A stretch of DNA of 64,000 bases. Origin: Prorocentrum cordatum (taxonomy: Eukaryota > Sar > Dinophyceae > Prorocentrales > Prorocentraceae). Positions 1 to 64,000 of this stretch are shown here, one piece after another. Numbering within the stretch: position 1 is the stretch's first letter; each line of letters begins with the position of its first letter. The translations under genes were made by a program, and so were the position numbers. Under the pieces are notes generated by a model that had not been told where the DNA came from, searched no databases, and saw nothing but the letters and a program-made list of their open reading frames with translations. The stretch spans positions 288,501 through 352,500 of the forward strand of contig CAUYUJ010002692.1 in assembly GCA_963575745.1 (NCBI GenBank), written 5' to 3'.

Positions 1-589
1 CAGCCACCAGTGCCCCGACGGAGCTTCGACGCTCGCCCCATCCACGCACGCCCCGCACTCTGAGCACACCTGCGCGGCACTCAGCCCGTCGACCGCAGAA
101 ATATGTCTGTAGCAACTGGCGTTGGCGTTGTTGCTTTCGCCTTCCCGGCGGCGCGCCGAGGAAAGGAAGCGAGAGGGGGCAGGACTTTGCAGAAGGCGGC
201 GGGGCTCAGAAGACTTGGGACCTTCTGAGCCTTCTCATAATCGAGGAACAAACAATTACATAAACATTGATTTTCGGAAGTCCGCGCGGATTTCTTGGAT
301 CGGCATTGGAGCCCTCCGGCGGCGCCTCGGGCGCTGCCCGTGGCGCGCTCCGCGCGCCAGGAGGGGGTACAGCATGCTGCTTCGCATGAGTTTGATGCCA
401 ATGAATCGAGAATGAGTTGGATCCGTCAGTGCTTCAGTCTTGCGTTCTGATGCGGAAGCTATGACGATCCGCATTGGCTGTTGAAAAATCAGCGCGGACC
501 TCCGAAGGCTTAGGCCTACATGCTGGGCTCAAGATGCTCGAGAAGGGGCCCGACCCCTCTGCCCCTCCCCCCCGGGCGCGCCCCCGAGC
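1..589. other. No gene recognised
   Basis: G+C-rich sequence without a reading frame I can support. It contains the perfect palindrome TCCGCGCGGA near 281-292 and a related GCGCGGA run near 490-500. I see no splice-delimited exon, RNA gene or tandem array. Confidence 0.5.
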
Positions 590-716
590 CTTCCTCGTTC
601 TCTTCCGTCACGCCGTACGCGAGATTGTAGGTGGCGCAGCCTCCGTACCCGGCGTCCCACGTGGCCCTGAAGCCGAGGCAGACCGGCAGCTCGCAGAGCC
701 CGCACTGCGGGCAGAC
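590..716 (-). CDS. Internal exon of a Cys-rich dinoflagellate protein (W-D-x-G-[YF]-G-x-C domain)
   Basis: On the minus strand an acceptor (CCTCGCAG) at 717-724 is followed by an open stretch with three close cysteine pairs (VCPQCGLCELPVCLGF) and then TWDAGYGGCATYNLAYG. The W-D-x-G-Y-G-x-C-x-T-Y signature recurs at 16705-16792. I associate it, from memory only, with a repeated Cys-rich domain of secreted or surface dinoflagellate proteins. The exon probably ends near 590, where GAGGAAG is followed by GC, a donor dinucleotide used in dinoflagellates. No flanking exons are recognised, so this may be a relic. Function unknown. Confidence 0.45.
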
Positions 717-739
717 CTGCGAGGGGCACCAGGGGCAGG

Positions 740-850
740 ATCGGTCAGCATCGAATCGGGAGGCCGGATCGGACTGAAGTGCGCATCGGACCAGACAGCT
801 TCGGCACGGAGCCAGAATGGAATCGGATCGGCCGCGCCAGGATGCAAAAC
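740..850. repeat. ATCGG-rich degenerate repeat
   Basis: Runs of ATCGGATCGG and GGAATCGG ending in a GCGCCAGGATGCA motif. The same words recur at 14020-14065 and 14940-15130, where CGCCAGGATGCA is also present. This is a dispersed repeat rather than a gene. Confidence 0.6.
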
Positions 851-866
851 CAGCGCAATTCAAGCA

Positions 867-1906
867 ATCTGAAAAAAGGTGCTGTTCAGACTCTGGGGGC
901 GCCCCCAGACTCTGGGGGTTGGGGGTTGCTCCGACTCGTTGTCCGACAATGTCTCCTCGCTCCTACCCCCTGCCTCCTTCTCCTGGTCCTCCTCCCTGTT
1001 TCTCTTCCTACTCCCTCTTCGCCTGCTTTTCCCAGTCCTTTTCTTCCTCTTCCTCCTCCTCCTCCTCCTCCTCCTCCTCCTCCTCCTCCTCCTCCTCCTC
1101 ATCCTCCCCAAGAGGCCTCTAAGACGCCCAAGATGGCCTCCAAGACGGCCCTGAAGCGCCTCAAAAGGACCCCACATCGGTTCAGAGAGGCCCCCAAGAC
1201 GGCTTCCGACGGCGTCAGACCCGTCAGACGGGCCAGGAACGCTTTTAAGACGGCCAAAGAGAGGCTCTCACGAGGCCTAAGGAGGCCCCCAAAACGCTTC
1301 CAAGAGGCCCCCGGGAAGCCCCCATGAGGCCCCACAAGAGTGCCCCAAGAGGCTCCCAAGAGGCCTCCTCCTCCTCCTCCTCCTCCTCCCCTCCTCCTCC
1401 TCCTCCTCCTCCTCCTCCTCCTCCTCTTCCTCCTCCCTCTCCTGATCCTCCCCCTCAGCCTCCCCCAAGTGTTCCCCGAAGAGTTTCCGGAGCGGCTGGG
1501 GGAATGCATAATCAGATAGCTTGGCCAAGCTGGGGCCCAACGTTTGGCCACATAGGCGCTTCTCAAAAAGGCTGGGGGCGTCGGTGATTCGCCGGCGTTC
1601 CAAGATGGCCGCAAAATGGCCCACGACGGCCCCAAAGCCCCCAAGAGGCTTTTAATGCAGTCCAAGAAGCCTCCAAGGGGACCTGCAGGAAGGCCCGAAG
1701 AGGCAAAGACAGGTGATTTCCCGTGGGCTCTTGACGGATTTTGACGTTTTCGGCTTGCCGACGGCCCAATGCCGCCGAAGAGATCCCCAAGATGGCCCCA
1801 AGAGCGCCCAAGAGACCTCCAAGATGGCCCCATGACGGCCTCCAGACGGTCCAAGAGGCCCCCAAGGCGCCTCCAAGACGGCCCACGAGAACTCCAAAGC
1901 GCCCAC
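867..1906. repeat. Left arm (A) of a 1-kb inverted repeat
   Basis: The reverse complement of 867-1906 aligns with 12698-13995 over its whole length. Long matched stretches include the segment around TTGACGTTTTCGGC (near 1740), the CAGCTTGGCCAAGCTATCTGA region (near 1515-1540), a block beginning GGAGCAACCCCCAACCC and the end at CAGAT. Hand comparison of 160 bases around 1740-1900 gives roughly 93% identity. Each arm is a mosaic of CCAAGANGGCC-type short repeats and TCC runs (1043-1104 and 1366-1440). The arms are separated by 10.8 kb containing the first LINE. All long reading frames here are repeat artefacts. Confidence 0.85.
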
Positions 1907-1926
1907 TCGTCATCGTGGTCGTCGTT

Positions 1927-1968
<42 letters not shown>

Positions 1969-1983
1969 GTCGTCGTGGTCGTC
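1907..1983. repeat. (GTC)n / (GAC)n microsatellite
   Basis: An almost pure GTC trinucleotide run abutting the inverted-repeat arm. The same trinucleotide recurs at 10612-10630, 10755-10800 and, in the other orientation, at 11484-11690. Confidence 0.9.
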
Positions 1984-2180
1984 AAACCTCTTTCAGTTTC
2001 CTAATCAAACCCCTCTCCCTCTCCCTCCCCTCTCCCTCCCCTCTCCCCCCCCTCTCCACCAACCCCCCCACCCCCCCTCCACCTCCCCCTCCACCACCCC
2101 CCTCCGCCCCTCCGCCACCTCCCCATCCACTCCCCCTCCAACTCCCCCTCCACCTCCCCCTCCACCCCCTCGGATGTCCC
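1984..2180. repeat. Pyrimidine tract (CCCCCTCCA-type)
   Basis: About 200 bases made almost only of C and T with scattered A, built from CCCCCTCCAC/CTCTCCCT words. No gene. Confidence 0.85.
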
Positions 2181-2528
2181 TTGGAACCTTTTAGGGAGCA
2201 CCCAGGGGGCTCCAGAGGGCCCCAATAGGGCTCCAAGACGCGCCCCAGAGACCACTGAGAGGTCTCATCCGGACGCGCTGTTCGATGACACCTACTAGCG
2301 GTTTCTGAGGCCTCTCTTGGGCCCCCCTTGAGCCCGTCTTGGAGCCCTCTTAGGGCCCTCTGGGAGCCATCTATAGGCCAACAAGGGGCCCAAGAGGGCC
2401 CCAAGAGGGTTCAGGAGTTATGTACCAGCGGCCGCTGGGTTAGTACATAATTCCTGGGGCCATCTTGGAGCCCTCTTGGGGCCCTCTTGGGGCCCTCTTA
2501 GGGCCAACCAGGGGCCCAAGAGGGCTCC
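2181..2528. repeat. 127-bp satellite, segment upstream of the LINE insertion
   Basis: GGGGCCCTCTTGGGGCCCTC words and their complements surround one copy of the NotI-centred palindrome (GCGGCCGC at 2428-2435, outer arms TATGTACC / GGTxxGTACATA). The same unit resumes at 8978, directly after the LINE, so the LINE interrupts a pre-existing array. Confidence 0.85.
2513..2528. repeat. Left target-site duplication of the LINE
   Basis: GGCCCAAGAGGGCTCC lies immediately before the spliced leader and is repeated perfectly at 8978-8993 immediately after the A8 tail. The surrounding satellite contains similar words, so part of the match could be fortuitous, but both copies abut the element ends exactly. 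Confidence 0.75.
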
Positions 2529-2550
2529 TCCGTAGCCATTTTGGCTCAAG
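2529..2550 (+). other. Dinoflagellate spliced-leader sequence (22 nt) at the LINE 5' end
   Basis: All 22 positions fit the known dinoflagellate leader (first base T, then CC, then core GTAGCCATTTTGGCTCAAG). It is followed by GTTTTGAG and a small hairpin (GTTTCCC-T-GGGAAAC, about 2558-2572). It sits at the exact 5' end of a polyadenylated element with flanking duplications, so I read it as a leader added by trans-splicing and then copied back into DNA. An SL RNA gene is less likely because no Sm-site or terminator structure follows. Confidence 0.93.
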
Positions 2551-2678
2551 GTTTTGAGTTTCCCTGGGAAACGAGTGGATACCGCTAGTCCGCGGCTAGT
2601 TCCCAAGGGTTTCAGCGCACCGCTGTGTGAGCCTCCAGGCGACACAGCATCGAGTTTCACGAACACGGACGGTTGTCG

Positions 2679-3846
2679 ATGGCGCCAGATGGCTCTCGGC
2701 GACCGCCATGGAGGCAGCAGCCTGCCTCACGCTACGGAAAATGGTGGAATCCGATCGTCTATCCTCCACTGCCTGGATCTATGCCGCCGCCGCCGTCGTG
2801 GGGAGCGAACACTTGGGGGAAACGCCAGTACCGAGCCCAAGTTGAGTGTTCCTCGTGTGGTCGGTGGCTCTTCCAGGACAGGCTCAAGGCGAAGAACTGG
2901 ACGTGCGAGTGTGGCGCAAAGTTCCAGAAGTCGCGTGGGCCTGGCCATGGCCGTCAGGGGGGTGCTGCTACTGCTGATGGTGACGCTGCGCAGGAACTCT
3001 GTGCCTTGGCGGCCAAACTGGGAGGGGGGGGGGGACACCGAGCGCGCTGTCGACTCCTTGGTAGCCACCCTGCGAGGTCCTCCCCCCGAGACCAAGCCAC
3101 GGCCGCCAGGGCAGGCCCTCCAGATGGCGGCGGCCCGCTTGCAGCGAGGACGCAAGGCCATGGAGGCGGCCAAAGAGCAGTGGAAGAGAGCCAAGCAGGA
3201 GTTGGAGCGGCGCACGGAGAAGCTTCGCGCATGCACGACTGAGGTTATGGAAGCTGAACGTGAAGAGATCGCGAAGGCTAAAGAGTTCTTGCCACCTGAG
3301 GAACTGCCCGTGCCACGGGGTGCTGTCCTGGACATCCAAGAGGTGCTCGACGGCAACCTGGAGCTGGAGATCAGTCTGGGAGTCGACCTGGACGGGTTGG
3401 GCCTCACGCAATCGGACCATGACATCTAGGAGAAGACGAAGGGTGAGCTCCAGGTCTGGTTGTACAAAGCGGTGCAAGACACGTATGGTCAAATCAATGA
3501 GAAGTTGCAGGATCAGAAGGCCAAGGTCTCAGCTGTCCTCGAGAGAGCCCGCAAGAAGAGGAAAGGCAACCTGGGTGAGGCTCAGGTTGGGGCCGAACCA
3601 GCGAGCCAGGGAGCAGCGTCCAGCGCGCCCCGTGGAGGTGCCGACGCAGCCCCTGAGGCGCCTGCGCGAGGAGCGGCGACGGGTGCTGCCCGTGGCTCGG
3701 CAGCAGACCCCGCCCCTCGCGCCGCGCCAGCTCCTGGGGATGAGCATTCGCTCAAGGCCGCGTCTGACCGCTTGCAGGGTGAGGTTGGTGCCCTCGTCCG
3801 CAACCTGAGCGAGCAGAAGACGGAGGGGGAGCCACCGTGCGGGTGA
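2679..3846 (+). pseudogene. LINE ORF1: zinc-ribbon and coiled-coil RNA-binding-type protein (frame-broken)
   Basis: First in-frame ATG at 2679 (MAPDGSRRPPW). A Pro-rich start is followed by a zinc-ribbon-like C-x2-C-G ... W-x-C-x-C-G (VECSSCGRWL ... NWTCECGAKF, about 2845-2930). The frame then moves by one base at the G run 3023-3036 into a long Lys/Glu/Ala helix (MEAAKEQWKRAKQELERRTE, near 3160-3220) typical of a coiled coil. An in-frame TAG at 3427-3429 separates this from a same-frame continuation (YKAVQDTYGQINEKLQDQKA) and an Ala/Pro-rich tail ending at 3846. LINE ORF1 proteins bind element RNA; that role is inferred from position and architecture. The G-run shift could be a consensus error. 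Confidence 0.7.
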
Positions 3847-4870
3847 CGCGCACACTCTGTATGTGAGGAACCTCTCGGGCTGGGGGTATTCGTCCAAATG
3901 CCTTCTTGCTGAGGGCTTGTACGACATAGTCATTCTGCCCGAGTTGCACGTTCTCCCAGATATGTGTACAGAGTTGCTCCATGCTTGGAGCTTTAGAGGA
4001 TACCAACCAGTGGTGGCTCCATCCTACCAGTTGAAGGCGACGGTCAAGGCTGGTGGGATCTCGATGGGAGTCAAGAAGAGATTTCAGTTTCAGAGTTTTC
4101 GCCACCTAGCGACCGACAGACATATGCAGATGGAGCTCCGACAGATCCAGGAGCCAGATACCACCGTGTCGGGGATTGATTTCAGAGACGCTGTAGGATG
4201 TCAGCTCAAGATTGGTGGCCAGTCTATTTCTGTCTTCGGCATCTACTTGACTGCGGATGTGGGCATCACAGGCTTGAACGTGTCAAAGCTGATCCAGTTA
4301 GGTACGCTGTTGCAGTCTATCAAGACGCCTTGGCTGGTCATTGGGGACTTCAACGCGACCCCGATCGAGATGCAGAAGTCAGGATGGCCATCGTTGGTGG
4401 ACGGGTTGATTCGTGTCCCCTCGGGTGCAGAATACACATGCACGGCTGGCCAAAAGAAGATGATTGATTTCGCAGTTCTGTCGCGCTCGATGGTTCGGTT
4501 CGTCTGCTCCATGACGGTGGATGATGAAGCATGCTTTGGGGCAGGTAAGTCGCACTTCGGCATCTTGACGAAGTTGCAGCTGAGGTTAGAGAAGGCTCAG
4601 AGATGGGTACTCAGTATGCCGCAGAGATGTCAGTACCCACCGAGGCCCAAGAAGCAAGCGGATCCGACCAGTAAGAGGTCTCGACAGCGCCTGCTGCGCC
4701 ATCTCAATGAGGCCGCCGCTAAGCCAGAGCCAGAACTACCACGTCCTCCGTTGAGAGCGCGGAGGCAGATCAGGTTCAAGATGCCGCCTCCCTTGCAGTA
4801 CTTGGGGGCGCAGGATTGGGGCCTGGAGCCAGAGGATGACCCGCAGCAGGAGGATGACGGTGAGTCGACT
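3842..4870 (+). pseudogene. LINE AP-endonuclease-like (EEP family) domain
   Basis: An open frame without its own ATG, entered by a one-base shift from ORF1. Hallmarks of the endonuclease/exonuclease/phosphatase fold appear in order: ILPELHV (the metal-binding Glu of the family QE.H motif, near 3935), LVIGDFNATP (GDFN, near 4345), MIDFAVLSRS (D-x-x-L, near 4460) and KSHFGI (the SDH position, near 4545; Ser is present, Asp is not). The enzyme would nick target DNA to prime reverse transcription. A basic linker (SKRSRQRLLRHL) follows. After about 4840 the meaningful frame changes. The His-neighbour substitution and the shifts suggest an inactive copy. Confidence 0.75.
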
Positions 4871-5487
4871 GGCGACGACGACGGCCAGTTCGGCCAGGGT
4901 GGCGCCGAGGGCGCAGGGGGGCGCGGCGATGGGTGCTGGTGGACCAGCAGACCCCGCCCCCCCAGGAGGTGCGGCGACGGGTGCAGGAGGCCCTCCAGAC
5001 CCCGCCCCTCCAGCAGCGCAGGGAGAGAGCGTCTCGCAGCTGCTCCTCGAGACGGCGCCAGAAGCCCAAGACAGGCTCTGGCACGCTCTGTCGGCCAGTC
5101 GGCCACAGGGCACGCCGCCGAAGTACATAGTGGATTCGAACGCGTTTCGGTTGGATCCCGAGGCGTCGCTTTCTGGTGGCAGGTCCTTCGCGGACTGGAC
5201 TGATAAGTTTGAGTTTTTTTTTGCGCGATGTTGGAGATACATCCGAGTGATCAAAATAAGTACCGAGGTAGAGGTTCCCTTGGAGGGCTCACTAGGAGAC
5301 CCGAGGCCCAAGGAGCCCACTTTGTCTCGTCTAGGGACCCTGTGGCGCACTGGTGGGCCACGGTGGATTTCCTGTTGAAGGACCTTGTGGGCCTCCTGGA
5401 CCAGAGGGGCTCTAGTAAGGCCAGTAGGTTAGGCGAGCGCTTGAGGGACTTGTCGGTCTCTGTTCCTGTCTCTGTCTCCCTCCTCCT
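4836..5487 (+). pseudogene. LINE inter-domain linker between endonuclease and RT
   Basis: Two frames share this stretch. One is Ala/Gly/Pro-rich (GGPADPAPPGG repeated twice). Around 5020-5210 another carries a plausible globular segment (LLLETAPEAQDRLWHAL, then KYIVDSNAFRLDPEASL). No motif is recognised. It belongs to the polyprotein by position only. Confidence 0.4.
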
Positions 5488-6870
5488 GTGCGCACCAGGT
5501 GGTGCCGAAGTCTCAGGGTGATTTGGGAGCTCAGTGATGACTCCATCAAGGACCTCAGTAGGCAGGCCTACTCCAATTCTGTCAGAGCCCAGAGGTCTGT
5601 CCTCCATGCCAGTCTCGGCAAGTTCCACCAGTGGGTCCTGCAGCAAGACCAGCTAGGTGGACGGGGGCTGTACAACAGGCTCAAAGACAAAGCTGTTTTT
5701 GCTTGCGAAATGAGGGCTTGGGGTGACCCAGTTCTAGATTCTTGTGCACGCATGGAGGCCAGGGCCAGAGTGTGGAGCCTAAAGTGGAAGGGGGATCCCT
5801 CCACTTTCAAGCGTGTTTTCGAACTTTGGAGGAAAGCCCAGTCGAAGGCTAAGGCACTCGAGCCCAGGCCGATCACTGAGGAGCAGATTTCCAGGCTCAC
5901 CTCAGCCCTGCCAGACCGCGCGCCGGGGGTAGACCAGATGACGAAGAAGGACTTCCTCTGGTTGCCTAGGGCGGGCCTGCAGTATCTGGCAGGGCTTTCT
6001 CCCAGGTGGACAGAGAGTGCTGTTGGCCATGGCAAGTCCTGGTCATTCTTGTCACCCTCCAGGTCAAGGACTTGGAAGCGGATCGTGCGATTGGCCTGCT
6101 TGCCTGGCTGGTGAGATTCTGGGGCAGGCTGAGAAACGATGACAGAGCTGCCTGGACGAGGGACACTGCTGGCACGTGGGACACGGCGCTGGCGGGCTCC
6201 TCGGCCCTGCAAGCTGCGTTGCTGCGCCTGTTTCGGGATGAGGAGGCAGCCAATTCAAGATTCAAGCTTCCCCGACCTTCACAGTGGTAGTTTGCTCTGG
6301 GATGTGAAAGGGTTCTATGATAGCCTCCGATGGGACCTCATCTTGGAGAAGGCACTGGATCTAGATTTCCCGCCTTGCTATCTTGCTCTAGAGTTGCAGA
6401 TACACATGGCGGTCAGGTTTCTTCGAGATGGGGGGGGCTACTCGCCCCCTGTAGACCCAGAGCTGTCACTCATTCCAGGTAGCAGTGGCGCAGTCGACTT
6501 AGGAAGAGCTGCCCTGCACCATGTTTGCGCGCAACTTGTCACTGGGGCTCCTGTGGAGCCGAGCCTGCACACTTGGGTGGATGGCATTGTGCAATGCATG
6601 CACGGCACAAGTGAGTTAGTTTTCAGACAGCTCCCAAGTGCGGGGCTGAAGCTGGTCCGTTGTCTCGAGCAGGCTCACCTTTCCATGGCCAGTTAGTCGT
6701 GCATCATCTGCTCGAGTACCAGTGTAGCCAAGCAGCTGCAGCAGTTTTTAAAGGGACACCAGATCGACATCCAGGTCAAATTAGTCAGTGCTGACCTAGG
6801 CATAGACCGAGGTAGAGTCGGGGCGTCTAGGCCGAAGCAGGCAGCACGTAGACACGCCACGGTTAAGCGT
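5488..6870 (+). pseudogene. LINE reverse transcriptase domain (frame-broken; catalytic Y/W-x-D-D is WVDG)
   Basis: The RT entry motif TEEQISRLTSALPDRAPGVD (near 5877-5935) matches the K..aGPDg region. The frame then shifts to ILVTLQVKDLEADRAIGLL (6030-6100) and again, near 6290, to the palm: LLWDVKGFYDSLRWDL (motif A, Asp present, near 6296), SSGAVDLGRAALHH (motif B region, near 6483) and HTWVDGIVQCMHG (motif C, near 6568). Motif C has one Asp where RTs need two, so this copy should be catalytically dead unless that is a base-call error. A TAG at 6694-6696 is followed in the same frame by VSADLGIDRGR and a basic thumb region running into the next ORF. Confidence 0.78.
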
Positions 6871-8943
6871 TTGGGTAAGCTTCAGAAGCTTGCTGCAGGC
6901 AACATGTTATGCAAGAGATGGGCGAAGAAGATGGCCCTCACGGCTGCCTTCGCCAAGTCACGTTATTCTGACAAGGTGCACGACACTGCCCCCCATGTCG
7001 TTTTGAGATGGCGTCGGTCGTTGGGTCGGTTGACGGGGGGAGTCGCTACGGGGGGTAGGTGCCTCACCACGCTGTTAGCGCTTGAGTATGGGAGGAAGGA
7101 TCCTGCTTTCCTCGCTCTCTTCGACACGATCGAGGCATGGTTCCTCATTTTAACGGATCGCAATTTCCATGCTGAGAGGATCCGCAGAGTCTGGAGAAAG
7201 GTTCTCGCGCGTCTGCGGGACAGGCCCGCCAGGCACAGGTGGAGAGGTGTCGCCACCCCTGCTGCGGCGACTATTGCCACTCTGCTTGATCTTGGTTGGG
7301 AGCCTTGGGGTCCGTGGGCTTGGGAGTGCGATCTTGGTGTTAGGTATGCTATTGACGAGTCCCTGCTTGGGCGGGGTAAGGTTGATCTTGCTGTCATCAA
7401 GGAGGCTCTGGCAGCTAGCATGGAACGCAAGTTGTGGTCTGCTGCCGCTCAAAATTCGTGGAATGGCCAGGGCCTTGAGTTGGTCCCAGATCTGTGTGAT
7501 TTCAGAAGGGACCTCAGGAGGCTCAAGAAGAAAGGCAAACATGAGTGGGCTGGCATCCTGCGTGCGGTCGCCACGGGCAACAGTTGGACCCGCTGCCGCA
7601 TGCAGGAGTGTAACCTTTCGCAGGACAGCCGCTGTCGCAGATGCCAGCAGGTGCTCGAGTCAGACCTTCACAGAGCTTGGGAGTGCCCCAAGAATGCAGA
7701 TTTTTGCAAGGTCTCAGATTTCGTCGTTCGCAGAGCCAGAGCAGATGCAGATCACAATCCTAGTTTTTGGATCAGAGGGCTGACGCCCAGTTCTTGGACA
7801 GCCGTCCCCCCGCCACCCGAAGTTGCTGATTTCCGTAGGTTGGGTGATGACTTGGGTGAGGCCGTTGTGAACGGTTTTGCTTTCGGTGGTGGGGACGCGA
7901 GCGGCGGCCAGGATACTCAAGATCCTATGCTTCGTAGAGTTGCCTGGTCTTGGGTGGTGCTGAGAGGGCTCGACGAGGACGGACAGTACTTGATCGAGAG
8001 CCTTCGCACGCACGCCGCTGGATTTGGCAACATCCCAGGGTCGAGGCAGTCGGTCAACCGAGGCGAGGTTATGTGCTTGGTTGAGTTCGTGCGTGCGGTG
8101 TTTCCGACTGCCTCGGCCTATTTTGTCACTGACTCTTCGTATGTTGTTAATAACCTTGCCAAGTTAAGGGCAGGGATCAATCCACAGTCTCACCTCGACG
8201 TGTGGCACCAGCTCAGAGCTCTCATTCAGACGCACCCCGAACGGGGATTGGTCGTAGTCAAGGTCGAGAGTCACAGGAGTGCCGAGCACGTCTCTGCCGC
8301 AGGTGCGGATCAGCTGCACTACCTTGTCAACGAAGTTGCAGACCGTATCGCCAGCTCGTGGGCAGATAATTTGCGTGTGCCAGAGAAGGACCGAGACAGC
8401 AGGTCCTTCGCCCAGGGGATTGCTTTCCAGGTTCGGGACCACCTCGGGCACACTCTATTGTCGGCGATTGAGGCGGACGGGGACAGGGCCCCTCGAGAAA
8501 AGGTTGTGCAGCGTCATTTCAAGGAGTATAAGATCCAGTTGGATCTAACCGCTCACACGCCAGCGGAGGGTAGGAGGCACCGCATCCAATGTAAAATTTG
8601 TGGAGGCTCGGCCCCCCGCTCCCTGGCTCGGCAGTTCCTGACCACTCCTTGCCACGCAGGTTTGTTCAATGGAGTGGTTATGATACCACAAGGCGCTGTG
8701 GTAAATGGTCAAAGGTTGCATCCGTCCCACATGTTAGGTTACAGCAAAGCATGGGGCACCACAGTTTGTTTCACGTGTGATTTCATTGCGGCCATGGCGG
8801 TTCGCAATTTGAAGCATCAATGTGCTGGTCACCTTAGTCACTATGGTGCCAGGATGCTGAAGAAGGTGGCCAAGGGCCAACCTCCTGGCAGAAGCCAGTG
8901 GGCCCGCCAGAATCAGGTCGTCAAGACCCGCAGGCGGAAGTGA
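6871..8943 (+). CDS. LINE C-terminal polyprotein: CCHC-like cluster, RNase H, C-terminal Cys/His region
   Basis: A 690-residue open frame without an ATG start. It is the uninterrupted 3' end of the pol reading frame. Near 7590-7700 a cluster CRMQECNLS...CRRCQQV...HRAWEC resembles the zinc knuckle after LINE RTs. The RNase H fold follows with all four acidic positions: GGDASGGQD (first Asp, near 7890), NRGEVMCLVEF (Glu, near 8060), FVTDSSYVVNN (Asp, near 8125) and NEVADRIASSW (last Asp, near 8330). RNase H would remove element RNA from the cDNA hybrid. A last Cys/His region (CKICGG ... CFTCDFIAA ... HQCAGH, 8590-8830) and a basic tail precede the TGA at 8941-8943. Confidence 0.85.
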   Translation: MGKLQKLAAGNMLCKRWAKKMALTAAFAKSRYSDKVHDTAPHVVLRWRRSLGRLTGGVATGGRCLTTLLALEYGRKDPAFLALFDTIEAWFLILTDRNFHAERIRRVWRKVLARLRDRPARHRWRGVATPAAATIATLLDLGWEPWGPWAWECDLGVRYAIDESLLGRGKVDLAVIKEALAASMERKLWSAAAQNSWNGQGLELVPDLCDFRRDLRRLKKKGKHEWAGILRAVATGNSWTRCRMQECNLSQDSRCRRCQQVLESDLHRAWECPKNADFCKVSDFVVRRARADADHNPSFWIRGLTPSSWTAVPPPPEVADFRRLGDDLGEAVVNGFAFGGGDASGGQDTQDPMLRRVAWSWVVLRGLDEDGQYLIESLRTHAAGFGNIPGSRQSVNRGEVMCLVEFVRAVFPTASAYFVTDSSYVVNNLAKLRAGINPQSHLDVWHQLRALIQTHPERGLVVVKVESHRSAEHVSAAGADQLHYLVNEVADRIASSWADNLRVPEKDRDSRSFAQGIAFQVRDHLGHTLLSAIEADGDRAPREKVVQRHFKEYKIQLDLTAHTPAEGRRHRIQCKICGGSAPRSLARQFLTTPCHAGLFNGVVMIPQGAVVNGQRLHPSHMLGYSKAWGTTVCFTCDFIAAMAVRNLKHQCAGHLSHYGARMLKKVAKGQPPGRSQWARQNQVVKTRRRK

Positions 8944-8969
8944 GTGTACAGTTTGGCATTGCCAGGATC

Positions 8970-8977
8970 AAAAAAAA
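8970..8977 (+). other. A8 tail at the LINE 3' end
   Basis: Eight A residues lie 26 bases after the stop codon and directly before the right duplication, as expected for a reverse-transcribed polyadenylated RNA. Confidence 0.8.
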
Positions 8978-8993
8978 GGCCCAAGAGGGCTCC
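8978..8993. repeat. Right target-site duplication of the LINE
   Basis: GGCCCAAGAGGGCTCC, identical to 2513-2528, directly after the A tail. Confidence 0.75.
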
Positions 8994-9470
8994 AAGAGGG
9001 CCCTCAAAGGGCCCCAAGAGGGCCCCAGGAGTTCTGTACCAGCGGCCGCTGGGTTGGTACATAATTCCCGGGGCCTTCTTGGGGCACTCTTAGGGCCAAC
9101 CAAGGGCCCAAGAGGGCTCCAAGAGGGCCCTCAGAGGGCCCCAAGAGGGTCCCAGGAGTTGTGTACCAGCGGCCGCTGGTTTGGTACACAATTCCTGGGG
9201 CCTTCTTGGGGCACTCTTAGGGCCAACCAGGGGCCCAAGAGGGCTCCAAGAGGGCCCTCAGAGGGCCCCAAGAGGGCCACAGGAGTTATGTACCAGCGGC
9301 CGCTGGTTTGGTACATAATTCCTGGGGCCATCTTGGGGCCCTCTTGGAGCCCTCTTAGGGCCCTCTTGGGCTCTTGGGGCCCTCTTCGGGCCCTCTTGGA
9401 GCCATCTTTTGGGCCAACCAAGGTTCCAAGAGGGCCCTAAGAGGGCCCCAGGAGGGGCCAGGCCGGGGCC
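8978..9470. repeat. 127-bp satellite with NotI-centred palindrome
   Basis: GCGGCCGC cores at 9042-9049, 9169-9176 and 9296-9303 give an exact 127-bp period. Each core lies in CCAGCGGCCGCTGG with outer arms TATGTACC / GGTACATA, so each unit can form a hairpin of about 33 bases with a 3-base asymmetry (GTT). Between cores lie mirrored runs of GGGGCCCTCTTGG and CCAAGAGGGCCCC, which could pair over the whole unit. The ORFs here are periodic artefacts. Confidence 0.9.
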
Positions 9471-10600
9471 GGAGTCCCACGGAGACCACCAGGTACCTCC
9501 GATGTCCCACGGGGGACACCGGGTAACTCCGATGTCCCACGGGCCGATGTCCCACGGGGACCTCTGGGCAACTCCGATGTCCCACGGGGGACACCGGGTA
9601 GCTCCGATGTCCCACGGGCCGATGTCCCACGGGGACCACCGGATAACTCCGATGTCCCACGGGGGACACCGGGTAACTCCGATGTCCCACGGGCCGATGT
9701 CCCACGGGGACCACCGGGTAACTCCGATGTCCCACGGGGGACCACCGGGTAACTCATGCCCAGACCCCCCCCTGCAAGGTCGAATTACACGATGTCCCCC
9801 GGGAGACTCCAGGTAACTCCGATGTCCCACGGGCCGATGTCCCACGGGGACCACCGGGTAACTCCGATGTCCCACGGGGGACACCGGGTAACTCCGATGT
9901 CCCACGGGCCGATGTCCCACGGGGACCACCGGGTAACTCCGACGTCCCACGGGGGACACCGGGTAACTCCGATGTCCCACGGGCCGATGTCCCACGGGGA
10001 CCACTGGGTAACTCCGATGTCCCCCGGGAGACTCCGGGTAACTCCGATGTCCCACGGGCCGATGTCCCACGGGGGACACCGGGTAACTCCGATGTCCCGC
10101 GGGGGACACCGGGTAACTCCGATGTTCCACGGGGGGGCACCGGGTAACCATGCCCAGACCCCCCCTGCAAGGTCGAGTTACCCGATGTCCCCCGGGGGAC
10201 ACCGGGTAACTCCGATGTCCCACGGGCCGATGTCCCAAGGGGACCACCGGGTGACTCCGATGTCCCATGGGGGTCCACCAGTTTACCGAATAATGCCGAA
10301 TGCGCCCCTTGCAAGGTCGATTTACCCGACGCCCCTCGGGAGACACCGGGTAAGTGGGGGGCGTGGAGCGCACCCCCGCTGACCCGACGTCCCCCAAGGG
10401 ACACCGGGTAACTCATGCCCGACACCCCCCCGTGCAAGGTCGAGTTACCCGATGCCCCCCCCTCACCACCGGGTAGCCCGTGCCTAACACCCCCCCCTGC
10501 AAGGTCGAGTTACCCGATGTCCCCCGGGGGACACCGGGTAAGTGCGGGGCGTGGAGCGCACCCCCCAATTACCCGATGCTCCCAAGGGGGGGCGCCAAGT
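9471..10600. repeat. 75-bp higher-order satellite (GATGTCCCACGGG family)
   Basis: Alternating about 30-base (GTAACTCCGATGTCCCACGG plus GGGACACCG) and about 45-base units make a 75-bp period, clear at 9537, 9612 and 9687. A second module, CCCCCCTGCAAGGTCGA(G/A)TTAC, interrupts the array near 9765, 10157, 10300, 10430 and 10492. A 75-base unit is 25 codons, so long frames open on both strands with a repeated GHRSYPVSPVGHRPV-type peptide. I do not regard them as genes. Confidence 0.92.
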
Positions 10601-10753
10601 AACTCATGCCCGTCGTCGTCGTCGTCGTCGCCGGTCGTTGGTCGTGGGCCGGAAAAACTCGAGGCTTCGGATCCGTTTTGGGGCCCCCCCGGGCCCCGAG
10701 GGCTCCAAAACCCTGGGGAAAAGCAGCAGCAAAACTTACCACTCCAGGTCGAG

Positions 10754-10790
<37 letters not shown>

Positions 10791-10998
10791 GGCCGTCGCC
10801 GTCGTCTGCGGGTCGAGAGCTCCGGGATGGGGCCGAAAGCTCCGGGTTGGGGTCGGGAACTCCTGGACGGGGTCGAGAGCTCTGGGGTCAAAGCAGGGGC
10901 CGGGAAATTTTGTCCAAGTGTCGCTGCCTGGTCCTGCAGGGGCTGGGTAAGGGTGCGTTCACACCTCCTCCTCGTCGTCGTCGTCGCCGAGGAGGAGG
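10601..10998. repeat. (GTC)n runs and a short GAGCTC tandem
   Basis: GTC runs (10608-10630, 10755-10800), then three imperfect copies of GGTCGAGAGCTC / GGTCGGGAACTC (10805-10890) and a CTCCTCGTC run (10965-10998). No gene. Confidence 0.75.
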
Positions 10999-11480
10999 AG
11001 GAGGGCCCCAGGAGTTTTGCACCAGCGGCCGCTGGGTTGGTACATAATTCCTGGGGCCTTCTTGGGGCCCTCTTGGAGCCTTCTCGGGGCCCTCTTGGGG
11101 CCTGCTTAGGGCCAACCAGGGGCCCGAGAGGGCTCCGAGAAGGCCCCCAGAGGGCCCCAAGAGGGTTCAGGAGTTATGTACCAGCGGCCGCTGGGTTGGT
11201 ACATAGTTCCCGGGGCCTTCTTGGGGCCCTCTTGGAACCCTCTTGGGGCCCTCTTGGGGCCCTCTTGGGGCCCTCTTAGGGCCCTCTTGGAGCCATCTCA
11301 TGGGCCAACCAGGGGCCCGAGAGGGCTCCAAGAGGGCCCTCAGAGGGCCCCAAGAGGGTCCCAGGAGTTATGTACCAGAGGCCGCTGGGTTGGTACATAA
11401 CTCCTGGGGCCTTCTTGGGGCCCTCTTGGAGCCTTCTTGGGGCCCTCTTGGGGCCCTCTTAGGGCCCTCTGGGGGACATC
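10999..11480. repeat. 127-bp-type satellite, second block
   Basis: Palindrome cores at 11025-11032 and 11184-11191, plus a mutated core (GAGGCCGC) at 11378-11385, embedded in the same CTCTTGGGGCC / CCAAGAGGGCC words. Spacing has drifted to 159 and 194 bases by expansion of the short internal repeats. Confidence 0.88.
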
Positions 11481-11483
11481 TTA

Positions 11484-11600
11484 TGGACGGCGACGACAAC
11501 GACAACGACGACGATGACGACGACGACGACGACGACGACGACAACGACGACGACGACAACGACGACCACGACGACGGTGGCGACGACGATGACGACGACC

Positions 11601-11648
<48 letters not shown>

Positions 11649-11692
11649 TCGACCACGACGACGACGACCACGACGACGACGCGTCCGAAATC
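11484..11692. repeat. (GAC)n / (ACG)n microsatellite
   Basis: About 200 bases of GAC trinucleotides with occasional AAC and GTC variants. It translates to poly-Asp, poly-Thr or poly-Val depending on frame, none supported as protein. Confidence 0.95.
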
Positions 11693-11772
11693 AGCCGATA
11701 AAGCGACCCAACAGTGAAACCGACAAAGTGTCCTTCTTTTGACCGCAGCGGTTCCGAGACAGCCTGCAGGGC

Positions 11773-12336
11773 AGCGGCTCCGAGAAGCCTGCAGCTCAGC
11801 GCGGGTTCGTCTGCGGACGCCTCTGCCCCCCCCCAAACAACAAATCAGCCCGAGGCCCCCGGTGACTTTTTTCGGCCGGGCCCGCCCTTTGAAGGCCCCA
11901 CGGCCAGCTCTTGGGTCGAGGAAGAAGAGGAGCAGGCGGACGAGGACGTTGATCAAGACGAAAACGAGGAGAAGAAGGAGCAGGAGGACGAGGAGGTTGA
12001 GCAGGGGGACAAGGACGAAATGCGAGGCCTTAAGCGGCTCCGAAAACCCTGCAGCTCAGCGCGGTCTGGTCTCGGAGCCGCTTCGGGCCTTTCATTCCGT
12101 CCTTGACCCTTGCTCAACCTCCTCTTCCTCCTGCTCCTCCTGCTCCTCTGGTTCCTCTTGATCACCTCCTCGTCCTCCTGCCCCTCATCCTCCTCGACCC
12201 AAAAGCTGGCCGTGGGGCCTTGAGAGGGCGGCCCCACAAAAAAATCACCGGGCCTCGGGGTGATATGTTTTTCCTGGGGGGGGCAAAGGCGTCCGCAGAC
12301 GAGCCCGCGCTGAGCTGCAGGCTTCTCGGAGCCGCT
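11773..12336. repeat. 564-bp palindrome (two ~270-base arms)
   Basis: Starting at AGCGGCTCCGAGAAGCCTGC (11773), the sequence matches the reverse complement of the stretch ending at 12336, inwards through the C-run (about 11826 / 12283), GGCCCCACGGCCAGCT (about 11890 / 12215), GTCGAGGA and the GAGGAGGTTGAGCA block (about 11990 / 12115). The unpaired centre is about 28 bases (12044-12071). Hand alignment shows scattered mismatches and small indels. This resembles a fold-back element or an inverted duplication. I see no transposase. Confidence 0.85.
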
Positions 12337-12697
12337 TCGGGCCTCTGATTCCGTCCTTTCCTCTTGCTCTTCCTCTTGGACTGTTTCCTCACCCTTTGGG
12401 GCCCTTTTGGGGCCATCTTGAAGTCAGCTTGGGCCGTCTTGGGACCATCTTGTGGACATCTTGGGCCGTCGGACAGCCGAAAAAGAAAACGCGCCCAACT
12501 TATTCAACAATTAAAGGGGATACAACCATTTGGGCATTTCGGGCTCTCCTGGAGGTCCTCTTGAAGACTTCCTAGACTGTCTAGGAGGCCCCTTGGATCC
12601 CCTTGGGGCCCTCTGGGGCTGTCTTGGGCCATCCTTGGGCTATGTCGAATCGTATCGTTGCCATCTTGGACGTTTTGGAGCCGTCTTGAAGGCCATC
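12337..12697. repeat. CTTGGGGCC / CATCTTGG degenerate repeats
   Basis: Short words of the CTTGGNNNNTCTTGG type leading into arm B. No gene. Confidence 0.7.
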
Positions 12698-13995
12698 GTG
12701 GGCGCCTTGGAGTTCTCGTGGGCCGTTTTGGAGGCGCCTTGTGGGCCTCTTGGACCGTCTGGAGGCCGTCATGGGGCCGTCTTGGAGGCCTCTTGGGCGC
12801 TCTTGGGGCCATCTTGGGAGGCTCTTGGGCGGCATTGGGCCGTCGGCGGGCCGAAAACGTCAAAATCCGTCAAGAGCCCACGGGAAATCAGCTGTCTTTG
12901 CCTCTTCGGGCCTTCCTGCAGGTCCCCTTGAAAGCTTCTTGGACTGCATTAAAAGCCTCTTGGGGGCCTTTGGAGCCGTCCTGGGCCATCTTGGGGCCAT
13001 CTTGGAACGCCTCGGGTGCATCTTGGGCCGTCTTGGAGACATATTGGGGCCGTCTTGGGCTCTCTTGGGGCAATCCTGGCCGCCTTGGAGGCATCTTGGT
13101 GACCATCTTGGGCCATCTGGGCCGTCTTGGTGGCGCTGTGGGCCACGCCTTCTGGTCCTTCCGAGGGGCAGGCGGTCCGGGCCGAAGGCCACTGGGAAGG
13201 GTTTGAAAATAACAAGAGCAGCATAATGTCTGGCACGCCGTCCGCCCCTGTAACAAGCACAGGGGGCGGCGGATCCAAGACGCCTACGGCGAATCACCGC
13301 CGCCCCCAGCCTTTTTGAGAAGCGCCTGTGGCCAAACGTTGGGCCCCAGCTTGGCCAAGCTATCTGATTATGGATTCCCCCAGCCGGGATCAGGAAAGGG
13401 AGGAGGAGGAGGGGGAGGAGGAGGAGGAGGAGGAGGAGGCCTCTTGGGAGCCTTCTGGGGCACTCTTGTGGGGCCTCCTGGGGGCTTCCCGGGGGCCTCT
13501 TGGAAGCCTCTTGGGGGCCTCCTTAGGCCTCTTGGGGGCCTTGGGGGCGTCTTGGGGGCCTCTCCTTGGCCGTCTTAAAGCGTTCCTGGCCCGTCTGACG
13601 GGTCTGACGTCGTCGGAAGCCGTCTTGGGGGCCTCTCTGAACCGATGTGGGGTCCTCTTGAGGCGCTTCAGGGCCGTCTTGGAGGCCATCTTGGGCGTCT
13701 TAGAGGCCTCTTGGGGCCGTCTATGGGGCCTCCTGGGCCGTCATGGGGCCATCTTGGAAGCCTCCTGGGCGCACTGGGGGCGAGGAGGAGGAGGAGGAGG
13801 AGGAAGAGGAAGAAAAGGACTGGGAAAAGCAGGCGAAGAGGGAGTACGAAGAGAAACAGGGAGGAGGACCAGGAGAAGGAGGCAGGGGGGTAGGAGCGAG
13901 GAGACACAGTCGGACAACGAGAGACAAAGTCGGAGCAACCCCCAACCCCCAGAGTCTTGGGGCGCCCCAGAGTCTGAACAACACCTTTTTCAGAT
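12698..13995. repeat. Right arm (B) of the 1-kb inverted repeat
   Basis: Matches the reverse complement of 867-1906 end to end. It differs mainly by about 278 extra bases at 13011-13288 and by shorter TCC/GGA runs. The GPSW/GALLGPSW-type frames on this strand and their complements come from the CTTGG repeat period. Confidence 0.85.
13011..13288. repeat. Arm-B-specific segment absent from arm A
   Basis: Arm A passes directly from the CTTGGAACGCC word to GGCGAATCACCG. Arm B carries about 278 bases between them: more CTTGG repeats, then a less repetitive stretch (TTTGAAAATAACAAGAGCAG near 13202). It is either an insertion in B or a deletion in A. Confidence 0.7.
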
Positions 13996-15210
13996 GCATC
14001 GGAACGCACCAGAACATCTGAATACGGGAATCGCATCGGATCGGAACACACCGAACCGACATCGATTGGGAAGAAGTGGACCCTGCAAGGAGAAGGGGAG
14101 GGCCCCTTCCCGAGAAGAGCGCCCCCGGCACGGTGAGGCCCAGGTCCGTGCGGGAGCGAGGCGAGAGCCTCTCCTCTGATCCAAGATCTGCTCGCTCACG
14201 GAACGCGACGCCCACTCATCCCCAGCGACGCACGCACCACGGCAACTGCAGACACATCGAGCACCACGAAAGCATCCGTCAGAGACGGTAAAACGCCCAC
14301 GCACACATTCGGTATGAGGCAAGGAAGCACCGCGAACGCCGCGCGGCCGCAAAAGTGACGGCATCAGGAACCCACCATGGGAGAGGTCGAATGCGCGGCG
14401 CGGCGTCAGCCTCGCAGAAGACGATGAGGATGAACCCTTTGCACCAGGAGGTGCGGAAGCGCCGCAACATCAGCACAAGTAACGATACAACAACTGGCTG
14501 GCCGCCTATGAGCCAGAGCGGCGTCGGCAGCACAGGGCGCGGGGAAGTAATCAGGAGAGGACCGTCGCGCGGGGCGAGCTCCGTCCCACAAAATCGCGCT
14601 GCGCGGGGCAAGCTCCGTTCCACAAGATCGCGCTGCGTGGGGCAAGCTCCGTCCACATGTTGTTCGACTAGAGAGACTGAGAGGCGTTCAGGGTCGGCAC
14701 CCATGAACGTCTAGATAGGTAGAAGACAAGGAGGAGTAGCAGCAGGAAGGATGAGGAAGGGAAGGGAAGGAGTAGGGATAAAGAGGAGGATCTGCCGAAC
14801 CTCGTTGCCGGGAGTGGAAAGGCGTGTGAGATCAGCGGTCCCCCTCCCCCCGTTGCCCCGCTTTCTGGGACCAAAATTTCATTAGACCATGAGAGGGAGG
14901 GGGGGCGGGGGGGCGAAAGGGCAAGAACAACCAGCATCGAATTGGCAAATCGGATCGAATCGACATGTGCATCAGATCGGGCCGCATCGGCACAGAGTCG
15001 GAATCGGATCGGATCGGCTGCGCCAGGATGCACAACAGCGCCGTGCAAGCAGCAGATCGCATCGGATCGTCGGAACATCGGAATGGAGTCGGATCGGGCT
15101 GGCCGAGAGCGATATCGAATCGTTTCGATCGAATCGAAGTGGGCCCTGGCAAGGAGGGAGGGCGCCTCTGCATGAAGTCCCCGAGCCACCCCCAGGCGCC
15201 TCCATGATGC
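13996..15210. repeat. ATCGG-rich dispersed repeats and a 37-bp tandem; no gene
   Basis: ATCGGATCGGAA words at 14020-14065 and 14940-15130. About three tandem copies of a 37-base unit (GCGCGGGGCAAGCTCCGT plus CCACAAGATCGCGCT) lie at 14564-14660. Purine runs occupy 14740-14810 and 14890-14920. No exon supported. Confidence 0.65.
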
Positions 15211-15400
15211 CAAAAATTGTTCAAGGAGGTGGCAGAACGTCTCCGACGCGCCCAAGAAGGCACAACGGTACGCAAGACAGCATCAAGCAGCCCAAGAGAA
15301 TCCCCAAGACGCCCCCCGAAAAGAGCCCCAAGAGATCCCTCAAGATGACGGCTCGAAGACGAGAGAACGGCTTTTGAGCCCAAAAATGTCCTTGTGTCAG
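15211..15400. repeat. CCAAGA-type degenerate repeat
   Basis: CCCAAGAGAATCCCCAAGACGCC words, the same family as 19380-20000 and 22660-23110. Confidence 0.7.
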
Positions 15401-16700
15401 TGTCCTGCCCGCGTTCCCGGTCACAGCGTGGCCGCATTGGCGCACCCCCCTGACCCGAGTGGCGCTAGAAGGGACTACAGCAGAGACAGACGGGGACGCA
15501 GGCGGCGCGCGGGAGCACACTGAGCCATAAGGACAGCAGCCACGCGCCGCCACATCGATGCCCCGCCCTCTCGGCGGCCCTGCCACCCTCCGCACTCACA
15601 GAAGGACACCACAGCAGCAGCGAGCAGCACCAGAGGCGCCACAGCTCTGAGAAACCAGCAAGGGTCGGACACTCAACCGGCGCGCGGCCTCCCAGCGCAG
15701 CCCTCCGCACCGCAGGCCTCACTCCACGAAGCTCGCTGGAGGCACGGTCCGCGAGGGCACAGAGAAGGCGGAACAGCGCTGGACCGGGCCGGAGCGAACA
15801 CCTTGGCGGAAGGATTGCCTTGGCGAACACCTTCGCGACAGTAGCCGAGGTCCGCAGGAGCGCGCGCGGGCTCGCCGTACGAGCTGCCCGAGCCCTCGGC
15901 GGGGCGACCTGCGCAAGCGCCCCCCGGCCTCCCGCGCAAGGCGCGCGTCAACGGGGACGCCCTGGTCGGCAGCCAAGCGCTCGAACCTGGCGGGCCGCCA
16001 GCCGCGGCACCTGCGGGCCACCCTCGTCCGCGGAGCGACGAAGGAGAGGAGGGCCTTGCGTGAGGAGGCATCGCGACGTTCTTACGCGGTGGCCGAGACG
16101 CGGGCCGCTGCGCACGGCACGCCGCGCGCGAGCAGTTCGCGCGCCGACGTCGGTGAAAACGACCCTTCTTTCAAGGAAGCCAAAAGGCACCGATACCGCT
16201 ACTCCCCGGACCTTTCCTGGGTTGCGTTCTGGTCGAGAACTTCGAGGCGAGTCCAGCGGTGGCGACGAGGGCCCCCCAGGAGGCCCAGAGAGGGGAGGGG
16301 AAAACGAGGCAAGGGTAGCGGTATGGGCACCTTCCTTGTCCTCCTCTGGATGCTTGTCGCGTCGCTCTTCTGGCGGCGCCCTCGCAGACTGCCCCTCGCT
16401 CTCGCGGGTTGCCGCTGCCCGCCGCGCCCTGCCGACGGCGCCCGCACGGTGCACCCGCTCGGCGGTGGCCTGCGTCTCCAGGGGCGGCCCCGGGCCTTCC
16501 GCCCCGGCCCTGCGCGCCCCCGCCGGCGGCGCTCGGGCGCGCAAGCTGGATGGTTGCGTTCAAGGGTCCATGATCGAACACCGAACACCTCTGGCAGAAG
16601 GCGGACCAGCAGAGGGGAAGAAGAGGAAAAGAGGAGGCGTAGGAGGAGAAGAAATCCCAGGGAGCCTGGGCCGCCGTGCGCCCGTCTGTGGAAGTGTGGA
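15401..16700. other. G+C-rich stretch, no supported gene
   Basis: Long frames exist on both strands because stop codons are rare at this composition, but none shows a recognisable domain, consistent splice signals or plausible residue use. Arg/Gly/Ala/Pro dominate all of them. Confidence 0.5.
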
Positions 16701-16704
16701 AGAA

Positions 16705-16792
16705 GCAGTTGGCATGGTTCGCGCCAACTTCGCCGTCCTCGTTGGTGTAAGTTGGCGCGTAAGTGTCGCAGTCGCCGAAGCCGATGTCCCAG
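16705..16792 (-). CDS. Second Cys-rich (W-D-x-G-F-G-x-C) exon
   Basis: After a minus-strand acceptor (GGCGGGCAG) the frame reads WDIGFGDCDTYAPTYTNEDG, then a Gly/Asn/His stretch ending in Cys near 16705. The pattern is the same as in the exon at 590-716 (TWDAGYGGCATY). The two exons are 16 kb apart and may be unrelated fragments of one dispersed domain family. No further exon is recognisable downstream. Function unknown; probably extracellular by its Cys pattern. Confidence 0.4.
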
Positions 16793-16979
16793 CTGCCCGC
16801 CTCACCAGCGCAAGTGACATGCACAGCCGCCGGCCCCCCTAGAGGCCGCAAGGCTGCGAAGCTGAAGGCTTCGATGAGGGATAGGGCGGAAGATCGTCCG
16901 TCATACGCGCTACCTACAATCAACTGCGTGCGCCTGGACGAAAAACTCCGTGCGCCTCCAATCAAGCGGATGGCGGTTC

Positions 16980-17140
16980 TTGCCTTTTTCTCTGCCTCGT
17001 CCTCCTCCTCCTCCTCCTCCTCCTCCTCCCCCCTCCTCTTCCTCCTCTGCCTCCCCTTCCCACTTCCCCCTACCCCTACCCCTCCCCCTCTTCCTCCTCC
17101 TCCTCCTCCTCCTCCTCCTCCGTGTTATCCGCCTCCTCTT
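16980..17140. repeat. (TCC)n / CCTCC pyrimidine tract
   Basis: CTCCTCCTCC runs with CCCCTACCCCTACC interruptions. Confidence 0.85.
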
Positions 17141-17511
17141 CCTAATCTGATTATCATTATGAGTATTGATGTTATGAGTAGCCTTATCATTATTAGTTAT
17201 AGTATGCTGCGTATGATGAATAGTATTATCATTGGTATTGGTCTAAGTAGCGCTCTTAATACGCATATCAGTATTACTCTTATTCTGAATAGTCTTAATA
17301 CTATGGGTATGCATCTTCTTGTGTTACGATTCTTGTAATTCAATATTCATCTTAGCATTGTTAGAAATCGTATTAGCGGAAGTCGTATGTTTATACGAAG
17401 TTCCGCTAAGTAGTAATATCATTCGTCGTCTTTATAGTATTCGGAATGTTCCTTTTGCTTGTTAGTACCAGCATGAGTAATCGTGATATGAATATGACTA
17501 GCGACAGTAGT
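17141..17511. other. AT-richer island with inverted repeat
   Basis: An unusually AT-rich stretch for this window (TATTATGAGTATTGATG-type words). It contains the near-perfect inverted repeat TTAGCGGAAGTCGTATG ... CATACGAAGTTCCGCTAA at about 17371-17412 with a short loop. No gene. Confidence 0.55.
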
Positions 17512-17530
17512 ATGATTACTACTACTACTC

Positions 17531-17579
<49 letters not shown>

Positions 17580-17625
17580 GACTACTACGACTACTACGAC
17601 TACTACGACTACTACGACTACTACG

Positions 17626-17662
<37 letters not shown>

Positions 17663-17699
17663 ACTACTACTTACTACTACTACGACTACTGCTACTACT

Positions 17700-17747
<48 letters not shown>

Positions 17748-17754
17748 ACTACTA

Positions 17755-17833
<79 letters not shown>

Positions 17834-17857
17834 GACTACTACTACTACTACTACGAC
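17512..17857. repeat. (ACT)n microsatellite, about 350 bp
   Basis: Nearly continuous ACT trinucleotides with ACG variants. Confidence 0.95.
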
Positions 17858-17929
17858 TAATAGTATTCGTTATACGACTGCTATCTTGAAATCCCTGATT
17901 CGTTTATTGGAAAGAGCGTGTTCTACCGC

Positions 17930-18135
17930 TGCTGGCGGAAAACCGGGGGGGGTCACTACCGGTTCGAACCCCTCCCCCCCCCCCCCTCCGGAAAACCGGG
18001 GGGGTCACTACCGGTTCGAACCCCTCCCCCCCCCCCCAGTTCATCATGAAAAGGGGGGGGGTCACTACCGGTTCGAACCCCCCCCCCTCGAAAGAAAATC
18101 ACTACCGGTTCGAACCCCCCCCCCCCCCTCGAAAA
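17930..18135. repeat. Tandem GGTTCGAACCC-bearing repeat with long C runs
   Basis: At least four units of GGTCACTACCGGTTCGAACC, each followed by a C run (copies near 17952, 18006, 18060 and 18097). GGTTCGAACCC differs at one base from the pol III B-box consensus GGTTCGANTCC, but no A box or tRNA fold accompanies it. Confidence 0.8.
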
Positions 18136-18164
18136 TCCCCCCCCCCCCTCGAAAATCGAGTGGG

Positions 18165-18465
18165 GGTGCGGACAGTGGTGGGGACGGTGTTGGCGGGGAC
18201 AGTGGCGAGGGGACAGCGGGACAGTGGTGGGGACAGTGGGACAGTGGGACAGTGGTGGGGACGGTAGTGGTGGGGACAGTGGTGGGGACAATGGTGGCAA
18301 CAGGGGGGACAGTGGACAGTGGTGGGGACGGTGGTGGTGGGGACAGTGGTGTGGGGACAGTGAGAATGAGGTGGAAACAGTGGGACAGTGGAGGGTACAA
18401 TGGTGGTGGGGACAGTGGTGAAGGCGGTGGCGAGGACGGCGGTGGGACAATGGGACAGAGGGGGA
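18165..18465. repeat. 12-bp minisatellite (GGGGACAGTGGT)n
   Basis: Imperfect GGGGACAGTGGT / GGGACAGTGG units with a purine bias. Confidence 0.9.
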
Positions 18466-18539
18466 TTTTCGGAGGGGGGGGGGGGGGGCGACCCCCGGGC
18501 TCCGGAGGAAAAGGTTGGCAATTTTCCACAGTAAAGCGG

Positions 18540-19335
18540 CGGTGGATCACGCTCTCTCTATTATTGTCATTACCAGTAGAGGTCGCATTCCTACTACGCT
18601 TACTTTGAATATTATTGATAATACGATGATATGCATTATGATTGATATCATTCGTCTTAGTACGAACCGTCGTCTTAGTTAGCAGCTTTCACCTAGCGGG
18701 CAAAAAACCCTGCACGTTTTCGGCCTCGCAAACGGTGAGAAGCACTGACCTAGCTTTCCTGTGCCACACCAAGGCTTAGCAACGCCTCCAGGCTAGGCAG
18801 GGCCAGCAAAACACAGAGGAGGCGGAGGAGGCGGAGGAGGAGGAGGAGGAGGAGGCGGAGCAGGAGGAGGAGGGAGGAGGAGGACGGGGGAGGCTGCCCC
18901 GTGTTTAGTCAGAATCGAAAATCGGTTTCGGCGGGTCGGCGTCGGCAGGGTGGGGGGCCAGCTGGTAGGGTCGGCAGGCGTGATCGGCAGGGCCGTGGTC
19001 GGTCGGGCGGCCTAGGGTCGGCAGGGTAGGTGGTCGGTTCGCATAACGCCAAGAATGCGTGGCCAGCGCTGAGGCTGGAGAAAGCAAAACCGCATGTACG
19101 CCCACTCGTTGGTTTTATTCCTTTTTCCTACCACCGTGTATTTTCCTTTTTATTGTCGCCCTGACACATCTGGGTGGAGGGACAATTGCAGATTCATCGC
19201 AATTCCTCATCTGACATGTTGCCACCAACCATCTAGCTGGCTGGCCGCTGCTGCACACTGGGCCTTCGTAGCCCACCAGTTAGTACCCTGCCAAACTTAA
19301 TCCCACCAGCCCTCTGGGCGCAAGTGGTCTAGGGC
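18540..19335. other. No gene; short repeats
   Basis: GGA-rich run at 18815-18895 and a loose GGTCGGCAGGG tandem at 18925-19040. The rest is unique-looking but has no supported exon. Confidence 0.55.
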
Positions 19336-19339
19336 GCTT

Positions 19340-20005
19340 CTTTTTCCAACTTTTGGCTCCAAGAAGGCATCAGAGAGCGCAAGATGGCCTCCAAGATGGC
19401 CCAATATAGCGGTCGATGGGTCAAGATAGTTGCCGACACACGTTCAAGAGGCCTCAAGACGGCCCCAAGACTGTCCCAAGTGTTGTCAGAGGCTTCTGAG
19501 GACCACCCCAAGAGGCCAATATCTTTCAAACACCCAAGGAACACCATTGGTTTGCCTTCTCGCTTTTTCGCTTCCGATGGGCTCTTCAGGCCTCAAGATG
19601 GCCCCAAGACAACCCAAGATAGGGGTCCAAAAGGGCCCCAAGGCGGCCCCGAGAGCGCCCAGGAGTGTTCCAAGAGCGGGCCAAAAAGGCCCCAGGACGA
19701 CACTTTTCGAGCATCCGACGGGGGGTCGGAATTATGGACCACCCTCTTTTTGAGCGAAGGGGCCCAAGACGGCCCCAAAGGCCCCTCAGGCATCCCAGAA
19801 GAGCTCCAAGAAGGCCCCCAGACCCCCCAGAAGAGCCCCAAGAGCGCCCCAAGAGAACCCCAGGAGGGCCCCAAGACGCCCCACAGGAGCCCCAAGAGGG
19901 CTCCAAGACGGCCCTGAGAGGACCTCAATGAGAGCACCAAGAAAGAGCTCCAGGAGGGCCCCAAGGCTCCAAGAGAACCCCAAGACAGCCCCAAGATGGC
20001 TCCTA
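19340..20005. repeat. CCAAGA(C/G)GGCCCC degenerate tandem
   Basis: Roughly decameric words CCCCAAGAGC / GGCCCCAAGACGG over 650 bases. Periodic reading frames on both strands are artefacts. Confidence 0.8.
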
Positions 20006-20875
20006 ATTTCGAAACGCACGCGAGCTTAAGATACAAAACAGTGCAACAGCCATTACGAGTCATCGAAACACCCCATCACCCCTCATCGAAACACCATCGT
20101 AGTTTGCACCGGCGTCCATCTTAAACTTCAACGCGGGAAACTATGTGCGATCTTTGTTTTCCCGAAGACGGCTGCACGACTACATGCGTCCCGTCGTTTC
20201 TGGATGGGCTGGTGGGGATACGCGAAGCGTCAATAATGTATTCACACAATCATATGTACAGCCAGCCTCACATTCGCATTCAAAAGAGCAGGCCAATCCG
20301 GCGGTGAGGAGGAATGCCCCAATGCCGAGGATGACGAGAAGGAGGAGGAGGAAGAGGAGGAGGAGGAGGAGGAGGAGGAGGAGGGAGGAGGAGGAGGAGG
20401 AGGAGAAGGAGGAGGAGGAGGAGAAGGAGGAGGAGGAGGAGGAGGGGGAGGGGAGGTGGAGAACGGCCCCTGTCCCAAGATTGTCCGCATCGCCATGTCA
20501 AGGCTCACTTGCGGCACGTATTGGCGACAACCCGAATGCCTAGAGCCACATCTTACATGGTGGGCCGCGTCGTAACCCGTCAGCCCAATCCCTCGCCCGC
20601 TCGCGCAACGTGCGCCCCCCCTCCGATTTCCGTTGAGAATTGGACAATTGGAGGGCGCGCGTAGGCGAGCGGGCGACGGGAGGGGGTGACAGGTTACAAC
20701 GCGCCCCGAGCCTCGCTCCAGGTCGTGGGTTTCTGCCAGGGCGGCCAACGACGCGGCCGAGGAAACTACTCATAACCCCGACCCACAGGGGGGGCGACAG
20801 CCATCATCTCTGACGTTTGATCGCTGGCTATGTCCTTCCCATTCTTGCTGTCGACGTTGCCTCCCGTCTACGACG
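20006..20875. other. No gene; (GGA)n at 20335-20455
   Basis: A GGAGGAGAA purine tract lies between two stretches with no recognisable exon. Confidence 0.6.
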
Positions 20876-21385
20876 AGCTCCTCCTCCTCCTCTTCCTCGT
20901 CCTCTTCCTCCTTCTCCTCCTCGGCGCCGGGGGCGCCGCCGGGGGCGCTGGCGGGGGCGGCCCGGGCGGCCCGGGGGCGGCGCCAGGGGCGTCGGCAGGA
21001 TGTTGAGACCGCTGCGCCCTGCCTCCTCGCCCTCATCTCCTTCTACATCCTCCTCATCCCCATCCCCCTCTCCTTCTCCTCCTCCTCCTCCTCCTCCTCC
21101 TCCTCGCTCCCCCTCCTATTCCTCATCCCTTTCCTCCCCCTCCTCCTCCTCTTCCTCGTCGTCCTCCTCATTGTCCTCCTCATGATCATCGTCCTCCATT
21201 TGCCTCCTCATCATTATCATCCTTCTCGTCCTCCTTGTCCTCGCCCTGATCACCCTCGTCATCCTCATCTTCATCCTTCTCCTCCTCCTCCTCCTCCTCC
21301 TCCTTCTCCTTGTCTCTTCCCCCCCTCGCCCCCCCCCTCCTCTTCCTCCTCGCCCCCCTCCTTCTCCTCGTCGCCCTTCCCCCCA
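20876..21385. repeat. TCC/CTCCTC-rich pyrimidine tract
   Basis: About 500 bases dominated by TCC, TCCTCAT and CCTCGTC words, interrupted by a GGGGGCG block near 20930-20990. Confidence 0.85.
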
Positions 21386-22013
21386 TCCTCCGCCCGGGCG
21401 GCGCGCGGAAGCCAGCTGGGATTGCAGTGGGAGGTCGGCCGCGAGGGACTTCCCACGAGAAGCTCGGCCTTGAACAAAAAACCTTTCGAAGACCAGGGCG
21501 CCCAGGGCACCCTCGAGGAGGGGGGGGGGGGGGTGCCGCCCTGAAACCTTTCGAAGCACCAGAAGCTCAGGGCATACTGGAGGGAAACGGGGCATTTCAT
21601 GGCCTGGGCCCCCAGTCCACACCCAGGCCTTGCCATCGCTCGCGGAGGGGGGGGGGGGGCAGGGGAGAGATGCGCCGCCAGCCAGCCAGTCCAGTCTTGG
21701 GCCCAGGATTGCCTGGCCAGGATCGGCGCGATTGGGCACCACGTCGACGACGTCGGCGACGAGGAGGAAGCGGAGAAGGAGAGGGAGCAGAGGAGGAGGT
21801 CTTTCAGACCTACTACGCTTGCTCCAGCGCAAGCCTCATAGCGCAGTCAGCTGCTCGACCCAGCGAGCTGCTGGATCTTCGTTCGCACGGCGCCCCGCGC
21901 TGCCGGACGCTGTCCTTCTCCCTCATCCTCCACATCTTCCTGATCACTCTCCTCACCGTCTCCGCCTCCCTATCCTCCTTCCTCCTCTTACTCCTTCCTC
22001 ATCCTCCTCGCGT
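21386..22013. other. No gene supported; short duplication
   Basis: AAACCTTTCGAAG occurs twice (about 21479 and 21543) beside two G runs (21521-21534 and 21645-21659). Pyrimidine runs continue to 22010. This would be the 3' flank of the methyltransferase gene. Confidence 0.5.
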
Positions 22014-22230
22014 TCACCCCTGCTGGGTGAACATGCCCGGCGGGGCCGGGAAATCCCGGCCTAAGCACTTGAGCATCTCGCTGAAGACGCGCACGAACAC
22101 TGTCACCGTGAACGCGTTGCCACGCATGAGCCTCATGTCGCGGTCCGTCACGCCGTCTGGGCGCTTGAGGCGCAACCGCGGCACCCCCTGGAGCCGGAAC
22201 ATCTCCGGGCCCAACAGCTCACGCCCACGG
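22014..22230 (-). CDS. C5-cytosine DNA methyltransferase, exon 3 (motifs IX-X, C terminus)
   Basis: After a minus-strand acceptor (CCTGCCCAG, ending 22231) the frame reads RGRELLGPEMFRLQGVP, the RExxxLQGfP segment that closes the target-recognition region. MRLMRGNAFTVTVFV follows, the GN(A/S) motif X that completes the SAM pocket. The phase fits exon 2: two bases there plus one here make a Gly codon, giving WLFG-RGRELL across the join. The frame stops at 22014-22016. A downstream donor (GGGTGAACG) overlapping the stop is possible, so this end is likely but not certain. Confidence 0.8.
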
Positions 22231-24168
22231 CTGGGCAGGGAGGCGGAAGCGAAAAACAGAATCACACCAGCCCTCTGGGCTTAAGAGAGGGGCTTGCCCC
22301 TCCCCTTTGCCCCCTCTCTATCTAAGGCCTGGACTGGAGGAGACGGCTCAATGATGGCTTCCAACGTGCTACGATAAGCTCCAAGACAGCTCCAAGTTCC
22401 AAAGGGCCACGGGACTCTTCGACGATTTACCAACCAGTACGCCAAACCAATCCACCACCGTGCCTGCGGCACGTTGAGGCGTGGAAGAATGCCAGCGGTT
22501 TCCTGGCAGGGTTCCTGTAGTCTTCTGAAGGGCCGCCCACTCGGCGTCCGGCGAGATGAGACTGCACCGCCCCGTACTCCCGGGGGGCACCTGGGCGGCC
22601 TCCCCGGGACTCCCCCAGTCTTCCACGACGGCTCAGGAAGCCCACCCAGGCCAACAAGATAGCCCAAGATGCATCCAAGACGGCCCAAGATGGCCTCCAG
22701 ACGGCCCAAGAGGCCTCCAAGACGCCCCGAGAAGCCCCCAAGAGCGCCTAAGATCCCCAAGATGCGCAAATCAGTGATGTCCCTGAGGCTTGTTTGCGAG
22801 ATTTCTGCATTCTCGACGTTTCGGCTTCCCGACGCTCCACGACGGCCCAAGAGGCCCCCAAGATCGCACCAAGACTCAGCCCAAGAGGCCCCTAAGAGGG
22901 CCCCAGGACGGCCTAAGAGCGCCCCAAGAGGCCCCCGAAGAGGGCTCCAACGCGGCCCAAGAGGCGCCCAGGACGGCTCCACGAGGGGGCCCGGACGAGG
23001 GGCCCGAACGGACATCTCGAGCCTTCGGCCGCAAGGGGTTCCCAGGAAACCCCAAGAGGCCCCCGAGAGAAGCAAGAGGCCCCCAAGAGGCCCCTGAGAA
23101 GCCTCAAGAGATCACCCAAGAGGCCGACAAGGGCGCCAGAGACGCTTACCACAGAGAACACCAGAGACGGTTGACACAGGAAGCGCCACGGCGCATAGTG
23201 CACTGATTTTCTATATTTATTTCAACGCGGGAAGGCGCGCCCCCTCCCCGCATTGAAAGTAACAATGCTTGTGCGGCATACCCCCAAGAGGCTCTCGAAA
23301 GACCTCGAGATTGTCTCCAACATGCCCCCGAGAGGCCGCCCACGATATCCCGGCGATCATTCGAGAGGCATATAGCTCACAACCCAGGCGCGGTGGCGGG
23401 ACTCGCCGCTGGCAGCTGGATCTCTATTTTCTTGCACCGTCTCGCATGTCCGCCTCCGATGGTATTCCAGGGGTCCAAGATGGCTCCGAGATGGCTCCAA
23501 GATGGCCCGGAAATCCCAAGGTCCAGGAGTCCAGGAGGGCCCCAAGAGCGCGGGCTGGCGGGGATCCGCGAAGCGTCTAGAATCAGACGAGTGGCACACT
23601 TTGTCGAAGCTTAGCGGACAAAAAAAAGCCACTCACGTTTCTGCCAGAAACGTGAGTGGCCTTTTTTGTCCGCAGCGCGTCTGGACCTTCAGACCGCGAC
23701 ACGCCTAGAAAGAAAATCCTCGTCCTGATCCTTATCCTCGCCCTCCCCGTCCTCGTACTCATCCTCGTCATTTTCCGTCTCGTCCACCTCTTGCTCGTCT
23801 TAGCCCCCCCGTCGTCTTGCTCGATCCTCATCCCCCTGCTCATCCCCATTCTCCTCGCCCCGTCATGAGGCGCCGGATGCCCCCGTTTGCAAGGGCAGGG
23901 GTGCCAGCGAAACCACCCCCCAAAGATTGCGGCCAGGGCGGTCGGGCATAGAAGGGCAACAACACAGGGGGAGGGATGGGGGGGGGGGGGAGAAGGAGGA
24001 GGAGACAGAAGAGGAGGTGGAGATGGAGGGAAAGCAGGAGGAAAAGGATGAGGATGAGGAGGGGGGGGGAAGAGAAAAAGGAGGCAAAGGAGGAGGGGGG
24101 GGGGAAGAGGAGGAGGAGGAGGAGGGGGGGGAGGAGGAGAACGACGACGATTGTTGCGCAGCCAGCGC
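22231..24168 (-). other. Methyltransferase intron 2 (GC-AG), repeat-filled
   Basis: The 5' boundary that keeps frame is GG|GCGCTG (GC donor) at 24168, and the 3' end is GCCCAG at 22231. GC donors are known in dinoflagellates. The intron holds CCAAGA-type repeats (22660-23110), a near-perfect hairpin (23614-23673), a TCC/CTCATCC tract (23710-23870) and GGA/G runs (23975-24140). The last is the polypurine complement of a pyrimidine tract as read in the gene. No other gene is seen inside. Confidence 0.65.
23614..23673. other. Near-perfect 60-base hairpin inside the methyltransferase intron
   Basis: Left arm GCGGACA7-8GCCACTCACGTTTCTG (23614-23643), right arm its complement (23645-23673), with a one-base loop. 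The only differences are in the A/T run (8 A against 6 T) and a G. On both strands the stem carries a T run, so it could act as a bidirectional terminator, a small-RNA precursor or a MITE relic. Confidence 0.85.
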
Positions 24169-24923
24169 CCGAAAAGCCAGAAGCCGCTGCCGCCGGCGCG
24201 GTGCCTCGTCAGGCAGGGCGCGTAGTCCTTGGTGATCTGGGCACCGTGGGACTTGCTGGAAGCCAAATCGGCGACCCACTGCTCGGTCTTCAAGCCAATC
24301 TTGCCGCCGTTATCCTTGATCGTTTCCAGGGCCCCCAGGTAGTTCCGCAGCTCAGTCATAGAAGTGGGCAAGGTCGGTCCCTTCGCCAACTTCTTGTCGT
24401 ACGGGAGAAGCAAGGACTCCAGGGGGGCAGGCTGCACTGGCTGAGGCCACGTGAACTCGGCGAGCTTGATATCGTTGCGAAGGCCAACTATCAACACCCG
24501 CTTGCGGCTTTGAGGAAGCCCACCAATCTCCCTCGTATTAACAATGCGCCACTTCACGTCATACAGCTGCTTATTTGATGAGCCTGGCATCTTGATCTCG
24601 CTGAGGTCCTTCAGGCTTTTGTCGGAATACTTGCGATGATTGTGCACCAGCCCAGATACGTTCTCTAGGACGAACCCCAGAAGATGCTTCTCCTTGATGT
24701 AACCTGTCACTTGATCAACAACTTGCTTCCCTCGACTGTCTCGCTGCCCTCCGTTCGACCCCATGTTGCTGTAGGGCTGGCATGGAAAGCCGGCTGTGTA
24801 TATCGTCACCGACGGGGCCGCTGAATTGTCACGATCACAGATGTCTTTGTGCAGCATGCCAATGTCGGCGTTGTGCGCACCAATGTCAGCTTCCATCTTG
24901 AGCTTGAAATTTGCCAGGAGGAC
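24169..24923 (-). CDS. C5-cytosine DNA methyltransferase, exon 2 (motifs II-VIII)
   Basis: This is the catalytic exon, 755 bases, open throughout. It starts after the acceptor TGTGCGCAG with VLLANFKLKMEADIG. Family motifs follow in order: TIYTAGFPCQPYSNMG (motif IV, catalytic Cys of PCQ, near 24790), GFVLENVSGLVHNH (motif VI, ENV, near 24660), IGGLPQSRKRVLIVGL (motif VIII, Q-x-R-x-R, near 24500) and YAPCLTRHRAGG (start of motif IX, near 24195). The enzyme methylates C5 of cytosine in DNA with SAM; target specificity cannot be read from this. All key residues are present. DNMT genes are known both in dinoflagellate hosts and as cargo of retrotransposons; the introns argue against a fresh retrocopy. 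Confidence 0.92.
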
Positions 24924-25911
24924 CTGCGCACAGAAAACATCACGCAGGTATCTCACAACAAATTACCCCAGTGCGACCCTACCTAGAAGTTGGAGCCCCT
25001 AGGAAAGCAGCAATAGTTGCTATGCTATGCCATGTTATGCTGCGCTGTGCTATTCTATGCTATGCTGCGCTGTGCTATGCTAAGCTATGCTATGCTATGC
25101 TATGTCAGCATGCGCTGTGTTATGCTAAGCTATGTTACGCCGTGCTATGCTAAGCTGCGCTATGCTGTGCTATGATATGCTATGCTATGATATGGTATGG
25201 CATACTATGCTATGACATGATATGATGCGCTATGCTCTGCTAGGCTATGATATGATATGCTGTGCTGTGCTATGATGTGCTGTGCTGCGCTATGCTATGC
25301 TATGCTATGCTATGCTATGCTCTGCTGCGCTATGCTATGCTATGCTATGCTGGGCTATGTTATGAGATGCTGCGATGCGATATGCTATGCTACGCTATGA
25401 TATGCTGTGCTCTGCTATGCTAAAGCTCAGCTCATATACTATGCAAGTAAGCTAAGCTAAGATAAACCTGAGCTAAGATTAAGCTAAGCTAAGCTAAGAT
25501 GAACTAGCCTAGCTAAGATGAGATAAGCAACGCTAAGCGAAGGGGGCGTAACTGGGGGAACCGCGGGGCGGATGCCTGGGGAACCGCCCGGGGCGTTATC
25601 CACTGGCCGGCCCTTTAGGCACAGAGGGCAAGAATCCTTCTAGCCAGAGCCTAGGCAGGGAAAAAACGAAACGGAATGCGAAGGGGCCGAGGAGAGCAGA
25701 GGAGGGCATTACCGGAGGGCGGGAAGGGGAACGACGGGGAGGAGGAAGAAGGGTGGCAGAAGCAGGCGAAGCCCTCGTTGCATGCCCTGTCAATGTGTTT
25801 CTCATCACGGGCCCCCATCTGTCTCCTTCCTCCGTCGTCGCTATGTATTCTCCTCTCCTACTCTCGATCCATCCCTGGTTGACCCCGAGGGCCCATTGTC
25901 CCGAGTCTCAC
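24924..25911 (-). other. Methyltransferase intron 1 (GT-AG), with a pentanucleotide array
   Basis: Donor AAG|GTGAGACT at 25911 and acceptor at 24924. Both flanking exons are in phase 0. Over half of the 988 bases is the TATGC array described separately. Confidence 0.75.
25014..25545. repeat. (TATGC)n pentanucleotide array grading into (TAAGC)n
   Basis: TATGC units with TGTGC, TGCGC and TATGA variants to about 25430, then TAAGC/TAAGA units. It lies inside methyltransferase intron 1. Confidence 0.92.
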
Positions 25912-26037
25912 CTTCTGCACCTTCGGGTCTTTGTCGCTCGCGAAGCGCTCCTGGGAGGGGACCTTCAGAATCTCGAAAGCCATCGCCATAGAGTTGCAAC
26001 CGGAACAATCAGACCCAATCGTAATCGGAGCATTGAG
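25912..26037 (-). CDS. C5-cytosine DNA methyltransferase, exon 1 of those visible (motifs I-II)
   Basis: Not an obvious ORF, but on the minus strand 42 codons lie between an acceptor (CGCCCTAG, ending 26038) and a strong donor (GTGAGACT at 25911). They read APITIGSDCSGCNSMAMAFE (SAM-binding motif I region) then QERFASDKDPKVQK (motif II, acidic residue binding SAM ribose), in phase with exon 2. C5 methyltransferases need exactly these motifs upstream of PCQ, which supports the model. Earlier exons, including any N-terminal domains and the start codon, are not recognised. Confidence 0.82.
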
Positions 26038-27510
26038 CTAGGGCGTTCAATGGAAAAAACCCTGTCAGTTCAAACCCCCTGCCCAGATTGCGCTCGCCAG
26101 ATGCGCGAGCGCATCCTGGGCTGGAGCATTTGAACAGACAAAGGTTCGGGGGGTATCTACATCGTGGGTCCTGGGAACCCCACGGGGCGAAATGAACGGG
26201 ACATTCCGCACTGGCAGCTCTGTCTGCCTGTGCCGTTTCTCGGGTGGAAGCGACGTGGCCCGCGAAGGGCGCTTCCGGACCCGCCGGGCGGGCTGCCGCC
26301 CAGAGCACGGGCCCATCCCTTTTCCCCGCGGGTCGGCCGCGGCAGGGAGCTCTTGCAGCACGAAAGGCTGCAACCAAGCAAAGGAGGGATGGGGCGGGGA
26401 GGGGTGGAACGGAAAACGGGTTGGAAACGAGAGGGCACGAGTAGGGGGTGGGGGGGGTGGGCAAGGGGGATCGCAGGCAGGAAACAGCATCGGCATCCAC
26501 TGGGACAACAACACGTAGGCGCCTCCGCCCAGAGCGCGCGAAGGAGAGGGAGGTTATGTAGAGAAGAGGAGGAATGGAGGAGGCGGAGGACGTCAGACAA
26601 TGTAGAGGTCACGTAGGGAAGAGGAGGAATGCAGGAGATGGAGGAGGAGCGCAGGAGGTGGGAGGTCGCATGTGCGGATGAAGAGAAATGCAGGAGGTGG
26701 AGGATGTTGGAGGTCATGTAGGGAAGAGGAGGAATGCAGGAACTAGGTAAGGGGGGCAGGAGGTGGAGGAGGATGACAGAGATGGCGCCGGGCCCCTCCC
26801 GGGGGAACAATGCTCTTTCATCATTACTCTGTGTGCCCGATCGCTGCTTGGTAGAGCGTTCTGAGGCGCCAGACCTACTTGCTCGCACGAGCGTCGGAAC
26901 AGGGGGGCGGAGGAGGAGAGGGGCGAGGCGAAGATAGAGTGCGGAGACTGAACCATGAAGGAAAGGAACCTGATGATGCTAGGAAGATAATCGGAAGGAG
27001 GAGGAGCAGGATGATAAATAATAGGAGGAGGAGGGGACAGAGGAGGAGGAGGAGGAAGAAGGAGAAGGAGAGGGACAAGCACGAACACTGATGAAGCGCA
27101 GGAGCAGCTTGGAGGAGGAACAGGAGGAGGACGATGAAGGGAGGGCCCCGAAAGACTCATCCAGGGACGAGGCAGGAGGAGGAGGAGGAGGAGGAATAGG
27201 AGGAGGAGAAGGCTGAGCACGACGAGGAAGGACGAAGTGCCACGAGCAGCTTGAAGGAGGAGGGGGAGGAGGAGAAAGAGGAGGAGGAGGAGGATGGAGC
27301 CCCAACGACTCACCCAAGGACGAGGGAAGAGGAGGTAGAGGAGAGGGGGGAGGAGGGGGAGGACAAGGGAGAGGCGGAGGAGAAGGGGGGGGAAGTGGAG
27401 GCAGGGGAGGAGGAGAAACGGAAAAGATGTGATCAGGACCCGACCTGGCCCCGCGCGCCATTGGAAGGCTCGGTCGGCCCGCGAGCTCTTACGAGGGGCT
27501 AGATTCATCT
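26038..27510. repeat. Upstream of the methyltransferase: purine-rich tandem repeats, no exon found
   Basis: 26551-26745 holds about four 60-70-base units (TAGGGAAGAGGAGGAATG core). 27025-27430 is GGA-rich and includes a duplicated segment of about 150 bases (GCAGCTTG(G/A)AGGAGGA and GACTCA(T/C)CCA(G/A)GGACGAGG, first near 27110-27165, again near 27247-27322). Any 5' exons of the methyltransferase should lie here or beyond, but I cannot identify them. Confidence 0.6.
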
Positions 27511-27824
27511 ATGGATGTGAGTGGGTTACGTATGTTCTGAAATCTAACTTATCCCCCTTGATCGGAAGTGAAGGGGTGAGATCGAAGTGGAACGGAGCCC
27601 CCCTACCTGTGAATCGATTTCGGTTTCGTGTTCGTTCGTGCCGTGCGTGCGGGCGAGGCGAAATTGCGCGGGCGGGCGAGAGAAAGTCTCTTGTGGTTGA
27701 GGCGCGGCCGGACCAAATGTTTGGCGGCCTTGCGTCTGGGGCCGGGCGGTGCCCCGCCGGTGCCCCGCCGGTGCCCCCGGCGAACGGCGCCGCGCGGTGT
27801 CCCGCTGGTGCCCCGACGGTGTCC
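27511..27824. other. No gene; short 15-bp tandem
   Basis: GGTGCCCCGCCGGTG-type units at 27745-27818 precede the GAT array. Nothing else is recognised. Confidence 0.55.
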
Positions 27825-28925
27825 CGATGATGATGATGATGACGATGATGATGATGATGATGGTGATCATGAGGATGATGATGAGGATGATGATGATGGT
27901 GGTGGTGCTGATGATGAGGATCATGATGATGATGATGATAATGGTGGTGATGATGACGTTGTTGATTATGATTATAATGGTGATAATGACACGATGATGA
28001 AGATGATGACGATGGTTGTGATGATGATGACGATGATGATGATGGTGATGATGGTGATAATGGTGATGATGGTGATGACGGTGATGATGATAAGGATGAT
28101 AAGGAGATGGTGATGATGGAAATGATGATGATGATGATGATGTTGATGGTGGTGATGATTACGTCGATTGTAAGATCGATTGTGATATCGATAGTGAGAC
28201 CGATGGTGAAATATGATGATCATGAGGATGATGATGATGGTGGTGGTGGTGATGGTGATGATGATGGTGATGATGATGACGATGATGATGATGAGGATGA
28301 TGATGATGCGGATGATGATGATGGTGGTGGTGCTGATAACGAGGATGATGGCGATGATGAGGATGATGATGAGGACGATGATGATGATGATGGTGGTGGT
28401 GATGTTGATGTTGTTGACGATGATTATGATGATGAGGAAGATAATGATGATGATATTGATGATGGTGGTGGTGATGATGATGACAACGGTCACGATGGTA
28501 ATTGTGGTGATGATGGTGATGATGGTGATGATGATGGTGATCATGGTGGTGATGGTGATCATTGTGATGATGATGATGATGGTGATGATGGTGATGATGA
28601 AAGGGATTATGATGAGGATGATGGTGATGATGATGACGTCGATTGTGAGATCGGTTGTGGTGTCGATAGTGAGATCGACGTGAGAGATGATGATGATAAT
28701 GAGGATGCTGATGATGGTGATGATGGTGATGATGATGCTGATGACGAAGATGAAGAGGTTGACGATTGTGATGGTGATGCTGATGATAGTGAGGATGATG
28801 ATGAGGATGAAGATGATGGTGGTGATGCTGATGATGGTGATGATGATGATGGTGAAGATGGTGAGGATGGGGATGATGATGGTGGTGAATGTGGTAATGA
28901 TGATGTTGATGATGATGACGCCGAT
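27825..28925. repeat. (GAT)n microsatellite, about 1.1 kb
   Basis: GATGATGATGGTGATG-type trinucleotides with GGT, GAC and GAG variants. Frames translate to poly-Asp, poly-Met or poly-His and are not genes. Three short inserts of the GATCGATAGTGAG type (28165-28205, 28640-28680, 28920 onward) show the origin of the next array. Confidence 0.95.
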
Positions 28926-29290
28926 TGTGAGATCGATTGTGATATCGATAGTGAGATCGATAGTGAGACCACATGTGAGGTCGATTGTGAGATCGATCGT
29001 CAGATCGATTGTGAGATCGATCGTCAGATCGAGTGTCAGCTTGGTCGAATGAGATCGATAGTGGTATCGGTAGTGAGATCGATCGTCAGACCGAGTGTGA
29101 GATCGATTGTGAGATCGATTCTGAGAACGATAGCGTGATCGATAGTGAGACCGAATGTGAGATCGATTATGAGATCGATAGTGAGATCAATGGTGATATC
29201 GATAGTCAGATCGATTGTGAGATCGATCGAATGAGATCGATAATGATATCGATAGTGAGATCGATAGTGGCATCGATCGAGTGCGACGTT
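28920..29290. repeat. 12-bp array GAGATCGAT(T/A)GT
   Basis: About 30 copies of GATCGATAGTGA / GATCGATTGTGA. Each unit carries GATC and often the ClaI word ATCGAT, so GATC occurs about every 12 bases over 370 bases. Confidence 0.93.
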
Positions 29291-29412
29291 GGTTCCCCCC
29301 CCCTCACCTCCTTATCACCCGAAGGTTGGTCGCATAGGTATTGTTGCCACCTCTGGCTCAAGCGAGGGGCCGACCTAGCCGCAGGTCGAGCAAGACGACC
29401 TCGATATACCTC

Positions 29413-31270
29413 TCACTGATCCTGCGAGTCGGCAGGCTCCTCCTCCGCCTCCGCCACCGCACCCTCCTCGCCGCCGGCGCCCGTCAGCGCCTCGACCTTC
29501 TTGAGAATCTCGCTGCGGCTGCCAGCCTGCCCCTTCGCCTTGCACTTCGCCTTGGCCTTCGGGGACGGGTTGCCGTCGCCCTCGTCGCCGGCCTCCTCCT
29601 CCTCCTCAGCGCCGTCACCCTCATCCGTGCCCCCGGTGGTGCCCTTCTTGGTCCTCTTGCGCTTCTTCTTGATGCGCTTGGCCTTCGGTTGGTCGTCATC
29701 GGCAGGGGTCACCAGCAACTCGATCAAGTCGTCATCCTTCAACTAGTCCTACTCGTTGCACATCGCCTGCCAGAGAAGGAGCTCGAGCTTGGCAATGAAC
29801 GCTGTGCGATGCTCGTTCGAGAGGCAGATCCCATAGTAGGGCTGGCGGTGCCTGATAAATATCAAAGCGAAGTCTGGGCTGCCAGCAGTGAGGTCGTGGA
29901 TGGCCTGAAGGTAGTAGCTGTGGTGGAACTCTTCCAGGGGCGGTATTGGCCATTCGCGGTAGAAAACAGGCTCCTCCTTGTTGGGGACCTTCGCCTCGGA
30001 CAGCTTCTCGAGCTCGGCGGGCGGCGCGCCGGGGATTGGGCCGCCGACGAGTACTTTCCCACCAGTTTTTCCCATGGTATCCTTCTTGATCTTCGGATCC
30101 CCCTTCCACGCGCACTTGTCGTCCAGGCTGGGGAGGGCGACCATCCCGATCACGTTGCCCTTGTTGGACCCGCTGAAATTCGTTTCCTGTCCGGATACTG
30201 GATCGGGTTCCTGGAGACGACGTGCACCTTCTCTGCTTGGTTCAGCGGGATGAAGCCCTTGAGCTTCTGCAGGCGGTTCTCCAAAGATTCCTGATCATAC
30301 CAAATACTGAGCCCCCTGCAGGTCTTCTCGCTCGCACTCAGGCCTGCCAACAACTTCGCCTTGTTTCCCGATTTGCCCGCGTCGGCTAGGAACCATATCT
30401 CCTCAGGGTTCATGTTCTGCTCGTCATTGCCAGCGCGCAGCTTCAACTTAATCATGCGTTTGCAGTGCTCTCCATCATCGCGAAGAGGGGGGCGCCGAAT
30501 GTGTGGCTGAGCGCTAGCTTCTCCAGCCACCTTGCAGTCGTAGCGCACTGCCACAAAGCCGTTCAAGTCATCCTTGCACAATTTACCGACGCCTGATTCC
30601 TGCATCGCTTTGAAAATGGCATCGCCTGTATCCGACTCCACAGACAAAGTGACGCACGTGTTGATGAGGCGCTTGATATTCGTCTTGGTGGTGTTGATCT
30701 TGTCCAAAGCGCCCTCGCCCTCAGCATGGTGCTTCGCAAGCTGGACGACCTCAGGAGCGGTGTCGAGGACGGCAGCCGGATTCACCGCGATACTTTCGTC
30801 GTCATCACCAGGGGGGGGGGCTTGGACACTCATGGCGCCGCCAGTCGCAGTCTCCACCGCCGTCATGCTCTCCGTCTCCTCCGTGGCAATGGATTGGATC
30901 GCTTCCAATTCATCATGCAAAGTATCTTGCCCCAACAGCGAGGCGAAGTCGCGCTTGTTGATCAGCCCCTGCTTGATGGCAGTATCACGTTGGTAAGAGA
31001 AAACCGCCGTCTCGACGAAGGTCAGGAATGCCTCGGCGCTCCTTGGCCAGCCTGCTTTCAATGAGAGATTCGGGGCAGGCATGCTGGAGCTATACATGCA
31101 CCCGCACATATTGCGGAACTTCTCGATCGACGAGGTGATCTCACGCAGCTGGTCATTGACCTTGCCAGGCCACTTGAAAACGCTGAGCGCGTGGTTGACG
31201 AGGTGGTTGAGAAGCCCCTTCTTGTAGACGAACAGGTCCAACACGCCTTTGCCGTTCTGTCCGCGAAGTC
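29413..31270 (-). pseudogene. Multi-exon gene of unknown function, 3' part (exon with three frame breaks)
   Basis: After an acceptor near 31271 (polyC-CAG) the frame reads QNGKGVLDLFVYKKGLLNHL and continues for about 360 residues to NPIQYPD near 30195. A one-base shift leads to NFSGSNKGNVIGMVALPSLD and DFALIFIRHRQPYYGICLSN. In-frame TAG codons at 29749-29751 and 29743-29745 are followed in the same frame by LKDDDLIELLVTPADDD and a Lys-rich tail (KRIKKKRKRTKKG), ending at TGA 29413-29415. The basic tail could be a nuclear signal. I do not recognise the family and give no function. The three breaks suggest a pseudogene. Confidence 0.6.
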
Positions 31271-31344
31271 GTCCTGGGGGGGGATTGGAACAGCTTGGGC
31301 CGGGGAGAGTTGAGCAGCGATTACGAGAGGTACTCCAAATTAGC

Positions 31345-31563
31345 TTAGGCTAGGGATAAGGAGTAAGAAAAAAGAGTAGAGAGTAGGAGTAGTAGGATTG
31401 AGCAGACCCCACAGGCTCCTTCGAGAGACCTGCAGCCCAGTTGGTCCGCCGTGAGGGCCCCCGACTTGACGAAGTCGAGCAGCATCTCCACGACCCACTC
31501 AGCCTGCTCGGGGGACCTGCCGCAGCGGCCAACCACGCTCATGAGCTTGTTGACGGAGTCCAA
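31345..31563 (-). pseudogene. Unknown-function gene: exon
   Basis: DSVNKLMSVVGRCGRSPEQA then EWVVEMLLDFVKSGALTADQ. This is a plausible helical segment ending before a pyrimidine-rich intron (31385-31270 on the minus strand) that leads to the exon at 31270. The order and spacing fit one transcript. No domain recognised. Confidence 0.5.
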
Positions 31564-31715
31564 AGGGTTCGGGGTGTCACCTTTGCTGGCTGGCGCAAAG
31601 CCCCAGCCAGGACTCAGTCGTTTAGCCGATTTGTCCCAAACACCGTGCTAAACCAAAAAGAAATCCTTCAACGGCGCATCAAATCTTCAAGGGGGATGGG
31701 TCCAGGTCCAGCGCA

Positions 31716-31870
31716 CTAAGGCTTATCAGTGCCTTCATCTGCGTCAAGCAGTAGCTGGCGCGCGCGGGGCATGGACAGCAACTTCTCATGCGCGCGGGAA
31801 GCGTTGTACAGAAACGTGTGGGACTTCGGGGTCTCGTCATTGTCAGCTGGGGCAAACAGGACAGAGTTCT
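31716..31870 (-). pseudogene. Unknown-function gene: exon
   Basis: VLFAPADNDETPKSHTFLYN then ASRAHEKLLSMPRARQLLLD. It lies between a purine/pyrimidine tract (31875-32000) and 31715. The exact splice sites are unclear. Confidence 0.45.
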
Positions 31871-31874
31871 GCGG

Positions 31875-32120
31875 TGGTGGAGGCAAAACAGCCCAGGGGG
31901 GATGAGACAGTGGAGGAGGCTCCAGAGGGGGAGGAGGAGGAGGGAAAGGAGGAGGAGGAGGAGCAGAAGGAGGAGAAGGGCGAGGGGAAGGAGGAAGGGG
32001 GAGGAGGAGGTGTTCCTCGTCAGCCACCCCCTTGCCCTGCCCTGCCTGTCCTTCCACCACCCCTTCGCCTTTTCACCGTCACATGCCTCCTCATCATCTG
32101 ACCCTGAGGTTCCTCGTGCG

Positions 32121-32160
<40 letters not shown>
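31875..32160. repeat. GGA-rich tract and a 38-base G homopolymer
   Basis: GGAGGAGG run at 31905-32015 and an uninterrupted G run at 32122-32159. This is intronic for the minus-strand gene. The G run is a candidate for assembly error and for quadruplex formation. Confidence 0.85.
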
Positions 32161-32164
32161 CGTT

Positions 32165-32345
32165 CAGGGTGGAAGTCCTCGTGTAGATCAGCTACTTCCT
32201 TATGGTCCATGGCGCCAGAGGTTTGCTCCTTCACCCGGCGCCACTCAGTGAGTCCAAAGATTTCTTCGAGCGCGGTCAGCTTGGTCCCCTGGTAGGTTGC
32301 AGCATAGTCCTGGCGGATCTGTTTCTGGAGGAAGTGCAGGTCGTC
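32165..32345 (-). pseudogene. Unknown-function gene: exon
   Basis: After acceptor CCCTAG the frame reads DDLHFLQKQIRQDYAATYQG then TALEEIFGLTEWRRVKEQTS. It joins in phase 0 to the exon at 32539 through a clean GT-AG intron (32346-32538) that consists mostly of GGA repeats. This is among the best-defined splice pairs in the window. Confidence 0.6.
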
Positions 32346-32538
32346 CTAGGGCAACAGAGGATGGGGCGGGCGAGCGCAAGCAAGCGTGGGGGAGTAGGAG
32401 GACGGCGGCAGGGAAAAGGTGGAGGAGGGACAGTCGAAAGCGGAGGAGGAGGGGAGAAGGGAGCAGGAGGATGGGGGGGAGGAGGAGAGGGGGAGGAGGT
32501 GGAGGAGGATAGGAGTGGCAGTCCTTGGCATCGCATAC

Positions 32539-32692
32539 CTCGAAGCGATACCTCGTGCTGAGCATCTTGCGCCTCCAAAGCTTCAAAGTGTCATCGGTGT
32601 CGTGAGTCAGCGCCCTGTGCACAGCGATGATGAAGGCGTGCGTGAACTCGATTGGCGACGCCGCAGAGTGCCCCTCGAATTGTTCAAATCTT
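32539..32692 (-). pseudogene. Unknown-function gene: exon
   Basis: EGHSAASPIEFTHAFIIAVH then TLKLWRRKMLSTRYRFE, ending at donor GAG|GTATGC (32538). No recognised domain. Confidence 0.58.
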
Positions 32693-33565
32693 CACGCGGC
32701 AGAGGCGGGGCAATCCCTGCGCCTTCTCAGGGCCCCGCGCGGGCTCATAAAGGCGTTCGCCCACTATTTCCGACGCGCCCCTGGTTGCGGCATGTGGCGT
32801 TTCAGCGGTCGCCACGCCCCGCTCGCGCTCGCCCCCCATCACCCCCCCCTCCGTCCGCCCCCCGCCCACCTCCCAACTTCCCGCCCCTGGGCGCGGGCCC
32901 CGAGTCGCAGACGCCCGCGGTCTCGAGGTCATCGGCCCCGCCCCCGCCGCCCCGAAGCTCGGCGACGGGGGGGGGGGGGGCGGGGGGGGAAGCGGGGGGG
33001 GGGGGGGCGGGGGAGGTAGCCATGGAGAGAAGGGAGACGAGTAATTAGGACAGGGAGGGGACGGAGAAGGAGAGAGGGAAAGCGGAGGAGGAGGAGCAGG
33101 ATATATGGCCTGGGGGCGGAGACGTTAAGGGAGGAGGAGGCCTGCATTCACCTGCAATGCGATCCATGATACACGACGCAATTCATGATTCGAGATGGCG
33201 GCGCGCACCCCCCACCGTGCTGCAGCTGCTGGCAGGCGCCGAGGGCGCCTTTCCTAAGCGAAACGCCGACCAAGGCCCATGAGGGCCGCCGACGGCCGCC
33301 CCGACTTTCTTATCGAGGACGGTTGGCGCTGCGGGCACGGCGCGTCAGCGCCTGCCCGAAACTGCGAGCCGCATCCCAGAGGCGAACCGGGACAACGCGC
33401 TCGACCGACTGCGCCATCCTGGCCTCGCAAAGGCAGCGATATTCCCTCCCTCGGTGCTGCTGACGCGCACATCTCTAACTCCACATGCCCCTTGCTCTGG
33501 TCCCCTCCCAACCCGCTCTGGCCGAGTGCCCTACGCAGTGTATCGCAGCCTCGAGGGTCCAACCA
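32693..33565. other. Intronic or intergenic G+C-rich DNA; possible tRNA-like A box
   Basis: G and C runs (32965-33012), GGA-rich 33050-33150, then a mixed stretch. On the minus strand, 33416-33405 reads TGGCGCAGTCGG, a full match to the pol III A-box consensus, followed 24 bases on by GGTTCGCCTCT (partial B box). No complete cloverleaf can be drawn. No exon supported. Confidence 0.45.
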
Positions 33566-33589
33566 TCACTTGAAAAACAATGCATCGTA

Positions 33590-33844
33590 CGTTTTGTTGG
33601 CCAGCACCTTCGGCGATATCTCCTCGATCATGAACTGGTGCTTGGCCAATTCCTGCTGGGCGGCCAGCGCCGACTTGCGCAAGGCAACTTTGTCAACCTG
33701 CTCGGAAAACGATTTCGACGTCAGCGCCGCCGCCCAGACCAGAATGCACTTGCACATGGTGAGTGAGCCGTCCTCGAAAACGGTCTCGTCGAAGGAGGCC
33801 AGATGGTACGTCTTGGCCCACGCGCGGACACCGATCTCCCCCTG
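33590..33844 (-). pseudogene. Unknown-function gene: exon
   Basis: Acceptor TTTCCGCAG, then GEIGVRAWAKTYHLASFDET, LTMCKCILVWAAALTSK and AQQELAKHQFMIEEISPKVL. The frame stops near 33566, but a GTGATG donor overlaps it. It is separated from the previous exon by an intron carrying a polyG run (33975-33990). Helical, with no recognised motif. Confidence 0.55.
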
Positions 33845-34059
33845 CGGAAAGCCCGCGCGAGGGATGACGCAGCGGGAGGGCAGAGCACGGAGGCAGGGAG
33901 GGCTTGGACCGAGGCGAGAGGAATAGGCAGGAGGCGGAAAACAGGGGTGATAGGGGGGGCGAGCGGGAGGACGAGGGGGGGGGGGGGGGGACCAGTATGC
34001 CCCACTCCACATCGACCCCCCCGACCCCCACCACTCTTGCTCCAAGGGAGCAGGCGGTT

Positions 34060-36179
34060 GGACGCCCGCCGCAGTCCTCCTTGGCGGCGGCGACCTTCTT
34101 GCGGAGGCCCACGGCAACGCCCTCCGCCAGCAAGGTGGACTTTGCTGGTGGACTTGCCGACGGCGCGCACCTTGTCCCACTTGTCGGCAGCGGCACCGAC
34201 CAGCCCGTGGGTCCACTCGGCGCCGTTCTTGAGGCCGCCCTGCTCTTGCTTCAGCTCCACCACCGTCGCGTTGACGAACTTGCGGATCTTCTCGCGAAGC
34301 CCGTGCTCGGCCACCTCGTCGATCAGGGAGCGCGCCGTGTCGTAGAATGCCATCGCCCCCTGCTTGATGAACGCCGTGTCCTCGTGGTCGGGGAACTCCT
34401 CATCCGAGAGCTTCTCGAACAGCACGGTGGCGGACCCCTTCATCTTAGATAAGTTCGCGTCCTGATACGCGGAGCCGAGGTCCAAGCTGTCATCCTTGAA
34501 GTGCTTCGCCTTGAAGTCGGCCACCTGGGCCGCCAGCTCGCTCTGCTTCCTGAAGGCGTCGAGCGCGCCGTCGTGGAGGCTGGACTTCGGCAGAAGGCCC
34601 AGGGCAGCTGCAAGCGCGCCCAACGCCCACGAGCGCAGCACCTCGCCGTTCGCAACCACGTCCACCGCGATCTCGACGCTTCCGTCGGCCACCTTCTTCA
34701 AATCATTCATCGCGCCCTGGTCGGCGCAGGCCACGCCCCTGACCTTCTCCATCGCGGACTTCGCGCCATCGAGGACCTCCTGCGTCAAGCTCTCGGCAGC
34801 GGCGGACTCTTTCAATGCAACCTTGAACGTTACCATCTCCCCTTCCGACTGGGGCTTGACCAGCAGCTCGGCAGCGTCGCCCTCGGCCTCGAGGAAGAAC
34901 GGCATCTCGTGCCACGCGACCCTTTGGTAAGAGACCATATCGCCGAAGCACTTGGCCTCCTCCAGCGATGCTCGCCCCTCAGCGACGCGCTTCCCGAAGG
35001 CCTGGGCGAGCGCCTGCGCCCTGTGCAGCGCCCGCGTCTTCACGCCCTCCCCGAAGGAGCTGCCGAGCGCATCCATCAAGCCAAGCAAGTGCTTGGCTAC
35101 GAGCGCGTTGTCATTGAAAACGGCGCACCACTCCTCCGTCGGGCCGGCATTATCTGGCAAGTCGGTCGTCAACGCATTGTGCACCTGGTCGGCTGGAGAG
35201 CCCATGGAGATCAGACCTCGCGACGTTTTCGACAAGTCGGTGAGCATGTCCATGTAGTGCGGCACCGAGAAGACCGTTCGGGCGACCGACTGCGCGATCG
35301 GGTTCTTGGACTTTGCGTCGGAAAGCAGCGCGACGTGGTGCTTGACCGCCAGGTTGAACTCCTCTAAGGACAAAGTGACGCCATCACCAATGAACACGTT
35401 CAGCGCGCCGAAGACCTCTGTGAGCGAGCAGAAGAGCCGCGCGCACGCCTCGGGCATGTCGGAAGCTACGATCTCAGCAATATTGGCGCGAATTTGGGCA
35501 ACGGCAGCGGTGACGATCGAGTGCGGGCCTTTGCCAGCCTCAATGGCGGGGCAGAGCCACGAGTCCACGAAGCAGGTGTTGAAGGCGGTGGTCTTGATTT
35601 CTCTGGGTCCATCTCCAGCGCGCTCAATACTGGCGAAGAGCTGTCGAATGGAGCGGTGTGGCTAGGGTCGCGCGGCAAGGTGCATTCGTAGAACGCCTTG
35701 AACGTATCGGCGCCCCGCACGGTGCTCACCATCCGCCTTGCTGCCCTCATGCGCAGTTTGAGGTTCACGGCGTCGGGCAGCGCCCCGTCGATTTGGATCA
35801 GATGCCGAACAGCTTTCGCCAACTCGTCATCTCCGTAGTTGCCCTGGTGGGCCACAGATGCAACGCGGGCCATCTCGAACTTTTTGACCTGGGCCTTCAG
35901 CTCCTGGACGCCAGCGGACCACTTCGGGCTAGTGCCGTTCTCGCGTAACCACCTGGAGGCATGGTGGAGAAAGTTGCCCAAGTTCCCCTTCACCATCTCC
36001 GTCTCACAATCCAAATTCTTGATGTGCTTGCATGGGCCAGGCCCCCCACTCGAGTCCCCGCCCGCCGCGCTGACAACGCCAAGCGCAGTAGAGGCCGCCA
36101 GAGACGCTGCATCGTCCAAGGTGTCGTCATCGGCGCCGCCAGGCGAGGCCTCATTGTTACCTGGCCCTGGACTCTTCAA
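34060..36179 (-). pseudogene. Unknown-function gene: long central exon(s), frame-shifted
   Basis: The longest protein-like stretch. From 36179: GPGNNEASPGGADDDTLDD, then KHIKNLDCETEMVKGNLGNF, to about 35655. A shift near 35655 leads to RQLFASIERAGDGPREIKTT and about 460 further residues (e.g. CSLTEVFGALNVFIGDGVTL, MKGSATVLFEKLSDEEF). A further shift near 34150 leads to STLLAEGVAVGLRKKVAAAK. Mostly helical, with few Cys and no TM segment. I cannot assign a family; the regular amphipathic helices suggest a scaffold-like or self-associating protein, but that is conjecture. Ordinary codon use and many coherent blocks show it was once a real gene. Confidence 0.62.
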
Positions 36180-37181
36180 AGAGAAGCGCCTCTTTTTTTG
36201 CCACGGGGGCAGCTGCCTCAGATCTCCAGCCGAAGAGCGACGGCGGCACCTGAATCACAGGGGCGCCAGCGCCGTCGACGACGCTCTCCCCCCCCGCCTC
36301 CGCCGCCAACCCATCGCTCTCGGCAGCAGCGGCCCCGCGCGCCGCTGGCGACCCGCCCCCTGTCTCTGCCATGGGAGAGCCGTTGCCAGGCTTGACCTCG
36401 GCGGCGCGGAGCTTGATCGGGGCCAGGTTGAGCTCCCCCCTCGTGGTGTTGATGCACGGCAAGTCCTTCGCAACCAGCTCCGAATCGAATTATGCTTCCT
36501 GGTTGTTGAGCCCCGCGTTGAAGAAATCGAAGACCTGGCCATCGTAGAACACGTCGTCTGGGCGCACGGGGCGCGCCCCAGCGGTGACCTTGTGGAACGC
36601 GGCAAAGCTCGTGGTGCGACGCGCCCCAGGGAATAGTTCGAACAACCATACTCTTTCGGTCTCCCCCGCTGCGCCGCCCCGAACTGGAAGCAGCATCGCG
36701 GGGCGGTGGCGCACCAGGCGCTGCAAGGGCTCGCGGCCGTCATGGTGGCACTTGAAGTCAGCCTTGTTGAGGACGGCAACCTTGCGCTTCACCTTGACGA
36801 CGCTGCCGCGGTCCACCGAGGCGCTGTCGCCATGCGCCGCGAGGCCGGCCGTGTCGAGTGCGGCGCGGTTGGCGCGGTTCGCCCAAGAAGCTTCCGCTTG
36901 CTGCACCTGATGCCTGAAGTGGCTGTCCTCGGGCGACCTGCTGCCCTTGCGCTCGATGACCTCGTCGATCGGCATGCGCGAGAAGACGCGGATGTACAGC
37001 TCGGCAATGCTACGCTTGATGGGCACGCCACGGCCCTCGCTGGCCCCGATCACGACTTGCGGGTCGCCCTCGGGAGCGGCAGGGGCGGAGCAAGAGCCCC
37101 CTTCCCCCCTGATCATCACCCCGCCCCCGCGGGTCGGCCGACGGCCGGGCCCCTTGCCAGCGGGCCCCCTTCGACAGCTAC
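36157..37181 (-). pseudogene. Unknown-function gene: exon with TAA interruption
   Basis: From about 37090: GDPQVVIGASEGRGVPIKRS, AELYIRVFSRMPIDEVIERK and ETERVWLFELFPGARRTTSF. A TAA at 36490-36492 is followed in the same frame by FDSELVAKDLPCINTTRGEL. A run of seven A (minus strand, about 36190-36196) shifts the frame into the next block, where KKRRFSLKSPGPG would be the likely continuing sequence. The intron before it holds a (CA)12 run at 37258-37282. No recognised function. Confidence 0.58.
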
Positions 37182-37610
37182 AGGCGGCAACGTCGCGCGC
37201 CCCGAACGCTGCCAGAACATGCGGCAGCGAAAAAACAATCCCAGGAGATACAACGCCACAACACACACACACACACACACACCACAACTTCCAGGATATA
37301 CACAAACAACGTCGTTGTCTGTCCATCGGGCGTCGCCCGCGCACCCCCCTGGAGCTCCTCTGAAGGCCTTGCCGAAACACGCCAGCCGAGAACACTGCTT
37401 GGGGGTGCCCTCTGAACCCCGAGCCCCGCGGCCTCGCGCGGGGCAGGGGGGCGCCCGTCTGCTCTAGGGGCAAGGGGCGGTCTGGCGATGCGCGGGACGA
37501 CGACGGGCGAGGGGGAGTTGAGGAGGAAAGAGAGGAGGGGGCGTTGAGGAGGGGGGCGGGGAGAGTAGAGGGGGAGGGGGAGGGGGGATGGGCATTGCAA
37601 ACTAGCTTAC

Positions 37611-38215
37611 CCGCCCAAGCGCGCGGACGAGTCTGTAGAGGCAACATTCAGGAAACCAAGCGGCGCGTGATTTGGGCCCCAGTTGGAAAGGACCAGACGA
37701 TGCTGCAACGCACGGCTGGTTGAGCGGGATGTTTGCTTCACTTCGGCATTGGATGCATCTGCATCCTCCTCCGCCCCCCCGCGCCCCCCCCGCCACCCCC
37801 CCGCCCAATCCTCGCCCCCCGCGTCGGGCAGGGGGCGGGCGGGGGCAGCGGCGGCGCGAGGGCGCTGCCGTTTTTTTCCCCACAGCCCAGGCCCCGCTGC
37901 GAGAGCAGTCGGGTGCCAAGGTATTGCTATAAGCATACCCTGAAAAGAAAGCTGCGCGCGAGCTGTGCGAATGCCCCGCAGCGGACCGCACTTGCGGGCA
38001 ACGTGCGCAGCGGGCCCTGCGCCGGCGCCAGCCCGTCCCGCTCGGACAGGGAACGGCGATTGGGAGCGGGGGGGGTGTCGGCGCTGGCAGTGGGCGGGTG
38101 ACGTGGGGACGAGGAGCGGACGAAGGGAGGTCGATGTAGTTTGAGGGGGCGAGCAGGCGCGCCAACGAAGGCTCATCCTCATGTGAGCTGTCACGCGGAA
38201 TACCAGCGATGACAT
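37611..38215 (-). pseudogene. Unknown-function gene: exons on the 3' side of the inserted retroelement
   Basis: Three blocks. 38215 downward: DVIAGIPRDSSHEDEPSLAR, directly beside the retroelement end. 37940-37885, after a strong acceptor (TTTCTTTTCAG): YAYSNTLAPDCSRSGAWAVG. About 37758-37611: TSRALQHRLVLSNWGPNHAP, then a donor GGGCGG|GTAAGC. The first block continues the acidic stretch that ends at the other side of the element (45799). Confidence 0.5.
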
Positions 38216-38514
38216 CATTTATCTCCAGCTGCACGGGGAACCACCTGAGCCAGGAGCTTTGGGGGGTCCGACGGACAGGCGGGAGCCTACAGGAAAACAA
38301 GAGACACCGACGAACACAATCGAGGTAAGGATGCACAAAAGACCAATCTGTTCCAGCAGAGCGGCAGTGTGGGTCGTCAGACCCCAAAGTACTTCAGAAG
38401 CAACAGTGAGGGCATCTCTGATGCCCCAGTGCCGAGAGCCCTCGGTGCATAACCTGCAGGGCCCCTCGCACGAGGGGCGAACATCAAAAACCACAAACAC
38501 TGAGGCTTATCCCC
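38216..38514 (-). repeat. YR element repeat B2 (3' terminus)
   Basis: Plus strand begins CATTTATCTCCAGCTGCACG and ends CTTATCCCC. It includes the perfect hairpin GCCCCTCG-CA-CGAGGGGC at 38461-38478. About 96% identical to 38636-38934. Confidence 0.9.
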
Positions 38515-38535
38515 CCGCCAGGGGGGGCGGGCGGG

Positions 38536-38635
38536 GCCGAAACTTGAGCGCGCGCGAGAGAGAGAGAGAGGGAGCAGAGGGGGCGGCCCAGGTAGGGGGG
38601 CACAAGCTAGATAAAAGTGCGTTTAGGAAAACATG
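38536..38635 (-). repeat. YR element repeat A2
   Basis: Plus strand from GCCGAAACTTGAGCGCG through a GA run to AGTGCGTTTAGGAAAACATG; the counterpart of A1 at 45704-45798. It abuts B1 without any spacer. Confidence 0.9.
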
Positions 38636-38934
38636 CATTTATCTCCAGCTGCACGGGGAACCACCTGAGCCAGGAGCTTGGGGGGGTCCGACGGACAGGC
38701 GGGAGCCCACAGGAAAACAAAAGACACCGACGAACACAATCGAGGTAAGGATGAACAGAAGACCTATCTGTTCCAGCAGAGCGGCAGTGTGGGTCGTCAG
38801 ACCCCAAAGTACTTCAAAAGCAACAGTGAGGGCATCTCTGATGCCCCAGTGCCGACGGCCCTCGGTGCATGACCTGCAGGGCCCCTCGCACGAGGGGCGA
38901 AAATCAAAAAACACAAACACTGAGGCTTATCCCC
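38636..38934 (-). repeat. YR element repeat B1
   Basis: Same 299-base unit as B2, hairpin at 38881-38898. It lies between the internal region and A2, as the split-repeat model predicts. Confidence 0.9.
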
Positions 38935-39130
38935 ATAGAGGCCCAAAGCCCCTTGCTGGCCTGCACAGGCCCTAGCACCGCGAGTGCCAGGGAGGGAGGG
39001 TGGGAAATAAACAGAGCCAAAACATATATCTTAAGTCGAAACCCCCTTTAAGCTCGGCTCAGGTGTTTGCTATACTATCCCCAGAGATAAACGCAGGGCC
39101 CCGCACAGACCAGCACGAATCACACGCAAA
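38935..39130 (-). other. YR element 3' noncoding region
   Basis: 196 bases between the recombinase stop and B1. No further feature recognised. Confidence 0.6.
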
Positions 39131-40250
39131 TTACCTCGCCCCCTTGCGACGGGTGGAGGCTTTCACCCCAGAAGACGGGCGGCCCACATCGGCCCTCATC
39201 GCCTGGCTGGAGATGACGCCCAAATCCACGCCGCCCCCCTTCAGCTGCCCGAGGGCCTCTGCGAGGCGCGCGGCGAAGGGGGACATGGCGGCGGGCGAAG
39301 CTCGGATAGCGGCAGCCATAGCCTTCCCAGGTGAGGCCCAGAAAGGTGCACCATCTAAAACCTGCTGCTGCTGAAGCCCCGCCCGTCGTCGAATTAGCAC
39401 ATGCGTCTTGGTATAACGTTGCAAAGCCGATGCGGTGTCCCACCTTCCGCGTCGTCTGGCATACTCCAGATCTCCATTATTAGCAACATAGTACGCTGCT
39501 CCCGCATGTCGTATCCCATGCGGTGGTCCCATGTGGGCAATGTTCAAAATCTCCAGCGCTCTATTCCACTGCCTGCGAAACTTATCTGTCGTAAGCGGAA
39601 ACACCTGCTCATCCGAACTCACTCCTTTTATCATATCATTCAAAATCGCCTTGGCGAGGGTAAACTCAATATGCACTCCCTGTCCAGAACCTGTCTTGAC
39701 CTTCTCTCCGCGAGCACGGTTGCCCAAAGTGAGGGCCACGTTGCCGCAACTATCAAAGCAAATATCACCACGTCTGAGAATGGCCCAGTCTTGTTCACGT
39801 AACCATCCATCCAGTTGGACCACTGCCGCACACTCCTCAAATATCGCGCCCATGCGGCACAGCTGCTGTATGATCAAACCCATTGCTTGGAAGGGTATGG
39901 GCTCACCTTCTTGTATAGTCTGGCGCCCCCCCCCCCCCCCCCCCCCCCCAAGCCTTCAAGGCTCGGGCTGAGAGGGGCAAGAAATTACGATGATCCTCGA
40001 AGGTATGCATGAACCCATTCATTAGATACGAGCCCCTTGAAAAAGCCCAACTCCCTGACGTAACACATGTCTGATAGATGCGATGCAAGCTCTCTGTCTC
40101 GTTCATGAACCGCAGAGAAAGGTCGGTCATTGCGTTTTATATCCACCAAAAATTCTCGCACTGCCTTCTCGTGGCCCAGGTTGGTCACATCGTCCACCGC
40201 GTGGATGGTGAGCCGATTGTTATGCCGCAGGTGCTGGCCCTTGGCATTCC
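39131..40250 (-). pseudogene. YR element tyrosine recombinase
   Basis: The N-terminal SAM-like part reads NDRPFSAVHERDRELASHLS and YVRELGFFKGLVSNEWVHAY (40200-39990). A shift and a 24-base C run (39926-39949, Gly codons on this strand) follow. The catalytic part (39883-39131) carries the tyrosine-recombinase residues: Arg in GWLREQDWAILRRGD (near 39785), H-x-x-R in GPPHGIRHAGAAYY (near 39520), the W of RRRGRWDTAS and the nucleophile Tyr in LQRYTKTH (near 39415). Such enzymes would integrate the circular DNA copy by strand exchange. A Pro/Gly/Lys-rich tail ends at 39131. All catalytic positions are present even though the frame is interrupted. Confidence 0.85.
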
Positions 40251-43200
40251 CCCAGGCGAGTGCCCCCTTCTTGGCGAGAGGGGGGGGGGGGGGCTGGACG
40301 TTTGGCGAGCCCCCTCCACGAGGCGAGCACAAAGGAACCAAATCAACATCCACCTCGAAGATAACGTGGCCCGCGAAGAACTGCTGCTCGTGTCTGTGGA
40401 CCAAACAAACGATGCCTCGTCCAGCAAAACTGGCTCGCCGCCACCACCACTCGCTGTTGCCTGCGCGGGAGCAAGTCCACCGTGCAGGTGCCCAGGGCGA
40501 CGGTCGAAGGCCATGGCGACACGAACCAGGCCGCCCAAGGCAGACCTGGATTTTCCTCGATCATCAGGCAGAACTGCGAGCACACAAGCGTCACGTGCCC
40601 CGTCGGTCAGGTCGGGACCTCCAACGTCCTCTCCATAACATGGATGGACCTCGCTTGACCAGCTCCCGTGAAGAAAGCGCGTACCCTCTCCGGTGTGTAC
40701 CTCCACTTGTGCTCCTCCTTGGTCGCCCCTGCTGCCCCCATCGGTAGCCCACGACTCGGGCCATCGGCTATGTTGTCCTCCGAGGCCACCCACCGCAGGA
40801 CCAGCTTGATGCCACAAACGAGCGACACCGCGGCTGCCTGTCTCGCGAGATGTAGTAACCCTGCTGCCGACGACCTCCCCTTTCACATGACCCCCATGGA
40901 GACCAGAGGGTCGCTGAAAACCAAGATTCGTTTTCGCCGCATCTTCGTCGATCGTGAAGCGTGTCGGAGTAGCCCCACGATGGTGCGCAGCTCTAGGATG
41001 TTGTTGTGCTCCTCCCTGTCCCACTTCCCAGAGTATAGGACAAACCATCTCGCCTCGTCGGTCCATGGCCGACCAGCGGCCAGTGCCTGCCCCCGAGCCT
41101 TCACCACGTGTAACTTCCCGTTCGCTCTCCTCGCCTCCGCACCTGCCATCGCGAGCCCCCAGTCTGGCTCGATCCTCCGACAAGCCCGCCCATATTCGAT
41201 CAGAAACTGCGGGTCGTAGTCGAAAAACGTCCACTCGGCCTCGGGCAGACCCTTCAGCTCGTCCACGTCGCTGGCCAGTCTGTAGAACACCTCCTCGTTG
41301 GTAATGATGCGGATCTTCACGTCCCCCATCTTCACCTCGAAGCTGGAAATCCCTGGCGTGTCCACCAGCTCGCCCCAAGAGTCCTCGTCGAAAAACTCCA
41401 GCAGGACCACCATGAAAGACAGCCCCAGAGACCCACACAGCTTCGCCACCTCCCGACACAGAGACCGCGTGAGCTCCGACCTCGACGGCGTCAGATGAAC
41501 AAACCACCACCATCTTCGCCTCAATCTGGAAAACAGCCCCCCGAGATCCCTGATGTCGTAGATATCGTGCTCGGCCCCCTTCGCGAAGTTGCTGGACACA
41601 CACCGGGAGGATGTCATAGCTCGGATGGTGGGCGTGACAAGTGCAACTCCAGCCGCCAGTTCGAGCACTCCAGGGCGCCCGAGATCGGGAGCTATCTGCT
41701 CGTCGTCCTCCTCCCCTTCGTGCTCGACCTCCTCCTTGATGTCCTGGTACGTCTCGTCGACGCGCACCCTCCACGTCTGGGGCACTCCCTTGGCGGCCTC
41801 GTCCCTGCACTCCTCGCTCGTGGTGAGGGTCTGCGCCGCCCCATAGCCGAACTCCGAGGCGTCCGTCATGTAGGCCCTCCCGAACCACCCCGTTTCCAGG
41901 TCCGACTCGAAGTGCGCCGAGAGCGAGCCCAGGCACATGAGCTCCGCCAGGACCCCCTTTGGAATGTCGCGCACCTCGTCCCCCAGGTCGCTCGACTCGT
42001 TCAACCACCTGTAGACCCTGTCCAGCATCGCAAACCCAGGGCGTGCAACCATCAGGACCCACGCCCAGAGCCCGAGCAAGGATGCCACCGTCGATGGTCG
42101 CGAGGCTCCAGCACACACCAGGGCCTCGGTGGCCAGGACGATCTCCTTCATCCTGTCCTCGTGCACGACCACCCGACACGGCCTTCCCACAATGGAAAGA
42201 CCCAGCCCCTTCTCCAGCCCAGGCCCCCACGTCTCCTTGTGCACCTCCAGCCCTTTCTCCGTCAAGACCGTCTTCACCACCTCCTTGTCGATCTCCACCT
42301 GCTCCTCCCCGCCCTCGTAGAGCCTGAGGCCAATGTAGTCGTCGATGTACAAGAGTAGCAGCAGGTCGTAGTTCACAAACGATGGCACTTGCATCCCGTA
42401 GGCCAGCTGAGCCGACTTGAAAGGGCTGATGCCTTGGAGCGAATCGGTCAGACACGAGTGCGCCAAGAATATGGCCCACGAATGCCCCATCACGGGCGCG
42501 ATGGCCCCAATCCCCACGTCGTCGCCGTCGGGTTTCGGGGCGCTCACGCCTTCCCGTTGTGCATAGTCCCAGAGCTCCCGTGGTGTCAGCAAGTCCAGCA
42601 CGCAGTACTCCGCCAGTGCCTTGGGCCACCTCAGGCGGTAGAACCAGTCTGGGATGCCCCCTGAGAAGCTCAGCAGCTGCTGGCCCTGAAGCACTTCTCC
42701 CGACAGGTCCACCGCCGCCAGCGCACTCGGAGACCCCAACCCCGTCCAGGGGGGCCTCCTGAAGCGCAAGTTGAGACGTCTGCAGTCCCACACCAGCCTC
42801 GACCTCGCCACCTCGGTAGATGAAGCCTCCACCATTGACTTGACCACCGTGAAGATGCCTACCTTCTCCTTCACCTCTTTGGCCAAAAAAAAATCCCCGA
42901 CTGCCACATCTTCAGCCCCAGCTTCAGCCTGTTCGACTCCCGCTTCCAACCGGCGTCGGTGAAGCTCGATGTGGACTCGTGCTTGACCCAATCGACCTCG
43001 TCGGCCGTCCTCAGCATCAGCCCCTCCACGTCCAGCAGGTAAGGGAGGGCCGTAGGCGACAGGTCTGTCACCTTGAGCCCCCTCGCCCCTGCGGCTGGGA
43101 CCCACACCGCGTCCGCCACCATGTCGCAGAGGCCCCCCTTCTTGAGCGCCACCTTGGGTCGCTCCTTCACCACCGACCTCTCGTAGCCGCTCAGCCCACC

Positions 43201-44647
43201 ACCCAGACGGCTGAGAACCGCCCTGCCATCGGCGATGCTCCCCCAGCTCGCCCTCAGAGCGAGCCTCCGCCACAGCTCTTTCACAATCGAGATCTGGATC
43301 GACGTCGCCTTCCTCCAATCGACGAAGTCGGGCTTCAGGCTCAGCTCGTCGAAGACCTTCACGTGCCCCTTCGCCAAGCATCTGATGCTCGCAATGGCGC
43401 GCTCCAGCCTCCGCCACGTCACCCTCAGCTCCTTCACCTCCGCCTCCTGGAACGGCACCTCCCAGCAGAAACCGTTGCGAGCGTCGCACACGGCCCCGTT
43501 GGCCGGGCGCGGCAGGCATCGAAGAGGATCCCGCTCCCTCTCGTCTAACCTGAACTGTGGACCCGAAGAACACCTCGACATCGTCCCGATGATCAAAACC
43601 ACTCTGCCAGAACCGATCGGACCTGATATACACAGCACAGGGCCAACCGATCATAATGAGCACCACGCACAAGTAGATGGCGAGCACACTCCACCCCTTC
43701 GTTGCCAACCTGCACCTCCGAAACCCCAAGAATGCAAAGCTACACGGACTGGCGCCTATCGCGCTGGCGTGGCTAAGGGCGGCCGTGACCGATTCGTCCG
43801 TGTGGCCCTTGTCGCCGACAGCATTCTGGTGCTTGGCGATCGTGGCCCTCTTCCTCAAACGTTCGGCAACTTCGTCATCTGCAGCTTCAACGGTGGCGTG
43901 TGCACCATCACTGATCTTCAAGATCTCCTCACCGTAACTCCAGTTGACTTCACTCTTCCACTTGCTCCCGTTCGAGTTCTTCGGCCTCTTCCAGTCGCTC
44001 TCCGTCTCCACGTCCTGGTACGCCTTGAAAATCGAGTACAGCCTCAAGCACGTCAGCTCCGACGCCTGGGAGTTGATCAGCGCGTCGTACTCCCCGCTCG
44101 TCATCATCTTGTCCAGCACGGCCGCGAGCATGGTGACCTCGCTCGCGATCGAGCACTTGGTCAGCTCCTTCTCCTTCAGCCACCGTGCAATCTCCGTCTG
44201 AGCTGAGCGACCGTGCATGTCGAGTCCCGCCAGTATGCTAGGCGCGACCCTGGCCTTCACGCCCCCGATCCTTGCGCCGCCGGCGTCCTTGTAACTCTTG
44301 AGCGTCGCCAAGAGGGCCTCCTTGGGGTTCTTCGCTTCCTCGATGAGCTGGTGGAGCGTCTCTTTGACTGAGGAGTCGCTAGGGCTCGACACCCTCTCCC
44401 AGGAGGGCTGGGACGACGGCGTAGTCGAACCCCTTTTTGTCGCCTTCGCCGAGTCAGCCTGCACCACCTCCTCATGCTCAGCGAACTTCGCCAAGAACTG
44501 ATCCACCTCCGAAGCCGAAGTTGCCACAACTCCCGATGGCTCGGGCTCCGTCCCTGCGAAAGCGAGCTTCTTCCTCGGCGTGCTGGGCCGGTCGTCCTTC
44601 TTCGTGCTGGAGAGGACGTCCGCCAACGTGGCGATGCTATGCTGCAA
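40251..44647 (-). pseudogene. YR element polyprotein: gag-like region, reverse transcriptase, RNase H (frame-broken)
   Basis: From 44647: a gag-like helical region (SIATLADVLSSTKKDDRPST ... QASELTCLRLYSIFKAYQDV). The frame moves near 43590 into CDARNGFCWEVPFQ and returns at the A9 run 42885-42893 to the RT: SRLVWDCRRLNLRFRRPPWT, GISPFKSAQLAYGMQVPSF and the catalytic LLLLYIDDYIGL (YIDD at 42338-42349). RNase H follows with YMTDASEFGYGAA, NNILELRTIVGLL, LVFSDPLVS and RWVASEDNIADGPSRG (all four acidic residues). TGA codons at 40883 and 40607 fall in frame. No ATG start is seen; the region is continuous with the upstream ORF across a TAG at 44669. Confidence 0.85.
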
Positions 44648-44668
44648 ATGCTGCTGGCCTCGTGAAAG

Positions 44669-45169
44669 CTAGGCGAACAGGTGCCTCGCGTCTGGCTCGT
44701 CATCCGAATCTGGCACCTGTGTGCCCGCAATCACCTCCCCGTCAGAGTCCGAATCGCCGCCCGCCTCCGAGCCCTCCGACCAAGACAGACATCCCTTCCA
44801 CGCCAGGTAGACGCCCGCCACGACCGTCCCGACCCCCATCATGATAGACTCCATCTCTCCCGTCTCCCACATGTCGACGACCGTCTCGTACCATGATTGG
44901 GCCTGCTCGGTCGCCTCGTGCAAGCTCTCGATCGTCTCATTGGCCTTCGTGAAGAAAGCACCCAGGCCAAAAAACTCCCACAAACGCCATCCTATGAACA
45001 TCGCCGCCAGGGCCGATCCTCCCAGGCGGTTCACCCAGAAGTAGCTCCCCACGTTCACCATCCCGCCGAGGACCCACCAGAGGAAGTTCTCCTTCTTCGA
45101 GGTCTTCTTCACCCTTGGCGGGACCTTCGTCTCTGGGGCGCCCTTGACGTTGGCCCCAACCTCGTCCAT
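44669..45169 (-). CDS. YR element small ORF with membrane-spanning segments
   Basis: Starting at the ATG at 45169 (MDEVGANVKGAPETKVPPRV), the product has a Lys-rich stretch (RVKKTSKKEN), a hydrophobic block FLWWVLGGMVNVGSYFWVNR / GSALAAMFIGWRLWEFFG, a helix (ESLHEATEQAQSWYETVV), another hydrophobic helix (MMGVGTVVAGVYLAWKGCLS) and an acidic tail (EAGGDSDSDGEVI). The TAG at 44669-44671 is followed in the same frame by the gag-like region, so this may be the N terminus of the polyprotein read through a stop or mutated from a sense codon. Membrane segments are unexpected in a gag-type protein. Function unknown. Confidence 0.6.
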   Translation of the reverse strand: MDEVGANVKGAPETKVPPRVKKTSKKENFLWWVLGGMVNVGSYFWVNRLGGSALAAMFIGWRLWEFFGLGAFFTKANETIESLHEATEQAQSWYETVVDMWETGEMESIMMGVGTVVAGVYLAWKGCLSWSEGSEAGGDSDSDGEVIAGTQVPDSDDEPDARHLFA

Positions 45170-45204
45170 CTCTTTACGTGCAATCAACTTCTCACTGGCT
45201 GCAA

Positions 45205-45531
45205 TCACTTTGTCCGTCCTGAGCTCGTGAGGCCTGGGTGCTCCGTCCGCGTATACTGATTGCTCGGCTTAGTGAAGACCTTGGTTTTGTCCCGTAGGCT
45301 GATCATCTGCATCCTCAAGGTCGGGTCACATGCCGTCCATATAGTCGAGGAAGCGTTTCCCACCTTGCTGATGAGAAGCATACATACTCCTGACCCACCG
45401 TCTGTCTTGTACACGCGATTCCATCTCGCCCAGGGCGCCATCACGCCCGCCTTTGTGCCGCGTATGCTGCCGTCCTCGACGGCTGAGTCGTCGAAGTACG
45501 CGTCGTACTCACTCAGATCGACGGCGGTCAC
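45205..45531 (-). CDS. YR element 5'-most ORF, unknown
   Basis: Up to 108 residues without an obvious ATG near the start: TAVDLSEYDAYFDDSAVEDG ... RVYKTDGGSGVCMLLISKVG ... TKVFTKPSNQY. It lies inside the element, between A1 and the membrane ORF, in a different frame. No motif recognised. Confidence 0.4.
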   Translation of the reverse strand: MTAVDLSEYDAYFDDSAVEDGSIRGTKAGVMAPWARWNRVYKTDGGSGVCMLLISKVGNASSTIWTACDPTLRMQMISLRDKTKVFTKPSNQYTRTEHPGLTSSGRTK

Positions 45532-45703
45532 CGCGTTGAAGGCCGCTTGGCCTTCCTCCCCGATGTCGCTAGCCTGCCACCCAGCAGGCCTGCCAGGAAG
45601 TACCGCTGAAGCCGAATGGCTGCCTCGGGCGTGCTCGCCCGCACTCGCGGTGCTGGGCTCGCAAGGGTGATGAAGCTTGCTGGAACTCTCTCAAACCCTT
45701 CGA

Positions 45704-45798
45704 GCCGAAACTTGAGCGCGAGAGAGAGAGAGGGAGCAAAGGGGGCGGCCCAGGTAAAGGGGTACAAGCTAGATAAAAGTGCGTTTAGGAAAACATGT
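45704..45798 (-). repeat. YR element repeat A1 (5' terminus)
   Basis: Counterpart of A2. The element's 5' end reads CATGTTTTCCTAAACGCAC on the minus strand. TAA within it provides a stop codon to the interrupted host gene. Confidence 0.9.
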
Positions 45799-46395
45799 AG
45801 TCAGAGTCGGATTCCGCGCTGTCAGAGCACATCACATCAGAGTCAGAGGGCTTTTGCCCCAACAGTGACGCGCCAGGCTGCATCACGCGGCCTGTGCGCG
45901 GCCAGCACGAGGTGCCCAACTTCCACTGCTCCAGGGCCTCGTGCTCCACGGTGTTGTCGGCCCTGAGCGGGAGCACGACGTCTGGCGCGCCCTCCGAAGT
46001 CTCGGTGTCGGCGCGAGCGGCGTCGGGCAGCTCGATGGCACAGGTGCTGATGTTGCTCGGTGCGATGTCGCGCAACGGGATGGCGCGGTTGAACTTCCGC
46101 TCCACAAGGGGTGTAGTGGCCTTCGGAGAGCGAGAACACCTCGGTCTTGCCGAGCGGGAGGTAGGGGCCCACGGGGTAGTAGACGGTCTCGCGGTCGAAC
46201 TCGGAGCCGGCGGGCCCCGACATGGCACCGCCTCCAGCTGCGCCGGCGATCGAAGTGGCGGCCCCCGCCGTCTCCCCCGGCGCGGCGTTGTTCAGGAGCT
46301 TATTCTCGACCTCGTTCAAACGATCACTCAGGTAGCTGTTCTCCTGACTTGTCTCGTCCAGGCGCTTCTCGACCACCTCCAAAGCGGTTGCGGGC
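45786..46395 (-). pseudogene. Unknown-function gene: exon on the 5' side of the inserted retroelement
   Basis: After acceptor GACAG (46396-46400) the frame reads PATALEVVEKRLDETSQENS and SYLSDRLNEVENKLLNNAAP, a heptad-like coiled coil, then EFDRETVYYPVGPYLPLGKT. A one-base shift near 46110 leads to VERKFNRAIPLRDIAPSNIS and an acidic Ser/Asp tail ending SDSAESDSDY. The last codons and the stop (MFS*) come from repeat A1 of the retroelement. Read across the element, the acidic run would continue into DVIAGIPRDSSHEDE at 38215. No family recognised. Confidence 0.58.
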
Positions 46396-46689
46396 CTGTC
46401 ACTCAGTGGTGCGCGGGGGGAAGACTTGGGAAGGCGAGGAAGGCTGGATTGGGTTGAGGGGAGGGGGGCGACGGCGGGGGAGAGAAAGTGAAATTAAGCG
46501 AACGAGCAGGGAAGACAAGCGGCGAGGGGCGGGAGAAGCGGAGGGCCGAAGAGCAGCGGTGGGCAGACGGGCGCGAGGGCGCGGAAGGGGGGGGGGGAGG
46601 GCGGGGTGGAGGGCGGAGGGGAGGGCTTACACGGTCGAGGGCGAGCGTGGGCGGAGTACGGGCGGCGTGGGCAGTGGAAGGAAGGAAGG

Positions 46690-46870
46690 AAGGGGGCCTC
46701 GACCAACAGCTCCCATATCCTCTGCTTCTTCGGCGCATACCCGTCGTCCGACGGCGTCTCTGGACGGGGGCGACAAATGCCCTCGTGGTACTCTAACTCT
46801 AAGCTCATTAAAAGAGCGGTAGCGTCGGCTGCGTTGTCGGTGGCTCGGTTGCGCCACGGTGGCGACATCG
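46690..46870 (-). pseudogene. Unknown-function gene: upstream exon
   Basis: TALLMSLELEYHEGICRPRP then SDDGYAPKKQRIWELLVE. The downstream intron (46396 to about 46690) is a purine-rich plus-strand tract, i.e. pyrimidine-rich in the gene's sense, as usual before an acceptor. A further open stretch at 46990-47281 (TFYIILLQNPSNDISTVSRL) may be another exon, but no splice join is evident. Confidence 0.45.
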
Positions 46871-47814
46871 GTGATGGCCGTCGAGAGGAGGCGTGGGCCT
46901 GGTCGTCGGAATGGCAGCTAGGTCGAGCCAAAACGGCTGCGGGCGGCCGCACTTCGGCCTGGCCCCCGCGCGAGCTGGCATGGTGAACGCGGCGAGCGTC
47001 GAGGGCGAGGCCGCGTGCCCGCAGGGCCGCATCATGCCGGCGCTGAGGGTCCCACCGATGGGCTGGCCGCAGGGGCTCTGGGCCTGCCAGGCGTTTATAT
47101 TGCGCGTGACCAGCTGCAGCTGGTTCCCAAGGAAAACGAAGGCGACGGCAGGAGACAATCTCGAAACAGTTGATATGTCGTTGCTTGGGTTCTGAAGCAA
47201 AATGATGTAAAAAGTGTTCGCCGCCCCCAGAGCGACGCGGTCAAACCCGTTTGTTCTATCTGCGCCCCACGTGTTTGACATGTTCGGTCCCGCTTTCGCA
47301 TGTCAGGGCCTTCGTTCCGACGCCATGCTCTTGAACATTAGTTCAAGCTTGTCGGCGCTACCCGCAAGTGATCGGCGCCCCGCGCGCGAAACCCGTGGAG
47401 TAGAGTCGTCTCGATCAAAGAGAATACGCGTTAATTTGTAGAGGAGGGAAGGGGGAAGAAAGCGAGGATGGAAGAGAAACGCGGCATAACGGAGGGAGGA
47501 GGCGGCGGGGGGGCGAGCGGGGATGAAGGGAGAGGAGGAGGAGGAGGAGGAGGAGGAGAAGGAGGCATGAACGCAGTCCGTCCGCCTCTTTGGCCTTGGG
47601 GGTCTAAAACGTTTCTTCAATTTACCTGGGCCGCTCAAGTCAAATGGGTTTCGTTTATTTGATCAAGGCAACTCCCCCCCTACGGTATACCCACTCCCGC
47701 CCTTATCCTCGCTCTTTCGTTCGTATCATCTATCTCCCCGCTCTCCTTAAATGCTGGCACGCGTAGCCATGTGGGCTCATCCTCTGTTTGAGGCAATGTG
47801 GCGCCGGTGCCGAG
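46871..47814. other. Region between divergent genes
   Basis: Contains the possible minus-strand exon at 46990-47281, a GGA run (47480-47570) and, nearest the plus-strand gene, no recognised promoter motif. Dinoflagellate core promoters have no reliable consensus, so none is called. Confidence 0.4.
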
Positions 47815-50755
47815 ATGTCCGAGGGCACCTCGGACAGCCCGCGGGATGACGACGCGGCCTGGAGCGACGAGATTGCCACCGCGTGCGCCGACAGCGGCAG
47901 CGGCCCCCCTGCAGCCCGCAGCAGGCGTCCGCAGCGGGAGCACTCGTCAGTTCTGCGGGCGGTGGCAGCGGGCGGCGGCGCAGTGCCAGACCAGCGCGGC
48001 GCGGCCCAGCCGCCGCGCGCAGCCAAGCGCCGCCTGAGCCAGTCTGCACGAGAAGCGCTGGCGTCGATCACTCTCGCCGAGTCGGCGCCTGCCGAGACAG
48101 CCCGTCGGCGGGGTGCCAAGACGGCTCGAGGCGCCAAGGCGGCGCGAGATCGGGCAGATCTTGCGAGGGAGGAGAGTGCGCAGCTAGCCTTGGCCGTCCG
48201 CCGTGAGACGAAGCAGGTTCCAGCAAAGTTGTTCGGATTGCTCGCTATCCGACCCACAGCCGATCGCAGTAGTGGCCGATGTCTATTGTTATGCAAGAGT
48301 TGCAGCAACGTGCCCAAACTTCGAACATCGCCCAGCACGCCGACTCCCCAGTCGCCAAGATTGCCCAACATTTCTTCGATCGTGGGGGCGGCATCGTCTT
48401 GACGAAGAAGGCCCTCAGCAATCTGATCGGCGTGGATGCGAGGAAGATTGGCCCATCAATTATCACGTTGGCTGACGTCTTATTGTATGCGTACCGTTTG
48501 GCACGATCAATGTTGGAGACACGGTCGGCGTTGCTCGTGAGCAGTGAACGTTTAGTGGATATGATCGATTTCGGCAGGCAAGACGAGACTCCGATGGCTG
48601 TGACTCGGCACGCGTGGCACCCCGCCCAGAACTCTGGACAACAGAATGCGATGATTGTTTTGGCCAGGAGCCACCAGTTCCTTGCGCACATGGAGAAGCC
48701 CCACAAATACATCTCGCGGGCGCCCAGGACGGAGCCCGCGGCGGCGTCGGCGAGCAGGCGAGCAAGGTCGACCAGCAGCGATCGCACAGGAAGGAGAACA
48801 ATAAGGATATTGATATTGGTTTGGAGTTGTCCCAGTTAGATCCTACTAGCATGACGTCGATAACAATCCAAGTTGCTCTGGCACACGAGATGTATTTGGA
48901 CCAGCTCCTCGACCGAGGTTCGGTGGGCTGGGAGACGGCTCAGCGCGCGTCGCAGGCGCGCGCGCTGCTGGCCCCGTCGGGGCAGGGCCAGCCCCGAGCC
49001 AGCAGGGGTATCGAGTTGATCGAGGTGGCCAAGGGCGGTGCCGACTTGAACTTATTGACCGACATTGTGACAATGATGAACTCCGCTACCCACTGGGACG
49101 CATTGGTGGGCGACGCCGATAAGACCTTGGAGTGCAGGGCGTTTACTTTTAAGTTTTTGTTTGGGAGCTTGTGCGCAGCAGAGCGGACGGCGTGTCTGCG
49201 CCACAAGGTCGAGCCCGCTGCATCGTTCCGATGTTTGTTGAGCGATGCTGGCGCGGATGGCTTTGCGAACAAGCCGCAATGTTTGCACGGTCCCTGGGGC
49301 GAGAGGTTCCTGGACGAGTTCGTCGACAAGCCTGGTGGCTTACGCAGTGACGATGCGCAGGCAGCTTAACGATTCCAGTGCGGGCTCGCCAGACGGCACA
49401 TGGCGAAGATGGAGTGCTGGCACGCAGCGTTGCGGAGGCGCTTGTATATGCGAGGGGTCCATGCGAATGGGCAAGCGCTCGCTGAGGTCAACGCCGAGGC
49501 CATATGCGACCGCGTGCACGCCTGCGTTGCCTGCAACACTGTGGCGAAGGAGTTGAGCAAACTGACCGCCAACGGCTTGTGCGACGGGTCGGTCGGGCCC
49601 GACGGCGACTGCGACGACCTGAGAGACCGCTGGCACTCTGGCCCTTGGCACGCTTACGTTCGATATCACGCGTTTGGGGCGGAAGGGGGGCCCGACTTGT
49701 CGGCGCTGTCAACAGCGTGCAACGCGCTGACGCCAGACGAGGAGCAGTTCTACATCGACTTGGCGAAGGGCGCCCACTAGCAGTTGGCGAAGGCGCGGCC
49801 AGGCGAGGGCGCATTTGGCTTTACGTCGAGGGCGCTCCGACGCCAACAACGCAGTGCCCAGGCCGCCGCGGCGGCCGAGCGCACTCAGGTTGATGTGGCT
49901 AGGGGTACAGAGCCAGATCCTATGTCTCGGCGGCGGGCTGCGTTTTCGGCAGTATCATTGGTCATGCGCCGCTCGGACAACCGACGCTTACATGAGTTGG
50001 TGGCGTCCGCAAAGGCGGAGCAGCGGCGCAGGTTGCTGGAGGCGGGCAGGCGCCGAGCCGCTGACCAGCGTGCGTTGCGGGAGCGGGCAGCCACGAAAGG
50101 GGAAGCATTGTTGGACGAGACCGTGGCCCAGAATCCCGTGCTGCAGCCATTCAAGCAGTGCGTGTGTACCCCGTGCCAGATGTGGATGACATCGTGTTCG
50201 AGCTGGCCCCGGCCACGACGAACGCCTTGAAGGTTGCTTTGGCTCATTATATGTTAGCGCATGCCTCCAACGTGGGGCGAGCCCTGCAGGTGGACTTCGA
50301 CTCCATGTCCACGCCCATCCCGCACGAGCTACCGGAGCCGATTGTACTTGATGAGAAGAAGACGAACAAGATCGGCCCACCGCCTTGCCACGAGGAGGGC
50401 ATCTGCTTATACAGCGGCGGCGGCGGCCTCATCTGGAAAATGAGGAACGCATGCCTGGCGAAGCTGAAGGTTCTTTGCAAGGGAGGGCCAATGAAGAGTC
50501 TATTGCGACAACAGTCGCTGGTCCTCCGGTTTGACGGCCATCGGGGGCAGCTCTTCACCGAGATGAGCGACGGCTGGGGCGACGAGTTCGCTGATCTACT
50601 TGGCGGTGGTGAAGTTGGGCCTGCACATCTGGAGATGTGGTTCCACATCGGCGCGCGCTCCCTGAACCCGTGCCGCTCGAGCTGCTTGGCCCTTGTCGTC
50701 GGTGAGGACCCTGACAGGGTCGCGGTGGTTGATGGCGAGATCATGCTTGAGGACA
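47815..50755 (+). pseudogene. Plus-strand gene of unrecognised dinoflagellate family, main block (frame-broken)
   Basis: ATG at 47815 (MSEGTSDSPRDDDAAWSDEI). An Ala/Arg-rich start runs to about 48285, then a one-base shift to SIVMQELQQRAQTSNIAQHA and KIGPSIITLADVLLYAYRLA. A shift near 48740 enters one long frame (48740-50200: SATHWDALVGDADKTLECRA, MECWHAALRRRLYMRGVHAN), crossed by TAA at 49367 and TAG at 49778. Another shift leads to PPPCHEEGICLYSGGGGLIW and EMWFHIGARSLNPCRSSCL (50380-50690). The H-A-x-x-R-R and C-H-E-x-G-x-C motifs recall, from memory only, a repetitive dinoflagellate-specific protein family, perhaps element-encoded. Function unknown. Confidence 0.55.
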
Positions 50756-51470
50756 GCGGGTTTGGGCAACAAGGGGCCTGCTCTCTGTTTCCCTCTTCCC
50801 CCTGCCACCCCCCCCCTCCATCGCCTCCTCATTGTCTTGTCCTGCCTGGGGTTTGCGCCGCCTCCTCCGCCAGCCGCCCCCGCGCCCCAGCTCGCCCCCC
50901 TACTTGCAGATGCGTGCTGGCCGAGCGCCCGCAATCCTTAGCGTTGCTATTAAGAGCCTTCGGACAAGTGCCCCACCAATTTTGCGCGACCCCCCCCCCC
51001 CCCCCGCCATCGCGCAGCCGAGGGCGCCGTGTGCGCTCTCAGCGTCGCCCGAGGTTTCCCTGGGAATGTAGGGTGTGGTATCAGGCTGCCTGGGTGTCCT
51101 GGATTTCGTCGGGTGCTCTCTTACGCAGTCTTGGTGCACTCTTGGGCCGCGGCTGTGCTTTCCAGAGCCACCCAGGGGCTTCCTGGGGCGCTCTCGGGAG
51201 CCTCTTGGGCCATGATTGGGGCATCCTGGGGTGGCGCGGAGTCCTCCTTGGACTCGCTGGGGGCATGTTGGCGCCATCCAAGGGGGCCGCGCGTGAGCGC
51301 GACCGCGCCAGGATGCAACGCGATGTCTCGCATCCTCGGGCCGTGCCAAGCCCGCATGTGCCATCACGTTCGGGGGCCCCTTGGAGGTCGATCGGGGCGC
51401 TGTCCCAGGGAGGGTTGTCCATTAGCCCACGCAACAGCTGTTTGCTGTGTCCAGCCCGCCGCCTCCCCAG
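50756..51470 (+). other. Intron (or insert) filled with CTTGG repeats
   Basis: C runs (50798-50822 and 50990-51005), then CTTGGGGCNNTCTTGG words (51110-51300). It ends in a good pyrimidine tract and acceptor (CCGCCTCCCCAG, 51470). The donor is not certain; GTGGTT at 50725 would keep phase 0. Confidence 0.55.
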
Positions 51471-51815
51471 GCGACCACAGACACGTTCTTCGAGTTCCAT
51501 ATGTTCCGGGAGATGGGCTCTTCCATGGAGTGGTCTATGCAGTTGTGCGCCATCGTCGACGACCCAGTGCACATCGGTGCGCTTCGCCCTGGCGATGTGT
51601 CAGTGCGCGGAGTTGGGGGAGATGCAGGCGCCACCGTGTTCTGGACACCGCCCCCTGCCAGCAGGCGCGGAGGCGGTCGACGCCCTCGGGTCGGGGACGG
51701 GCCGCCCGAGCCCGACGAGGCATTCCACGCCTTGGAGGGCGGCGAGGCCGACCCCGACGGCAAGCCCGATTCGGAGCCTTCGGAGCCTGGCGGCGACGGC
51801 TTCCAGGACTTTCGG
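51471..51815 (+). pseudogene. Plus-strand gene, exon B
   Basis: ATTDTFFEFHMFREMGSSME ... CAIVDDPVHIGALRPGDVSV, then a Pro/Asp/Glu-rich segment ending GGDGFQDFR at donor CGG|GTAAAC. It joins in phase 0 to exon C at 52408 (EGADVDVGGDLDIHG) across a GT-AG intron, which supports real splicing. No recognised domain. Confidence 0.6.
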
Positions 51816-52407
51816 GTAAACTTGCAGCCGCTGGCTGGGCCGAGACACGTGTTGTTTTATGGTTGGGTACCCCGTGTCTTAGAGCTTGTTGGTGCATCTT
51901 GGGGTCTAACTGGAGGGGTCCTGATCAGCGACTGATGGTTGGGGGGCTCCGTTCCATGAGGGGTGGGCCTTTCTGGCGGAAACAAAGTGTGCATCGCTAA
52001 GGCGTCAAACGCGTTGCCCTATGTGGGCTGGGGGCCCAGTAGGGCCGCGGCGGCCCACGGTGACAAGGTGGGCGATGAGGGTACCTGTGCGAGGCGCGTA
52101 TACGTATACATAGAGACTTGTATGAACACACGTTTAAGTTGCACATGGGTGCTGAATGCGTGCGTAAGTATAAGCACGCGCGCATACCTATGCATAGTAC
52201 CACTCGCACACGTAAGCGGAACCTGTGTACTCATACATGGGACGGCGCGCACGCGTGACACATGACGTTGCCCGTGGATTCCTGAAGGGCCCGATGTGGG
52301 CCCGCTGTACACCCGTAGGACAACGCCTACGTCGTTAAACCTTAAATCGGTCGAAAGCTAGCCCTGCATGCTGTGTTGAAGCGTGCCCCACTAGTTTCCC
52401 AGTTTAG
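51816..52407 (+). other. Intron of the plus-strand gene
   Basis: GT at 51816, AG at 52406-52407, phase 0. It contains alternating CGCGTATACGTATACATA-type sequence (52095-52250) with Z-DNA/cruciform-prone character. No gene. Confidence 0.6.
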
Positions 52408-52712
52408 GAGGGCGCCGATGTCGATGTGGGTGGCGACTTAGACATACATGGGGACGACCCCAGCGGGGACGAGGAGGGTGCCCCCGCCCCGCCCGCGGTG
52501 GGCGACCCACTGCCTGGCGGCGGCGACGGAGTTGACGATGGCCCCCCCGGCCCACCAGGCGCCGCCAAGGTTAGGATGGCTAGTGGCGCCATCAGGTATT
52601 ACCCCCCGACGGGTACACAACGAGCCCGCTTTGAGGCGACGCGCAGCCGCGACCATTTCACCAGGGGCCTGGACCGTCCTTGCAGGATGACGCGGTACTG
52701 CATCGATGCCTA
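52408..52712 (+). pseudogene. Plus-strand gene, exon C
   Basis: An acidic start (DVDVGGDLDIHGDDPSGDEE), a Gly/Pro-rich linker, then MASGAIRYYPPTGTQRARFE and a CRMTRYC motif near 52685. A stop at 52711 lies just past the likely donor. The continuing GRPVGL/ERP segment of this family is found 1.9 kb further on (54590), so an intron or insert separates them. Confidence 0.5.
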
Positions 52713-52860
52713 ACGCTTCGCGCGCGCGTGTCTTGACCTTCGCGCGGGAGTTGGGTCTTGCGGTCTTGGACCTTTTGGGCCCCTCTTGCCTCTCGGGCCC
52801 CCATGGAGCCCCCCCCCGCCCCCCCCCCCCCCCCCACACCGCACACCACACACGCACACA

Positions 52861-52912
<52 letters not shown>

Positions 52913-53329
52913 GCGCACACACACCACACACACACACACACAACACACACACACACACACACACACACACCAGACGGCCCCGAGAGGGCCCCGAAGCGGC
53001 CTCGAGCGGGCGCCGAGGGTGGGCCCACACCAATATGTGCTTTTGGGGTGACCGTTTCCCCCCCCCGGGGCCCCTGCTGCAACCATCTTCAGCCCTCTTG
53101 TCCCCCCTCCCCCTTCCCCCTCCCCCCCCCCCCCCCACCCCCCCCCCCCCCCCCATCCTCCCTTCACCCCCCCCCCCCCCCAGGTGGGCTCAAAGAACCC
53201 CCCTCGGAGCCAAAAGGGCGCCGCGAGCGATTGGGAAGTTTTCGTTTTGAGGGCTGCTCGCCATGGACACTACAAAGTCCCTACTGAGGCCATGTTGCGC
53301 CCCCCCCCCCCCCCCCCCCCCCCCCGCGC

Positions 53330-53365
<36 letters not shown>

Positions 53366-53370
53366 CCTGG
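52713..53370. repeat. (CA)n microsatellite and long C homopolymers
   Basis: CA dinucleotides 52835-52972 (complement GT), then C runs at 53113-53185, 53300-53325 and 53331-53363 (33 C). It lies in the intron or insert between exons C and D. Confidence 0.92.
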
Positions 53371-54589
53371 CCTGGATACCTCTCGGCGCCATCTTGGGCC
53401 TTCCTTGGACCCCCTGAGGGACCTCCTGGAGCTTCTTCGCGCCCTGTCAGGGCTCTCTCGGGGATAAGGAGGGGGAGGGGTACGAAGCTGAGGGCGGAGG
53501 GGAGGGCGAGGAGGAGGAGATTGAGGTGCAGGAGGGGGTGGAGTAGGAGGGGGGGGGGGGGGGGAGAAGGAGGCCATTATCCGCATCCTCACGTGGATCC
53601 TCCTCCTCGTCACCATTATCCTCCTCGTCGGTTACATGTCGACACGCACTTCGCAATGCGCCCCCTGGACCCACGGGGAGCTCTGCCGAAGGCCCCAGCG
53701 GCTAGAGTCGCACGTGTGGCCGCGCCCGTGCTGGCAAACCCTTCTAGCGCCTCGCGGCCCCATCGGAAGCTCAGCCGAAAGCCCCAATGGCAGGGGTCGC
53801 ATGCCTTGCAGCGCTAGTATTGGCACACCCTCGCGCGCTTCGCGGCCCCATCGCATGCTGTTCTCCTGGGCCGCGCCGACAAAGGAAAACTTCAACCGTG
53901 CTGGGCAGCGTCCAGATGCAACCCGTTGCGGCTGACCTCTGCGACTTCACGAGCAACGTCGTTGCGTCTTTCTCACGTGCGCGCGCAGGTCGGCCGTGAC
54001 GGGTTGCGCCCAGATGTTACCCGATACGGTTGGCCCATACGACCCCAACAGCAATGCCGCTCCATCGTCGTCACGAACGCACATGCATATCATCCATAAC
54101 GTGCTACATCCACATGTAACATTTGGCGGCTGGCTTCGGTGCCCAATCAGCAACGACGTTCCGTCCTTCTCACGCGCGCTTGAATCATTGTTCCAGCCCC
54201 TCCCCTCGTTCTCACCTCATCCGTGGTGCTCACAACTGCAGATGGTCGCGCCCATCATCTGGCTAATTTTGTTTCGTCGGGCCTGGGCGCACCCGCGATG
54301 TGAGATCTTATTGCGTGCGATTTCTAACGTTGTGACCTGCTGGGGCCAGCTTCGAATTGCGTCGATGGCCTTAGAATCGCCATTCGTTTTCGGTTTAGGT
54401 GGGTCTCTCGAGAGCCCAATCAGTGGCCTGATATGGGGCCGAGCATGCCTAAGCATTGGCTCGTGGGCTGGCCCGCTCGCTCGAAACGCGCGTCCTCTGG
54501 GGCCCGTTTCGAGGCGCGCCTGGCGCATGTACTTCGGGCCCCCGGCTTCGGCCCAGTAGGGCGCAGAGAACTTTCATTCCGTGGCCCAG
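53371..54589. other. Intron/insert sequence, no gene; short duplication
   Basis: GGA/GGTG runs at 53470-53570. A duplicated segment around CGCGGCCCCATCG (near 53752 and 53842) has about 90-base spacing, with a related CAGATGT(A/T)ACCCG word at 53912 and 54011. Ends in acceptor GTGGCCCAG (54589). No exon recognised. Confidence 0.5.
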
Positions 54590-54946
54590 GATGACGCCGA
54601 AAGGATTCAGAAGGGCCCCCATGGTGAACCCTGGTGGTCGAGCCGCCCCGCCCGCCGCGCGGCCCCCTCAGCCCTGGCGAGCTCCCCCGAGGGGCTGACG
54701 GACAAAGAGCGTTCCTTGAAAGGTCGGCCCGTCGGCCTCGTGGCCGCGCGGCTCGCAGCCGACGGGCGCGCCGCCGAAGCTGAGCACCAGAGCGCATTTT
54801 TCGTTGCGAGCATCAGCCGCCAGACGCGGTGCGAGGCCAGGGAGGCCTTGCGAGAGTTTCACAACGGCGAGCGTTTGCTCAGCATGGAGCGGCCTCGTCG
54901 CGCCGGCGAGCCCGAGGATCCCGCGTGCGCCAGCCACCTTACGTAG
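54590..54946 (+). pseudogene. Plus-strand gene, exon D (C terminus)
   Basis: DDAERIQKGPHGEPWWSSRP ... LKGRPVGLVAARLAADGRAA ... EALREFHNGERLLSMERPRR and stop TAG at 54944-54946. The GRP-x-G and ERP motifs follow a CRMTR-type motif in related sequences as I remember them, consistent with exon C. Function unknown. Confidence 0.5.
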
Positions 54947-56699
54947 ACTGGAGGAGAGTTAATCATCATCGAGTCACCGCTTCTTTGGATCGCCACGAAC
55001 AGGTCGCGTCTGGTTTATGTGAGGCGGGGCCGATTTGCCACCTCTGCCCGCAAGCATCAGCTTAAACGTTGTTGTTTGAAGTCTTCAATGCTTGGAGTGC
55101 TGAGTTTGGGGTCTTAGGAGTGGCTGCAATCAGAATGGGCGGTCGGGTGGAGGACCCCGACATGGCCCGTCTGAGGGGGGCGTTTCTGGTCTCCACAGGA
55201 GACGCGCAGCGTGTCGCGCGGGGGGGTCGTCCCCTGGTGCGACACACGGGGGGTTCGGATCCTCGATGCATTTGCTGTTCTGTGTCCAAAATCCTCCCCA
55301 ACGACACATCCCGTGTCGCCCCAGGGTCGTCTGTGGGTTCGGGAGACGCACGGGGTGTCGCCTCGGCGGGCCTGGGGGGTCCGGAGACACGCGCCGCGTC
55401 GCCGATTGGCGCCTACCAAGCACAGGAGCCCAGGAGCCCCCGTGGGGGAGGTGAAGGGAGTGGCTGAGCGAGGGCGGAGGGGCGCAGGAGGGGGTGGCGG
55501 GCGCGATGGTTCGGACGAGGTGGGGGGTGGAGGAGGCCCGAGGGAGCTAGACGATGGGGGCGAGTGACGCTTTCTTGGGGCAGATCCCTGGGACTTCTCG
55601 GGTTTCATCGAGTCTTTTTTCAAGCTTTCCCGAAGACTTTCCTGGTGCATTCCCTACGTTGCCTCGGGCCTGCCTGGGCGGCCGCTCCGGCGCTTTCTCT
55701 GCCCTCCCCCGAGGCCTCCATCGGGCCTTCTCTGTCTCATTGGGGGCGTGGGGGGGGGGGGGGGGGCGCCGAGGCCCTGTCGGATTTGCACAAAATCTTC
55801 TCTGGCCCCCCTGGAGCCCCCCCCCCGCTGGGCCATCGCGGAATCGCTTCTGGCGCGCCCGCCCGCGCCCCCCCAATCGGCCCTTTCGAGCCACCCCTGC
55901 GACTGTGAGCTGTGGGCAACTCGTGTGCCCATCATGGCTTGCCGTCCTAGGCTCGAGAGAGAGATCGTGATTTCGTGTGTTCTTCCTCAGAGATCTGAGG
56001 CCGCTCCGAGTGCAGCTCCATCTTTCGTCGCCGACGATGGCTGGCGCTGGGCGCGCTGCTGGCGCTCGCGGCGGTGGTCGGGCTGGTCGGAAGGGCGGCG
56101 GCGGCAGCCCCAGGAAGCCTCCCAAGCCCGACCGCCCCAACAAAAAACCGCCAGCAGCCGCTGGCGGCTGCCGTCGCTGGCCAGCGCGCCTGGACCAAGA
56201 CGAAGTTCACCGAGGACCGACCCGCCACCCTCTGCTTATTTTGATTACGTCTCTCTGCCACACGTTGCTGCCTTCCCAAACTATGCAATCCCCTTGTTTC
56301 CTGACAATGAGGTGGTGTTGGGCCCTCGTTTTGATAAGCGCAGCACCCAGCGTTCCTGCTTGCTCCTCCTCCCTCGCCTCCCCCCAATCGTCATGCCCAA
56401 CACTGCTCTCGCTGTCATATGGTGTAGCGCCATCGCCAGCAGCATCACACGTATTGCCCGCAGAAGCAGCATCAGCATACGCAACATCACCATCGTCACC
56501 ATCATCACCATACTCATCCCAAACGTCGTTCTCACCCTCATCATCATAGGTTTCATGTCGGAGGCTACTTGCAGGCCTCTTGGGCCATCTTGGACGCCTC
56601 ACGGGAGCCGACTATGCCGTCTTAGATGCGAATGAGACCATATTGGGCGGTCTTGGGTGCACCTCGGGCCGTCTTGGAGACGTCTAGCAGCTATCTTGG
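54947..56699. other. No supported gene; short GTGTCGC and CTTGG repeats
   Basis: 55190-55400 has recurring TGTCGC(C/G)C and GGGTCGTC words. 55748-55768 is a G run. 56020-56140 opens a short basic frame (AGAGRAAGARGGGRAGRKGG) that I cannot support as a gene. 56570-56790 is a CTTGG-type repeat that abuts the truncated RT element. Confidence 0.45.
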
Positions 56700-56799
56700 T
56701 CTCCCTTGGGGCCAGACCAGCCTTTGTTGGGGCATCGTGGAGGCCGTATTTGCCGCCTTAAAGGCATCTTGGAGGCAATGCGGCTCCAACTCGCCCGTG

Positions 56800-57785
56800 C
56801 CGTTTGCACCGCGAGGGCTCTGCCCCGAAGAGAGTCGCTGCGCCACCTTGGTCGGAGACGGCGAAGGGCTTTCCCTGAGCAGCATCGCGTAGAAGGCGAC
56901 CTGGGCGCCCGCGCCCCCCACGACGATGGGCGGCCCCTCGTCCGCGCGCACCGCGCTGAAGGCCCGGCCCGCGGCGAGCTCCACGGAGTCGGGTTCGTCG
57001 AACACGCAGTTCGCGAGCCCTGCATCTATAATCATTCTCTGCTCCCCCGACATCTCCCAGACCGAGAAGACGCCCACCTCCGCCCCCGCCAGGCGGCGGC
57101 ACTCGACGAGCCCCGCGGCCTCGGCTCGGCGGAGGAAGGCAGCGTAAACCCGCGGCCGTTGTCGAAATACAAGATCCCAATACGGGCGACTGACGACCGC
57201 CTCCAGCCTTTTGACCTCCGCGCGCTCTCTTGGCAAGAGCTCCCCTCTCAAACGGTCGACGGTGAATCTGCCCGCCGCGCCCCCAGCTGACTCCAAGTCG
57301 ACGGGCTCGAAGCCTGCGGGCGGGAGCGCGAGGTCGTGCACGTCGAACGGCGCGACGACAGACGGCCCACCATCGCATCGCCGCGATCCCCAGAGCTCGC
57401 CAAAGGCCCCCGAGGGCCCCACGTCGGGCGGCGGCGGACCGAGCTGCGACCGGGCCTCCCGGACCCGAGTCGCGCACTCGGCCTGCGCAGCCGTCGGGCG
57501 GGGAGCTCGATCCTCTCTCGGCTCGCCCGCGCCGCAATAGATGTGGTCGAGGGCGGCGATGGTCTCCGCCGCCCCAGACTGCAAGTGGGGCCGACGCTGA
57601 ACTCGCCGAAGCACTGAACGACAAGGTGGCACCGAATTAGCATCCTTCCCGGTGGCGAGGCCCTCGAGAGGGATGGGCAGGACGTCGCGCGGTCGGCCAT
57701 CGCCCTGGCCGCGCAGGCTCGAAAAACTCCTCGAAGACGCCGGGCGGCGGTCGGGGCCCTCCGCCCCCCGGCCAGCCTGCATCAC
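56800..57785 (-). pseudogene. Retroelement RT N-terminal region (no catalytic palm)
   Basis: One open frame: RDVLPIPLEGLATGKDANSV, PPPPDVGPSGAFGELWGSRR, VVSRPYWDLVFRQRPRVYAA, EVGVFSVWEMSGEQRMIIDA, NCVFDEPDSVELAAG. The PYWD...Y..FL...GL ... VG.F.VWK..G.QR.I.DaR..N..F order fits the fingers region of RTs, where the Arg-containing strand contacts incoming nucleotide. After AFYAMLLRE the similarity to an RT fades and motifs A-C are absent. Dead by truncation. Confidence 0.65.
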
Positions 57786-58972
57786 CCCTGCTCCTGCTGG
57801 CCCTTCGGGGCCCGCCCAGACTGCTGCTGCGAGGAGAGCAAGCGGCGCTCCTCACTCGCCTTCCTGACCTGCTTCATGACCGACGCGTCCCCCTCCACCT
57901 CCCTCGCGACGTAGTCGAGGAGGTCTGGGGCAGACATCGCCTCGCCCGTGTCCCGATGGGCGCCTGCAGGAACACGGATGCCTCGTCCACGAGGCCAGCG
58001 CGGTCGTGGAGGCCTCCGCTCTTGCCCTGCTTGCCCTTGCCCTTGCCGCCGCCGGCGGCGCCCTGGGCGCGCACGTACTCCACGAGCTGCGCGTGGCGCA
58101 TCGCCACCTCCAGGGCCGCCGCGTCGGGCACGTCGAGGCCGTCGTAGCAGCCGGCCTCCTCCATCATCCGAAGAACCACCCGAGGGCCTCCACGCCCCAG
58201 TCGGTCTTCGTGAGCCCGTAGACCTGCTTGAAGAACGCGTGGTGGTCCGTGGGACCACCGCCCCACCTGTTGATGAAGGCGGCACACCAGGCCACCGCCC
58301 TCGGACCTGGAATCGGCCAGTCGCTGAACTGGACCACCGGGAACATCGTCACCGCGTCTCGCCACGGCCACCGACGGCGGGCTGGGGGCGCACCCTCGGG
58401 CACCTCCACCATCTGCAGATCCAGGATGCGCGCGTCCGAGACTGGCGCCCGGGCTAGCCCCTTCTCAGGTCCTCCCGCGGGCGGCGGGCCCACTGGGGCG
58501 GCTGCGCCCTCGGCTAGGACCTCCGCCAGCAGCTTCAGGGCTCCACCTGGCGGCGGCACAGCGGGGCGGTCGTTGGCTCTCTCTCTCTCTCTTTCAATCT
58601 CTTTCTCTTTCTCTCTCTCTCTCTCTCTCTCGCCACGAAAATCTCGTTCGCCGGCGCCACGGCGTCGGCCTCCCGAGCGGCCAAGTCCGCCGGCCCCAGG
58701 TCGCTCCTGAAGCGGTAGCACTCCGCTCGAGGAGCGCCGCGAGGGGGGGGCCAGCGGCGGTCGGAAAACCGCACGGCTGCCACGTCCTGCTGGCTGTCGA
58801 GGTCCGGCAGCATCTCACTGTAGACGTCGTCGTCCGGCGTGCACACCAGCACGTTAGTCTCCGACGACTCCACCACTCCCAAAATTCGCCGTTGGTGCCA
58901 TAATCGAGGCGGGGCTCCGTCGTTGTACAACACGAGCGCCCACGCCTTCAGCCGCTGACTGAGATCCACCAT
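57782..58972 (-). pseudogene. Retroelement gag-like region
   Basis: Blocks in changing frames. 58972: SQRLKAWALVLYNDGAPPRL and NVLVCTPDDDVYSEMLPDLD. After a CT-repeat-derived Arg/Glu run (58580-58640): PVVQFSDWPIPGPRAVAWCA and KTDWGVEALGWFFG (58290-58165). Then AALEVAMRHAQLVEYVRAQG, and MSAPDLLDYVAREVEGDASV with KQVRKASEERRLLSS (57935-57820). The TPD-D-VY-E and KQ-RKA-EER motifs recall gag-like proteins of dinoflagellate retroelements (memory only). Confidence 0.55.
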
Positions 58973-59255
58973 CCTGCGGCGCCGACTTCACCACCACGCG
59001 CGTTGGCGTCAGCCACACGCCCAGCGCCAGGCCGGTGAAGAAGAAGCACCCCGCGCAGAGCAGTAGCGCCCAGGCCCCCAGCTCGCCGCTGGAGAGCGGA
59101 GCGGGCGGGTTGGGAGAGGCCCCAAGGCACGCTGGGCACTGGGGGCAGGGCGGGCAGGCCAGCACCGACGGGCAGCGCGAGAGCCAGAGGAGGCTCGCCT
59201 GCCCGCCCACGTGCGCCATCCCGGTCAGGGCGCCAGGCAGCAATCCTGCCATGCA
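58973..59255 (-). pseudogene. Retroelement N-terminal Cys/Pro-rich and membrane segment
   Basis: ATG at 59253 (MAGLLPGALTGMAHVGGQAS). CPPCPQCPACLG is followed by a hydrophobic helix (AWALLLCAGCFFFTGLALGV). A CPxCPxCxxC patch followed by one TM segment is unusual for a gag product; compare the membrane ORF of the YR element at 44669-45169. Function unknown. Confidence 0.5.
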
Positions 59256-59389
59256 CTGCTCGGAGCCTGGACCGAGAAAGCTTGAACGAAAGGGGTTACA
59301 GACACAGCATTCTGCAACGGATCGGCAGTATTCAGGCGAGGGGGCCGATGGACACATGAGGTAAACTATGTAGTATAAGTTTGTGTTTT

Positions 59390-59490
59390 CGTCTTCCCCC
59401 TCCTCCTCCTCCTCCTCCTCCTCCTCCTCGTCCTCCTCCTCTCCCTCCGCCTCCTCCGCCTCCTCCTCCTTCTCCTCCAGGAGCCTCTCG
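59390..59490. repeat. (TCC)n microsatellite
   Basis: CTCCTCCTCC run, about 85 bases. Confidence 0.9.
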
Positions 59491-59559
59491 CAAGCCTCCC
59501 ATAACGCTGCCATAAGCCTCTATCCTACCAGAAGCGTCTCGGAAGCAGTTTAGGAAACA

Positions 59560-60460
59560 GCTCAAACAGCCTTCACATCCTACCAGAAACGCCTGAAATG
59601 TTTGAGAAGATTCGGAAGATTATTATCAGCTTCTGAGAACCCTTACTGAAGCCTCTCATAAGGCTGTCATGAACCTCTCGGATGTCTCTCATCAAACTCT
59701 CAAAAGACCTTTAGAAGCCTCACATCAGCCTTTCATAAACCTCTCAAGAGCCTCATACGTCCCTCAGAAGTCTCAGAAGTCTCCTCGAATCCCCCAGGAA
59801 TCCTCAGGAATCCCTCCAGAGACCAAGGAATCCTTCGGGCAGCCGTCAGGCACGCTTCAGGAATCTCTCGGCAATCCTTCAAGGATCCCACAGGAATTTC
59901 TCGGGAATTCTTCAAGAATCCCTCAGGAATCCCTCAGGAATCCCTCAGGAACCCCTTCGGGAATCCTTCAGGCACCCTGACTATCCATCATAATGCCTTG
60001 GGAATCCTTCGGAGAATGCAAATATTCTTTGGGAATCCTCTGGTATCCTCGAGGAATCTTCAGGAATCCTTCGGCTATCCTCAGGAACCCCTTTTGGAAT
60101 CTGCAGGAAGGCTTGAGGAAACCTCAGATTCCCCCGGGAACCCTCCAGATTCCCCCAGGATTCCGCAAAGTTAACGACGACTCCTGTACCTTAGGATCCC
60201 CCCAAATTCCTCAGATTCCCAACGGACTCTCACTCGCACGCAGGATTCCCTCAGGATCCCCCGGATTCAGCAGGACTCGTCTGGATCCCGCTCCTTTGGT
60301 TTCTCCACTGTCCTCAGGAATCCGCAGATCCCCCAAGACATGCAAGGAGACTCCTCAGATTCTGTCAGGACTCCTCAGACCTCCTCAGAATTCCCCGAGA
60401 TCCCTGAAGATTTCTCATGGAACTCAGATGGTGCCTTGAGGAATCCGACGGAATCCTGGG
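59560..60460. repeat. Degenerate tandem of AGGAATCCYTC
   Basis: About 900 bases of roughly 10-12-base units (CAGGAATCCTTCAGG / GGAATCCCTC, earlier AGCCTCTCATA). The composition differs from the CCAAGA family but the period is similar. The frames here are periodic artefacts. Confidence 0.85.
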
Positions 60461-60868
60461 GGGCAAGATGAGGAACGCTGCGGCGAGAGCGGCGTTCCGA
60501 CATCTGCAAGACACCCCGCCAGATGTGACGTTTATAACCCCGTTCCCAGTAACGCCTTCGTACCACCACCAATTATATCCTGTAGCCCGCAGGTGACGCT
60601 TAGGCCCCGCCAGGAAAGGGGCTTCAACCCTAGTACTACGACTGATACTCATACCGATACCGCTACAGATACTGCTGATGCTGCTGCTGCTACTGCTACT
60701 GCTACTACAACTTGCCAACGGAAACGTTTAGTGTTAGAGGACAGAGAAGGAGGAGAGGGAGGAGGACGAGAAGGACGACAGCCTCAGAAAGGAAGGGAAG
60801 GCCTTACAGAAACAGCAGGGGACTGGCGGAAGGCGGCCAGCCCCTTAGATACTCTTCCTCGGTCCCAT
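60461..60868. other. No gene; short GATACT/CTGCTA tandem
   Basis: GATACCGCTACAGATACTGC-type units at 60640-60715 and a GGA run at 60740-60775. This would be intron 3' of the Cys-rich exon. Confidence 0.6.
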
Positions 60869-61566
60869 AAACGTTGAACCCTGACGGCCACGGTGTAACG
60901 GGACCCGCGCGGGACACATGATAAGCAAGCATGTCGCAAGATTCTCCGACAGAAGGGGGAGCGCAGTGCCCACATGTGCCGTCGAAGCCACTTATGCACC
61001 CACACTGCTCGCAACTCAGGCAATGTCCAGAGGCGGAGCAAAACGCACCTGTTTCACACTGGCTGTGGCCCGCGAGCTTATGGCAGGACATCTTGATGTA
61101 AAGATCCAGATTGTAGTAATCAGCAGGGCAGCCAGTGTGATTGGACGTCGCCATTAGTTGACAATCACCTATCGACGTGGTCCACGGGTCTACGAGTCCA
61201 TGGTCGACACCATAATTGAAGGCCACACAAGATTGAAACTCGTCGCACAATGCTGAGCAATCAGCAACCGACAACCCTTTGATGATGTTCATAACCCCCG
61301 CCCCGGCCTCCAGCGGCGTACCCTCCGAAGACGCACAGTTCCGCGCATGGTGCACGTATGTCTCTGGTGGCGCGGCACACTTGACAGCTCTCCAAATGTC
61401 CAGACCTCCATAGCAGTTGTTCTGCTCAAAACTCCTGGGGTCCCCATTCGGAAGGTCAGCGTCAGCCTCACACATCTGTCCGACTTCCATGGTCATGACG
61501 CACTCTGGCATATCGCACCCAGTATGGTCTCCATCTGTGCAAGGACAGTCGTTCAGCGACACGGCT
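60869..61566 (-). CDS. Cys-rich secreted-type protein exon with PAN/apple-like segment
   Basis: One open exon of about 230 residues with about 30 Cys. From 61566: VSLNDCPCTDGDHTGCDMPE, QNNCYGGLDIWRAVKC, then a PAN/apple-like spacing (ARNCASSEG ... SVADCSALCDEFQSCVAFNY ... GDCQLMATSNHTGC), then a CxxCxC module (CSASGHCLSCEQCGCISGFD). PAN domains bind protein or carbohydrate outside the cell; the match rests on Cys spacing and the L-C-x(5)-C-x-x-F pattern. Likely acceptor TTTCGAAG (61567-61574) and donor AAC|GTTTATGG (60868). Signal peptide and other exons are not visible. Open throughout, unlike most neighbours. Confidence 0.65.
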
Positions 61567-61899
61567 TCGAAACAAATAATCGCGGAATCCTCAGGGAAAG
61601 GAAGGAGGAGGAAGGGCAGGGGAAGGTGGCGGAGAAGGAGGAGAGGGTAGAGGGAAGATCAGGAAGGAGGAATGAGACAGATGAGGAGGAGCATGTATCC
61701 GCCAGTCCCCCTCACGGGGCCACCAGGCTCAGAGGGTTAAGCTTGTTGCTCCCTGCGCCAATTCCAGCATCCAGTTTCCAATGTGATGGGTCTGCTTCTG
61801 CTTCCCACTGTCAAATGTTGAAAACCGCGCAAAACGGCCCGAACCACCCTACACCACGCCCTCCGGGTGGTCTCAGAAATTCTGGAAGGGTCGTGGGGA
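61567..61899. other. No gene; GGA tract
   Basis: Purine-rich 61590-61690, then unique-looking sequence with no exon. Confidence 0.55.
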
Positions 61900-62660
61900 A
61901 CGTTTTTAAAAAAACGCTACAGTCGCACCCCCAAGGCAGAAAACCTTTACAAATTACACCGTACTCGCGTGCCCGAGGCCATGAGCCCCTGTATAAATTA
62001 TACTATATTCGCGTACCCGAAACCATAATCCCAAGTAAACTGAACTGTATGTGGGCCCCCGGGGCCACAAACATTCGCAAATTATGCCCTACTTGCGTCC
62101 CCGAAGCCAAAGCCCCGCATACATTACAGAATGTACGCGCCCCCGACGCCACGATCCATCGTAAATCACGCCGTATCTGCATCCTCCACCTCGTAATTCC
62201 CCGATAAACTTTACTAGACCCGCGCCGGCGTAAATGATTCAATGTCTGCGTCCGGATCCCTTGTAAATTATACCGAGGCCACGATCCCTCGCAAACGCAA
62301 AATACTCGCGTCCTCGAAGCCACGTTCACCCATTAATTATACATGAGTCGCGTCCCCGAGGCCACGGTCCCTCGGAAACTATAAAATAGTCGCCCCCCCG
62401 AAACCACGATCCCTAGTAATTTATACAGTATGCAAGCCCCCGAGGCCACGACCCCCGCAAGTGATGCCATAGTTGCACCTTCGTCCTCGAGGCCATAAAC
62501 CTCCGTAGGTTGTGCAATATTCGCACCCTCGAGGCCACGATCCCTCGCAAAGTATACAATAATTGCGTCACAGACGCCACAGTTCCCACCGTACATCACG
62601 CACAACATTCGCGTCCCCGCAAACCACGCCCCCGCAAGCCGCGCGCGCACGCGGGCGGGC
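61900..62660. repeat. Minisatellite, about 45-bp unit (CCCGAGGCCACGA / AAATTATAC)
   Basis: About 15 units, each with a CGCGTCCCCGAGGCCACGAT-like head and an AT-rich tail (AAATTATACTATATTCGC). Copies drift in length from 40 to 50 bases. Confidence 0.88.
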
Positions 62661-62689
62661 GGGCGGGCGGCCTCAAGAATGCGCCGTTG

Positions 62690-62995
62690 GAAAGCGCCTC
62701 CTAAAAACCAGCCGAAAACCTTTCTCCGGAAGGCTTTTGAAAGAACCCTCTTAAAATACCGGCCAAAAAATATTCCTCCGGAGTGTTGTTTGGAAGACCC
62801 CCGAAAAACCGTCCTAAAACCTTCCTCGGTAAGTGCTTGTTGGAACAACCTTCCCAGAAACTCTCTAAAGCCTTCCGCGGGACAGCTGCTCGGAAGAACC
62901 CAAAAAAAACTGTCCTAGAACCGTATTCAGGAAGGCTTTTTGGAAGAACCCCCCTTCGACGACCCCCTGAAACCTTCGTCGGGAAGGTCCCAGGA
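62690..62995. repeat. Minisatellite, about 60-bp unit (CCTTCCTCGG ... TTGGAAGAACC)
   Basis: About five units of AAAACCTTTCTCCGGAAGGC / TTTTGGAAGAACCC, ending where the LINE endonuclease fragment begins. Confidence 0.85.
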
Positions 62996-63980
62996 GGGGT
63001 TGGTCGAACTGCCGCACCCAACCAGCCTGAGCGGAGCCTCGGCGCGCCTGGCCACGGTGACGGCGACGGGTCGGTGAAGCCAGGTGATCGCCTCGACGCT
63101 AGCCTCGACCGCGTACTTGACTCCATTGAGCATCGGCTAGTGGATGAGAAAGTAGTCCAGCGTGGTGGCAGGCACCGCCTGGACACAGGCGGGCCCCTGC
63201 GGTGCAACGCATACAGCGTCTGCAAAGTGTAACCAGTCGTGCTGCAGCAGCTCCTGTGGCGGCATGTCGAAGTCTCCCCCGACGACCCACGTCAGTCCTG
63301 AGCCCTCCGCCACCTGCTTCAAGTACTTCATCACCTGCCACGCGATCGCCAGGTTGCGAGGTGAACGGCCCTCGCCCGCGCGCAGGTAGAGCGCCACCGC
63401 CACAGAACCGCCAGGGCGCGCTGCATGCACGTGCGCCGCCACTGCCCGGCCAGGTACGACGACCCCGCCGTCGAGCATCGGCGCCTCGGCGACGGCAGTG
63501 TCCGACTTCGCCAGCACGGCGACGCCGCCCTCGGCGCCGCCGGCAGCCGTGCCCACGGCGGAACACCACGCCCCACGCCAGCCAGCGTCCTGGGCCTCAC
63601 CCTGCACCTCTGGGAGCTTCTCCAGCCCTGCGCAGTGCTCCTGCGCCGGCACCGCGTCGCCGGGGCAGTCGACTAGGCACTTGGTCAAGATCCCGAAGGA
63701 ATGCGCGCTCACTGCGGTAATATGCAGGCTGCTTCTCGCCATGACATGCGACGCAGACTCCCCGCCGCGCGCGTGGCCTCTCGACCACGCACCACTCGGG
63801 CTCGGCTGGGCGGATGCGCTCGACGGCCGCGCGAAGTTCTTCCTCAGTGGCATCGCCAGATTTAGGTATGTCAGCACCAGACTCGCGCGGGAAGTCCCGA
63901 AGCTCCTCGGCCGCGGCTCGGTCGACGGACCCCCCCCTGGACTTCGCCGTCGCCCTCCTCCATGGCAGCAGTCTGCGCAA
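62996..63980 (-). pseudogene. LINE endonuclease-domain fragment (second LINE family)
   Basis: On the minus strand: an upstream block in another frame (ATEEELRAAVERIRPAEPEW, near 63850), then SSLHITAVSAHSFGILTKCL, VPAQEHCAGLEK (metal-binding Glu), GGVAVLAKSDTAV, LTWVVGGDFDMPPQELL (GDFN position, Asn to Asp) and TTLDYFLIH. These are the EEP motifs in order. A TAG at 63137-63139 is followed in the same frame by NGVKYAVEASVEAITWLHRP (the HRPV strand). It stops at the 60-bp minisatellite near 62996, so RT and RNase H are missing. The sequence differs clearly from the LINE at 2529. It probably continues upstream past the window end. Confidence 0.7.
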
Positions 63981-64000
63981 TACTGGCGGCTGTGGCAGCT

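Follow-up and report, generated by a model that had tools for sequence, protein, structure and literature searches.

The window, that is, the whole 64-kb stretch of DNA analysed here, contains a LINE inserted within a satellite unit. Its parts are the following, where TSD stands for target-site duplication.

2513..2528, + strand: left TSD GGCCCAAGAGGGCTCC, inside a satellite unit, the same 16 bp as 8978–8993
2529..2550, + strand: 22-nt dinoflagellate spliced leader TCCGTAGCCATTTTGGCTCAAG (22/22), the 5′ end of the element
2551..2678, + strand: 5′UTR of about 128 nt, common to other genomic LINE copies
2679..3846, + strand: ORF1, with zinc-ribbon-like CxxC motifs (by eye), broken; from alignment to P0004
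3857..8943, + strand: ORF2 with endonuclease, reverse transcriptase and RNase H, broken, motif C WVDG; from alignment to P0006
8944..8969, + strand: 3′UTR, 26 nt
8970..8977, + strand: A8 tail
8978..8993, + strand: right TSD GGCCCAAGAGGGCTCC, the same 16 bp as 2513–2528

In this window copy the TSD, leader, LINE, A8 and second TSD abut directly with zero bases between them, and the layout given in an earlier sequence-only reading (16-bp TSD, 22-nt leader, LINE, A8, no gaps) is exact, with its coordinates confirmed. The 21-nt core of the leader has a single match in the 64-kb window with up to three mismatches allowed, and 0 in 100 shuffles, while the signal of a relict leader in the 5′UTR of the window copy is no higher than in shuffles. 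The satellite is in phase on either side of the element, and joining the two flanks by script restores an uninterrupted satellite unit. The TSD 16-mer recurs at 9105 and 9232, once per 127-bp unit of the downstream satellite, so that, by itself, the window TSD counts for less than a 16-bp match normally would. Such a recurrence had been named beforehand as refuting a retro-inserted, trans-spliced transcript; it weakens the window TSD, but the conclusion stands, because TSDs adjoin the leader in 13 other copies.

The coding part of the element is full length and two-ORF, but broken. In the alignments, ORF1 spans residues 38–394 of its relative P0004 (400 aa), with 191/338 codons identical, and ORF2 spans residues 1–1679 of P0006 (1682 aa), with 601/1608 identical. 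ORF1 contains one frameshift and one stop; in ORF2 the alignment program places three frameshifts, one mis-framed stretch with stops and one further stop, and five frame changes are counted by eye. Motif C of the reverse transcriptase (RT) reads WVDG, as opposed to WVDD in the relatives. The endonuclease domain PF03372 (E 5e-4) and PF00075 in ORF2 are below cut-off in the window copy, which itself gives no Pfam RT match. PF03372 is above cut-off in the relatives P0008 and P0014, with the endonuclease upstream of the RT as is typical of LINEs, and P0014 shows RVT_1 at 746–958 (E 6e-12), overlapping the region aligned to the window copy. Intactness was judged on the window copy, whose frameshifts, stops and WVDG leave it without intact ORFs; it is now dead, and the earlier description of an autonomous element does not apply to it. 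A non-autonomous copy still counts as a LINE (non-LTR retrotransposon).

A second candidate retrocopy, at 38492–38934, was rejected on account of a longer direct repeat common to its flanks. Rfam gives no match over the window at gathering scores; over the element, every match falls below gathering, and almost all are miRNA-like and lie in the satellite. P0001 and the endonuclease ORF, compared with PDB sequences, gave nothing useful, and searches of viral contigs with A1, P0004 and A3 and of genome contigs for relatives with A3 returned nothing bearing on the leader question.

Leader-headed LINEs in the genome

The host splices its leader onto its own messenger RNAs, and a leader junction common to other copies of the LINE had been predicted from the window alone. 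This is what is found in the genome assembly of the window (4.13 Gb), in which 40 of 834 candidate matches were scored and 39 read (all but C2522). Of 19 distinct long-copy loci, window included, 17 start with the leader, in different flanks once same-flank pairs are merged (L014 and L021 were dropped, having flanks identical to those of L013 and L020). The two loci lacking it begin at element base 36 (L018) and near base 115 (L029), and the leader is recognisable in 17/18 short-match copies. A 33-nt pattern from the start of the 5′UTR occurs at 20 places in the genome; all 19 that were read (all but C15733) have the leader, and among these no complete 5′UTR start is headed by non-leader sequence. 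Across copies the joint lies at the identical exon end and the identical UTR base, and the leader forms the precise 5′ terminus and runs into the transcript body, as in DinoSL retrocopies. In L030 and L031 the leader precedes an unmatched 5′UTR.

The architecture of the window copy is repeated, with TSDs, at other genomic sites. A TSD of 11–17 bp, ending at the first base of the leader, is present in 14 of the 17 copies having both ends, compared with 8/272 in a mismatched-pair control; the search gave none for L019, L029 and L030, and the test left out L015 (N run) and L018, where the 3′ end is absent. Most copies finish in a short ...GGATCAAATCAAAAA without a long A tail, and have AAATCAAAAA at their ends as opposed to A8 in the window copy. 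Variable-length TSDs and mostly short A-rich tails are in line with LINE insertion. The sequence-only reading had proposed a transcript both trans-spliced and polyadenylated: the leader at 17/19 loci favours the trans-splicing; with mostly short ends, the polyadenylation is a possible step.

In the assembly the exact 21-nt leader core is present 14,218 times, and the reversed-pattern control 0 times. LINEs on the strand of the leader are headed by it at no fewer than 11 of 20 sampled core places (nine recognised by HMM, two by Pfam endonuclease plus RVT_1), and L052 and L059 carry leaders on LINEs of other RT types. The base before the core is T in 19/20 sampled places; in heads outside the family the first base is T in 5, G in 3, C in 3 and A in 2, so that the full 22-nt leader is not established for every head. 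Since many genomic leaders head LINEs here, leader counts used for finding retrogenes may need correction.

Origin of the leader

Sequence variation was counted in 27 heads; L014, L018, L021, L023, L029, L030, L031, L033, L036, L039, L040 and L046 were left out as duplicate, leaderless, tandem, truncated or having another UTR. Non-majority states amount to 14/567 in the leader and 244/2889 in the 5′UTR. Variants common to at least two copies make up 4/14 in the leader versus 206/244 in the 5′UTR, the other 10/14 leader variants being private. Inside each subgroup alone the leader–UTR contrast is weak (p 0.03 and 0.07), and the pooled test counts related copies as independent. Tandem leaders, the existence of which had been raised as a question, are present in L023, L039 and L040 (3 of 39 copies read) and in L053, L058 and L067 (3 of 20 sampled leader places), and the inner leader of the stacked pairs is cut at its internal TAG. 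Single leaders dominate among the copies read, a dominance explicable by splicing at the terminal AG or by a leaderless master.

From the private leader variants, the mostly shared 5′UTR variants and the stacked leaders, it is most likely that the leader is re-added by trans-splicing in each round and not inherited. The stacked leaders cut at TAG indicate that leader-headed copies have been transcribed from further upstream, re-spliced and re-inserted. The interpretation of the element as a trans-spliced LINE transcript is thereby supported. With a probability of roughly 0.87, judged from sequence, the window element is a full-length LINE retrocopy whose RNA received the host leader before reverse transcription, leader addition being a regular step in this family as well as in further LINEs of the genome.

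In the proposed life cycle, a LINE copy would be transcribed from outside the element, and the genomic leader would furnish the splice acceptor, usually through its terminal AG, giving a clean replacement, and sometimes through its internal TAG, in which case a relict leader would remain. SL RNA spliced onto the final AG of the old leader would provide a fresh one, reverse transcription into the nicked target would reach its capped end, and the next copy would again be leader-headed. As both acceptor and capped end of reverse transcription, the host leader would define the 5′ end of the element. Chances are about even that the genomic leader is the LINE's own trans-splice acceptor, regenerating the capped 5′ end every cycle, and that several LINE types have this life cycle in common. 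Each new LINE copy has to receive a promoter as well as an entire 5′ end; with a full capped 5′ end renewed by the host leader each cycle, these LINEs would need no promoter-defined 5′ end.

Less probably, the leader-headed copies are dead on arrival and derive from a master locus: a single source, or a small number of them, unassembled or diverged, that has an outron plus an ordinary acceptor and makes all the trans-spliced LINE RNA. The predominance of single leaders would agree with this, and the source might be missing from the assembly, where 40 of 834 candidates were scored; however, the stacked leaders in 3/39 copies read and 3/20 sampled places require leader-headed templates, and no leaderless head stands at any of the 19 pattern places read (out of 20). 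LINE enzymes are able to join other RNAs, and the reverse transcriptase might have switched from LINE RNA to free SL RNA during insertion. Scattered joints and frequent SL RNA intron sequence would be expected from such template jumps, whereas the joint is fixed at one exon end and one UTR base, copy after copy, which makes this highly improbable.

A leader captured once and inherited in the 5′UTR, perhaps as a promoter, with transcription from its first base and no new splicing, would be present in most copies with low variation, as observed, and selection would likewise keep it clean; a promoter role for its TTT(G) is proposed in a passage of the review PMC6050394. This reading is nevertheless improbable in view of the stacked leaders cut at TAG, the differing 5′UTR behind the leader in L030 and L031, the LINEs of other RT types in L052 and L059 and the private variants. 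That the leader adjoins the element could also reflect insertion targeted to sites beside SL RNA genes or leaders in the genome, in the manner of SLACS and CZAR, but the leader lies inside the TSDs, upstream flanks differ, and GT, the donor start expected of an SL RNA gene, follows the leader in none of the 20 sampled places, so this is scarcely credible. Nor is much credence due to an artefact of assembly or cDNA contamination: the genome is repetitive and other copies are partly on duplicate contigs, yet the satellite continues in phase across both sides of the window copy, and matching architecture with TSDs is found at other places.

Comparison with known systems

SLACS and CZAR, which insert into SL RNA genes, are likewise retroelements tied to leader sequence. 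The leader here is instead carried by the element, inside the TSDs, and the differing flanks are not those of insertions within SL RNA genes.

The DinoSL-tagged retrogenes of dinoflagellate mRNA recycling (Slamovits and Keeling 2008, as cited in PMC3229502, PMC6050394 and PMC12014239) are described in these passages as having the same leader, which marks retroposition, and inner relicts cut near the internal TAG. Their cargo is host genes, whereas here the LINE is its own cargo and is flanked by TSDs. The recycling enzyme is uncertain: the passage of PMC6050394 favours LTR elements, and that of PMC10235124 argues for LINEs from proximity. The leader-headed insertions with TSDs point to LINE machinery as the recycler of dinoflagellate mRNAs. 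Among the literature matches listed, no report of leader-headed dinoflagellate LINEs was found.

The idea of a trans-spliced retrotransposon is already raised for flatworms, with six leader-bearing elements in the relevant passage of PMC5832876 and 597 discarded loci tied to mobile elements in that of PMC12582326. In both, a genomic leader is joined to an element, with an origin from trans-spliced transcripts suggested as a possibility; in PMC5832876 assembly chimeras are also allowed. Unlike the present analysis, these passages give no target-site or private-versus-shared test. In Hydra, a leader is present on about 30% of the Iso-Seq reads from TEs (PMC12220107), so TE RNAs can be trans-spliced; the evidence there is from RNA, and the passage does not cover insertion, whereas here it is genomic sequence.

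The trypanosomatid L1Tc and ingi elements are also LINEs in a trans-splicing host, with one 5′ head before different elements, but according to the passage of PMC4748587 their Pr77 internal promoter yields unspliced, leaderless transcripts, which is the opposite solution. In the LINEs of this dinoflagellate, the 5′ end appears to be supplied by the splicing machinery of the host.

Structure of the element in the window

The order proposed in the sequence-only reading, namely target-site duplication (TSD), leader, LINE, A8 and TSD, agrees exactly with the layout found in the window, which also contains two other coding regions:

2513–2528 and 8978–8993: target-site duplication, identical 16-mer
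2529–2550: dinoflagellate leader, 22 nt
8970–8977: A8 tail
23583–24959, minus strand: C-5 cytosine DNA methylase ORF (PF00145, E 2e-25)
40883–44668, minus strand: long ORFs, YIDD motif recognised by eye (Pfam no match)

The last of these is perhaps another retroelement, and a second LINE endonuclease fragment lies at 61100–63450 on the minus strand (HMM E 6e-13). The only leader in the window has its core at 2530–2550. With ≤3 mismatches allowed, the 64 kb contain no second core, and 100 shuffled sequences contain no match at all. The flanks joined in silico form an unbroken satellite unit, which aligns with neighbouring units over the junction. Recurrence of the 16-mer in the satellite had been named as an outcome that would refute the reading; it does recur, at 9105 and 9232, once per 127-bp unit downstream, and the window TSD by itself is therefore not decisive.

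The element body is a two-ORF LINE. ORF1 shares 191 of 338 aligned codons with a 400-residue relative (P0004), and ORF2 shares 601 of 1608 with a 1682-residue relative (P0006) aligned over its length; the relatives found are Prorocentrum cordatum entries or come from ENA contigs of 1.6–10.9 kb. Pfam detects endonuclease and RNase H in the window copy, both below cut-off, and above cut-off in some relatives, with RVT_1 in one of them (P0014). The element had been described as autonomous, but the window copy is dead, since both ORFs contain frameshifts and stops and motif C of the reverse transcriptase reads WVDG instead of WVDD. For ORF2, the frame order read by eye gives five frame changes, and the alignment program gives three frameshifts plus one bridged stop-containing stretch.

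Copies of the element and their leaders

The window's own genome, a 4.13-Gb assembly (21,875 contigs), was searched with the 5′-terminal 572 bases of the element, giving 834 candidates, of which 40 were scored and all matched. The 39 matches read comprise the window, 20 long copies and 18 matching only within the first 130 bases. Three pairs on separate contigs (L013/L014, L020/L021 and the short-match L034/L036) have equal upstream flanks and are, by these flanks, segmental duplicates or uncollapsed haplotypes; merging the first two leaves 19 distinct long loci including the window.

As predicted, the leader forms the start of the element in other copies, in 17 of the 19 distinct long loci, with differing upstream flanks. 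Three of these leaders have one mismatch each (L020, L022, L024), that of L030 has three extra bases inside, and L023 carries two leaders, of which the outer has a single change. Two loci depart from this pattern: L018 begins without leader at element base 36, whereas L029 begins near base 115 and has a 12-bp repeat further upstream. Both ends are available for 17 copies, and in 14 of them a TSD of 11–17 bp is present, its left copy ending at the leader; 11 of these TSDs are exact and three have a single mismatch. The cross-pair control figure is 8/272 (Fisher p 8e-16). Among the 17, no TSD was found in L019, L029 and L030. The copies thus show LINE–leader joints lying between target duplications at many genomic sites. 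Their 3′ ends are short, GGATCAAATCAAAAA in most and with extra A or TA repeats in some, so the proposed polyadenylation of the element RNA is not established.

A recognisable leader with 0–2 changes is present in 17 of the 18 short-match copies, and only its last eight bases are left in L046. The leader in these copies (L032–L049) is followed by a common 5′UTR, a head of ~129 nt in all, and then by LINEs whose ORF1 starts differ by eye, and the non-coding head is thus better conserved than the coding part downstream.

The tandem leaders that had been envisaged are present in L023, L039 and L040. In the latter two the second leader is shortened to CCATTTTGGCTCAAG (two changes in L039), which is the cut expected from splicing at the leader-internal TAG. 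Such stacked leaders record, in the genomic copies, that leader-headed elements were themselves re-spliced and then re-inserted.

Inheritance or renewal of the leader

In 27 aligned heads, 14/567 states in the leader are non-majority versus 244/2889 in the 5′UTR, and, more informatively, variants common to at least two copies are 4 of 14 versus 206 of 244. The pooled test treats relatedness as absent, and the contrast is weaker inside each of the two groups of copies (p 0.03 and 0.07). The first leader base is T in all 14 family heads, and T, G, C and A in 5, 3, 3 and 2 of the 13 others. The pattern nearly matches that expected of a leader added anew in each cycle, with private, later mutations. 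An inherited leader under purifying selection could mimic this pattern, but would leave unexplained the stacked leaders, the other UTR found in L030 and L031, and the leader on other LINE types.

For a leader added anew, transcription would begin outside the element, and the usual splice acceptor would be the leader's own terminal AG; together these would explain one clean leader in copies differing by up to ~15%. The main rival to the terminal-AG step is a leaderless master locus, and the presence of longer master copies with extra 5′ sequence had been raised as a question. A 33-nt pattern from the 5′UTR start (≤2 mismatches) occurs at 20 places, its reversed control at none. CTCAAG stands in front at 19, and at the twentieth, L017, the last leader G doubles as a UTR base. 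Of the 20 places 19 were read, all of them with the leader, and hence no outron-bearing copy was seen, within the bounds of the assembly and this pattern.

Leaders across the assembly and in other systems

Exact matches to the 21-nt core number 14,218 across the assembly, against a chance expectation of ~0.002 and none for the reversed pattern. Every fifth of the first 100 places listed was sampled, with 6 kb read at twelve of the 20 loci and 1.8–2.5 kb at the other eight. T directly precedes the core in 19 of them, and leaders are stacked in three (two in L053 and L058, three in L067). HMMs for the endonuclease or reverse transcriptase of this LINE group match downstream on the leader strand in 9/20 loci, and on the opposite strand in 0/20; window controls match in 0/9 segments of 5.85 kb and 1/23 of 2.35 kb. 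Two further loci, L052 and L059, contain Pfam endonuclease and RVT_1, so that by these domain matches at least 11 of the 20 sampled leaders head LINEs (95% interval 32–77%), the other 9 being unclassified. About half of the 20 upstream flanks lie, by eye, in microsatellites (TCC/GGA and CA repeats, for example), suggestive of a preferred target or of safe sites.

The leader core was also found outside this assembly. An AT-rich, giant-virus-like IMG/VR contig (L001) has an insert of 44–50% GC at ~1780–2766, minus strand, with an exact core at its start, a 254-aa ORF and an A-rich stretch at its end; a second exact core lies 147 bp upstream. The insert looks like a trans-spliced host cDNA within a viral genome. 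In a contig of a Dehalococcoidia MAG (L003, 4334–4354, minus strand) an exact core followed by GTAC lies downstream of 28S rRNA-like sequence; an rDNA-linked SL RNA gene on a contaminating contig is the probable explanation. Another Dehalococcoidia MAG (L002, 32–52, plus strand) has an exact core at a contig start, after a TCA repeat.

None of the matches listed, in which subscription papers and preprints are thinly covered, describes a dinoflagellate LINE headed by the leader. Published work covers leader-tagged retrogenes (PMC6050394, PMC12014239, PMC3229502, PMC3942190), a case for LINE-mediated retroposition close to leader-tagged viral remnants (PMC10235124), old LINEs of Symbiodiniaceae together with counts of leaders (PMC8045281) and P. 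cordatum transcripts with leaders (PMC10666404). Papers on other systems put forward the possibility that trans-spliced retrotransposons re-enter flatworm genomes (PMC5832876, PMC12582326), and report leaders on Hydra TE RNAs (PMC12220107) and leaderless L1Tc transcripts (PMC4748587).
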